The notes below the pieces were generated by a model that was given only the letters and a program-made list of their open reading frames with translations, was not told the origin of the DNA and did not search any database. The translations under genes and the position numbers were made by a program. Of a stretch of DNA of 40,017 nucleotides, positions 1 to 40,017 are shown piece by piece; within the stretch, counting starts at the first letter, position 1; each line of letters starts with the position of its first letter. The stretch comes from Archaeoglobi archaeon JdFR-42 (lineage in GTDB: Archaea > Halobacteriota > Archaeoglobi > Archaeoglobales > JdFR-42): positions 36,168 to 76,184 of the forward strand of contig MTND01000008.1 in NCBI GenBank assembly GCA_002010305.1, given 5' to 3'.

Positions 1-1149
1 CCCTGCCATTACACCGCCTGTGTTATGCATCCAGTCGATCTGGAATACGATGCCCTGATCCATAAGCATCCTGGCAAGCTTTATCTCCTCCTCTTTGCTA
101 GCAGCAGCCAGCTGATTGTTAGCTCCACCCATGATGATATCAAAAGATAGATTAGGTATCCTGTTTTCAGTTATCACACCACCGAAAGCACATGGAGCAA
201 AAATGTCTGCACTTACTTCGTATATCTTCTCTGGTTTCACCACTTCTACTTTATCATATTTGGCCATTAATGCTTCAATTTTTGAGTTATCTGGTTCAGC
301 CACAATTAAAACCGGCTTTTCTTTTGCAAGATATGTCGCAAGAGAAAAACCAAGAGCCCCTAGACCTTGGATGGCAATGGTAACATCTTTCAAACTAGAC
401 GAACCATATCTAAATCCTGCTGCCTCTTTGATAGCAAGATATACTCCATAAGCTGCAGCTTTCCCCGTAGGTCCAATCCTGCTTTCTTTCCCTCCTGTGA
501 TATGTATTGAGAACTTCCTGACTACGTCTGCATGCTCTGGGAGGAAACCCATGTCAGGGCCTGTTAGCGATCTTGTTCTATCAAGGCAGTAGGAAATGAA
601 CCCAATTCGCTCCATATCACCCAAAGGGATTGGATCACTTGCAACAACTATCTTAGACCCTCCAACTGGAATACGAGCAGCAGCATTCTTATAGGACATG
701 GCTCTGGATAGATTCAAACCATCTAGGATGATATCTTTTTCATCATCTACTAGATCATGCCTCCTAATCCCCCCGGCCCTGATGACACTCAAACCATTGT
801 TTATACTCATTCCACTACTGTGCATGCAATATATGAAAGATATCTCAAGTTCAGCATTATAGAAATACTCAATCCCTTCATGTCTCCCTTTGCAAATCAA
901 TTCTTTAACGTATTCCAAGTGCTCATTCAGACCATACGAATCTATCAACTTAACCATGGTATCTCCACAAAAGCATCGCACTTCTGTTAATGGTGTGTTT
1001 ACATTAAAACTTATGTTATAATCACTCCATGTCAACTCACCATCCCACTCCTTCAACCCACTGATACTAAAAGTATCATTTTTCCAGTTATAGTAGATTT
1101 TCAGGGTTGTCAGACCTTCATTCTCCATCATTATCGAAAACCTATTCAC
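1..1149 (-). CDS. Glu/Leu/Phe/Val-type amino acid dehydrogenase (partial, C-terminus beyond window)
   Basis: The reading frame stays open from a GTG at 1147-1149 (Shine-Dalgarno GGGAGG about 6 nt upstream) to the window edge, giving 383 residues. It shows the family's hallmarks in order: SYKNAAARIPVGGSK with the catalytic lysine, TGPDMGF with the catalytic Asp, a GPTGKAAAYGVYLAIK segment, a Rossmann nucleotide fold (IQGLGALGFSLA) with an acidic residue after strand 2 (VAEPD, typical of NAD use), and the late GGANNQLA and NTGGVMAG motifs. Family members reversibly deaminate branched-chain or aromatic amino acids to 2-oxoacids. The first roughly 90 residues are less conserved than usual. It diverges from a branched-chain amino acid transporter, which favours Leu/Val/Ile as substrate; the exact substrate is inferred. 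Only the last part of the C-terminal domain is missing. Confidence 0.88.
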   Translation of the reverse strand, partial: MNRFSIMMENEGLTTLKIYYNWKNDTFSISGLKEWDGELTWSDYNISFNVNTPLTEVRCFCGDTMVKLIDSYGLNEHLEYVKELICKGRHEGIEYFYNAELEISFIYCMHSSGMSINNGLSVIRAGGIRRHDLVDDEKDIILDGLNLSRAMSYKNAAARIPVGGSKIVVASDPIPLGDMERIGFISYCLDRTRSLTGPDMGFLPEHADVVRKFSIHITGGKESRIGPTGKAAAYGVYLAIKEAAGFRYGSSSLKDVTIAIQGLGALGFSLATYLAKEKPVLIVAEPDNSKIEALMAKYDKVEVVKPEKIYEVSADIFAPCAFGGVITENRIPNLSFDIIMGGANNQLAAASKEEEIKLARMLMDQGIVFQIDWMHNTGGVMAG

Positions 1150-1198
1150 TTACACAACCTCCCTGTACATCATATAGAAAGCAATAACTCAAAAACAA

Positions 1199-1207
1199 TT
1201 ATATATT
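1199..1207 (+). promoter_or_regulatory. TATA box for livJ
   Basis: TTATATATT lies about 44 nt before the livJ start in the 97-bp divergent region. An archaeal start site about 26 nt downstream would give a leader of roughly 17 nt that includes GGGAG. The dehydrogenase promoter must lie in the same short region, so the two genes may be co-regulated; I cannot point to a clear second TATA box. Confidence 0.5.
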
Positions 1208-1246
1208 ATTAATGAAATGTGTAATCTTACCCTATAAAGTTGGGAG

Positions 1247-2482
1247 GTGTCTAAAATTAAGAAAAAGATATTGATGCTGGTAGCAGTTATATTGCTTGTG
1301 GCTGCTTTTGGTGCGGGATGTGCCGAGAAACAGGCGCCATCAGAAACGCCTTCTGAGAAACCCACTCCATCAGAGCAACCACCGCAACCCGAAGTAATAA
1401 AAATTGGAGTGTTGCTTGACCTCAGTGGTGACCTTGGGGCTATTGGGCAGAAAATGAAACTCGGAGCAGAACTTGCTCAAAAAGAGTTTGACAGTCTTGG
1501 CGGAATCGGAGGTAAAAAGATAGAGCTGGTTGTTGAGGACGCAGCAACAGATCCTGCTAAAGCTGTTGAGGCCATGAAAAAACTCGTCGAGGTCGAAGGA
1601 GTCAAAGTGGTTGTTGGACCTATGACCAGCAGTGAAACTCTCGCTGTTGCCAAGTATGTGAACGACAGAAATGTTGTGATCATCTCACCTTCTGCAACAG
1701 CCGGGAAAATAACTGAGCTTGGTGATGATTATGTATTCAGGACTGTAGGTAGTGATGATCTGCAGGCAGCAGCCCTTCTTGATCTCATGAAATCCAGAGG
1801 ATACTCAAAGATAGCAACCTTTGTTATCGCAAACGATTACGGTATCGGATTTGAGGATTACTTCAAAAAATATGTCCCAGAGATGGTTGCTCTTTCAATA
1901 CGATATGATCCCCAGAAAGGAGACTACAGAACTGAACTTCAGCAGGTCAAGGATGCTGGTGTGGATGCAATTATATTCGTTGGATACGTGGACAGTGGTA
2001 AAGTGGTCTTCAGACAGGCAGCCGATCTGGGCCTAGATGAAATAGACTGGCTTTCCTCAGAAGGTATAGCTGAAAATGTGATGTTCGAAGATGCGAAAAC
2101 TGCTGACTTTATGGCAAAGGTTGAAATGATCGGAACTAAACCATCCTCCACTGGATTCACTTACGAAAAATTCGCAGAGAAACATAGACAGGCCTTTGGC
2201 TCTGATCCTGATCTCTTCTCTGACTATACTTACGATGCTACAATGCTGGCCATTCTTGCAGCAGGAACTGCGCCATCCTATGATGGACCCCAGATACGTG
2301 AGGCTTTGAAGAAAGTCAGTGAATGGTATAACGGTGCTACAGGATACAAACTCTTCGACGAGAATGGAGATCCAGCCTTTTACACATACAATGTCTGGAA
2401 GGTCGTAAAAACCGATACTGGATTCAAGTACGAGATAATTGGACACTGGGCTCCAGCTACAGGTCTGGAACTGATACCATAA
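1247..2482 (+). CDS. livJ: ABC transporter substrate-binding lipoprotein, branched-chain amino acid type (LivJ-like)
   Basis: This 411-residue protein is the extracytoplasmic binding component of the transporter encoded downstream. The N-terminus has a basic stretch (KIKKK), a hydrophobic core and a lipobox (AAFGAGC), then a Pro/Ser/Glu-rich linker to about residue 50, so it is probably a lipid-anchored lipoprotein. The mature part follows the Peripla_BP_6 pattern: IKIGVLLDLSGDLGAIG at the first strand, VVVGPMTSSETLAVAKYV in the hinge region and YDATMLAILAAG near the C-terminus. The start is GTG at 1247. This codon is itself part of the GGGAGGTG sequence that would be the Shine-Dalgarno, which is odd; a later start would lose the basic signal-peptide residues. 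The ligand could be amino acids or a related carboxylate; the neighbouring dehydrogenase favours branched-chain amino acids. Confidence 0.88.
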   Translation: MSKIKKKILMLVAVILLVAAFGAGCAEKQAPSETPSEKPTPSEQPPQPEVIKIGVLLDLSGDLGAIGQKMKLGAELAQKEFDSLGGIGGKKIELVVEDAATDPAKAVEAMKKLVEVEGVKVVVGPMTSSETLAVAKYVNDRNVVIISPSATAGKITELGDDYVFRTVGSDDLQAAALLDLMKSRGYSKIATFVIANDYGIGFEDYFKKYVPEMVALSIRYDPQKGDYRTELQQVKDAGVDAIIFVGYVDSGKVVFRQAADLGLDEIDWLSSEGIAENVMFEDAKTADFMAKVEMIGTKPSSTGFTYEKFAEKHRQAFGSDPDLFSDYTYDATMLAILAAGTAPSYDGPQIREALKKVSEWYNGATGYKLFDENGDPAFYTYNVWKVVKTDTGFKYEIIGHWAPATGLELIP

Positions 2483-2489
2483 ACAGATC

Positions 2490-2509
2490 TTAAGAGTGAA
2501 AACTCTTAA
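2490..2509 (+). terminator. Perfect hairpin between livJ and livH
   Basis: TTAAGAGT / ACTCTTAA form a perfect 8-bp stem closed by a GAAA tetraloop 7 nt after the livJ stop. A T-rich tract follows at 2522-2530. It could cap the livJ transcript (partial terminator or 3' stabiliser), allowing more binding protein than permease, or act as a DNA site next to the livH promoter. Confidence 0.55.
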
Positions 2510-2514
2510 AAAAC

Positions 2515-2522
2515 TTTATATA
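2515..2522 (+). promoter_or_regulatory. Internal promoter (TATA box) for livH, leaderless type
   Basis: TTTATATA is centred about 28 nt before the livH ATG at 2546, so the predicted start site falls on or within 2 nt of the start codon. No Shine-Dalgarno precedes livH. This fits a leaderless mRNA for livHMGF, separate from the livJ transcript. Confidence 0.55.
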
Positions 2523-2545
2523 TTTTTTTTGTTGTTCCACCACTA

Positions 2546-3484
2546 ATGCCCTTTGAAACAAACTTACTGCAAATTCTGTTTAACAGCCTGATTTCGGGGA
2601 GCCTGTATGTTCTCGTTGGTCTTGGCTTGACAATGACATACAGTCTGACAAAATTCCCAAATTTTGCTCATGCAGAATTCATTACCTTAGGAGCCTACAT
2701 TGTATACGCAATGACTGATATCCTTAATCTCGGCCTCATATCTGGGATAATAGTGTCCATGCTCATAACTGGCTTTGTCGGAGTGGCATGTTTTTTGATG
2801 GTCTTTAGACCTTTGGCCAACCGAAAGGGTACCATGGTCCACCTTATGATTTCTTCTATTGGAGTGGGGATATTTCTCCGGTATGCAATCCAGCAGATTT
2901 GGGGTGGACAGGAACTTCACTTTTCAAAGGTTCATTTCGCAGGATATAACCTAGGGCCCTTGAGAGTTACATCTCTGTGGATCGGGATAATCCTAACAGC
3001 AGTAATTCTGGTTATAATACTCCATTTGATATTGACGCAGACTAAGCTCGGGAAAGCTATGAGAGCCACGTCTAACAATCCTTCTCTCGCTCAGGCATCT
3101 GGAATAGACATAGACAAAATCATAATGATAGTATGGTTCCTTGGAGCTGCTCTTGCAGGGCTTGGCGGTTTTTTCAAGGCTGCCGACACTCGTATAGTTC
3201 CGGTCCTTGGGTGGGGGATCCTTCTCCCAGCCTTTGCAGTGATAATCCTCGGAGGCATAGGGAGTTTCTATGGCATGATTGCAGCTGCTTATATCCTTGG
3301 ACTTGCTGAGAATTTCAGCATTATAGGCCTCATATCTCTCGGTATCTCTACTGACTATCGTACTGCTATCGGATTCGTAGTTATCATAATAACCCTAATC
3401 TTCGCTCCTACTGGTTTGAGCGGTATTAACTTCAGCAAATGGTTCAAGAGAAGGAGACCCCATGAAGGAGAGGTGATGGAGTAA
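2546..3484 (+). CDS. livH: Branched-chain amino acid ABC transporter permease LivH
   Basis: This 312-residue integral membrane protein belongs to the LivH family (BPD_transp_2 fold) and forms half of the membrane channel. Visible family features are the N-terminal LFNSLISGSLYVLVGLGLT helix, the KFPNFAHAEFITLGAY segment (family-typical N-F-A-H motif), TKLGKAMRATSNNPSLAQASGID, which corresponds to the coupling loop that contacts the ATPases, and the glycine-rich IILGGIGSFYGMIAAAYILG near the C-terminus. About eight hydrophobic segments are visible. It ends in a basic tail (KWFKRRRP). The TAA stop overlaps the livM ATG by one base (TAATG), implying translational coupling. Confidence 0.92.
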   Translation: MPFETNLLQILFNSLISGSLYVLVGLGLTMTYSLTKFPNFAHAEFITLGAYIVYAMTDILNLGLISGIIVSMLITGFVGVACFLMVFRPLANRKGTMVHLMISSIGVGIFLRYAIQQIWGGQELHFSKVHFAGYNLGPLRVTSLWIGIILTAVILVIILHLILTQTKLGKAMRATSNNPSLAQASGIDIDKIIMIVWFLGAALAGLGGFFKAADTRIVPVLGWGILLPAFAVIILGGIGSFYGMIAAAYILGLAENFSIIGLISLGISTDYRTAIGFVVIIITLIFAPTGLSGINFSKWFKRRRPHEGEVME

Positions 3485-4377
3485 TGGCATTTCCAATTGC
3501 ATATTTGCTAGATATGCTGGTGTTCACAGGGATTTTCGGTATTATGGCTCTGAGCCTTAACCTAGAATTTGGCCACACGGGTTTGCCGAATTTCGGGAAG
3601 GTTGCATTTTTCATGATCGGAGCTTATACATCAGCACTTATAACTCTTGCAGGATACCCTTTTATCCTCGGCATCACCGGTGCCATGGCTGTATCTGCTT
3701 TTTTTGGAGCCATCGTTTCTCTTCCTGCCATACGCCTCCGAGAAGATTACTTGGCCATTCTAACCCTTGCCTTTGGGGAGATCCTCAGATTGATCCTTAA
3801 AAATGAAGAATGGATTGCAGGTGGCGTTCTTGGCCTCAAAGGTATACCTGAAGCTCTTACCACAACCAGTTTCAAATCTGCTCTGTATGGCCATCTTATT
3901 GTTGTATATATCTTCGTTGTAACTTTCTACATTTTCTTGAGATTTCTTGAAAAATCGCCTTATGGCCGTCTTCTCAAAGCCATACGAGAGGATGAGCTTG
4001 CTGCTCAGTCTCTAGGTAAAAATACTGTATGGTACAAGGCTCAGGCTCTGGCCATAGGAAGTGCAATTGCTGGGTCTTCCGGAGGATTATATGCTCAGTA
4101 TCTATCATACATAGGGCCCGACCTGTTTATGCCTGTGATAACTTTCGCTGTTTGGGCCATGGTGATTATCGGAGGTGTGGGTAATCATAAAGGTGTACTT
4201 GTTGGGGCTCTGATCTACCAGATATTTGAGCGAGGATCCAGAATCTTTAAGGATTATCTTCAAATCCCAATAGATCCAAACAACATGATGTTTATGATCT
4301 TTGGACTACTACTCATAATTGTGTTGATGTTCCGACCAGAAGGGCTCATAAAGGAGGAAAAAATCAAATTACTATAA
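3484..4377 (+). CDS. livM: Branched-chain amino acid ABC transporter permease LivM
   Basis: This 297-residue second permease pairs with LivH. It carries the LivM pattern: IMALSLNLEFGHTGLPNFGKVAFFMIGAY near the start, LAILTLAFGEILRLILKN in the middle, YGRLLKAIREDELAAQSLGKN as the cytoplasmic coupling loop and AVWAMVIIGGVGNHKGVLVGAL before the last helices. The C-terminal FRPEGLI motif is typical of the family. It overlaps livH by one base and precedes livG by 10 bp. Its length is normal for LivM proteins that lack a fused extension. Confidence 0.92.
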   Translation: MAFPIAYLLDMLVFTGIFGIMALSLNLEFGHTGLPNFGKVAFFMIGAYTSALITLAGYPFILGITGAMAVSAFFGAIVSLPAIRLREDYLAILTLAFGEILRLILKNEEWIAGGVLGLKGIPEALTTTSFKSALYGHLIVVYIFVVTFYIFLRFLEKSPYGRLLKAIREDELAAQSLGKNTVWYKAQALAIGSAIAGSSGGLYAQYLSYIGPDLFMPVITFAVWAMVIIGGVGNHKGVLVGALIYQIFERGSRIFKDYLQIPIDPNNMMFMIFGLLLIIVLMFRPEGLIKEEKIKLL

Positions 4378-4387
4378 GGAGGTACTT

Positions 4388-5140
4388 ATGCTGGAGATTG
4401 TAGATATCCACAAAGAATTTGACGGATTGAAAGTATTAAATGGAGTCAGTCTGGAAGTTAAAAAAGGACATGTTGTAGGGCTGATAGGGCCCAACGGTAG
4501 TGGCAAAACCACCCTTTTCAATGTGATAGCTGGAGTGTATAAACCTACTGGCGGAAAAATATTGCTGGATGGTGAACCTGTCCATGGATTGAAACCTGAT
4601 CAGCTATACAGGAAGGGACTGGTAAGAACGTTTCAGATTCCAAGACCTTTCAGGAATCTAACTGTCTTGGATAATCTCCTCTTGGCAAGCAGAAACCAGA
4701 GAGGAGAGAAATTCGCCAGAGTATTTAACTTCACAAAATGGAAAATGCAGGAAAGAGAACTAGTTGAAAAAGCGGAAAAAACTCTTGAGCTGATCAATCT
4801 TATCCACTTGCAGGACGAATACGCGGGAAATCTTTCTGGTGGACAACTAAAACTACTGGAACTGGGTAGAGCTCTAATGTCAGATCCAAAAATCCTGCTT
4901 CTTGATGAGCCTGCTGGAGGTGTGAATCCTACTCTTGCCATGAAACTTTTTGCTAAGATTGACGAACTTGCTCACCTGAAAAATCTAACATTCTTCATAA
5001 TCGAACATAGGATGGAAACATTGCTGAATTATTCAGATTACATGTTCGTCTTATACAAAGGAAGGGTTATTGTAGAGGGAAAACCTCAGGAAGTTATGGA
5101 AGATGAGAAAGTTATCGAAGTATATTTGGGGGAACTGTAA
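4388..5140 (+). CDS. livG: Branched-chain amino acid ABC transporter ATPase LivG
   Basis: This 250-residue ATP-binding subunit energises the LivHM channel. It has Walker A (GPNGSGKTT, about residues 32-40), the LivG-type Q-loop region VRTFQIPRPFRNLTVLDNLL, the signature LSGGQLKLLELGRAL, Walker B LLLDEPAGGVNP and a switch histidine in IIEHRME. The long insert between Q-loop and signature (EKFARVFNFTKWKMQERE) is typical of LivG rather than LivF. A good Shine-Dalgarno (AAGGAGG) lies just before the ATG. The stop overlaps the livF start (TAATG). Confidence 0.93.
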   Translation: MLEIVDIHKEFDGLKVLNGVSLEVKKGHVVGLIGPNGSGKTTLFNVIAGVYKPTGGKILLDGEPVHGLKPDQLYRKGLVRTFQIPRPFRNLTVLDNLLLASRNQRGEKFARVFNFTKWKMQERELVEKAEKTLELINLIHLQDEYAGNLSGGQLKLLELGRALMSDPKILLLDEPAGGVNPTLAMKLFAKIDELAHLKNLTFFIIEHRMETLLNYSDYMFVLYKGRVIVEGKPQEVMEDEKVIEVYLGEL

Positions 5141-5850
5141 TGCTGAAAGTGAAGGATGTGGTCGCTGGATACGAGAAGAGTGTTGTAGTAAATGATGTAT
5201 CCATCAAAGTCGGAGACTCAGAAGTGGTTACCATTGTAGGTCCCAATGGAAGCGGGAAAAGCACCCTTCTCAAAGCAATTGTAGGACAGGCTCGCATTTT
5301 TGATGGCAGAATCTTGTACGGTGAAGAAGAAATCACCAATCTTCGAACAGATCTCATTATAAAAAAAGGAATTGGATATGTCCCTCAAGTGGATAATGTA
5401 TTCGTTAATCTGAGTGTTGAAGAGAACTTAGAAATGGGAGGTTATCTTCTGAAAGAGAATCTGGAAGAGACCATGTCTGAAGTCCTTTCCCTCTTTCCTG
5501 AATTAAGGAGGCATATAAAACGAAAGGTTTCAGTTCTCAGTGGAGGGGAGCGACAGATGTTGGCCATCGCTAGGGCTTTGATGAGCAATCCAAAAATGTT
5601 GATAGTAGATGAGCCAACGGCGAATCTTGCTCCCAGACTTGTAGCTAAAGTCCTTGCAAAGATTAGAGAGATAGTTGAAAGTGGATATTCCGTGTTAATG
5701 GTAGAGCAGAATGCTAAAAAGGCTTTAGACATATCAGACTACTGCTATATACTTGCGTCAGGTAAGCTGGTGTTTGAAGGTGAACCTAAAGAAGTACTGG
5801 CTCATGAAGAATTCGGAAAAATATATCTAGGGTTGCGGTCACACGCATGA
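5140..5850 (+). CDS. livF: Branched-chain amino acid ABC transporter ATPase LivF
   Basis: This 236-residue second ATPase completes the transporter. Walker A is GPNGSGKST (about residues 34-42), the LivF-type Q-loop segment reads GIGYVPQVDNVFVNLSVEENL, the signature is LSGGERQMLAIARAL, and Walker B is MLIVDEPTANLAP followed by VLMVEQN. The family usually has a histidine in the ATP-switch position; here the segment reads EQNAKKAL, as is normal for LivF. It starts on the overlapping TAATG after livG, and its last four bases overlap the next gene. Confidence 0.93.
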   Translation: MLKVKDVVAGYEKSVVVNDVSIKVGDSEVVTIVGPNGSGKSTLLKAIVGQARIFDGRILYGEEEITNLRTDLIIKKGIGYVPQVDNVFVNLSVEENLEMGGYLLKENLEETMSEVLSLFPELRRHIKRKVSVLSGGERQMLAIARALMSNPKMLIVDEPTANLAPRLVAKVLAKIREIVESGYSVLMVEQNAKKALDISDYCYILASGKLVFEGEPKEVLAHEEFGKIYLGLRSHA

Positions 5851-6449
5851 TCGAAGCAAATACATCATTTTCTGAATCCTTTAAAAGAGAGAGAATTCTG
5901 TTCTCGGAACTTAAAGTTGAGTTCTTGTTCATGTCCACACTTTTTGTGATGTCTGCCATAGGGGGATACCTCTATGGAATTAAAAATCCTGAAATATACC
6001 AGCAAATGGCCGAAATTCTCCAAAGCATTTTTTCTATGGATTTGACCATTGTTCAGGGGTCATATATATTTATAATCGTGCTAATCAATAACGTGGTAAA
6101 AACTTTCCTAACAGTTGTCCTTGGGATAACTGTGCTTTTCCCTCTAATATTCATTATCGGAAACGGGGTTGTCCTCGGGGTATTCTTAGCTGGAGCATCT
6201 GCTGACCACAGCCTGCTTTTCGTAGCCTTTTCTATCCTGCCCCATGGAATAATAGAAATCCCCACTGCTGTGTATGCAGCTTCATTGGGTCTTCACGCAG
6301 GACTGCTTAAAATTAGAAAAAAAGATGAATATGCCTTAAAAAGAGCTTTTACCTCTTATAAATCCATAATACTTCCCCTCATATTCATTGCAGCTATCAT
6401 AGAAGCCTTTATAACTCCTGTTATAATGTCTCTAGTATACAACCCTTAA
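5847..6449 (+). CDS. SpoIIM-family (DUF95) membrane protein
   Basis: This 200-residue protein has about five hydrophobic segments and the SpoIIM-family core: NNVVKTFLTVVLGI, a glycine-rich GNGVVLGVFLAG and the hallmark SILPHGIIEIPTAVYAASLGL. In bacteria SpoIIM takes part in engulfment during sporulation; archaeal members have no settled function and are often thought to be membrane scaffold or transport-associated proteins. The ATG overlaps the end of livF by four bases (ATGA), so it is translated with the transporter operon. A link to transporter assembly or membrane organisation is inference from position. Confidence 0.82.
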   Translation: MIEANTSFSESFKRERILFSELKVEFLFMSTLFVMSAIGGYLYGIKNPEIYQQMAEILQSIFSMDLTIVQGSYIFIIVLINNVVKTFLTVVLGITVLFPLIFIIGNGVVLGVFLAGASADHSLLFVAFSILPHGIIEIPTAVYAASLGLHAGLLKIRKKDEYALKRAFTSYKSIILPLIFIAAIIEAFITPVIMSLVYNP

Positions 6450-6468
6450 GACTTCTTTACGATAAACA

Positions 6469-6475
6469 TTAAATA
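6469..6475 (+). promoter_or_regulatory. TATA box for bpsA, leaderless type
   Basis: TTAAATA is centred 27 nt before the bpsA ATG, which puts the predicted start site at the start codon. No Shine-Dalgarno is present, so a leaderless mRNA is expected. Confidence 0.5.
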
Positions 6476-6498
6476 CAGTAAAACCTACTCAGTCCGCT

Positions 6499-7527
6499 AT
6501 GCTGGATGATATTACCAGAAGTGCCGAGAGAGATATAGGAATAAAGGCATATCCTCGCAGTATATCAAGAATCATTGGAGCTATTAAGTCCTCTGATGAC
6601 TTCTGGGAGATTGTTGACATCTCAGATGAGCCCTTACCTCTTGTTGCTTATGTCATCGAGAGGCTGGTTGATAAGGGCTTTATTGAGTTAAAAAATGGAA
6701 AGATTGTTTTAAGAGAGGATCTGGAGGGCGAGGTCTCTCAATGGCACAAATGCTTTGAATGTGATGGGAGAGGAGTGATCATAGATGATTTCAAAAAAGA
6801 GTTCGAGACTTTCATGGAGATACAAAGAGAGAGGCCTTCTGCTAAAAAAGAGTTTGACCAAGGATACGTTACCCCTCTAACCACATTTTCCCGGATTGCC
6901 TATGCAGATCAAAAAGGGGATATAAGAGGGAAAGAGGTTATTATTTTAGGTGATGATGATCTAGTAAGTTTGGCTCTGGCTCTGACACACCTAGCTTCAA
7001 GAGTTGTTCTACTGGATATAGATAAAAGAATTGTTGATTTCGTCTCTAAATCTGCCAGAAGCCATGGAGTTGATGTGGAAGCCCATGTATTCGACCTCCG
7101 AAACCCTCTCGATGAAAGATTTCTCCATCAGTTCGATACTTTTTTCACTGATCCTCCTGAAACAGTTACAGCATTTAAAGCTTTTATTGGACGAGGTCTT
7201 GCAACACTAAAAGGAGCACGAAACGCTGGGTATTTTGGAATAACTCGGAGAGAATCGTCTCTGAATAAATGGAGGGAGCTGGAAAAAGTACTTATCTCTG
7301 ACTTTGGTGTAGTAATAACCGATATCTTGCATAATTTCAACGTTTATGTCAACTGGGAGTACTGGGACACTACACGGGCTTATGATCTTTCACCATCCAA
7401 AACACATCCAAAGACTAACTGGTATAAATCAGCTCTGTTCAGAATAGAGACTCTTGAAGATTTCAGGATTTTCAATGACCCGATTGAAGGCGATATTTAC
7501 AACGACGTTGAGAGTTCCACCACATAA
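6499..7527 (+). CDS. bpsA: N4-bis(aminopropyl)spermidine synthase, branched-chain polyamine synthase A (DUF43)
   Basis: This 342-residue protein matches the BpsA family, which adds aminopropyl groups from decarboxylated S-adenosylmethionine to spermidine to make branched quaternary polyamines that stabilise nucleic acids in thermophiles. The N-terminal ~85 residues form a winged-helix-like domain, followed by a short CFECDGRG segment and then the Rossmann methyltransferase-like catalytic domain. Family motifs include YVTPLTTFSRIAY, the acidic GDDD after IILG (active site), VVLLDIDKRIVDF for the nucleotide-binding strand, FFTDPPET and EYWDTTRAYD. Length is typical. It has its own leaderless-type promoter and stands alone between the liv operon and an HTH regulator. 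Confidence 0.85.
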   Translation: MLDDITRSAERDIGIKAYPRSISRIIGAIKSSDDFWEIVDISDEPLPLVAYVIERLVDKGFIELKNGKIVLREDLEGEVSQWHKCFECDGRGVIIDDFKKEFETFMEIQRERPSAKKEFDQGYVTPLTTFSRIAYADQKGDIRGKEVIILGDDDLVSLALALTHLASRVVLLDIDKRIVDFVSKSARSHGVDVEAHVFDLRNPLDERFLHQFDTFFTDPPETVTAFKAFIGRGLATLKGARNAGYFGITRRESSLNKWRELEKVLISDFGVVITDILHNFNVYVNWEYWDTTRAYDLSPSKTHPKTNWYKSALFRIETLEDFRIFNDPIEGDIYNDVESSTT

Positions 7528-7655
7528 ATCAGCAATCAATAGATATAAGTAAACCTTCCGAGAAGTAGTGATATTTACCGCAGAAAGAGTGTCAAGAACG
7601 TTTAATCAGTTTTTGGATGTATTATTCCTGAATTTTGGTTAGACTCTTAGCAAAG

Positions 7656-7663
7656 TTTATATA
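7656..7663 (+). promoter_or_regulatory. TATA box for the HTH regulator gene
   Basis: TTTATATA is centred about 30 nt before the ATG at 7690, predicting a leader of at most about 4 nt and no Shine-Dalgarno. The preceding 7528-7655 region holds no further recognisable feature. Confidence 0.5.
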
Positions 7664-7689
7664 GAAATGCATTACAAGCAATTAAGTAG

Positions 7690-8661
7690 ATGCCAGGTCA
7701 GCACGAATTACTTGAAAAAGTCCAGAGAATACTGGCAACCGGGGGGTTCGAGGTTAGTGAAGCTTGTTTTACAAAACCCAGATGTTTTGATCTGGTTGCT
7801 AGAAGAGAGAGGACCATTCTTCTTTTAAAAACCCTGTATAATATTGATGCTCTGAAATTTTCTACAGCAAAAGAGCTCAGGGCAGTTGCAAAGCTTCTAG
7901 AGGGTAGTCCCCTTGTAGTAGGTGAAAAGTCACGAGAGTCTAGACTGGAGCGGGGTGTTGTTTATTCAAGACATAACATTCCCATAGTGAATCTCGCTAC
8001 TCTTTATGATTTCTTCGTCCGTAGAATTTACCCTATGGTATATTCAGCTCCGGGAGGATATTATGTCTCACTCCAGACAGAGGTTATGAAAGAGGTACGA
8101 CTGGCAAAAAACCTCTCACTGGGGGACCTTGCCAAACTTGTAGGCGTATCCCGAAGGGCAATTAAAAAATATGAAGATGGAATGGATGCCACAGTAGAAA
8201 CAGCATTACGTCTGGAGAAAGTTTTAGAGACTTATCTGATCAAGGCGATCGACCTGATTGACTTCGAGTTTAAAGAAGAGATAATAGTGGATGATGATGA
8301 GTACTTCCAGAATATGGATGAGAGGGAGCGAGAAATTGCTGAAAGCCTGATGAATATAGGCTTCGACGTATACCCCACCCCTTATGCCCCTTTCGATGCT
8401 GTTTCAATGGATAAACATAAGGATTCCACGATTCTGACTGGTATGAAAGACTCCCCAAAAATAATAGAGAAGAGAGCGACCATAATAGGAAACATTTCGA
8501 AGGTCACGAACAAAAAAGCTGCATATATCGTAGATGATGTAAAAGAGGCGGAAATAGATGGCACAGTTATGGTCAAAAGAGAGCTTCTTGAGTCTGTTAG
8601 CAATGTTAAGGATTTTCTGGCATTTCTTGATGAACTTCTTTCTAGCGAAAAATATATATAG
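7690..8661 (+). CDS. Archaeal HTH-type (XRE/Cro-like) transcriptional regulator
   Basis: This 323-residue protein belongs to a conserved euryarchaeal family of putative HTH-type regulators. The N-terminal ~120 residues form an alpha/beta domain like a degenerate nuclease or nucleotide-binding fold (FDLVARRERTILLLKTLYNID). A Cro/C1-type helix-turn-helix spans about residues 138-185 (LSLGDLAKLVGVSRRAIKKYE). The C-terminal third repeats an alpha/beta pattern (NIGFDVYPTPYAPFDAVS), suggesting an internal duplication of the N-terminal domain. Targets are unknown. It ends in AAATATATATAG, so its last codons supply the TATA box of the downstream thermosome gene; the two genes are 36 bp apart. Confidence 0.8.
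   Translation: MPGQHELLEKVQRILATGGFEVSEACFTKPRCFDLVARRERTILLLKTLYNIDALKFSTAKELRAVAKLLEGSPLVVGEKSRESRLERGVVYSRHNIPIVNLATLYDFFVRRIYPMVYSAPGGYYVSLQTEVMKEVRLAKNLSLGDLAKLVGVSRRAIKKYEDGMDATVETALRLEKVLETYLIKAIDLIDFEFKEEIIVDDDEYFQNMDEREREIAESLMNIGFDVYPTPYAPFDAVSMDKHKDSTILTGMKDSPKIIEKRATIIGNISKVTNKKAAYIVDDVKEAEIDGTVMVKRELLESVSNVKDFLAFLDELLSSEKYI
8649..8661 (+). promoter_or_regulatory. TATA box of the thermosome gene, inside the end of the upstream gene
   Basis: AAATATATATAG overlaps the last codons and stop of the regulator gene. A start site about 26 nt downstream (near 8681) gives a leader of about 17 nt that contains a strong Shine-Dalgarno GGAGGTGAT (8686-8694). Confidence 0.55.
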
Positions 8662-8697
8662 AACTACTTTTCCATTAATTTACCTGGAGGTGATAGG

Positions 8698-10344
8698 GTG
8701 GCTACACTCCAGGGTACTCCGGTATTGATTTTGAAGGAAGGAACTCAGCGAACTGTGGGAAGAGACGCCCAGAGAAGCAATATTATGGCTGCAAAGATTA
8801 TAGCTGAGGCAGTTCGGACTACCCTTGGCCCAAGAGGAATGGACAAAATGCTTGTGGATACTTTGGGAGATGTGGTAATTACCAACGATGGGGCTACCAT
8901 TCTCGACGAAATCGATGTGGAGCATCCTGCTGCCAAGATGATGGTGGAAGTCGCAAAAACCCAAGATGACGAAGTTGGAGATGGTACAACAACAGCAGTG
9001 GTACTGGCTGGAGAACTGCTGAAAAAGGCTGAAGAGCTCATAGAACAGGATGTACATCCAACTGTGGTGGCTAGAGGGTACAGGATGGCAGCTCAGAAAG
9101 CGATGGAGATACTTGACGAAATGGCCATCAAAGTAGATGTAGAAAACGAAGATATACTGAAGAAAGTTGCCCGAACTTCTATCACTGGAAAGAACGCAGA
9201 ATATGCTGAAGAGGTCCTCACTGACGTAGTAGTCAGAGCAGTCAAAAAGGTTGCGGAGAGATCCGATGGACTGTATGAGGTAGACGTAGATGACATTAAG
9301 ATTGAAAAGAAGGTTGGTGGGGCAGTTGAAGACACTGAACTGATAGATGGCATTGTCATCGACAAGGAAGTTGTTCATCCAGGTATGCCGAAAAAAGTGA
9401 AAGATGCTAAGATTGCAGTACTGAAAATGGAATTGGAAGTGAAGGAGACCGAAACAGACGCTGAGATTCAGATAACCAGTCCAGACCAGCTTAAAGCATT
9501 CATCGAGCAGGAAGAGGCCATGCTCAAAGAAATGGTAGACAAACTGGTTGAAGCCGGAGCCAACGTAGTAATGTGTCAGAAGGGTATCGATGATCTGGCC
9601 CAGTACTATCTTGCAAAAGCTGGAATTCTAGCGGTACGAAGAGTCAAACAGAGTGATATTGAGAAAATTGCTAAAGCCACCGGAGCCAAGATCATATCCA
9701 ATCTTAAGGACCTGTCACCAGAAGATCTAGGAGAAGCGGGTCTCGTAGAAGAGAAGAAAATAGGCGATGAAGAGATGGTGTTTATCAGAGAGTGCAAAAA
9801 CCCAAGAGCTGTGACAATACTCGCCAGAGGTGGAACCGAACATGTGGTTGATGAGATCGAAAGAAGTCTTAACGATGCTGTTCATGTGGTTGCTGCTGCC
9901 CTTGAAACTGGAAAAGTAGTAGCAGGAGGAGGTTCACCAGAAGTAGAAGTGTCTCTGAGACTTAGAGAATATGCTGCCAGTCTGAAGGGCAGGGAACAGC
10001 TGGCTGTTAATGCTTTCGCGGAAGGCCTCGAGATTATACCAAGAACCTTGGCAGAAAACTCCGGGCTTGATCCAATAGACGCACTGGTAGATCTGAGGGC
10101 AGCTCACGAGAATGGTCAGAAATACGCTGGCCTCAATGTATTCACAGGTAAAGTAGAGGATCTTGATAAGACAGGTGTTCTTGAACCACTGAAAGTGAAG
10201 ACCCAGGCCATCAACTCAGCTGCAGAGGCTGCCATAATGATTCTGAGAATTGATGACGTCATTGCCGCTAAAGAGCTTGAGAAGGATAAAGGAGCCGGCG
10301 AGTCTGGACCTGGTGGAGAGGATACCGACACAGACTTCGACTGA
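8698..10344 (+). CDS. thsA: Thermosome subunit (group II chaperonin)
   Basis: This 548-residue protein is an ATP-driven double-ring folding chaperone subunit of the TCP-1/thermosome class in the cytoplasm. Diagnostic motifs are [20 protein letters not shown] and [15 protein letters not shown] in the first equatorial part, the apical helical-protrusion region near residues 240-290 ([15 protein letters not shown]), and [13 protein letters not shown] plus [21 protein letters not shown] in the C-terminal equatorial part. The tail is Gly-Glu-Asp-rich ([14 protein letters not shown]), a common form. The start is GTG behind GGAGGTGAT. Only one subunit gene is in the window; others may exist elsewhere. 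The symbol thsA is by family only; the A/B distinction is not made. Confidence 0.95.
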
Positions 10345-10362
10345 ATTCAATAAATCCTATTA

Positions 10363-10376
10363 CTTTTAATTTTTTA
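10363..10376 (+). terminator. T-rich terminator after the thermosome gene
   Basis: A T-rich run about 20 nt after the stop codon resembles the oligo-T terminators common in archaea. The rest of 10345-10551 is very AT-rich and includes a short palindrome ATGTTTTAAACAT near 10376-10388. Confidence 0.4.
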
Positions 10377-10495
10377 TGTTTTAAACATATTTAAAAACAT
10401 ATCCTGAGATTTTATTTATTAATGTGAGCTAAATGAGAAATGTTTTATTTGCTTTTTAAAGTATAAAATATAGCCAATTCTCCTTGAAAGCTTTT

Positions 10496-10523
10496 AATTC
10501 TATGAAAATTTATTTATAGAATT
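10496..10523 (+). promoter_or_regulatory. Perfect inverted repeat bracketing a TATA box
   Basis: AATTCTAT (10496-10503) and ATAGAATT (10516-10523) form a perfect 8-bp inverted repeat around a 12-nt AT-rich core containing AATTTATTTATA, the likely TATA element of the next gene. A dimeric repressor bound here would block TBP. Confidence 0.45.
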
Positions 10524-10551
10524 GTCACCTAAAAGCGATGGGTGAAATTAT

Positions 10552-11019
10552 TTGACTGACGAGCAGCCTTCAGAAAAAGAAGTAGTATTACTGCTTCATG
10601 CAGTTATGTACGCCTTTGAAGAGGCTTCTAGAGAGATAGATAAGAGAATTCTATTTTATGTATCACAGAAAATCCCTGTAATACTGGGTAAATTTGGATT
10701 CAATATTGACAAAAACAAGAGTCCTACTGAAAATGTAAACTCTATTCTGGACCTCTTGAGGAAAACAGGATATATAGAGCAGGTGGAATTTAAGGAATTA
10801 GATGACAGAACTTTTGAGTTGGTCATAGGTAAATGCGCCATGGCAGAAACAGACGTTCATGATATTCTGAGCCCGAAAAGAGCATTCTGTCCTTACAGTA
10901 TTATAGTAGCCAGCATACTTCAAGAACTGTTTGATGAAAATGTTGTGCTGTTTTCCTCAGAACTGACTGACAAAGGGTCAGTTACTATAATCAAAAGGTA
11001 CAAACACACAATCATCTAA
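10552..11019 (+). CDS. Conserved hypothetical protein, possible V4R-like domain
   Basis: This 155-residue soluble protein starts at TTG (10552) after a GGTGA Shine-Dalgarno; no ATG or GTG is available in frame. The N-terminal half is helical (LLHAVMYAFEEASREIDKRILFYV), followed by a segment like SILDLLRKTGYIEQVEF and a beta stretch with GKCAMAETDVHDIL. The last part, KRAFCPYSIIVASILQELF then FSSELTDKGSVTIIKR, has the layout of V4R (4-vinyl reductase/NO-binding-like) ligand domains, where two cysteines and the terminal beta hairpin recur. I recognise this only by layout; no function is assigned. It lies alone behind its own promoter, consistent with a small sensor or ligand-binding protein. 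Confidence 0.55.
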   Translation: MTDEQPSEKEVVLLLHAVMYAFEEASREIDKRILFYVSQKIPVILGKFGFNIDKNKSPTENVNSILDLLRKTGYIEQVEFKELDDRTFELVIGKCAMAETDVHDILSPKRAFCPYSIIVASILQELFDENVVLFSSELTDKGSVTIIKRYKHTII

Positions 11020-11023
11020 ACAA

Positions 11024-11032
11024 CTTTTTTTA
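11024..11032 (+). terminator. Oligo-T terminator after the V4R-like gene
   Basis: CTTTTTTTA begins 5 nt after the TAA stop, matching archaeal T-tract terminators. Confidence 0.45.
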
Positions 11033-11040
11033 TTACCACA

Positions 11041-11174
11041 AGTTGTTATCATGGGCTTTTAGATTATTGTCAACTTACATTGACAAATTGTAAAGCCGTA
11101 TTTTACATAAGGCATCTAACTAGAAAAGTGATGTTCTACTTTTGAAAACTTCCCTTTAAAGCTAGATAACAACT
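11041..11174 (+). ncRNA. Candidate structured RNA or nested inverted-repeat region between convergent genes
   Basis: AGTTGTTATC (11041-11050) pairs perfectly with GATAACAACT (11165-11174). Inside lie GGCTTT/AAAGCC (11054-11059/11092-11097), a nested 7-bp hairpin TTGTCAA/TTGACAA (11067-11073/11080-11086, loop CTTACA) and AAAAGT/ACTTTT (11124-11129/11138-11143). This would fold as a closed multibranch element. The 5' arm can alternatively pair with AACAACTT at 11019-11026. No promoter is clear and the strand is unknown, so an RNA gene is only a hypothesis. Confidence 0.25.
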
Positions 11175-11178
11175 CTTA

Positions 11179-11212
11179 CTGGCTTTCTGGAGAATCTTTT
11201 CAGAAAGTCCAG
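11179..11212. repeat. Long hairpin in convergent intergenic region
   Basis: CTGG-CTTTCTG (11179-11189) pairs with CAGAAAG-T-CCAG (11201-11212), an 11-bp stem with a single bulged T and an 11-nt loop. Its left arm is part of a direct repeat: CTTACTGGCTTTCT (from about 11175) recurs as CTTACTGGTTTTCT near 11267-11281. A further imperfect hairpin spans 11221-11256. It may serve as a bidirectional 3' end for the two convergent genes. Confidence 0.4.
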
Positions 11213-11283
11213 GCTGGTTGTCAGTAATTTTAGCTATCAAATAACTAAATCACTGATACAATTATCCTTACTGGTTTTCTTAT

Positions 11284-12135
11284 CTATATCTTTGAAATAA
11301 TCTCACCTACCTTTCTTATAGAATCCAGACTCTTTCCAGCAGGATCTCCAAATACTACCTGCTCTACTTTCAGTAAACAGATTCTTTCAATGAGCTCATC
11401 CATATTCCCACATATGCTGAAATGGCTACGCAGAAAGTTCTCATATCTTTCAAGCTCATTAAATTGTCTCCTTTCAAGAATGTTCCTGATCTCTCCGGCC
11501 ATTTTTTCTAGTTTAAAATCTCTTAGAAATGTCTTATTACCCCCTGAAAAAACTATAGCGGATGCGATGATCAAGTGGGAATCATAATGCCTTGGAAGTA
11601 CCTGACTGGGTCCATATGCAACCAGATAACAATCCTTTTTAACAAATTGCTTACCCCATTTGACATATTCGGGAAATACGTAATTTAACAGGATGCCGTC
11701 TGCATTTATTGAGGCATTCTCTATCATTTTTGGTCCTGAAGCACCGACAAAAACTCTAATTCCTGTATTTTTAAGGAAAGAAATATTCCTGTTAATCGTA
11801 TCCAGTACCTTTTTCGGAATAATACCCAGACTCTTCAGGCTTTCAAAATCCCCTGGAGCAATTCCTGCAATAAATCTATCTCCATACTCCTCACACAATA
11901 ACTCAAAAAACCCACACATCTGATTAAATGAATTAACAAATACTGAAAGAATGCCCGTACCTATCGTAATTTCTTCAGTAGACTCAGCAATAATAGGCAA
12001 TAGTGTAAATGGATGTCTAAAGGATATTTGTTCACCGACCCATATATGAGTAACACCTACCTCTTCCGCTATTTTCGCTGCCCTCTCTATATACTCTGGA
12101 GAAAGATCTCCATTAAGATTAATTCCGAACTCCAT
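11284..12135 (-). CDS. Luciferase-like (LLM) flavin/F420-dependent oxidoreductase, Mer-related
   Basis: This protein of about 283 residues follows the pattern of F420-dependent methylene-tetrahydromethanopterin reductase (Mer) and other LLM proteins: N-terminal MEFGINLNGDL, VGVTHIWVGEQ, HPFTLLPIIAESTEEITIGTGI, RFIAGIAPGDFESLKSLGI and VFVGASGPKMIENASINADGILLN. It is shorter than Mer (usually about 330) and the second half is diverged, so it is probably not the pathway Mer. The start is the ATG at 12133-12135 behind GGAGGTGTG; a longer frame to 12159 runs through the Shine-Dalgarno. It overlaps the end of the upstream LLM-like gene by 17 bp, so the two are co-transcribed. Substrate unknown. Confidence 0.72.
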   Translation of the reverse strand: MEFGINLNGDLSPEYIERAAKIAEEVGVTHIWVGEQISFRHPFTLLPIIAESTEEITIGTGILSVFVNSFNQMCGFFELLCEEYGDRFIAGIAPGDFESLKSLGIIPKKVLDTINRNISFLKNTGIRVFVGASGPKMIENASINADGILLNYVFPEYVKWGKQFVKKDCYLVAYGPSQVLPRHYDSHLIIASAIVFSGGNKTFLRDFKLEKMAGEIRNILERRQFNELERYENFLRSHFSICGNMDELIERICLLKVEQVVFGDPAGKSLDSIRKVGEIISKI

Positions 12136-13009
12136 CACACACCTCCACAAGCTTTTCATTGTTTTCAGAGAACAAAGGGAAGGGTGCGAGGATTACTTCA
12201 TCAAATCGTTCACGTAGGTCTTCTATCATGTCCGTAACATCTCCAAGCGATGGGAATAACGCCTGTACTATTCTTCTATCTAGAATATCTGATATGGAAT
12301 ACGAGCTTTTGTCCAATTCATAGTTCGACATTGTATGTAATACATCAGCAAGAGCCAGAAACTGGACAATCTTCTCAGAATAACTCATAAGTTTTGTCAT
12401 TGCCCTTCCAATTATGTCTTCATTCAGATAATTCTTATCCACAAGCACATCAATCCATAACCGCCTGGTAGTTCGAGCTGACGACTCGGTAATCTTTACT
12501 CCATGTAGCAATTTTTCGACAAACGGGATATCGTATAACACCCCATCCCAGAGATCGCTGGTAACAACTCCTGAATCGGATAATACAGATATACTGAGAT
12601 CCCCTTGATTTCTAAGTTTAACACCTTTCAAATGGAAATATTCGCTCTCAACCACCTCTTCACCACTCAACAACTGCCTTAGCAAATTCACTGCATGATT
12701 AAGTAATCCTGAGTTTTTTCTTGTTCCCCATAACACTACATTAAAACTCTCTGATATCTCTGAAAGGGTCAAAGCAGATGCTGCCAATACAGGCAGAGGT
12801 CTATAAAAAGGAGAAATTATACATCCTTTTAGATTTCCTGATCGCTTGAGAGCAGCAATAGTTGACAATGAGATGGGTTCACCTTTTAGAAGTTGTTCTC
12901 GGATCCAGACATCCATATCAGGCAGTAATTCTTTAATTGCCTTTAAAACACTGGGATCCCCAGACCAGAGCCCGAGAGAGACATCCATACTGCAGGGGTT
13001 GCTATTCAT
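12119..13009 (-). CDS. Diverged luciferase-like (LLM family) protein
   Basis: This protein of about 296 residues keeps the LLM outline but has lost much of the typical sequence. Recognisable pieces are PLPVLAASALTLSEISE with FNVVLWGTR where active members have a glycine-rich LGIGTG-type strand, and the family-typical AVNLLRQLLSGEEVVESEYFHLKGVKL. The GPKM-type segment that usually follows is replaced by SVLSDSGVVTSDLWDGVL. Start: ATG at 13007-13009 is preferred because the reading frame upstream of it lies inside the divergent gene; an alternative ATG is at 12986-12988. No Shine-Dalgarno is visible. It is the first gene of a two-gene unit with the LLM gene downstream. It may be a partner or pseudo-enzyme subunit; that is inference. 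Confidence 0.6.
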   Translation of the reverse strand: MNSNPCSMDVSLGLWSGDPSVLKAIKELLPDMDVWIREQLLKGEPISLSTIAALKRSGNLKGCIISPFYRPLPVLAASALTLSEISESFNVVLWGTRKNSGLLNHAVNLLRQLLSGEEVVESEYFHLKGVKLRNQGDLSISVLSDSGVVTSDLWDGVLYDIPFVEKLLHGVKITESSARTTRRLWIDVLVDKNYLNEDIIGRAMTKLMSYSEKIVQFLALADVLHTMSNYELDKSSYSISDILDRRIVQALFPSLGDVTDMIEDLRERFDEVILAPFPLFSENNEKLVEVCDGVRN

Positions 13010-13040
13010 ATTAGAAATCTTTTTGGGTGTAAGAGTGAAA

Positions 13041-13520
13041 ATGAAGAAAATTAATATATCCATTGAAAGTTTATCTCTTCCTATGCATGTAGGGATAAGC
13101 ACAGAAGTCAAGAGAAAGGTTGCCAATATTGTAGGAGAAGAGTTTTTGAAGGGGAAAAAACTGGAATTCACAAACTTAAAAGAGAAGGGAGCTGCAATTA
13201 AAAGATCCCTTAAATCAGTTGATCAACAATATGAGGCTTATCCTTATTTAAGCAAAGACTGGTTTGTGGAGAACTCAGCAGAAAGGACTTTACATTTTTG
13301 CAGAAAATACTCTGATCTTAAAAAACTGGTTGATTTTCTCACCCTCTATGGAAAAGATTTCGACTATCTGATTAACGGAGAGAGGACGACTCTGTGCAAA
13401 ATAGTCATTGAGGACTCAGATAAAGATGCAGAAGCTGTGACAGCAGCATATAACACAGGTTTTAGAGTTCTGTTTCTTCAGGTTTCTGTTCCAGAGTCTT
13501 TTGATGTTGAGATGATGTGA
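13041..13520 (+). CDS. Hypothetical protein
   Basis: I do not recognise this 160-residue soluble protein. It begins MKKINISIESLSLPMHVG and has a basic middle (EFLKGKKLEFTNLKEKGAAIKRSLK), an aromatic stretch (YEAYPYLSKDWF) and a C-terminal alpha/beta part (TTLCKIVIEDSDKDAEAVTAAYNTGFRVLFLQ). The open frame extends upstream to 12846, but that part overlaps the divergent LLM-like gene and reads as its shadow; ATG 13041 (or GTG 13035) is the likely start. The divergent gene begins only 31 bp away, so promoters must overlap. It precedes the LeuA/CimA gene by 54 bp, but that gene has its own TATA-like element. Confidence 0.6.
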   Translation: MKKINISIESLSLPMHVGISTEVKRKVANIVGEEFLKGKKLEFTNLKEKGAAIKRSLKSVDQQYEAYPYLSKDWFVENSAERTLHFCRKYSDLKKLVDFLTLYGKDFDYLINGERTTLCKIVIEDSDKDAEAVTAAYNTGFRVLFLQVSVPESFDVEMM

Positions 13521-13527
13521 CTACCAT

Positions 13528-13537
13528 AATTTATTTA
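13528..13537 (+). promoter_or_regulatory. TATA box for the LeuA/CimA gene
   Basis: ATTTATTTAAAC lies about 40 nt before the GTG start, in the 54-bp gap after the hypothetical gene. The predicted leader is about 15 nt. Confidence 0.45.
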
Positions 13538-13574
13538 AACAGGATACTCCTTCAGGTTTTTCAAAAGGAAAAAG

Positions 13575-15089
13575 GTGTCTGAAATCGAGAAAAGAACAGT
13601 TAAAATTTTTGATACGACTCTGAGAGATGGGGAACAAACTCCAGGTGTATCATTCCCACTGGAATATAAAATACAGATTGCCCGACAGCTTGATAAGCTG
13701 GGAGTAGATATCATTGAGGCTGGATTTCCAATAGCCTCAAAAGGTGAACTGGAAGCAGTCAAAACTATCAGCAAACTCGGATTATCTGCTCAAATCTGTG
13801 GCCTTGCAAGAGTGGTCAAAGAAGATGTGGATGCATGTATCGATTGCGACGTAGATCTGGTCCACGTGTTCGTGTCTACATCAGACATTCAGAGAGAACA
13901 TACCATCAAAAAGTCCAGAAAAGAGATCATAGACATATCGGTCAGTATGATCGAGTACGTGAAAGACCATGGATTACAATCCATGTTCTCTGCCATGGAT
14001 GCAACAAGAACTGATATAAACTATCTCAAAGAGATTTTTAAGGCAGTTGAAGACAGTAAAGTGGATATTATCAACGTCCCAGATACTGTGGGAATTGCCA
14101 CTCCTACTTCTATGCACGAACTTATTTCAGAGCTGAGAAAAACATTGTCAGTCCCAATAGATGTTCACTGTCACAATGATTTCGGACTGGCTGTAGCCAA
14201 CTCCATTGTATCGGTCGAGGCAGGAGCCAATGAAGTACAGGTCACCATTAATGGACTAGGAGAGAGAGCTGGAAACGCTAATCTGGCTGAAGTTGTGATG
14301 ATTCTGCATTCTCTTGAAGGTATAAAAACTTCCATCAGGACAGAGTACCTTGTGGAAACCTCTAGGTTGATTGAGCGACTGAGCGGAATCAAGATGCCGC
14401 CTAACACACCCATCACAGGAGAGAACGCTTTTTCTCATGAGTCTGGAATCCATACCCATGGCGTTATAATCAAATCAGATACCTTTGAACCTGGAGTTAT
14501 GACTCCTGAAATGGTTGGGCATCGAAGACGTCTGGTGATAGGAAAGCACGCAGGGAAACATGCTATAGAAAAGTTGCTGAGAGATTACGGTTACGTTGTT
14601 ACTCCAGAACATCTGAACGAGATAGTAGAAAGGATAAAAGAACTGGGTGATAAGGGTAAAAAAGTCACTGATCTTGACCTGTTTACCATTGCAGAAGTCG
14701 TGATCGGAGATGTAGAGAGCAGCAAAAAAGCAATACAAATTAACGAAGTTACCGTCATAACAGGCAACAAAATCACCCCTACAGCTGTGGTTAATGCTGT
14801 AGTTCATGGAAAGAAAATGGTAGAGTCGGCAACAGGAGTGGGACCTGTTGACTCCGCTTTAAGGGCTGTTCAGAAACTTGTAGGTGATACTATTCGCCTG
14901 ACTGACTTCAAAATCGAGGCAATCACTGGAGGTTCTGACGCTCTTGCAGAAGTTTTCATAGGAGTGGAAGATAGCGATGGAAATACCTTTACTGCAAGAG
15001 CTGCAAGAGACGATATAGTTATGGCCTCTGTAGAAGCCCTGGTAAACGCCATTAACCGAATGATTGTACTCAAAAAAATGAGGAAATGA
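13575..15089 (+). CDS. 2-isopropylmalate synthase / (R)-citramalate synthase family (LeuA/CimA)
   Basis: This 504-residue enzyme condenses acetyl-CoA with a 2-oxoacid (2-oxoisovalerate for LeuA, pyruvate for CimA) in leucine or isoleucine synthesis. The catalytic TIM barrel shows [16 protein letters not shown], the metal-binding [13 protein letters not shown] and the [12 protein letters not shown] segment, followed by [11 protein letters not shown] and [16 protein letters not shown]. The last ~120 residues ([16 protein letters not shown] onward) form the LeuA-type allosteric dimer domain, so it is feedback-regulated and not the shorter AksA homocitrate synthase type. Sequence reading alone does not separate LeuA from CimA. 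The start is GTG within AAAAGGTG; there is no separate Shine-Dalgarno and no alternative start before the catalytic domain. Confidence 0.88.
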
Positions 15090-15111
15090 ACCAGAAATAA
15101 AGAGAGGGGAT

Positions 15112-15861
15112 ATTATAGAACTAATTGATACACACTGTCATCTGGATTTCAAAGCTTTCAATGAGGATAGAGCTGAAGTTATCCGAAGAGCCAAGATCTC
15201 GGGTATATTTGCCATTATCAACTCAGGATATGATTTTTATTCAAACCAGAGGACAATTGAGCTTGCAGATACCTACAGCAATATCTATCCTACTCTTGGA
15301 CTCGGACCTACCAGAATAGACTCATCCCCACTAGAATGGATAGAAACCCAGATAAGAGATCATAAAGATGCTATCCTAGCTGTTGGAGAAGTGGGATTGG
15401 ATTATTATCATGTAAAGGATAACTCCCAGAAAAACCGACAAAAACAGGTCTTTGAACGAATGATTGAATTGGCTGGAGAAGTATCAAAACCCCTTGTGGT
15501 GCATGCAAGAGACTCTGAACGAGAAGCGTACGAAATGGTTAAGAACACAGATATACCTGTAGTATTTCATTGTTTCAGTGGTGACATCAAAACTATGAAA
15601 ATGTTTGAGGACTCAGGGTATTTCATCTCCATATCCACCATGATCTGTTTTTCTGAAAAACACAAGAAGCTGGCTGAAAAAATAAATATGGATTATCTGT
15701 TACTAGAAACTGACAGTCCGTTTCTATCTCCCCGGAGAGGACGAAATGAACCTGCATATCTGTGGGATTCCGTTGAGGTACTGTCATCCATTACTGGATA
15801 CCCTCATGAAGAGATCTGCCAAGCAGTTCTGAATAACGTAAGTAAGATATTTAAAATATAA
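15112..15861 (+). CDS. tatD: TatD-family metal-dependent deoxyribonuclease with non-AUG start
   Basis: The complete TatD fold is encoded (about 249 residues): IDTHCHLDF (metal-binding HxH), AVGEVGLDY (bridging Glu), PLVVHARDSEREA (His), PVVFHCFSGD (His) and LLETDSPFLSP (Asp). TatD enzymes are Mg2+-dependent 3'-5' exonucleases/DNases of the amidohydrolase superfamily. No ATG, GTG or TTG lies in frame between the upstream stop (15079-15081) and the first conserved motif; the family's initial Met position is ATA (15115) preceded by ATT (15112), with a GAGGGGA Shine-Dalgarno-like element just upstream. The next normal start, GTG at 15391, would remove the first metal site. It follows the synthase gene by 22 bp and is probably co-transcribed. 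Confidence 0.8.
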   Translation: MIELIDTHCHLDFKAFNEDRAEVIRRAKISGIFAIINSGYDFYSNQRTIELADTYSNIYPTLGLGPTRIDSSPLEWIETQIRDHKDAILAVGEVGLDYYHVKDNSQKNRQKQVFERMIELAGEVSKPLVVHARDSEREAYEMVKNTDIPVVFHCFSGDIKTMKMFEDSGYFISISTMICFSEKHKKLAEKINMDYLLLETDSPFLSPRRGRNEPAYLWDSVEVLSSITGYPHEEICQAVLNNVSKIFKI

Positions 15862-15904
15862 GAACTAAAAATCAAGTAAAATACTGTAGGAAAAGGTAAT
15901 GTCC

Positions 15905-16438
15905 ATGGCGATTAAACGAAGATTAAGGATTGACAGATTCCAGAGAATAAAAAACTATCTATCTTCTAAAAAAGATAAAGATAGTAAAAAAATCGCTCTT
16001 CTGGTCGATGGCCCCAATATGCTTCGAAAAGAGTTTCAGATAAACCTGGAAGAGATAAGAGAACTCCTTCATGATTTCGGGGACATTAAGGTCGGAAAAG
16101 TATTTCTGAATCAGTATGCTTCCGAAAAACTGGTTGAGGCAGTGGAGAATCAGGGATTTGAACCCATCATAACATCAGGAGATGTGGATGTCCGTCTTGC
16201 AGTGGAAGCAATGGAACTGATTTACAATGATTCCATTGATGTCATTGCTCTGGTTACTCGAGATGCCGATTTTAAACCCATTCTTAACAAAGCTATGGAA
16301 ATGGGTAAAGAGACCATCGTGTTTGGTGCTGAACCTGGGCTATCTTCAGCTCTGAAAAATTCTGCTGATTATGTTGTTATTTTAAATCAAGAAGATTTTG
16401 ATGACGAACCAGGGGAAATAGCAGTGGAAGAGATCTGA
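15905..16438 (+). CDS. NYN-domain (PIN-like) putative nuclease, TIGR00288 type
   Basis: This protein of about 177 residues begins with a basic segment (IKRRLRIDRFQRIKNYLSSKK) followed by a NYN domain: ALLVDGPNMLRK (first acidic/Asn site), GDVDVRLAVEAME (second acidic site) and ALVTRDADFKPIL (third acidic site). These Asp residues form the metal-binding site of PIN-like RNases, so an RNA-processing or decay role is likely; archaeal members are uncharacterised. ATG 15905 is preferred over ATG 15899, because AAGGTAA then sits at proper Shine-Dalgarno spacing. A TATA-like TTTAAAATATAA near 15851-15862 could give it its own promoter. The C-terminus is acidic. Confidence 0.78.
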   Translation: MAIKRRLRIDRFQRIKNYLSSKKDKDSKKIALLVDGPNMLRKEFQINLEEIRELLHDFGDIKVGKVFLNQYASEKLVEAVENQGFEPIITSGDVDVRLAVEAMELIYNDSIDVIALVTRDADFKPILNKAMEMGKETIVFGAEPGLSSALKNSADYVVILNQEDFDDEPGEIAVEEI

Positions 16439-16480
16439 ACTACAAAATCTCTAGGATCGCTAAAAGGGGATGGACAATCT

Positions 16481-17338
16481 ATGGCAAGTACTGATATTAA
16501 GTTGATTCGGGGGAATCTAGCTGGTATTAAAGTGGGAGATGGAGAACCAGTTCGTATTGCTGGTGTTATCAACGTTAGTCCTGAATCCTTTTACAAAGGC
16601 TCTGTGGTATCCAAAGAAAATGAAATAATACAGCAAGCAGAGAGAATGGTAGCTGATGGAGCAGATATGCTGGATGTTGGGGGAATGTCCACAGCACCCT
16701 ACAAAGAAACGAGAATTTCCGAGAAAGAGGAGGCAGAGAGGGTAACTGCAGCTATTCGAGCTATAAAAGAAGTTGTTGACGTCCCGGTAAGTATAGATAC
16801 TCAGCGAGCCTATCCTGCGGAACAGGGATTAAAAGCAGGAGCGGATCTTATCAACGACGTGAGTGGATTTAAAATCGATCCAGACCTCCCAAAAATCGTT
16901 TCTGATTGGAGTGTGCCTGCCATACTCATGGCATGGGAAACAGAAAACAGAGACGGTTCCCCTATGGAGAGAGTTAAAAAGGCTCTTGAGGAGAGTCTTC
17001 AAATAGCCGAAAAATTTGAAATTAACGATGTGGCGATAGATCCTGGAATTGGATTTTTTCGAGAAAAGGGAATTCCTTGGTATAAATGGGATGCTTTGAT
17101 TTTAAAAAATCTGACAGATCTCAGAGAGCTGGAAAAACCAGTTTATGTGGGAGTATCCAGAAAATCATTTATTGGAAAAATTTTAGGTAAAGATAGACCA
17201 GAAGACAGATTAATTGGTTCTCTGGCTGCTACTGTTGTAGCTGTGATTAACGGAGCGCATTTAATCAGGACTCACGATGTTGCAGAAACCCTCGAAGCTG
17301 TTAGAATAGCACAATTCATAAAAGATATAGAGTCCTAA
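16481..17338 (+). CDS. Dihydropteroate synthase-like enzyme (FolP family)
   Basis: This 285-residue TIM-barrel protein carries pterin-binding-enzyme motifs in order: GVINVSPESFYKGS, ADMLDVGGMSTAP, VPVSIDTQRA, ADLINDVSGF, VAIDPGIGFF and VYVGVSRKSFIGKIL. In bacteria the family condenses dihydropterin pyrophosphate with p-aminobenzoate; in methanopterin-using archaea related enzymes are thought to act on the ribosylated aminobenzoate precursor. Given a MtrH in the window, a role in tetrahydromethanopterin synthesis is a reasonable inference. The usual bacterial sulfonamide-loop sequence is altered (PYKETRISEKEE). It follows the NYN gene by 42 bp and closes the plus-strand run. Confidence 0.8.
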   Translation: MASTDIKLIRGNLAGIKVGDGEPVRIAGVINVSPESFYKGSVVSKENEIIQQAERMVADGADMLDVGGMSTAPYKETRISEKEEAERVTAAIRAIKEVVDVPVSIDTQRAYPAEQGLKAGADLINDVSGFKIDPDLPKIVSDWSVPAILMAWETENRDGSPMERVKKALEESLQIAEKFEINDVAIDPGIGFFREKGIPWYKWDALILKNLTDLRELEKPVYVGVSRKSFIGKILGKDRPEDRLIGSLAATVVAVINGAHLIRTHDVAETLEAVRIAQFIKDIES

Positions 17339-17437
17339 TAACCAAACATATACTCATAAATAAAAGCTGTATAAAGGCAATACAATAGCCAATCAGAAGG
17401 AAATTAGTTGAACTCAGGTATATATATAGCATAGTGT

Positions 17438-18328
17438 TTATTTTTGTAGAATTCCAGCTTTTTCAAGCTCAATTTTAATTTTCTCTTTTTCCCTATAAGT
17501 CAAAAGCTCAATAGGCATTCTGGAGTATCCACCTGGGAAACCCAATAACCTGAGAGAATATTTAAGACCTGTAGGAAATGTTCCCGTAAAAATAGCCCTC
17601 GCTATACAGTTGATTCGACGCTGATAATTCGCAACCCTTTCCCATTCCTTCCTTTCTGCTGCTTTAAACATTTTTAAGCAGAGTTCTGGCGCAATAACAG
17701 CGCTTGCCACCATAATTCCCTTTGCTCCTAAATGCAAAGCATAACTGATCAAGGGGTCCCATCCACAAAACACAGTGAAATTATCTGAAGAGACTTCTAT
17801 AAACTCCGAAAGCAATAATGGATCTCCCGAACTATCTTTTATCCCACAAATATAACTCTCCTTTGAAATTTTATGAACAATATCTGAATTCAAAGCATTT
17901 CCAGTGAAACCTGGGATATTATATACTATTACAGGCATCTCAACTCTTTCAGCTACAGAGGTAAAATGACTAATAATTCCCTCAGCACTAAACCGGTAAT
18001 AATAAGGAGCTACAACTAAAGCTGCATCAACTCCTGCATCTCTTGCATATTCTGTAAGTTCTATTGTAGTTTTTGTCGATGGTGTGCCAGTATTCACAAC
18101 AATCTGCAATCGTTTTCTGGTTCCTATAACAACATCAATCACTTCTCTCTTCTCTTCCTCTGTTAACATGACAAATTCTCCAGAAGTCCCAAGGATGAGA
18201 AGCCCATCTATACCAGCTTTTTCATAACGTCTAATCAAAGTTTTTAAGGCGTTTTCATCTAACTCACCAGATTCAGTGAAAGGGGTTGGAATTGGAGCAA
18301 ATACACCAGATATACCCTCACTTTCCAT
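17438..18328 (-). CDS. DHDPS/NAL-family class I aldolase or lyase, not a typical DapA
   Basis: This 296-residue TIM barrel belongs to the dihydrodipicolinate synthase superfamily, with the Schiff-base lysine in CGIKDSSGD (Lys164), the catalytic tyrosine in YNIPGFTG (Tyr136) and the GTSGEF pyruvate-binding loop (47-52). True DapA has an arginine after the YNxP motif to bind aspartate semialdehyde; here that position is Phe141, which argues against lysine synthesis and for a pyruvate-releasing or pyruvate-condensing aldolase on another substrate. It lies last in the methyl-transfer cluster, 75 bp after mtrH, on the same strand. A role in processing the demethylated carbon skeleton is possible but not shown. 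Confidence 0.78.
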   Translation of the reverse strand: MESEGISGVFAPIPTPFTESGELDENALKTLIRRYEKAGIDGLLILGTSGEFVMLTEEEKREVIDVVIGTRKRLQIVVNTGTPSTKTTIELTEYARDAGVDAALVVAPYYYRFSAEGIISHFTSVAERVEMPVIVYNIPGFTGNALNSDIVHKISKESYICGIKDSSGDPLLLSEFIEVSSDNFTVFCGWDPLISYALHLGAKGIMVASAVIAPELCLKMFKAAERKEWERVANYQRRINCIARAIFTGTFPTGLKYSLRLLGFPGGYSRMPIELLTYREKEKIKIELEKAGILQK

Positions 18329-18403
18329 GATATAAACCTCCGAGACTCCTTATGTCTGTTTTTTAGCTTTCTTCTATTAACTACAAACTCTCTTCCAGAT
18401 ACC

Positions 18404-19315
18404 TTAGGGAGTATACATAAATAATTTAACTAAAGGATGAGTATCCCCAAGTAAGACTCCTTCTAACTTTAGAGTATAACCCAAGAAAGCATCAAACAAA
18501 CCAGCAACATAATATACCTGTTCTGCCCACTCAATTGGCCCATACATTATAAAATCAGCTCCTCCTGCTGGCACGGGAAATAGAATACCACAAGTTTTGC
18601 AGTACTCAAATACACTCTTATCAATATTCTCCTTTTTTCTCCATAGTTCAACAAAGTTGGCAGACCCGATCCCAGAAGGATAGCCATAACGATTTTTTAT
18701 CTCATAAATGGCCTTTGAACCGGGTCCCAAATCAGGGGCGTCGATCATAGAAGCATCTACAAGTATACTATCAACTCCTACTGACTTGACTTTTTCTATC
18801 AACGTAGAGAGTTGCTCTAGTCTCCCTTCAACTGTTGGGTCATATGGATTGGTTGCTGCCACCACTACAGCACCCAGATCTGAGTCCCTGATTGCATCCA
18901 ATTCTTCAGGCTTACTCCTGTAGTTAATGGAGTTGTACACTGCCATAGTAGAAGCTCCGATCTCAGAAGAATGTTTGATCCCCTCTATTAATGTCTGAGA
19001 ATCAGAACTGTCAATAAAAAAAGGCATATCAGACACCTCTAACACGAAATCAATATACCGCTTTATCGCTTCTGGCGTTCCCCCAAATATATCTACTATC
19101 GTTGGATTTCCAGTCCTATCACTTAACTCCAAAAGCCTATTGATCCTATCTTCAGCTTTGTCTAGATCGAATTTTCCAGTTCTCCAATCTTCAACAATAC
19201 CATGACCCTCATAGAAAATAGTGCCTACTAACACTGTAGGATTCTTACCTGGAACTCCTCCAAAAGTTATCTTTCCTATTTTAACCTCCATCTGTGATGC
19301 CTCAAACTGAAACAT
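18404..19315 (-). CDS. mtrH: MtrH-family methyltransferase (methyl-corrinoid : tetrahydromethanopterin), stand-alone
   Basis: This 303-residue protein matches MtrH, the subunit that moves a methyl group between a corrinoid and tetrahydromethanopterin: N-terminal MFQFEASQMEVKIGKI then GGVPGKNPTVLVGTIFYEGH, PTIVDIFGGTPEAI, PFFIDSSDSQTLIEGI, NPYDPTVEGR and GYPSGIGSANFVELW. No other Mtr subunits (A-G) are nearby, so it is not part of the sodium-pumping Mtr complex. With the corrinoid protein and UroD-type methyltransferase upstream, it probably transfers the substrate-derived methyl group to H4MPT, as MtoA/OdmA-type proteins do in O-demethylating systems. Shine-Dalgarno TAGGAGGTGAG precedes the ATG; the gap to the upstream gene is 27 bp. 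Confidence 0.88.
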   Translation of the reverse strand: MFQFEASQMEVKIGKITFGGVPGKNPTVLVGTIFYEGHGIVEDWRTGKFDLDKAEDRINRLLELSDRTGNPTIVDIFGGTPEAIKRYIDFVLEVSDMPFFIDSSDSQTLIEGIKHSSEIGASTMAVYNSINYRSKPEELDAIRDSDLGAVVVAATNPYDPTVEGRLEQLSTLIEKVKSVGVDSILVDASMIDAPDLGPGSKAIYEIKNRYGYPSGIGSANFVELWRKKENIDKSVFEYCKTCGILFPVPAGGADFIMYGPIEWAEQVYYVAGLFDAFLGYTLKLEGVLLGDTHPLVKLFMYTP

Positions 19316-19342
19316 CTCTCACCTCCTATATAAAATCCAGAA

Positions 19343-20059
19343 TTAAGGATAGTCGAAACTCTCTCCTGGTTTTAACGCTGCCAGTTTTATTCCCGGTACT
19401 CTTTCTTTTATCATTAACTCGAAATCAGAGAGATTCTGTCTCATCTCAGGGTATGTCCCATGATGAATCGGTAACACCACCTCCGGGCGTATCCACTGAA
19501 CTGCGATAGTAGCCAGCTTTGGGCCCATGTTGTACCGACCATCAATGGGTAAAATTGCTATTTGAGGATTGTAAAGATCTCCTATTAGCCTCATATCGCT
19601 AAAAAGACCAGTATCTCCAGCAAAGAAGATCCTAACTCCCTCTTCCAGCTCGATGACATAGCTACATGAACCACTAGCGGCAATCAGCTTGTTTTCTTCC
19701 CACAGATTTGATGTGTGGTTAGAGTAAGTCATATGGATAGTTGCAGAACCTATAGTAACTGAACCACCAATATCCAGAGGGTAGGAGGCTTCATCGTACT
19801 TTAATCCTTTTTTATCTGCATAAAACCCTATTTCAGGGGAGCATATCAGTTTTGCACCCGTTAATTTGACTATCTCTAGAGCATCCCCTATATGATCGGG
19901 ATGTCCGTGAGTTACACATACCACATCCGCCTTTTTTACATCCTCTAACTTGATCGGACATACAGGATTACCAGTAATCCAAGGGTCAAAAAAAATGTGT
20001 TCATCAACTGCTGTTATTACTTCAACTGCAGGATGTCCAAGCCATCGTATCCTGGCCAT
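19343..20059 (-). CDS. MBL-fold metal-dependent hydrolase (UPF0173-like)
   Basis: This 238-residue protein has the metallo-beta-lactamase metal site: THGHPDH (His51, His53, Asp55, His56), a histidine in YSNHTSN, AGDTGLFSD (Asp) and PIHHGTYPE. The IRWLGHPAVEV start and SCSYVIELEEGVRIFFAGD segment fit the UPF0173 group of small cytoplasmic hydrolases of unknown substrate. Its ATG overlaps the TAA of the UroD-family gene (TAATG), so it is translationally coupled to the methyltransferase. It could hydrolyse an ester or lactone of the imported substrate, or act on a by-product; both are guesses from context. Confidence 0.82.
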   Translation of the reverse strand: MARIRWLGHPAVEVITAVDEHIFFDPWITGNPVCPIKLEDVKKADVVCVTHGHPDHIGDALEIVKLTGAKLICSPEIGFYADKKGLKYDEASYPLDIGGSVTIGSATIHMTYSNHTSNLWEENKLIAASGSCSYVIELEEGVRIFFAGDTGLFSDMRLIGDLYNPQIAILPIDGRYNMGPKLATIAVQWIRPEVVLPIHHGTYPEMRQNLSDFELMIKERVPGIKLAALKPGESFDYP

Positions 20060-21111
20060 TAAACTTCCTCCTGCTTTAGAGGATACCTCCCGAATTTTTC
20101 TGCTGCTTGAACCATAGCTTTAATGTTTTCTGGCGGAGTCTCTAAAGCCACATCACATCCAGATCCCAAAATCAGCCCACTACCAGAACCGGCAATCTGG
20201 ATGACCCGCTTACATTCTTCTTCTACATCTTTTGGTGTTCCGTAGAGTAAAACTCCTGCAGGGTTAAGATTTCCCCTTACTGCAAGACCGGATTTTTCTT
20301 TGGCCTCCTTCATATCAACCATATAGTCTACATCTATGGCTGTAGCTCCGGTGCTCTTAAAATAACCAAGTATGGGTTGAATTCTTCCGCATATATGAAC
20401 TAGTGTAGCTTCAGCACCATAATCTCTCAGCTTTTTGACCAGTTTTTTCTGATATGGAACGATCAGATCTTTATAATGTTTGGGTGAAATGAAGTTAGGA
20501 GAGCATAACGCTTCACCCATTGGAACCATATTGGCTCCAGCGTCGATCAGGGCTCTACCGTATTCAAACCCCACTTCAGTGGTAAACTCCAGCAGTTCTT
20601 TTATGAAATCAGGCCGATCATAGATATCGAACATCAGTTGCTCTACACCTCTGGTCTGACTTGCACAATTCCATGGCCCCATAATCCAACTTGCTATGTA
20701 TACTCTGTTCCCAATCTCTTTTGAGCAAATCTCTGTAGCCTTAACTACCACTGGCATTCTTCCATCCCTCAGAGGATCTGGTACATCGAGCTTGTACAGA
20801 TCCTCAGGCTCTTTAATTGCTGGTTTTTTAACATATGCAGTTGCATTTTCTGGCTGTACTGTCACACTGCCCAGAGCTTCTCCTTCTATTACAACATCGA
20901 CTCCTGGATGTACTCCATCATATCCGAATTCTTTCCACGCAGTAATTAAAGCTCTTGCCATCTTTTCTCCATCTGAAGCAAACTCTTTAACCTTCATTCC
21001 ACCAATTTTAGAACTAGCGAAATGAATGAGTGGAAATACAGGAACTCTATCTGGCTCTTCAAAATTCAATGCCGCTTGCACCCTCTCAAGGGAGGTCATA
21101 TCCTCAGGCAT
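20059..21111 (-). CDS. UroD/MtaA-family zinc methyltransferase, candidate substrate:corrinoid methyltransferase
   Basis: This 350-residue protein has the uroporphyrinogen decarboxylase fold but the zinc site of methyltransferases such as MtaA/MtbA: HxC in VHICGRI (His239, Cys241) and a distant Cys in LGSGCDVALETP (Cys319). True UroD lacks these and uses an N-terminal arginine-rich site not seen here. It sits between a corrinoid protein and MtrH, so it likely transfers a methyl group from a methylated substrate to the corrinoid, like MtvB/MtoB-type O-demethylases; the reverse direction (methyl to a thiol such as CoM) is the alternative. Its ATG overlaps the corrinoid-protein gene by 8 bp, with GGGGGT as Shine-Dalgarno. 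Confidence 0.85.
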   Translation of the reverse strand: MPEDMTSLERVQAALNFEEPDRVPVFPLIHFASSKIGGMKVKEFASDGEKMARALITAWKEFGYDGVHPGVDVVIEGEALGSVTVQPENATAYVKKPAIKEPEDLYKLDVPDPLRDGRMPVVVKATEICSKEIGNRVYIASWIMGPWNCASQTRGVEQLMFDIYDRPDFIKELLEFTTEVGFEYGRALIDAGANMVPMGEALCSPNFISPKHYKDLIVPYQKKLVKKLRDYGAEATLVHICGRIQPILGYFKSTGATAIDVDYMVDMKEAKEKSGLAVRGNLNPAGVLLYGTPKDVEEECKRVIQIAGSGSGLILGSGCDVALETPPENIKAMVQAAEKFGRYPLKQEEV

Positions 21112-21763
21112 TTCTTTTACCCCCTACTTTTAATAACCCTTCAACCAATTTCAATGCTTCAGAAGCGTTGGGAGCATAACCATCAGCACCGATTTTCTCT
21201 GCAAACTCCTGAGTTATGGGTGCTCCTCCTACAATTATTTTCACATTCTTTCTCACACCTTCATTTTCTAGAGTTTGAATAACTTTTTCTGTTTCTGGCA
21301 TAGTAAAAGTGAGAAGGGCAGACATGGCGAGAATATCTGGCTTTTCTCTCTTTACAGCATCCAAGAACTGATGCTCTGATACATCTTCACCCAAGTCAAT
21401 TACTTCCAGACCCCCTATTTCAAAGAAGGTCTTTACGAGAGTTTTTCCGATGTCATGAATATCACCTTTAACTGTGCCTATAACCACCCTTCCTGTGACT
21501 TCCCTTTTTATGGTTACCTTTGGTAACAGGATTTCCAATGCCTCTTTCATAGCTCGAGCACTAAGCAGCATTTCCGGGACAAAATACTCGAATCTTTCAA
21601 ATTTTTCTCCCACTTCTCGCATACCTTCTGTGATTGCTTCAATAGCCTTTTCTGGTGTAATTCCAACATCTAACGCTCTTTTTGCCAGCTCTTTTAATTT
21701 GAATCTATCCCCCTTTATAACTGTCTGGGTAAGATTATCTAATAGCTCTTTTTCTTCTTCCAT
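21104..21763 (-). CDS. Corrinoid (methyl carrier) protein, MtbC/MtoC-like
   Basis: This protein of about 219 residues has an N-terminal helical cap (B12-binding_2; LAKRALDVGITPEKAIEAITEGMREVG) and a C-terminal cobalamin domain with the DxHxxG motif GDIHDIGK (Asp101, His103, Gly106), where the histidine is the lower cobalt ligand. MSALLTFTM and VGGAPIT are the other nucleotide-loop contacts. It shuttles methyl groups between the UroD-type methyltransferase and MtrH. ATG 21763 is preferred over 21778, because AAGGGGAG then lies at normal distance. The gap from the MFS gene is 39 bp and the end overlaps the methyltransferase gene. Confidence 0.9.
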   Translation of the reverse strand: MEEEKELLDNLTQTVIKGDRFKLKELAKRALDVGITPEKAIEAITEGMREVGEKFERFEYFVPEMLLSARAMKEALEILLPKVTIKREVTGRVVIGTVKGDIHDIGKTLVKTFFEIGGLEVIDLGEDVSEHQFLDAVKREKPDILAMSALLTFTMPETEKVIQTLENEGVRKNVKIIVGGAPITQEFAEKIGADGYAPNASEALKLVEGLLKVGGKRNA

Positions 21764-21802
21764 ATACTCCCCTTCCATTTTTGAAATTTTATTGTGAGCG
21801 AA

Positions 21803-23143
21803 CTATCGAGCGATTTCTTCTAGTTCAGTACCAGGCTTCACACGTTTTGCAAGCAAGACGGTTACTGTCCATATAAACGCGGGAATGGCCCCAATATATA
21901 CCCAAGCTTGAATTCCGCCTACGGCCTCAGTAAGAAGGCCAAACAATCCTGTTCCTACTATAGCTCCTACAGCCATGGCTGCCAGAATTATGCTCAAGAT
22001 GGTTCCTCGAGCTCTTGTTGGAGCACTCTCAGTCCAGAAAGTCATTCCTGCACCCCAAACGCATGCTCCATTTCCAACAAACGCACCAATCCATAATAGT
22101 GTCATTGGCCAAAAACTCTCTGCGACTGTCATTCCTATGACTGAGAGCCCTGAAAGTATGCCTCCAGCGGCTATCATTTCCCTGCGTCCTACAATATCTC
22201 CCAGAAATCCACAAAACACATAAAATACGTAGATTACTGCACTACCTAGCAAAACAAGGGTAACAGCGTCTTGAAAAGACCAGTTTTTGAATTCACTAAG
22301 CCAGTAAACGACAAAACCATCAATCACAGGCCAGTTCACCGAGTTCAAAAACACCGTGAAAATGCCTACAAGGACTAAACGCCGGGTATCTATTCCAAAT
22401 GCTTGCTTATATGTAAACTTTTCCAGTTCTTCAGCTTTAACAAGCCGAGCATATTTCTTTTTTAGATTTTCAGCTAGCTCTACTTCCCCTCGTCTGATAG
22501 CATCTCTAATTTCCTTAACCTTCTCGAATCTATCAGGCTCTTTAACCCACTTTCGAGCTACGATAACCATAACTAATGGGATAAGACCCAGTAAAAAGAC
22601 CCATCGCCAACCTAGTATTGGAACAAAGGGTAGAGCTACTCCAGACGCCAGGAAGTACCCTAGAGGATATCCGCCCTGAACAAAACCGTATAAAGTTCCC
22701 CTCCACTTAGCAGGAAACTCTTCTATGGTTAGTGAAGGTCCAACAGCCTGTTCAACCTCGCCTGTTCCAGAAGCAACCCCCCTAACAAAAGCAAACTGCC
22801 AGAAACTCTGAACAAAACCAGTAAAAGCAGTAAACACAGCAGTTAATGTAAGGGTGACCATATACATAAACCTTCGTCCAAAATAATCAATCATTGGTCC
22901 CATAGATAGCAATGCTATAAGCCACGCAATATAGAGAATCATCCCATAGATCCCTACTTCCTTAGGGCCCATGTTAAGATCCTCAGTAATCAACGGCAAC
23001 ATGACTGTGGAGAGATTCATGTCATATGAGACTAACGCCCAACCTGCTAAACCAACTATAATCAAAAAAATCTGATACCTCCACGATCTCAACTCAATAA
23101 TTTCTTCAGAAGCCGTATCCCCCCTTTCAGGTTTATCCGACAT
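21803..23143 (-). CDS. MFS transporter (aromatic acid / metabolite:H+ symporter-like)
   Basis: This protein of about 446 residues has twelve hydrophobic segments and MFS loop motifs in both halves (DYFGRRFMYMV; DIVGRREMIAAGG), plus the helix-4/5 ARGVASGTGEVEQAVGPSLTIEEFPAKWRG stretch read as separate motifs (GVASGTGEVEQ and EEFPAKWRGTLYG), which resembles sugar, shikimate or aromatic-acid symporters. The N-terminus (~25 residues) and the central loop (~60 residues, highly charged) are cytoplasmic. It is the first gene of the methyl-transfer cluster and probably imports the methylated substrate. Start ATG 23143 has GGAGGAGG at proper spacing; the longer frame from 23161 begins at the Shine-Dalgarno. 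Substrate is inferred only. Confidence 0.82.
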   Translation of the reverse strand: MSDKPERGDTASEEIIELRSWRYQIFLIIVGLAGWALVSYDMNLSTVMLPLITEDLNMGPKEVGIYGMILYIAWLIALLSMGPMIDYFGRRFMYMVTLTLTAVFTAFTGFVQSFWQFAFVRGVASGTGEVEQAVGPSLTIEEFPAKWRGTLYGFVQGGYPLGYFLASGVALPFVPILGWRWVFLLGLIPLVMVIVARKWVKEPDRFEKVKEIRDAIRRGEVELAENLKKKYARLVKAEELEKFTYKQAFGIDTRRLVLVGIFTVFLNSVNWPVIDGFVVYWLSEFKNWSFQDAVTLVLLGSAVIYVFYVFCGFLGDIVGRREMIAAGGILSGLSVIGMTVAESFWPMTLLWIGAFVGNGACVWGAGMTFWTESAPTRARGTILSIILAAMAVGAIVGTGLFGLLTEAVGGIQAWVYIGAIPAFIWTVTVLLAKRVKPGTELEEIAR

Positions 23144-23161
23144 ATACCAAACCTCCTCCAT

Positions 23162-23468
23162 ATTCTACTTAAATGCAAGGGAGATGATCCGTGAACATAC
23201 TGTGTAAAACTCTTTTAGTACTACAATCGATTTGGTTTCCAGCCACATCTTTATCCCCCTTGGGTTTCACAATTTGAAACCTGTTTTCACATATTCAAAC
23301 ACTTTAATTATCTACGTCTATATATTAGTTTCGGTGCAAGAATTAGTATTTTTATATATTAGTTATATGAAAATACTCTAAGAATTTGCTATAAATTATT
23401 CTTAGGGGTGGTGAGACCAGCTATTTAAAAATGCTTCAAAAAGATACTTTTACCTTTCTAACAAAGAT
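23162..23468 (-). promoter_or_regulatory. Intergenic regulatory region between iclR-type gene and MFS operon
   Basis: No gene is seen in these 307 bp. The stretch holds the candidate operator at 23263-23281, a TATA-like GATAAAG (minus strand, near 23248-23254) about 10 bp downstream of it, and very AT-rich sequence at 23330-23400. A long leader of several tens of bases before the MFS start is implied. Confidence 0.5.
23263..23281 (-). promoter_or_regulatory. Candidate IclR operator, site 1 (MFS/methyltransferase operon)
   Basis: GGTTTCA-CAATT-TGAAACC is a perfect 7-bp inverted repeat with a 5-nt spacer, about 120 bp before the MFS gene. Its core TCACAATTTGAAAC recurs with changes near iclR and the tautomerase gene. 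Confidence 0.5.
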
Positions 23469-24263
23469 TCAACCTGTGTATCCCAAACGTTGAGATATTC
23501 TCTTTGCTGTTTCGGTAACCATTTTAATAAAAATGGGCATATCTTTCAATCTCAACCTAGTCGCAGGACCCGCTATACTTATTGAGGCTATGATGACACC
23601 CCTATCATCAAAAATAGGTGCTGAGACGCACCGTAACCCTTCTTCCAACTCCTGATCATCAATGGCATATCCCTGAGAGCGTATCTGTCTGATCTCCTCT
23701 TCAAGTTTTATCGGATCAGTAATAGTATTCTCAGTAAATCTCTCTAGTTTCATATCCTGTATTATCTGCTTGGAACGCTCTTCTGGCAGAAAAGCGAGAA
23801 TTACCTTACCTAAAGCTGTACAATGCATAGGACATGTCTCACCTTCATTGTAGCTCATACTCATGGCTCTATTGGAGCGTTCTTTATGAACATAAATCAC
23901 ATTGCTACCCCTTATTATGGCTAAGAAAACGGTCTCTCCAGATTTCTCTGCCAATTCTTTGAGATGAGGTGCAGCAATCTTTTTTAGATCCATCTGACTC
24001 TCTACAACTTTTCCGAGCTGAAAAAGCCTGATACCCAGTCTGTATACGAATGAGTTCGTATCTTGTTCGACAAAACCCACTGATTTCAGCGTTGAGAGGT
24101 ATCTTGACACCGTGCCTTTAGGAAGATTAAGCATACTTGCGATTTCACTAATGCTCAATTCCGGTTGCTGCACACTAAAACACTCAAGGATTTCAGCAGC
24201 TCTCTTTATGGATTTTATTTCAAAATTTCTACTATCTACTTTCTGGGTCGCTTCATCTATCAT
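23469..24263 (-). CDS. IclR-family transcriptional regulator
   Basis: This 264-residue protein has an N-terminal winged helix (IKSIKRAAEILECFS, then LSISEIASMLNLPKGTVSRYLSTL as the HTH, about residues 18-75) and a C-terminal IclR effector domain (ETVFLAIIRGSNVIYVHKE; CPMHCTALGKVILAFLP; IDDQELEEGLRCVSAPIFD; ISIAGPATRL). IclR proteins sense small molecules, often aromatic acids or sugar metabolites, as dimers or tetramers. Flanking genes and shared motifs suggest it controls the MFS/methyltransferase operon and the tautomerase gene, and itself. The start lies 23 bp after the tautomerase stop, with site 2 in between. Confidence 0.9.
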   Translation of the reverse strand: MIDEATQKVDSRNFEIKSIKRAAEILECFSVQQPELSISEIASMLNLPKGTVSRYLSTLKSVGFVEQDTNSFVYRLGIRLFQLGKVVESQMDLKKIAAPHLKELAEKSGETVFLAIIRGSNVIYVHKERSNRAMSMSYNEGETCPMHCTALGKVILAFLPEERSKQIIQDMKLERFTENTITDPIKLEEEIRQIRSQGYAIDDQELEEGLRCVSAPIFDDRGVIIASISIAGPATRLRLKDMPIFIKMVTETAKRISQRLGYTG

Positions 24264-24271
24264 TTTCTCGA

Positions 24272-24285
24272 TTACAATTTGAAAA
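24272..24285 (-). promoter_or_regulatory. Candidate IclR operator, site 2 (autoregulation)
   Basis: TTACAATTTGAAAA on the plus strand matches 12 of 14 bases of the site 1 core (TCACAATTTGAAAC) and begins 9 bp upstream of the iclR start codon. One half-site is degenerate. Confidence 0.4.
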
Positions 24286-24286
24286 A

Positions 24287-24475
24287 CTATTTAAGCTCAT
24301 CGCCTGGAATGCCACCGACACCCCAGCTTTCCTTGGGCACATCCATTACAATTACAGTCACCAATGATTGATCAATCCCCAGAATTTCTGCAATATCTTT
24401 TGTAACTGCTTTAATAATTTCCTTCTTCACCTCTATAGGTCGCCCTTCCCACATATAGATGTTCACTACTGGCAT
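24287..24475 (-). CDS. 4-oxalocrotonate tautomerase-like small protein
   Basis: This 62-residue protein has the tautomerase-superfamily beta-alpha-beta unit. After removal of Met, Pro1 is the catalytic base (MPVVNIYMWEGRP), and Arg11 of the classical enzyme is conserved (EGR). The second key arginine (Arg39) is Thr here, and Phe50 is Trp in KESWGVGG, so it is not a standard 4-OT and its substrate may differ. Family members act as hexamers, often in catabolism of aromatic rings. It lies just upstream of iclR and probably shares its transcript. Length is exactly family-like. Confidence 0.82.
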   Translation of the reverse strand: MPVVNIYMWEGRPIEVKKEIIKAVTKDIAEILGIDQSLVTVIVMDVPKESWGVGGIPGDELK

Positions 24476-24480
24476 TTATA

Positions 24481-24494
24481 TCACAATGTAAAAC
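24481..24494 (-). promoter_or_regulatory. Candidate IclR operator, site 3, at predicted start site of tautomerase gene
   Basis: TCACAATGTAAAAC (plus strand) matches 12 of 14 bases of the site 1 core. ACAATGT is repeated at 24483-24489 and 24493-24499, exactly 10 nt apart. It overlaps the predicted start site, which fits repression. Confidence 0.45.
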
Positions 24495-24500
24495 AATGTT

Positions 24501-24513
24501 TCATATATATAAA
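24501..24513 (-). promoter_or_regulatory. TATA box for the tautomerase-iclR transcript
   Basis: TTTATATATATGA on the minus strand is centred about 32 nt before the tautomerase ATG, predicting a leader of only about 5 nt. The rest of 24514-24658 shows no further feature. Confidence 0.5.
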
Positions 24514-24658
24514 TCTTTCAGTAATTAATAACAACTGTAAACTTATAATCGAATTAAATTGACGAAATATGAATTAGCTACCTTGCCATCTACAATCTCA
24601 GCTGCCAACTTCAAGTCAATACTTGTTCTTCAACCCCAAAATGTGATAAATCGCACTA

Positions 24659-25720
24659 TCAACTCAATGAAGCAATAGCCTCAGCAAGTTCCTCTGGAGT
24701 AAACCCAATTATGTTGATGTTTGACTCCTTTATAACTCCTCGTATCTTTTCAATCAGACTTTCTCTATCCAGTTTGGTTCCTTTTAGAGCTTCCTCAACC
24801 GCCTCTATTCCCGCTGGTGGGATCACAAAGAAATCTCCTGTCAGCGAAATGTCCAGTAACTCCCCTTCACCTACACAGACCATAATACTAACCAACTTGG
24901 AAAATTTGAAATCCTTTTTCGCTAGATATACTCCTCTACTAATCTTGATTCTCTTGATTTCATCCAATTTTCTCTGTTTTTTATTATCTATACAAAATAT
25001 CCAGTCTTTCTTCTGCCTGTCTTCAACGAGTTTTTTTAATGCACCCTCTTCTTTTGAGGTTAAATTTCCCGAATAAAATTCTATATCCAACCGTCTCTGG
25101 AATTCGTTAACTATACACTCTTTCAATACCGCTCTACCCATAGTAAGACCTTCTTTCCTCAAGGATGTGAGCCATTCCTCTATAGAGCCTGCCAGCTTGT
25201 CAAGGAATTTCTCATCTGGAACATTGATGGCATGAGTCATCATATCGATATCCAGATCCAGTAATATATCTCCTGCAAGAACTCTGGCTTTCTCTGTATC
25301 CACTGCTCCTGTTCCCCCAATTTTTTTATCTCTGACAATAAGATCGTTCCCTTTTAGTCCTGCCATCAATCCAAAAAACTGCAAAGCTGCAACTATTGGA
25401 TAGAGGTACTTCTGATAAAAGTCCTTTACCGTCCCTCTTATCTCTCCTCGTTTTACAAAAATAAAAAAATCCTGTTCCCATGGGCCATCTACAATCGTTC
25501 CTCCACCTAGAGGTCTCCTTACTATGGGGATACCCTTCCTTATACAAAAATCAACATTCACCTCTTTCCATACTTCTTGGTGATATCCAACATTAACAAA
25601 GGGCTTTTCAGGATGGCAAAAAAGGAGAGTATTCTTCCCAAGATTATCCCCAATAGCAGAAATCAGGCTGGTCATGGTATATCCATCCACTGGACCCAAT
25701 TCAAGAAGTCTCCATTCCAT
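24659..25720 (-). CDS. Lipoate/biotin protein ligase family protein (LplA-like)
   Basis: This protein of about 353 residues has the LplA/BPL catalytic core: WRLLELGPVDGYTM, PFVNVGYHQ, RRPLGGGTIV (lipoyl-adenylate loop), and KKIGGTGA with the conserved lysine that binds the lipoyl carbonyl. A further C-terminal domain (about residues 200-355) holds an LplA C-terminal-like region and a helical tail (ESNINIIGFTPEELAEAI). The enzyme would attach lipoate or octanoate to E2 or GcvH-like proteins; no such acceptor is in the window. Start ATG 25720 is chosen over GTG 25726 because it matches the family start. It diverges from the TudS-like gene. Confidence 0.8.
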   Translation of the reverse strand: MEWRLLELGPVDGYTMTSLISAIGDNLGKNTLLFCHPEKPFVNVGYHQEVWKEVNVDFCIRKGIPIVRRPLGGGTIVDGPWEQDFFIFVKRGEIRGTVKDFYQKYLYPIVAALQFFGLMAGLKGNDLIVRDKKIGGTGAVDTEKARVLAGDILLDLDIDMMTHAINVPDEKFLDKLAGSIEEWLTSLRKEGLTMGRAVLKECIVNEFQRRLDIEFYSGNLTSKEEGALKKLVEDRQKKDWIFCIDNKKQRKLDEIKRIKISRGVYLAKKDFKFSKLVSIMVCVGEGELLDISLTGDFFVIPPAGIEAVEEALKGTKLDRESLIEKIRGVIKESNINIIGFTPEELAEAIASLS

Positions 25721-25797
25721 AACCACGTTAAATGTTAAATAACTCCACTAATAAAAGATTTATTGCATACGAATAACTCTCAAATAAGGTGAACATT

Positions 25798-26343
25798 ATG
25801 GAAATGGGTGACGAAAGAGGATATAAAGTAGCAGTAGTAGCTCATTGTATTCTTAACCAGAACGCTAAAGTTGCAAAATATGCCCGGTATAAAGGAGTTG
25901 TGAAAGAGATCGTTAACACCCTTATAGAAAACGGGTATGGATTTCTTCAGCTTCCATGCCCTGAAAACACATATATGGGGATGAGTCGCTGGTGGCAGGT
26001 CAGAAACCAGTATGACAACCCTGCCTACCGAAGACATTCTCTCTCGATTCTTCAACCGGTTCTTGACCAGATTGAGGAATTTCATAAAATGGGTTGCAAA
26101 ATTTTATTGATAGGTATCGATGGTAGCCCCTCCTGTGGAATTAACCTGACTGGACTCAATGAAGAGTGGTATGGAGAGCCGAGACATCTTGAATACAGAA
26201 TCGTAGAGAGACCAGGAGTATTCATGGAGTTGCTTGAGGAACAGATGGAAAAAAGAGGAGTCATTTTTGAAAAAATAGGATTACCTCTGGATGTGGACGG
26301 AGATCTCGAAAAGCCCCTGAAACAGTTAAAAGAGATCCTATAA
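25798..26343 (+). CDS. DUF523/TudS-like iron-sulfur protein
   Basis: This protein of about 181 residues has the cysteine pattern of the DUF523 (2-thiouracil desulfurase, TudS) superfamily: VAHCILNQN (Cys), QLPCPENTYMG (Cys) and GIDGSPSCGINLTG (Cys), three ligands for a [4Fe-4S] cluster in characterised relatives. Between them lies a family-typical SRWWQVRNQYDNPAYRRHS stretch. The function in archaea is unknown; thio-compound metabolism is possible. ATG 25798 is preferred, with AAGGTGA 5 nt upstream; the frame from GTG 25789 begins in the Shine-Dalgarno. It shares an approximately 75-bp divergent promoter region with the ligase gene. Confidence 0.72.
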   Translation: MEMGDERGYKVAVVAHCILNQNAKVAKYARYKGVVKEIVNTLIENGYGFLQLPCPENTYMGMSRWWQVRNQYDNPAYRRHSLSILQPVLDQIEEFHKMGCKILLIGIDGSPSCGINLTGLNEEWYGEPRHLEYRIVERPGVFMELLEEQMEKRGVIFEKIGLPLDVDGDLEKPLKQLKEIL

Positions 26344-26371
26344 AATCACAGTTTAAGGGTTCCTTAATTTC

Positions 26372-27775
26372 TTACTCGCCGATCCGAATCCGATGTTCAT
26401 TGATATGTAGATAAGTTATATATGGGGACTGGAGGTTAGCATCAAATAAAATCCATGAGTCCGTCTCGCTATATCCTTTATACTGCTGTCCACTTGGTTT
26501 TTTCAATATAATCTGCTGGTCAGTCTGGACTGCAAGAACCCAGAAATAATGCTGGATAACATCTCCAAGTCCGAGAATTTTGCCCTCATTAAATTCCCCA
26601 CTAACATTATTCAGCTCTTCCTGAACATATGTATCATTATTCCATGTCCATGTGGGATCCGAAAAAGTAGAACCTCCTGTTATACTGGGAATGTTCACTC
26701 CATGCAACTGCCTTGTATATTCCATCAAAATGCTGTTGTTAAGCATATTTACTTCTAGACTATCAGAAGTATCCCATGGGATGGGTTGAGTTGAGACCCA
26801 TGACTCATATTTGTTGTTAATTTTATCTACGTAGGCTACCACAAGATAATCTACCGTATTTCCTCCTCCAGTCTTCTTAAAGGCTATCCATAGCTCATAA
26901 GATCCAGTATCAGTGTAAAGGGGCAGGTTTAAATCTTGGTTTAAGCCTTCAAAACTGAGAATAAACGTATTGATAGGAGTGGTATCACTTGAGTTAATTT
27001 TTCCAAGTGGAACTCCTTCAACCAGCTGAGAGAGAGGGATCTTAGCACCCCGATAAGTAGCAGTCATTACCAGCACGACGGTTTTATTATTATCATAAAT
27101 AGCTGTCACATTGGTAGAAGTTCTCTCTTCTGCATACTTTGCCCATGCTTTATAAAATTCACTGGTTATTTTAAACTCAACGTAACTACACGATACCGGG
27201 TTCACAAAGTTTGGATCCAGAGTGGTGTTCGGATAATACACCACAGTTCCATTTTTTACAATGGGAATTGTTACCTTTCCCATACCGGCTACCGTAAAAT
27301 TATTAACTATTTTTACTATCGGGAGAGTCAGAGTATCTATCCGGTAATGAAATTCAGGAGACGAGATCATCAGGGAATTGTCTCCATCCAGTAACCACAC
27401 TCCACCACCTTCAAATCCGATTTTCCGTTCATTTTTCTGAAATACAACTCTACCTATACTATCGTTATACACTGTAATTTTTGTATTATTTTGAAGAACT
27501 ATATTTACAATAAGTCGATTTCCACCTGTCTCAGCTTTCAATGAACCTCCATTGAGGTTGAATCTCACATACTGAGCTGGGACATCACCAAGAGAGACCT
27601 TGCTCCCTGTGTAATCCAGCATGGTCATCTCTACTTTTCCAATTTCTTCTGTAACTCTATCCGATGTACTCAAGACTTGAGGAGAGACTATCAGGAAAAT
27701 GAACACTGCTGCAGTGAGAAGGATACCAAATCCAATCACCCATCCAACTGTCTCAGACACACCTCTATCATCCAT
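26372..27775 (-). CDS. Pilin-like surface protein with large extracellular domain (DUF7289-like)
   Basis: This protein of about 467 residues starts MDDRGVSETVGWVIGFG, then one hydrophobic helix to about residue 32, the pattern of archaeal pilin-like class III N-termini (charged residues, Gly, hydrophilic position, hydrophobic helix). The rest is a long beta-rich ectodomain with many NxT/S sequons (NNT, NDS, NFT, NGT, NTT, NVT, NDT, NVS), indicating surface exposure and N-glycosylation. It resembles the DUF7289 type found in pilin-like operons of haloarchaea. ATG 27775 is chosen because GGTGAT lies 5 nt upstream. It is the last gene of the six-gene minus-strand operon and begins just past the preceding gene's end. 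Confidence 0.7.
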   Translation of the reverse strand: MDDRGVSETVGWVIGFGILLTAAVFIFLIVSPQVLSTSDRVTEEIGKVEMTMLDYTGSKVSLGDVPAQYVRFNLNGGSLKAETGGNRLIVNIVLQNNTKITVYNDSIGRVVFQKNERKIGFEGGGVWLLDGDNSLMISSPEFHYRIDTLTLPIVKIVNNFTVAGMGKVTIPIVKNGTVVYYPNTTLDPNFVNPVSCSYVEFKITSEFYKAWAKYAEERTSTNVTAIYDNNKTVVLVMTATYRGAKIPLSQLVEGVPLGKINSSDTTPINTFILSFEGLNQDLNLPLYTDTGSYELWIAFKKTGGGNTVDYLVVAYVDKINNKYESWVSTQPIPWDTSDSLEVNMLNNSILMEYTRQLHGVNIPSITGGSTFSDPTWTWNNDTYVQEELNNVSGEFNEGKILGLGDVIQHYFWVLAVQTDQQIILKKPSGQQYKGYSETDSWILFDANLQSPYITYLHINEHRIRIGE

Positions 27776-27780
27776 TACCA

Positions 27781-28476
27781 TCACCGCAAAAATTCCATTC
27801 GTACAGGGACCACTTTTACAACAAACATGTCAGATGTATTCATTTTCGCAATCACTGTTCCGTTAGCATGATCATAACTCTGAATTTGAAAACCGGCAGA
27901 CTCAAAGAAATCTTTCCATGCATCCACATGAGAGGACTGGACCACAATTGTGTTGTTGGTGGTTATGTTCTGTCTGACGTTTTCAAGATTGCTCAGCCGG
28001 ATTCTCAGAACCCCTTTGCCTGCTGTAGCCAAATCGCCATATAACTCTATTACGGCTACTATGGTGGTATTGCCTGATGTTACAATGAGAGGTGGTTCAA
28101 GAATGGTATAATTACCATTGGTTTTTCTAAATAGAGCTCCATTCTCCATGGCGAGATAGAAGGGATAATTTTCATATACCAGAGAATACATCTGAATAGT
28201 TTGGTTGCCTACAGTAATATTGCCTGTGGGTTTTATTGTATATGTCCCTTCATAGGTCTTTGTCTCTATGACTCTGGAAGGTATGCCAATGGATGTGATT
28301 TTCATCAGAGATGAACGTAGGAGTTGAAAACTCGAGACCACTTCTTGTTGATGGTTTATAACGATATAATTCTTAATAGCCGGATACGCTCCTGTGTATA
28401 TCAGACCTATGGCCAGAATTGTTATACTAAGCATCAATACTATTCCGATCTGGGTTGAAACAGCTCTTTTATTCAT
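27781..28476 (-). CDS. Pilin-like surface protein
   Basis: This 231-residue protein begins MNKRAVSTQIGIVLMLSITI, a type IV pilin-like N-terminus with basic residues followed by one hydrophobic helix (about residues 10-32), then a predicted extracellular beta-rich domain with NxT/S sequons (GNIT, NQT, NYT, NTT, NIT, NGT, NTS). Shine-Dalgarno GAGGTGAA precedes the ATG. The start overlaps the upstream pilin-like gene by 8 bp. The size fits a minor pilin or pseudopilin; no specific family name is certain. Confidence 0.68.
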   Translation of the reverse strand: MNKRAVSTQIGIVLMLSITILAIGLIYTGAYPAIKNYIVINHQQEVVSSFQLLRSSLMKITSIGIPSRVIETKTYEGTYTIKPTGNITVGNQTIQMYSLVYENYPFYLAMENGALFRKTNGNYTILEPPLIVTSGNTTIVAVIELYGDLATAGKGVLRIRLSNLENVRQNITTNNTIVVQSSHVDAWKDFFESAGFQIQSYDHANGTVIAKMNTSDMFVVKVVPVRMEFLR

Positions 28477-28915
28477 TTTTCACCTCTATCGTACTATTGT
28501 TCATCACGAGATATGCATCATAACTGGTCGCAGAAGAATTAATTACTTTTATAGAAGGGCTTATTGGTATCCTAGCCTCTCCAAACCGATACTGTATAAC
28601 CAGTTCAGGAGAAGAGTCATTGACAAGGAGAATCAGATACTGTTCCCCTCCTATTCTATCCGGTATCATGAGTTCTTTTTTTGCAAAATCTCCCTCTGAT
28701 AGACTAATTGAATATATGTCCCCTGTTATCTTGGCTCCTATGCTATATGCTTGATCGAGAGAAGACGTCTCCTGTAAAGATTTTTGCAAACCATAGAAAT
28801 TCAAAAGGACGATTGCCACTAGTATGGCAGAAATTGATAGGAGAAATAATGTTTCTACTGTTGTTGTGATCCCATTATGGTGAGAAATATTTGTAGAAGA
28901 TCTTTTGATATCCAT
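28469..28915 (-). CDS. Small pilin-like membrane protein
   Basis: This 148-residue protein has a longer N-terminal hydrophilic segment (MDIKRSSTNISHHNG) before ITTTVETLFLLSISAILVAIVLL, a single hydrophobic helix with Glu at the position where pilins use it for packing (VETLF). The C-terminal ~100 residues form a small beta domain (YLILLVNDSSPELVIQYRFG). It overlaps the 907-residue protein gene by 41 bp, unusual but with no later ATG available. It resembles DUF7266-like pilin-related proteins of archaeal surface operons. Confidence 0.62.
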   Translation of the reverse strand: MDIKRSSTNISHHNGITTTVETLFLLSISAILVAIVLLNFYGLQKSLQETSSLDQAYSIGAKITGDIYSISLSEGDFAKKELMIPDRIGGEQYLILLVNDSSPELVIQYRFGEARIPISPSIKVINSSATSYDAYLVMNNSTIEVKNE

Positions 28916-31598
28916 TATACACCACCGTGGCTTTTACATAATACACCTCATCATCTATCAGTTCAACGTTTAATGAATTCGGATATTCGAAAGTGGTCTT
29001 TGCATCTCCTTTATTGTTGGTCGTTTTAACCACTGCGTCAGAAATAGAGTTGTTGTATTCATCGAACACCTCAAAAGTAACTGAAGCACCTTCAATTTTC
29101 GTACCATTTTCCCAACTTAAACCTTTTAGCTCAGCCTTAAACTTATCCACCTTCCCATTATCATTTTCATCTTTCAGATCCTTGATTTTAAAATCCTCGA
29201 TTATGAAGTTCCCTGTTTGATTCCCTACTTCAGGAGAAAACTCCAGTATGAAAGATTGTAGTTGTCCATTATACACGACATCCGCTATCAGAAAGTAAGT
29301 TGCATTAGGGTCTAGACTGCCATTGTAGGTAGCAGATGCAAAACCATTACTGTCGGTCACATCATTTCCCGTGAAAATAAGGTTATTATCATCTACAATC
29401 TGAGCATACAATTTAAAAGTAACATTAGCTCCTTGGATCAATTGACCTGTATCTGCCATTCTGAGATTATTCAACTGAAATTCATATTCTCCAGGATTTT
29501 CAACAACTTTCAACTCAGCTTCAAATCCTGCACCCCCTCCTCCACCGATGCCATTCTGAAAAGTGACTGAAATCTGTGTCCACGCTGTATTATTGCCATC
29601 ACTGGCTATAGCTTTTAGGATGTGCTCTCCATCCATCCACTGAGTGGTATTCAAATCTAGCTCCCATAAACCAGATGTTCCGTTGTAGACCATATTTCCA
29701 ACTGGATCTCCATCCACCCCTAAAATGACTTGAGTTCCAGTTGCATTTACAAGGACTGTGTAAGTTCCTGAGATTAATCCTCCATTTGTCGGATCCACAA
29801 ACTCGGGCTCAGGAAAGACTGGATTGGAAGTACCTCCTGTTGCATATCCTGCGAGGGATGCAAGAAGGGGATTCGACACAGCAGTAATGTTGCTTAAAGT
29901 TTTTCTGAACTGAAGATCGTCATCTTCAAAATTAATGGTAAGTGAGGCTTGTAACCGGATCACAGGGACTTTTTTAACAATACTGGAAATGAAAAAGGTG
30001 TCAAATACTATCATCTCTCTTTCTGGCATAGGAATGTTCCCTTCGGCCATGCTCTGATCATGACCTCCCAGATACACTACCACCCCACTGTCAAAAGGGG
30101 CGAACACATAAGTCTGAACGAGATCATTACTGGTGTTCAGCAGTATTACCGAATCTGGGTTGTAGGCCAATCCACCTCCACCCAGTATAAAAGATGGGAC
30201 TGAACCTCCCCGTGGAGGAAGGATGTCCGTATAGGTCTGTACCAGAGACATGGCCGTAAATTTATAGGTTGTGTTTGAGATAAAAGGCCAGTCCTCCACG
30301 GTAGAGTTTAACGTTTTGCCATATTTATTTGTATCATACCTCACTCCGATGAACCCATACCACGGATGAGTGGTATCAACATTTTCTACAAGATCGTCCA
30401 TCCCATCGATATTTTTGGTATCTTTGCCTATCGCTTCACACTCAACGTGAAGAACACCTCCAAGGCTTACCCAGTTCATTATAGCCCTTGCGGTAGAGTC
30501 TGACATATAATTGCTCAGACTTTCATGAGGTATAAAGAGTATGTCCGTATTATTTAGGGAGTCGCTTTCTATTTCACTGGTATTAAGCAACGAATATTCC
30601 GAGCTGGTCAACCCAGCATCAGTGAAATAGCCCTCTATTATACCTGGGTTGCTCCCTTCTGCCGGATACACGGCAAGTCTTGGAGCTTTATATATCATCA
30701 CAGAATAGTCGTAAGAAAAGCTCTGATTCACCACAAGGAGAGTTACATTCATAGTCTGAGCTTCCTGCAATATCAGATCCTCTACTGTCATGCCAAGGGT
30801 AGGGTGGGATCTGGCAAGCTGATCCGGAAGGACGGCAATAACGCCACCTTTCAGAGACCATATCTTATTGATGTTCCCTTGTTGAAATGTTGTGTTAGGA
30901 TCATATAGTACAGAAGCAACCACCAGTACCTCATGCTTAATCGAATCCATTCCTGTAAAGTCAACAGCATTTTCTCTTGGATCCTGAATAAGGCGATACA
31001 CAATTACATCCATCCCTGAATCATCTAGAGGGGAGGAAGTTTCATTTCTGTCATTCAGAATTCGATAAAGCAACCCATAGGTTCGCATGAAGTTCAATCT
31101 ACTTGTGTTGTCTACCGAAAACTCTCTGAGCCAGTATTGGTTTTCATCCATGGGTATCAGAATAGTTCCAGCAGGAAATGTGACTTGTTCAACTCTGACT
31201 ATGTTACCTTCTGTGATGGGGTTACCATCTTCATCAGTGTATATATATGAGATGGTTATGTTCAGGGACTCGAGATCAATATCCAGAGCTTTCAAATTCC
31301 CACCGTACATTTCTTCCAGATTGCTTATTGTCGATAAAAATTCATTTTGAGCCAGTAGTAGAGCCTCTTCAGATGTAACATTCTTGGTTGAAATATAGGT
31401 ATATGCATCAATTACAGCCCGCATAGCTGCCCCTTTAATCAGATAATTGACATTTTCAACATATTTCCCTTCTGAGACCTCTTCTGTTGTGGGTAAATTC
31501 AATGTAAAAAGCATGGTATTGGCTATAATTATCAACATCACCAGCCCAATTGCAAGGAGGAAACCTGTCATTATCATCAACTGGCCCTTATCATCCAT
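28875..31598 (-). CDS. Large pilin-anchored surface protein with GATase-like and Ig-like domains
   Basis: This 907-residue protein begins MDDKGQLMIMTGFLLAIGL, a pilin-like N-terminus with one hydrophobic helix (about 8-32). Residues about 50-200 are helical to mixed; about 310-545 resemble a class I glutamine-amidotransferase-like (flavodoxin-like) fold, with TDILFIPHESL, GGVLHVECEA and VVYLGGHDQS strands but no obvious catalytic Cys-His-Glu triad. About 610-690 is an Ig-like domain (GGLISGTYTVLVNATG), and the last ~210 residues hold two related beta-sandwich repeats (TDSNGFASATYNG...YNGQLQ and TNNKGDAKTTF...YNGYQK). It is probably the main adhesin-like or shaft-tip component. Shine-Dalgarno GGAGGATG is present. 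Function inferred. Confidence 0.68.
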   Translation of the reverse strand: MDDKGQLMIMTGFLLAIGLVMLIIIANTMLFTLNLPTTEEVSEGKYVENVNYLIKGAAMRAVIDAYTYISTKNVTSEEALLLAQNEFLSTISNLEEMYGGNLKALDIDLESLNITISYIYTDEDGNPITEGNIVRVEQVTFPAGTILIPMDENQYWLREFSVDNTSRLNFMRTYGLLYRILNDRNETSSPLDDSGMDVIVYRLIQDPRENAVDFTGMDSIKHEVLVVASVLYDPNTTFQQGNINKIWSLKGGVIAVLPDQLARSHPTLGMTVEDLILQEAQTMNVTLLVVNQSFSYDYSVMIYKAPRLAVYPAEGSNPGIIEGYFTDAGLTSSEYSLLNTSEIESDSLNNTDILFIPHESLSNYMSDSTARAIMNWVSLGGVLHVECEAIGKDTKNIDGMDDLVENVDTTHPWYGFIGVRYDTNKYGKTLNSTVEDWPFISNTTYKFTAMSLVQTYTDILPPRGGSVPSFILGGGGLAYNPDSVILLNTSNDLVQTYVFAPFDSGVVVYLGGHDQSMAEGNIPMPEREMIVFDTFFISSIVKKVPVIRLQASLTINFEDDDLQFRKTLSNITAVSNPLLASLAGYATGGTSNPVFPEPEFVDPTNGGLISGTYTVLVNATGTQVILGVDGDPVGNMVYNGTSGLWELDLNTTQWMDGEHILKAIASDGNNTAWTQISVTFQNGIGGGGGAGFEAELKVVENPGEYEFQLNNLRMADTGQLIQGANVTFKLYAQIVDDNNLIFTGNDVTDSNGFASATYNGSLDPNATYFLIADVVYNGQLQSFILEFSPEVGNQTGNFIIEDFKIKDLKDENDNGKVDKFKAELKGLSWENGTKIEGASVTFEVFDEYNNSISDAVVKTTNNKGDAKTTFEYPNSLNVELIDDEVYYVKATVVYNGYQKIFYKYFSP

Positions 31599-31599
31599 A

Positions 31600-32235
31600 T
31601 TACATCCTCCACACAGTCATCCGTATCTCAAGAATGTTATAGAGAGGTGAACTATTCCCATCTAGGTCAGGAATATAATTGGTTATTCCGGCATACTCGA
31701 AACCTGGATCAGTAACATACAGGAATATCACCTGTGATACCACAATAGCATTATCCGATGGGTATCCGTTCTCAATAAATTCGAGTTTTTCAACTTCACC
31801 ATTCATAGTCTTGTAAAACACATCTATATTGTATGCTATTCCTCTAGTCTCAAAAGCATTAATGAGAATATCCTTTAACAAAATAACACCATTAGCTGAT
31901 CTACTGAAGGAAGTGTTATAGAACCTACTACTTGCTCCACCATAGATGGTGGGCGGTGAGTCCCCTCGGACACCCCAGTAAATCAACGCTTCTTTTAAGA
32001 TACTGGTATTATAGGTAATACCTACGTTATCAAGGTTATACTGGGGTTCATAGGTGAGTATATTCAGGACATCTCCAGCATACACCTCGAGGGCATTTTC
32101 CATAGCAGCATTCGCAGCAGACGAGGTAAGGGGAGTCAAAGGAATGGCTTCGATCAGGAAAATTAATACAACCAACATAAGTAATACTGTCATCGCCGCT
32201 TCTAGTGTAAAAGTCTGACCCTGAGAATCTACCAT
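31600..32235 (-). CDS. Pilin-like surface protein (DUF7288-like)
   Basis: This 211-residue protein starts MVDSQGQTFTLEAAMTVLLM, a GQ-type pilin-like N-terminus (Gly-Gln then hydrophobic helix with Glu at position 12), closely matching DUF7288-type proteins of archaeal pilin-like operons. The helix runs to about residue 32. The ectodomain includes NTS, NTT-like sequons and a tyrosine-rich beta region. It overlaps the upstream gene by 7 bp and is followed by the 907-residue gene after 1 bp, so translation is tightly coupled. Confidence 0.68.
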   Translation of the reverse strand: MVDSQGQTFTLEAAMTVLLMLVVLIFLIEAIPLTPLTSSAANAAMENALEVYAGDVLNILTYEPQYNLDNVGITYNTSILKEALIYWGVRGDSPPTIYGGASSRFYNTSFSRSANGVILLKDILINAFETRGIAYNIDVFYKTMNGEVEKLEFIENGYPSDNAIVVSQVIFLYVTDPGFEYAGITNYIPDLDGNSSPLYNILEIRMTVWRM

Positions 32236-32681
32236 ACTCTCACCTCTACAATATATATATTGCCCGGATTGGAATAATCAACCACCAGACGTTCAACGTA
32301 ACCAAAATTACCCAGATCTCCGTAAGGTTTTCCCACTGCACCAACCACCATATAGGGATTAGAAAAGGTTTTCACAGTGATATTTACATCAAATGTTTTA
32401 CTTCCTTCAAGACTGAAGAGATTGTAGAGACTGGTTTCATTCATAGCAAGCAATTGGTTCAGTTTTGTCGTGTTAATCGCATTAGTTTTATACACTCCGT
32501 CCTGATGGAGATAGTTCAGAATATATTCTGAAATTGACTCTGCAAGGTATTGATTCTTTGACGACTCCTGAGTTACGGGAGAGATAACATTTAGAGAGAA
32601 ATAAAATATTAATGAGACTCCAAAAAGAAATAGCATAATGCCTACAATATAATCAGCAGTGGCCTGCCCACAATTCCTCAT
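32229..32681 (-). CDS. Pilin-like surface protein (DUF7287-like)
   Basis: This 150-residue protein begins MRNCGQATADYIVGIMLFLFG; GQATxDY followed by a hydrophobic helix is the pattern of DUF7287-type pilin-like proteins. The ectodomain of about 110 residues has NxT/S sequons (NTT, NET, NIT) and ends in a strand (NIYIVEVRVW). It is the first gene of the six-gene operon. Upstream (32682-32850) the sequence ACCCGT occurs twice on the minus strand, 23 nt apart, next to a TTTATA element (about 32722-32729), a candidate promoter region. Confidence 0.68.
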   Translation of the reverse strand: MRNCGQATADYIVGIMLFLFGVSLIFYFSLNVISPVTQESSKNQYLAESISEYILNYLHQDGVYKTNAINTTKLNQLLAMNETSLYNLFSLEGSKTFDVNITVKTFSNPYMVVGAVGKPYGDLGNFGYVERLVVDYSNPGNIYIVEVRVW

Positions 32682-32820
32682 ATCTAATATTTCACGGGTT
32701 ATCTGATAAAATACTTACGGGTATAAATTATTCACTCACTTTATCTTTTCGTTTTGTATTCTTCAATCTTGTTTTGGTATCAAGTACTCACATTCTTTGT
32801 TCCATCTCTAAAATACAAAA

Positions 32821-32833
32821 TATTTATTTATAC
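32821..32833 (+). promoter_or_regulatory. TATA box for the multi-pass membrane protein gene
   Basis: TATTTATTTATAC lies about 25 nt before the ATG and just before AAGGAGAG (32836-32843). Promoter and Shine-Dalgarno are so close that a start site near 32850 would remove the Shine-Dalgarno; a more upstream TATA (ACAAAATATTT) may be used instead. Confidence 0.35.
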
Positions 32834-32850
32834 TAAAGGAGAGTGTATGT

Positions 32851-33684
32851 ATGATGAAATACGTGTCCCCCTTTGAACGTTTGTCTGTTGGCATCCTTAT
32901 CCTCATAGGCCTGGGCTTATTTTTTGTTTCCCTGATGTCCCTGTATAACGATTTCTATAATAACAGGCCTTTAGTCTACTTAGCTTTCGATGTTATTATT
33001 TTAGGTCTGTCGGTCATTATTATTGGAGGAGCCCTCAGGATCTATAAACGAATTTTAATTCTCTCTGCCATGACAGATTACGCTTTCAATAACATTGTTT
33101 ATGAGAGACTTAAACCCATTCTCGAAACGATTGCTGTATCAAGTATAAAACTAGATGAAATGCGAGAAGAGGTCAAAAGACTTCGGACAAAAATAGATAC
33201 CACAGAGAGGGGTATTGCACCCTCTCTTACTCTCGCAAGAAGTGAAACATCCATAAGGCTCATAGCATTCTATATTAAATCCATGATTGTGGTTTTAGTC
33301 TTCTTTGGGATGTACCTTTTCTTCGTGAACTACGATATCCGGTATGAAGCATATCTCTATACATTAATGTACGTTCTGTGGTGGGTCTTTATCACCAATG
33401 AATTCAGAATATTCACACGACTGGAATCCTGGATCTCCCTAGGAATTCCAATCCTTTTGGTTCCTACAGGAGCCATCATAATCCGAACCCTTTTTGGACT
33501 GGTTACTCTCAATGCCATATTGCTTGGATCTACATTGGTATATGGATACCTGTATTACCGGTATGCCAGACACCTCTCAGAAGAGGCGTTAATGCCTACT
33601 GATGGATACAGGGGTGGCAATTTCCTTATTGAATCACTAAAAAGCACATTGATTAGAATGTACCATGGCTTCCGTAAATTGTGA
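32851..33684 (+). CDS. Multi-pass membrane protein with central coiled coil
   Basis: I do not recognise a named family for this 277-residue protein. Two hydrophobic helices (about residues 11-33 and 41-63) are followed by a cytoplasmic helical segment of about 65 residues with a heptad-like charged stretch (KLDEMREEVKRLRTKIDTTERG), then four more hydrophobic helices (about 132-235) and a basic C-terminus. AAGGAGAG precedes the ATG pair. It diverges from the pilin-like operon and converges on the signal peptidase gene (5 bp apart). Position suggests a membrane platform or accessory role for the surface system; this is inference, and it does not resemble TadC/PilC core motifs clearly. Confidence 0.65.
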   Translation: MMKYVSPFERLSVGILILIGLGLFFVSLMSLYNDFYNNRPLVYLAFDVIILGLSVIIIGGALRIYKRILILSAMTDYAFNNIVYERLKPILETIAVSSIKLDEMREEVKRLRTKIDTTERGIAPSLTLARSETSIRLIAFYIKSMIVVLVFFGMYLFFVNYDIRYEAYLYTLMYVLWWVFITNEFRIFTRLESWISLGIPILLVPTGAIIIRTLFGLVTLNAILLGSTLVYGYLYYRYARHLSEEALMPTDGYRGGNFLIESLKSTLIRMYHGFRKL

Positions 33685-33688
33685 ATTC

Positions 33689-34405
33689 CTACAGAGATGT
33701 TCGCCTGTTTCTTGCTTCTAGGTAGAGATACATAGATGCGGCTATGATTGCAATAGCCAAAGCGTAGGACTTAAAAGTCTGAACAAGTCTTTTATAAAAA
33801 GCATATTCTTGGCCAAATGGGCCTATATCTCTCATTTCTCTTGCATCAAGAATAAAGTAAAACCCAACTTTTTTGAGCACTATGGGATGATCTCTAATGA
33901 GTATAGCTTTGGCAAATACATCTGAATTCTGAATAACCCATGAATCTGGCCCAGAAGAATCACCCCCAGTATATATTCCCCTATCCATCACTTTTAGGAC
34001 TCTATGAACAATTGGGTACTGGAAGTCCGGCCTTTTGAACATAATTATATCTCCCTCAGTTACACTTCCAGTAACCAGTGATTGCATGAGCACTATATCG
34101 CCCCTCTCGAAAGCTGGATACATGCTGTCTGATGTAACCACTACCCAGAACACTTTTCCACTAAGAGCCAAATAGAACATAACACCGAGGATGATTATAG
34201 AGATGATCAACCCCACACTAGATTTCTCATGTTCTCTAGTTTTTTCAACAAACCGTCGAATTTGATCTTTCTTCCGGATAGACTGGAAAAACATAGAAAC
34301 AGACTCTTTCCTAGCATTCAGGATTCTCGAAAATCCTACGGCATATACACCGAGAAGGATAAAAAAAACGAGAGCTACTATAGCCAGAATTAAAAAGTAT
34401 CTCAT
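33689..34405 (-). CDS. Signal peptidase I, archaeal S26B type, with extra membrane helices
   Basis: This 238-residue protein has the S26B catalytic pattern: TSDSMYPAFERGDIVLMQ with Ser94 as nucleophile, YPIVHRVLKV with His134 replacing the bacterial lysine, and YTGGDSSGPDSW with the Asp group. It cleaves Sec signal peptides outside the membrane. Beyond the usual helix before Ser94 (about 64-82), it has an N-terminal helix (1-22) and a C-terminal helix (213-230), so it is larger than the standard archaeal Sec11. ATG 34405 follows GGTGAAGGTGG; the frame from 34459 is probably leader. A TATA box (ATATATAAAATAT, minus strand) lies near 34470-34482. It may serve the surface proteins next door. Confidence 0.85.
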   Translation of the reverse strand: MRYFLILAIVALVFFILLGVYAVGFSRILNARKESVSMFFQSIRKKDQIRRFVEKTREHEKSSVGLIISIIILGVMFYLALSGKVFWVVVTSDSMYPAFERGDIVLMQSLVTGSVTEGDIIMFKRPDFQYPIVHRVLKVMDRGIYTGGDSSGPDSWVIQNSDVFAKAILIRDHPIVLKKVGFYFILDAREMRDIGPFGQEYAFYKRLVQTFKSYALAIAIIAASMYLYLEARNRRTSL

Positions 34406-34668
34406 GTAACCACCTTCACCCTGACATACTTTATGGAGACATTTTTTCGCTATCTCCACTCCAGATCATATTTTATATATCAGAATTTCAACCCACTCCA
34501 ATAAAAACTTTTTTAATGCAACAAGATTTTAAAATACAACTACATATTTTTCAGATGCAATTGTTTGCCAGCTCTGATGCCTACAATTAGAAAGTTTTTT
34601 AAAAGAAAGAACCCATTACCAAACAGGGGTAAATACGTTTCATATAAAGTACTGAGAGGTTGAAATTC

Positions 34669-36594
34669 GTGAATGAAAAAATCAGGAGGGGCCAGTTAGG
34701 ATTAGCTATAACAATCTTTTTCTTAATCTCTGTTATTCCTGTGACTGCAATAAACCCTCATGATGTTAATGTTTCTCTGGTCAATAATGTATTTGAGTTT
34801 GGAATTTACTCCAAAAGATGGGTTGATACCTATAATCCTGGTGAAAAAATACAGCTATATGTGGATGTGAAAAATATAAACAATTACAGAGCTGTTGCAG
34901 TAGATTTTGTAGCTATCGTGGTAGATCCTAACGACTATGTAGTCTGGGCTGGCAGTAAAAGAATAACCGAACTGGGGTATACAGACAGAATTTACTATAT
35001 ATTCAACATCTCAGTAGATGAAAACTGGATTGACGGGGAATACAGAATTGACGTATACGTGTTCAATGTTCTAGACGATATTTCCACTTACTCAATGTAT
35101 GCTGATCTCTATAAACAGGCTCTTTTCGGGAAATATAACCCAAAAATATTCACTAAGGACCGAGAGAGCTCAGAATACGTCAAAAAAAGTGTAACATTTA
35201 CTGTAGACAAGAATTTCAATACAGAACCGCCCTATACCCTTATACTAGTAGAAGGAAAGTTAAAAGCTGTAGAACTCCCTGAAAAAGTATCCAACACTCT
35301 TAAAATAACAATTTTAAACACCCAGAGTGAAAGTAAAGAGGTTACCCTCACACTTATGGTTGACCGTAAAGAGGGTGAGAGCAAAACAACTACAATACCA
35401 CCTTATAGCACAAAAGAAGTAGAACTGGAGATTAAACCTCTTCCACTCGGAAAACATTCAATAGAGGTTATTGCAACAGGAGCTAGGCATCAATACACAT
35501 ATGGTTTGATGCCAGTCCTTTTACCGCCCATTCTGAATTACGAAAAACTATATGTCGGAGAGGTTATCAACGGGGGAGAGATAGTATATAGTGACAACTC
35601 CTATATCCTTGGAGCCATAAACATCTCTATCAAAAACGATATTCAGGATATGAAGGAAATACAGGATCTCGTTAACAAGATGTTTTCTGAAAATACCTAC
35701 AATGCTCTTGCAGCGGAAAAGACCTTAACAAACATTTTTGCATACCTCTGGAAAAAACATAACGGGAGAGGTGAATTAGATGTTGCCATTTATAAAGGTT
35801 CTGACCAACGGGCAGAATTAATCCTCCCTGCCATCATCTCAAAGATTGAGGAAGACTCCAAAGCTCCAATAACATTTTGGGGCACTGTAGGACCAGAAAT
35901 CCCTGAGAACATTGATATATTGGTCCTAGTCGGAAAACATGTAAAAATCACACCCCAATTAGCAAATTTCTTGGAAAATGGAGGTCATATAATAGTAGAT
36001 GACACAACAGGGAGCCTCATTGATTCCGGAATCAGAGAGACCATAGATCAAGAACTTAAAAGGATTCTAGATGGATGGAAAGGGTGGAAACCTGCAAAAC
36101 CTGGCCATCCGATATATAACGCTTTTTATGATACGAGGGTGAACAGATCTGTGGAAATTAAACTAAAATCTGAATTAAAATACCCACCGGAATTCAAGAT
36201 TAGCGATTTAGAAGTACAAGCCTTTATAGCCGAAGTCAATAAGAGTGTCCCGATTTCATTCAAAGTATTTAACAATGGAGGGTATGGGGCTGAGGATATC
36301 ATCCTTACTGTGAATGGAGAAGAAATTTACAAAGAAAAAGTAGCCCTAGATACCGGAGAAGAGAAAATAATTACTTTAACTTATACCCCCACCAAGGAAG
36401 GGGCTTACAAAGTTGAAATTAAAAATGGTCCCTCTAAAGTATTCTTTGCAAAAGAAAAAGAGAAACCACCAGTTTCCAAAGAAACTCCAGTACCAACACC
36501 TGTTAAGGAGAAAAGAGAAGGAGCAGGACTAGTGGTCGTGGTGGCAGGTATATTTGCAGTGCTGGTAATACTCAGAATATTCTTACGGGAATAA
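34669..36594 (+). CDS. Large surface protein with GATase-like and CARDB-type domains
   Basis: This protein of about 641 residues starts at GTG 34669 (Shine-Dalgarno GAGAGGTTG at proper distance). The N-terminus IRRGQLGLAITIFFLISVIPVTA can be read as a signal peptide or a GQL-type pilin-like segment. Residues about 40-130 and 195-265 look like beta-sandwich domains; about 370-470 contains a flavodoxin/GATase-like segment (NIDILVLVGKHVKITPQLANFLENGGHIIVDD); about 525-605 is a CARDB-like adhesion domain (VPISFKVFNNGGYGAEDIILTV split as PISFKVFNNGG and AEDIILTVNGEE). A Pro/Glu/Lys linker precedes a C-terminal membrane helix and a short basic end. It is a cell-surface protein; its partner is unknown. 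Confidence 0.68.
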   Translation: MNEKIRRGQLGLAITIFFLISVIPVTAINPHDVNVSLVNNVFEFGIYSKRWVDTYNPGEKIQLYVDVKNINNYRAVAVDFVAIVVDPNDYVVWAGSKRITELGYTDRIYYIFNISVDENWIDGEYRIDVYVFNVLDDISTYSMYADLYKQALFGKYNPKIFTKDRESSEYVKKSVTFTVDKNFNTEPPYTLILVEGKLKAVELPEKVSNTLKITILNTQSESKEVTLTLMVDRKEGESKTTTIPPYSTKEVELEIKPLPLGKHSIEVIATGARHQYTYGLMPVLLPPILNYEKLYVGEVINGGEIVYSDNSYILGAINISIKNDIQDMKEIQDLVNKMFSENTYNALAAEKTLTNIFAYLWKKHNGRGELDVAIYKGSDQRAELILPAIISKIEEDSKAPITFWGTVGPEIPENIDILVLVGKHVKITPQLANFLENGGHIIVDDTTGSLIDSGIRETIDQELKRILDGWKGWKPAKPGHPIYNAFYDTRVNRSVEIKLKSELKYPPEFKISDLEVQAFIAEVNKSVPISFKVFNNGGYGAEDIILTVNGEEIYKEKVALDTGEEKIITLTYTPTKEGAYKVEIKNGPSKVFFAKEKEKPPVSKETPVPTPVKEKREGAGLVVVVAGIFAVLVILRIFLRE

Positions 36595-36606
36595 GGTGAT
36601 GAACTG

Positions 36607-36948
36607 GTGAATCCCGGAAAAGATGAGTTATTGTCTGAGGTGGAAAAAACAGTATTGAAGGCCATCATTCTGGGAGAAAAGACCATAACAGGAATCAGTG
36701 AGAGGACTGGATATCCCGAACTGATTGTGGAAAAGGGTCTTGAGCTTCTCATTCAGAGAGGACTTATCCATAATAGCCTGATCCCGACAGATAAAGCCTT
36801 TAAATTGGCCCTTCCACCCAGAAAAGATTACATATTTCAAGGACTATCGTATCACAGAAACTATAGAACACTATTTATAGAAATTATGTTACTAATTACC
36901 TTTCTTGCCCTGATAGGAGTTACTTTGAGGTATTTCAATAAAATGTAG
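36607..36948 (+). CDS. Membrane-anchored winged-helix protein
   Basis: This 113-residue protein has an N-terminal winged-helix domain (VEKTVLKAIILGEKTITGIS, then ERTGYPELIVEKGLELLIQRG; about residues 10-62) and a single C-terminal hydrophobic helix (about 87-107, LFIEIMLLITFLALIGVTL) ending in a short basic tail. The start is GTG 36607 behind AAGGTGAT; the earlier ATG at 36599 is closed at once by TGA. It follows the large surface-protein gene by 12 bp, so it is probably co-transcribed. A membrane-bound DNA-binding regulator reporting surface state is a reasonable but unproven idea. Confidence 0.68.
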   Translation: MNPGKDELLSEVEKTVLKAIILGEKTITGISERTGYPELIVEKGLELLIQRGLIHNSLIPTDKAFKLALPPRKDYIFQGLSYHRNYRTLFIEIMLLITFLALIGVTLRYFNKM

Positions 36949-37015
36949 CGATTTTCAAGAACTATCCAGGATGGAGGGGAAGAGCATAACACATATCTGA
37001 CAAAAGGAAGGGGCT

Positions 37016-37438
37016 TTACCATTCAACTACAGCCTTATCCCGTGCTAATGTCTCGCCTGATGCATCTCTTGCTTCAATTACCAGTACAACTTTTTCTCCG
37101 TTGGCAGGTAGTTTCTCAGGATTATATGTAAAAAATACTGTAATATTATCTCCCTCTTCATCTACTGGAACGTATACACTATCAGAGATCCCTTTGGAGT
37201 AAATAGAAAAGATATGTATTCCCGGAAAAGGAGGCTGTCTATACATCTTGATTTCAGATGGACTTACATTTACCTTTTCCACATTATTTATTTTAATTAT
37301 ATGAGTCTCATTAACCACATAATGCATGAAAGAGACCCTGAAAGCTGGAATCGCTTCTTCATCTTTTTTAATATCAAGACACCCGGCAATCACCAGTGAG
37401 AAGATGAGGAAAGATGATGCAAGTAGTTCCCATTTCAT
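37016..37438 (-). CDS. Small lipoprotein
   Basis: This 140-residue protein has a signal peptide with a lipobox (SLVIAGC; Cys at about residue 20), then a charged linker (DIKKDEEAI) and a beta-rich domain of about 105 residues (FRVSFMHYVVNETHIIKI; KVVLVIEARDASGETL). The end looks like an immunoglobulin-like fold. No named family is recognised. It begins 5 bp after the multihaem cytochrome gene and is its operon partner, so it may help anchor or assemble the cytochrome at the outer face of the membrane. Confidence 0.68.
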   Translation of the reverse strand: MKWELLASSFLIFSLVIAGCLDIKKDEEAIPAFRVSFMHYVVNETHIIKINNVEKVNVSPSEIKMYRQPPFPGIHIFSIYSKGISDSVYVPVDEEGDNITVFFTYNPEKLPANGEKVVLVIEARDASGETLARDKAVVEW

Positions 37439-37443
37439 ACCCT

Positions 37444-38061
37444 TTACCCCAACAACGTCCGCAAAAACCCAAGGATTATATCCAGTAAGGACGGGGGAGC
37501 CTGTTTTATTACTTTAGCTTCTGGCTCTAGAGGGAGAGTTGAACTCTTCACCCCTTCCAGTTCTTCAGGGGTGAACTTTTTAACTACCTCTCCATGGCAG
37601 AAGACACACACCTCATCCAATATTTCATTATGGACATCATGAGGTGTACCTTTATGACAGAAATTACACTGGGTTGTATCTGCTGGGATCGAAATATCCT
37701 TGGACCCATGGCATTTCTGGCATTGTATATTTTCATGGACTGTATGATACTGCCTAATGGATACTTGAGATAGCTCTGCTTTGCTGGAAATATGGCATTT
37801 CACACAGGGTTCAGAATCATGAAGATCAGACAGCTTTTTGGAGCTGAGGACATTCGGATCTTGCCATATATCTCTTTGATGACAGCTACACCCTGAAAAC
37901 TTATCAAACAATTGTTTTGAATCAAGGGTATTGTAATGGCATTCAAAACACAGCTCACCTTTTCCGTGCCAGAAGGTTCCAGGTCTTTTAAATTCTGCCG
38001 CAATAACAGGAGAAATAGTGATAATAAGAGCGAATACGATGAGTATGATTCGCATAAACAT
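37444..38061 (-). CDS. Multihaem c-type cytochrome (5 CXXCH + 1 CXCH)
   Basis: This 205-residue protein has an N-terminal signal peptide (RIILIVFALIITISPVIAA), then haem motifs CFECH, CVKCH, CQKCH, CNFCH and CVFCH, and one odd CSCH (in FSGCSCHQRD) between the first and second. Extra histidines (TVHENIQ, TPHDVH) may be sixth ligands. A hydrophobic C-terminal segment (SLLDIILGFLRTLLG) could anchor it. Such cytochromes carry electrons outside the cytoplasmic membrane in anaerobic archaea. Two ATGs are possible (38061, 38055); a TATA-like CTTTTTTATC (minus strand, 38077-38086) would put the start site very near them. The lipoprotein gene follows after 5 bp. Confidence 0.88.
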   Translation of the reverse strand: MFMRIILIVFALIITISPVIAAEFKRPGTFWHGKGELCFECHYNTLDSKQLFDKFSGCSCHQRDIWQDPNVLSSKKLSDLHDSEPCVKCHISSKAELSQVSIRQYHTVHENIQCQKCHGSKDISIPADTTQCNFCHKGTPHDVHNEILDEVCVFCHGEVVKKFTPEELEGVKSSTLPLEPEAKVIKQAPPSLLDIILGFLRTLLG

Positions 38062-38104
38062 AGTTTACTTTTGTCTGATAAAAAAGTTTCGAATTGAGAA
38101 AGGG

Positions 38105-38113
38105 ATAAATATC
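38105..38113 (+). promoter_or_regulatory. TATA box for the MinD-type ATPase gene
   Basis: ATAAATATC is centred about 35 nt before the ATG at 38144, predicting a leader of about 8 nt. The divergent cytochrome promoter lies within the same 82-bp gap. Confidence 0.45.
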
Positions 38114-38143
38114 GTTAAAAATAACCTTAAAAAGGGCCAGGGA

Positions 38144-38902
38144 ATGACCGTCATTGCAATCTGTTCAGGGAAAGGAGGAGTGGGAAAGACTACTATATCT
38201 GCAAACCTGTCTGTGGCGTTATCCATGCTCGGGAAAACCGTTGCCATTGATGGCGACATAGCTCTCCCGAACCTACATACTTTCTTTGGTTTTGATGAAC
38301 CTTTTGTAACCATTCTGGATGTACTAAAAGATCCATCATACCTCGTTGAAGCTACATACCGCGTTAATCATAATCTATATATGCTTCCATCTTCCCCTTC
38401 TGTTAAGACACTGGAAGAAGTAAAATTAGATAGATTTAATGAAGTTGTTCAGACTCTCAGGAAAAGCTTTTCATTTATTATCATTGATGTAGCCGCAGGA
38501 CTCAGCAAATACGCCATGATACCCATGCTCAGTTCAGATCAGGTGTTTCTTGTAGTTAATCCTGAAAAAGCTTCTATCCTTGATGCTCAGAAAGTGAAGA
38601 AAATAGCGGAAATCTCTGGACTGGAAACCCAAGGAATAATAATAAACCGCTACACTGGACAGAAAGAGACAGTGAGATATGCTGAAAGGATGATTGGGCC
38701 GATTGCTGGAATAATTCGTGAATCTCGGCTGGTTTCCAAATGCTGGAGTTCCGGGATTCCAGTAGTTTTAAAAAAACCGAGATCAGGTATTGCAAAAGAT
38801 TTTATAGCCCTTTCATTAACACTTCTTGGAAAAAATATTCCAGTAAAACCCTATGGGAAAGTAAAAGCCCTTGTGAAAAGAGTGGTAGATTGGTATGCCT
38901 GA
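38144..38902 (+). CDS. MinD/ParA-family P-loop ATPase
   Basis: This 252-residue protein has the deviant Walker A SGKGGVGKTT (residues 8-17), Walker A' VAIDGDIALPNLH, and a Walker B-like FIIIDVAAGLS, then QVFLVVNPEKASILDAQK and GIIINRYTG typical of MinD. MinD/ParA ATPases dimerise on ATP and position protein complexes at membranes or DNA. The C-terminus carries a basic amphipathic stretch (KALVKRVVDWYA) that could be a membrane-targeting sequence. ATG 38144 is the start by family alignment; the frame from 38018 overlaps the divergent cytochrome gene. It overlaps the next small gene by 8 bp. Confidence 0.88.
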   Translation: MTVIAICSGKGGVGKTTISANLSVALSMLGKTVAIDGDIALPNLHTFFGFDEPFVTILDVLKDPSYLVEATYRVNHNLYMLPSSPSVKTLEEVKLDRFNEVVQTLRKSFSFIIIDVAAGLSKYAMIPMLSSDQVFLVVNPEKASILDAQKVKKIAEISGLETQGIIINRYTGQKETVRYAERMIGPIAGIIRESRLVSKCWSSGIPVVLKKPRSGIAKDFIALSLTLLGKNIPVKPYGKVKALVKRVVDWYA

Positions 38903-39179
38903 TGAAAAAAAGGAAAAGAAAATTGTTGATGCACTGATGGAAAATGGAGAATGGACTGGTGGTCATGGAAAAAAAGATAGGACCATTCTTCCAACAAGAA
39001 GAGATACTGTCATTTCCTCTGTAGCCCTTGAAACTTCTCTTCCTGAATTATCTCCTTACGCTCATGATCTTCTGAAAAAGTCGAAGAGAGGTGTAGGACT
39101 GATTTTAATTGATGTTGCTATTCTGATTGTTGGTATTATCCTATTGATACTCCTGTTACAGTATGGAGGGATAATATAA
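38895..39179 (+). CDS. Small tail-anchored membrane protein
   Basis: This 94-residue protein has a charged N-terminal part (MPDEKKEKKIVDALMENGEW) followed by about 40 polar residues (LPELSPYAHDLLKKSKRG), then a single C-terminal hydrophobic helix (about residues 68-91). No family is recognised. It starts inside the MinD gene (8-bp overlap), so the two are almost certainly made together; a MinD partner that brings it to the membrane is the simplest reading. Confidence 0.65.
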   Translation: MPDEKKEKKIVDALMENGEWTGGHGKKDRTILPTRRDTVISSVALETSLPELSPYAHDLLKKSKRGVGLILIDVAILIVGIILLILLLQYGGII

Positions 39180-39267
39180 AGAGTTACTACTAAAGACAAT
39201 GAATGAGTGAGGTTTTTAGCAGTTCCATGCCACTAAAAGAGCCTTGTTTTTTATCGTTATCATAGAA

Positions 39268-40017
39268 CTAATTTATATTTCTGGTCATCCAGTTTGTAGT
39301 TTCATTAGCCTTGGGTTCCCGATATATGGTGGAATTAATATAATATCCTGAGTTGTGACACCCACAGTTAGTTGTCGGAAGGTAAGAAGTATGTGTTAGA
39401 GACAAGTGGCATGAGATGCATATATCACCTTCGGCTAATGAAGGATAATTCAAGAATTGTGGGTAGAAATACGTTGAATTATGATGTCCCCTACCAGGAG
39501 TCTCATTGACTGGAGGATATGGTCCCTGAGAGGAGTGGCATGATGTGCATCGAATCTTTTCAGCGGCATGTACTTCTTCGACATGAACTGCTGAATAGCT
39601 GGCAAATGTTTGATTAAAGTGGCAGCTTATACACCAATCATTGTCTACAGGCATTGTTTGATGAATACCTGGGTCCTGACCTTTGTCTGTCACATCTCCA
39701 GCATGCTGTCTACCTATTGAACTCCCTAATCCCCCCTTGTATATATTCTCATGACAATAAATACATGTGATATTTGACAAAGGAACTAGAGTATGCTTGG
39801 ATCCCTCTCTGTTAAGGATGACGTTATAACTTCTGTTTGGTCCAAATTCTACATTTAATATCTGAAAAAGCAATCCATCTGTTGAACTGCCGTCTGTGTA
39901 AATTGACACATTTACATATTCCGGATACTGAAAAGTCAAATTTATATCAAATCCAGTATGACAGCTTAAACAGGCTTCATTCTCTCCCTTTGCAGCAGAG
40001 AAGTTGTTTGAGTCGAT
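39268..40017 (-). CDS. Multihaem c-type cytochrome (partial, N-terminus beyond window)
   Basis: The frame is open to the window edge; 249 residues are visible. Haem motifs in order: CLSCH, CIYCH, CISCH, CTSCH and CISCH, then an odd CGCH (TNCGCHNSG) near the C-terminus. Surrounding histidines (QHAGD, VHVEEVHAAEK, GHHNSTYF) may serve as axial ligands. Before the second motif lies a beta-rich part with NIS/NVS-type sequons, so it is extracytoplasmic. The signal peptide and possibly more haems lie outside. A frame starting at TTG 39939 would omit the first CXXCH, so the gene clearly continues upstream. It converges on the tail-anchored protein gene. Confidence 0.85.
   Translation of the reverse strand: MDSNNFSAAKGENEACLSCHTGFDINLTFQYPEYVNVSIYTDGSSTDGLLFQILNVEFGPNRSYNVILNREGSKHTLVPLSNITCIYCHENIYKGGLGSSIGRQHAGDVTDKGQDPGIHQTMPVDNDWCISCHFNQTFASYSAVHVEEVHAAEKIRCTSCHSSQGPYPPVNETPGRGHHNSTYFYPQFLNYPSLAEGDICISCHLSLTHTSYLPTTNCGCHNSGYYINSTIYREPKANETTNWMTRNIN

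Follow-up and report, generated by a model that had tools for sequence, protein, structure and literature searches.

A run of six minus-strand genes in Archaeoglobi archaeon JdFR-42 combines a UroD-type methyltransferase with a corrinoid protein and a stand-alone MtrH, and raises the question of which methylated substrate the encoded pathway would use. A first-pass annotation had read the run as an O-demethylation (methoxydotrophic-like) cluster. We analyzed the run in its window, a 40,017-nucleotide stretch of the 2.15-Mb genome, using features that can be read from the sequence: which genes are present and in what order, whether their catalytic motifs are intact, the fold, the clades that can be excluded and the activase genes of the genome. 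We give about an even chance to an inducible catabolic operon for substrate import, corrinoid-dependent demethylation, methyl transfer to H4MPT and skeleton cleavage, which would not be of the Mto/Mtv/Odm type. Boyd et al. (PMC6474303) is cited in favor of the catabolic-operon reading. Import, corrinoid demethylation, MtrH-type transfer to H4MPT, the extra MBL-fold hydrolase and the non-DapA lyase are kept from the annotation, and the O-demethylation of methoxyaromatics is not supported.

Layout of the gene run

The run (positions 17438 to 23161) encodes, from first gene to last, an MFS transporter, a corrinoid protein, the UroD-type methyltransferase, a UPF0173 MBL-fold hydrolase, MtrH and a DHDPS-family lyase (Table 1). 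All six open reading frames are intact, with strong family matches at the positions and on the strand first assigned to them. The intergenic gaps in this order are 24, -8, -1, 27 and 75 bp, as expected from the earlier description of overlaps or gaps of less than 80 bp, and a GGAGG-type site precedes most of the starts. The MBL start and the UroD stop share one base. The run abuts a convergent dihydropteroate-synthase gene (16481 to 17338, plus strand). The GC content of the cluster (0.38 to 0.42) resembles that of the window, so base composition gives no signal of horizontal transfer.

Table 1. Positions in the window of the genes and sites of the cluster
Feature	Position	Strand	Evidence
DHDPS-family lyase (predicted class I pyruvate aldolase, not DapA)	17438..18328	-	PF00701, 221 bits
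Stand-alone MtrH (predicted methylcorrinoid:H4MPT methyltransferase)	18404..19315	-	PF02007, 244 bits
MBL-fold hydrolase, UPF0173, second genome copy	19343..20059	-	PRK00685, 217 bits vs cut-off 144
UroD-superfamily MtaA-like methyltransferase (predicted substrate:corrinoid methyltransferase)	20059..21111	-	PF01208, 251 bits
Codon of zinc ligand Cys319	20155..20157	-	Alignment with MtaA and paralogs
Codons of zinc ligands His239 and Cys241 (HIC)	20389..20397	-	Alignment with MtaA and paralogs
Corrinoid protein; likely start about 21763	21104..21778	-	PF02310 and PF02607
MFS transporter; likely start 23143 (GGAGG site)	21803..23161	-	PF07690, 143 bits
Two tandem operator-like palindromes, 20 bp apart	23264..23300	.	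23264-23280 GTTTCACAATTTGAAAC; 23284-23300 imperfect
IclR-family regulator (BhcR/PcaR/KdgR-like), presumed operon regulator	23469..24263	-	PF01614, 180 bits, and PF09339

The methyltransferase and its corrinoid partners

Alignment shows that the zinc site of the window UroD protein is H239-C241-C319, the His-Cys-Cys (HCC) arrangement of MtaA, and that Archaeoglobus fulgidus MtoB has Leu-Glu-Val at these positions. HCC was described as the mark of S-methyltransferases within the superfamily, the O-methyltransferases having one cysteine or both exchanged (Kountz and Balskus, PMC10418091). The substitution of the O-type enzymes, in which a Cys becomes a carboxylate or a non-ligand, is absent from the window protein. 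The HCC site is no proof of a thioether substrate, since CmuA, a member of the same MtaA/CmuA family that acts on chloromethane, also has an HCC-type site. The pattern E-X14-E-X20-H, presumably the MtvB-type zinc motif, gave no test, because it matched none of the compared sequences, A. fulgidus MtoB included.

On the other hand, the cluster may serve to scavenge methyl-sulfur or methyl-selenium compounds in an MtpCAP-like or type 1 MGC-like manner, with the methyl group as waste and the demethylated compound as the goal. The HCC site and the MtaA-like family agree with this idea (PMC10418091), as does the resemblance in parts to mtpCAP-msrH (corrinoid protein, MtaA-like protein, MFS and regulator; PMC7374477). 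However, the presence of a dedicated MtrH speaks for use of the methyl group, and no selenium gene was seen in the cluster. Type 1 mlp clusters contain at least two MtaA-like genes, a corrinoid protein and Ram/RACE, with no pterin methyltransferase within 20 kb (PMC10418091), whereas the cluster has a single MtaA-like gene, lacks an activase and includes MtrH. We consider scavenging improbable.

The fold of the UroD protein also lies close to that of MtaA. The AF2 model (pLDDT 95) matches MtaA 4ay7 as the closest solved fold (TM 0.89), and the protein scores 108 bits against 4ay7 versus 32 bits against CdmB, while A. fulgidus MtoB scores 214 bits against CdmB. TIGR01463 gives 216 bits, under its cut-off of 235, and the protein falls below the MtaA and MtbA model cut-offs too. 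In a tree with archaeal MtoB and CdmB as its only anchors, it lies outside the MtoB/CdmB clade (split 100/100; AU p = 0.030 against grouping there), and a 16-row clade holding MtaA (100/97) excludes it as well; the deep backbone becomes weak once Thermoproteota sequences are added. It differs at many of the 32 invariant positions of the MtaA-like set, with the zinc ligands kept. On these placements the protein belongs to the MtaA-like family as an orphan branch, which the MtaA clade excludes as well. This is not literally the grouping with MtaA/MtbA that the annotation had named as its refutation. The genome has 11 UroD-type matches in all, and most of its many MtaA-like family members lack an assigned role.

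The corrinoid protein, in which the DxHxxG motif reads DIHDIG in translation, lies outside the MtoC clade, the MtoC set forming a separate 97-98 group. MtrH likewise lies outside the MtoA clade (a separate group at 99% SH-aLRT) and groups with L052/L053 (88, inside a 97 group), the nearest at 44%. Its solved relatives include the methylcorrinoid:tetrahydrofolate methyltransferase 6sj8, and the genome contains five MtrH. As the annotation had noted, no MtoD-like activase is present in the window, and none is in the cluster. The genome search that it had recommended found two RACo-type genes (C13:1251-2021 and C2:143052-143819), so corrinoid activation in trans is possible and the question of the missing MtoD is answered.

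These results bear on an Mto-like pathway for methoxylated aromatics, in which UroD would demethylate an aryl ether and MtrH would deliver the methyl group to H4MPT, with the MBL hydrolase and the lyase as accessory enzymes. The parts are those of the A. fulgidus mto cluster, namely corrinoid protein, UroD, MFS and MtrH (PMC8359953). In addition, aromatic acid/H+ symport (2A0115) is one of the best NCBIfam models of the MFS transporter, the other being sialate (2A0112), although both score far below cut-off. The transporter shares only 25% identity with the mto MFS AF_0008, in a short segment, and we rejected a direct link between the two. The window UroD is about 65 amino acids shorter than A. 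fulgidus MtoB, and the genome has a separate MtoB/MtoC-like pair on C2 (L038, 6555-8523). Because of the HCC zinc site and the positions outside the MtoB, MtoC and MtoA clades, the UroD, corrinoid protein and MtrH set is not Mto, and the methoxydotrophic reading of the cluster is unlikely.

Alternatively, the UroD protein may be a methylcorrinoid:CoM methyltransferase. Together with the corrinoid protein and MtrH, it would then link methyl-CoM and methyl-H4MPT in both directions, as a soluble bypass of Mtr in an Mcr/Acr organism. The genome has two divergent McrA genes, and both the closest solved fold, that of MtaA, and the HCC site speak for such an enzyme. Nevertheless, the exclusion from the MtaA-holding clade and the many changed invariant positions argue against a bypass, and the importer, MBL hydrolase, lyase and IclR protein suggest a dedicated external substrate; we assign a bypass a low probability.

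Accessory enzymes, regulator and distribution

The MBL protein is a second, diverged UPF0173 copy, the housekeeping copy being located at C4:129797-130480. It belongs to UPF0173 by its PRK00685 score above cut-off and by its full set of metal ligands (H50, H52, D54, H55, H114, D148 and H198). The model matches 3x2z at TM 0.91 and 2wyl/3bv6, which we take to be UlaG lactonases, at TM 0.80 to 0.83. A lactonase-like role is our best guess.

The lyase retains the Schiff-base Lys and the Tyr. The substrate Arg of DapA (YNVPSRTG) is replaced by Phe (YNIPGFTG), whereas L108, L139 and the L036 copy of this genome retain the Arg. The change supports the earlier call of a non-DapA aldolase, despite a score just above the NCBIfam dapA cut-off (215.1 versus 206.15). 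The same Phe is found in the closest homologs found, Methanocella-type lyases of 42 to 44% identity. Since these are coupled to aldehyde oxidoreductase (AOR) genes, an aldehyde product would fit.

We consider it very unlikely that the MBL hydrolase and the lyase are mere passengers in an operon for corrinoid methyl transfer alone. The same arrangement occurs in no other genome searched, which would suit passengers, but the MBL start overlaps the preceding stop, neither gene is more than 75 bp from its neighbors, both have ribosome-binding sites, and the MBL gene is an extra copy.

The IclR gene is located on the same strand, outside 17438-23143, with 325 bp between it and the downstream MFS start at 23143. 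Its presence agrees with the annotated IclR control, and the control itself is presumed. Its NCBIfam and PDB neighbors are BhcR, PcaR and KdgR. The palindrome at 23264-23280 is the sole perfect copy in the genome. As an operator, the palindrome pair is at most suggestive, because arms of at least 7 occur in about 25% of shuffled intergenic sequences.

UroD relatives are paired with corrinoid proteins in many archaea. In a wider search covering two archaeal phyla, and bacteria via a contig scan, the nearest relatives found (35 to 42% identity) were in Methanomethylicota (L081-L085) and in two other Thermoproteota genomes (L181, L182). The contig scan gave five UroD relatives, all from Methanomethylicota. 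A corrinoid protein adjoins UroD in L081, L082, L084 and L085 and is near it in L181. The other partners are AOR/MoaD in L081-L085 and sugar ABC importers in L181 and L182, of the ribose type (beside a UroD protein of 42% identity) and the CUT1 type (38%); Gfo/Idh/MocA and SIS genes accompany the CUT1-type importer. In none of these loci does UroD have an MtrH, MBL or lyase gene beside it. The sugar-transport context suggests oxygen chemistry, in some tension with the HCC site. Close counterparts of the cluster UroD and MtrH, and of the MFS transporter at E <= 1e-20, were absent from 58 other Archaeoglobi. Since no whole-operon homolog was found in any other genome searched, conservation cannot confirm the MBL hydrolase and the lyase as members of the pathway.

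Proposed pathway and comparison with known systems

For the catabolic operon, we infer the substrate, the direction of flux, the roles of the MBL hydrolase and the lyase, and the regulation as follows. The MFS transporter would import a small methylated compound, and the UroD-type enzyme would transfer the methyl group from this compound to the corrinoid protein in its Co(I) form; one of the two RACo-type proteins may reactivate the corrinoid in trans. MtrH would then pass the methyl group to H4MPT, for oxidation or assimilation by the Wood-Ljungdahl methyl branch. The MBL protein may open or hydrolyze the demethylated skeleton, and the lyase may then split it to pyruvate and an aldehyde. The IclR protein would regulate the operon, with a 2-oxo-acid-like intermediate as its probable signal. 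The most likely carrier of the methyl group is sulfur (in a thioether) or a sugar-acid-like, non-aromatic molecule, rather than a phenol; a methoxyaromatic donor would fit less well. The more specific proposal, that a non-aromatic methylated acid is demethylated and cleaved by one operon with both methyl group and backbone used, and that the UroD protein represents a new MT1 substrate class, is tentative and on balance unlikely.

As described, known archaeal corrinoid systems exploit the methyl group alone and discard what remains, and a literature search found no report of a corrinoid system with an aldolase or lactonase or with methyl sugars. If the proposal is true, demethylation, a hydrolase and a pyruvate-type lyase would together provide for the complete catabolism of a methylated compound in a lineage of Archaeoglobi that encodes MCR, and the MtaA-like family would gain a substrate. 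Before a set of UroD, corrinoid protein and MtrH is annotated as Mto, its zinc site and clade should be checked.

The Mto system (MtoABCD; A. fulgidus and Methermicoccus shengliensis) also has a corrinoid protein, a UroD-superfamily protein, an MtrH-type protein and an MFS transporter, and delivers methyl groups to H4MPT (PMC8359953, PMC8630106). The cluster differs from it in clade positions, in the HCC site, in the lack of a cluster activase and in the added MBL, lyase and IclR genes. The MtpCAP-MsrH locus of Methanosarcina acetivorans, for methylmercaptopropionate, likewise unites a corrinoid protein, an MtaA-like UroD protein, an MFS transporter and a regulator, with MtpA described as a coenzyme M methyltransferase (PMC7374477). 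Its regulator is not of the IclR type, however, and MtrH, MBL and lyase are absent there; the window MFS shows only weak similarity to the Methanosarcina MFS of a similar cluster (L102), a presumed equivalent transporter. The Methanomethylicota pairs and L181/L182 contain the nearest UroD relatives but surround them with other partners. Type 1 mlp clusters share an MtaA-like protein with HCC and a corrinoid protein. While the window UroD is set apart from MtaA and MtbA by its place outside the MtaA clade, its changed family-invariant positions and its pairing with MtrH, it shares the fold, length and HCC zinc site of these soluble CoM methyltransferases.

Layout and presumed control of the six-gene operon

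All six minus-strand genes, encoding an MFS transporter, a corrinoid protein, a UroD-type methyltransferase, an MBL-fold protein, MtrH and a DHDPS-family lyase, were intact open reading frames with clear family matches. The first-pass annotation had named them as one cluster. Reading them as an operon is sound because the genes are tightly packed (intergenic gaps of 24, -8, -1, 27 and 75 bp), the ribosome-binding sites are mostly good, the minus strand also carries an IclR-family gene 325 bp upstream of the run, and a convergent gene bounds the opposite end. The IclR-family protein would be the natural regulator of the operon. Between the IclR and MFS genes we found a perfect palindrome (GTTTCA-N5-TGAAAC) and an imperfect copy 20 bp away. 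As an operator-like element this pair is only suggestive, since palindrome arms of such length occurred in about 25% of shuffled sequences.

Features in the window and at other retrieved loci (L numbers; G000, host genome; G613, another genome)
Location	Coordinates	Strand	Feature
Window	1247-5850	+	Full branched-chain-type ABC importer (binding protein, two permeases, two ATPases), from translations
Window	16481-17338	+	Dihydropteroate-synthase homolog (convergent gene), above the TIGR01496 cut-off, though the archaeon is expected to use H4MPT
Window	17438-23161	-	Six-gene operon
Window	23469-24263	-	IclR-family gene
Window	26372-32681	-	Run of secreted surface or pilin-like proteins, one matching DUF7289
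L038 (G000 C2, about 124.5-131.7 kb)	6555-8523 and 12850-13725		MtoB-like and MtoC-like pair; MtrH on the MtoA side nearby
L038 (G000 C2)	10515-12782		Reductive-dehalogenase-family protein (TIGR02486 match above cut-off, 210 bits); the gene immediately after it is an MtaA-like UroD gene
L035 (G000 C4)	6786-9926		MtmB-family protein (PF05369; 457-aa frame, no internal stop, apparently no amber/pyrrolysine codon) between corrinoid protein and MtaA-like gene
L034 (G000 C35)	754-7024		One run: MtrH, MtaA-like UroD, AOR, DUF2193, luciferase-like (Mer-type) protein
L033 (G000 C21)	6860-8952		Transglutaminase-like protein (about 305 aa; PF01841 match) paired with MtaA-like UroD gene; pairing repeated at L044 and L108
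L037 (G000 C21)	4492-7543		MtaA-like UroD gene adjoining molybdopterin oxidoreductase
L189 (G613)	6374-7420 and 11584-12546		UroD relative with His-Glu-Glu for His-Cys-Cys, possibly an oxygen-type variant; MtrH gene about 4 kb off

Relation to methoxyaromatic O-demethylases and MtaA

It was proposed in the first-pass annotation that the cluster may carry out O-demethylation of a methoxydotrophic-like (Mto) type. For comparison, the A. fulgidus mto locus was recognised by its gene order (corrinoid protein, MtoB, MFS, MtrH and RACo-type activase, as in AF_0006-AF_0010; L042, G001 C1). The window UroD scored 108 bits to MtaA 4ay7 versus 32 bits to CdmB, while A. fulgidus MtoB scored 214 bits to CdmB. 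When MtaA and CdmB were included in the phylogeny as named anchors, a 100/100 split placed MtoB, CdmB and the host's own MtoB-like protein on one side and the window UroD on the other. In these trees of long-branched archaeal sequences, without bacterial MtvB/OdmB and characterised MtpA, forcing the window UroD into the MtoB/CdmB side was rejected with anchors (p = 0.030) and without them (p = 0.038). Adding more Thermoproteota sequences weakened the backbone, with the MtoB clade still separate. The operon's MtrH and corrinoid protein likewise fell outside the MtoA and MtoC clades, respectively.

The window UroD has a His239-Cys241-Cys319 zinc site. MtaA and nearly all MtaA-like paralogs share this triad, whereas A. 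fulgidus MtoB has Leu-Glu-Val at these positions. According to Kountz and Balskus, S-methyltransferases in this superfamily coordinate their metal through His-Cys-Cys, and one or both Cys are replaced in the O-methyltransferases (PMC10418091). Membership in Mto was therefore rejected by the similarity, phylogeny, zinc-site and partner tests, and the proposed O-demethylation chemistry was not supported. The MtoB/MtoC-like pair on host contig C2, which has an MtrH from the MtoA side of the tree at a distance of about 4-5 kb, is a better candidate for methoxyaromatic demethylation in the host.

The AlphaFold2 model of the window UroD (pLDDT 95) was closest to MtaA (TM 0.89, rmsd 1.9), yet the protein lies outside the clade holding MtaA. 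Of 32 positions that are invariant in the MtaA-like set, many are changed in it, with all zinc ligands kept. It is best called a predicted orphan MtaA-like methyltransferase. Its nearest relative found (L181, 42% identity) has a ribose-type ABC importer, a corrinoid protein and another UroD in its neighbourhood, and that at L182 (38%) is accompanied by CUT1-type importers, Gfo/Idh/MocA and SIS genes; both come from Thermoproteota genomes. Of the Methanomethylicota relatives (L081-L085, 35-37%), most have a corrinoid protein and AOR/MoaD as neighbours.

Proposed working and substrate

The MBL protein belongs to UPF0173, of which the host has a second, housekeeping-like copy on contig C4; where other Archaeoglobi gave a match, there was a single copy. 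The operon copy keeps all metal ligands, with a Tyr-to-His change adjoining the last, and its model resembled UPF0173 structures (TM 0.86-0.91), then 2wyl/3bv6, which we take to be UlaG lactonases. In the DHDPS-family protein both catalytic residues, Lys and Tyr, are in place. The first-pass reading of a non-DapA aldolase is supported by Phe in place of the substrate Arg of DapA. Since the same Phe occurs in the best relatives within the phylum (42-44%), whose genes overlap one for aldehyde:ferredoxin oxidoreductase, the protein is most likely a pyruvate-plus-aldehyde lyase. The closest MtrH relatives (44%) adjoin an FAA-hydrolase-family gene, a second, weak hint of keto-acid chemistry.

Family knowledge and intact motifs suggest that the MFS protein would import the substrate, UroD would demethylate it and pass the methyl group to Co(I) corrinoid, and MtrH would transfer the methyl group to H4MPT; this principle is likely retained. 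The MBL protein may then add a hydrolysis step and the lyase a splitting step. A genome search for an MtoD-like activase, suggested in the first-pass annotation, yielded two RACo-type genes, both outside the operon, which could reactivate the corrinoid in trans. The zinc site points to a thioether substrate; the relatives' neighbourhoods and the IclR, lyase and MBL types point to a compound resembling a sugar acid. Either a methylated sugar acid or a methylthio acid would fit both lines in part. Overall, we conclude that this is a real operon with corrinoid methyl transfer in a new form, and that the chemistry first assigned to it is not supported.

Distribution and the host genome

Among 58 other Archaeoglobi genomes, including the sole relative in the host's family (two members in the genome set searched), identities did not exceed 37% for UroD or 44% for MtrH, and the MFS had no counterpart at E <= 1e-20. 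For bacterial genomes the coverage was a single scan aimed at close relatives of the UroD protein. This is an accessory operon, and base composition gave no hint as to its origin.

The host genome (2.149 Mb, 42 contigs) encodes two divergent McrA and five MtrH proteins. These fit the available part of the description of Ca. Polytropus marinifundus, which reports about 2.13 Mb, two divergent McrAs, a complete Wood-Ljungdahl pathway and five mtrH genes, each adjoining a corrinoid protein gene (PMC6474303). We found no discussion of the make-up of the six-gene operon in that part of the description; the association of mtrH with corrinoid protein genes is, in general, already known from it (PMC6474303).
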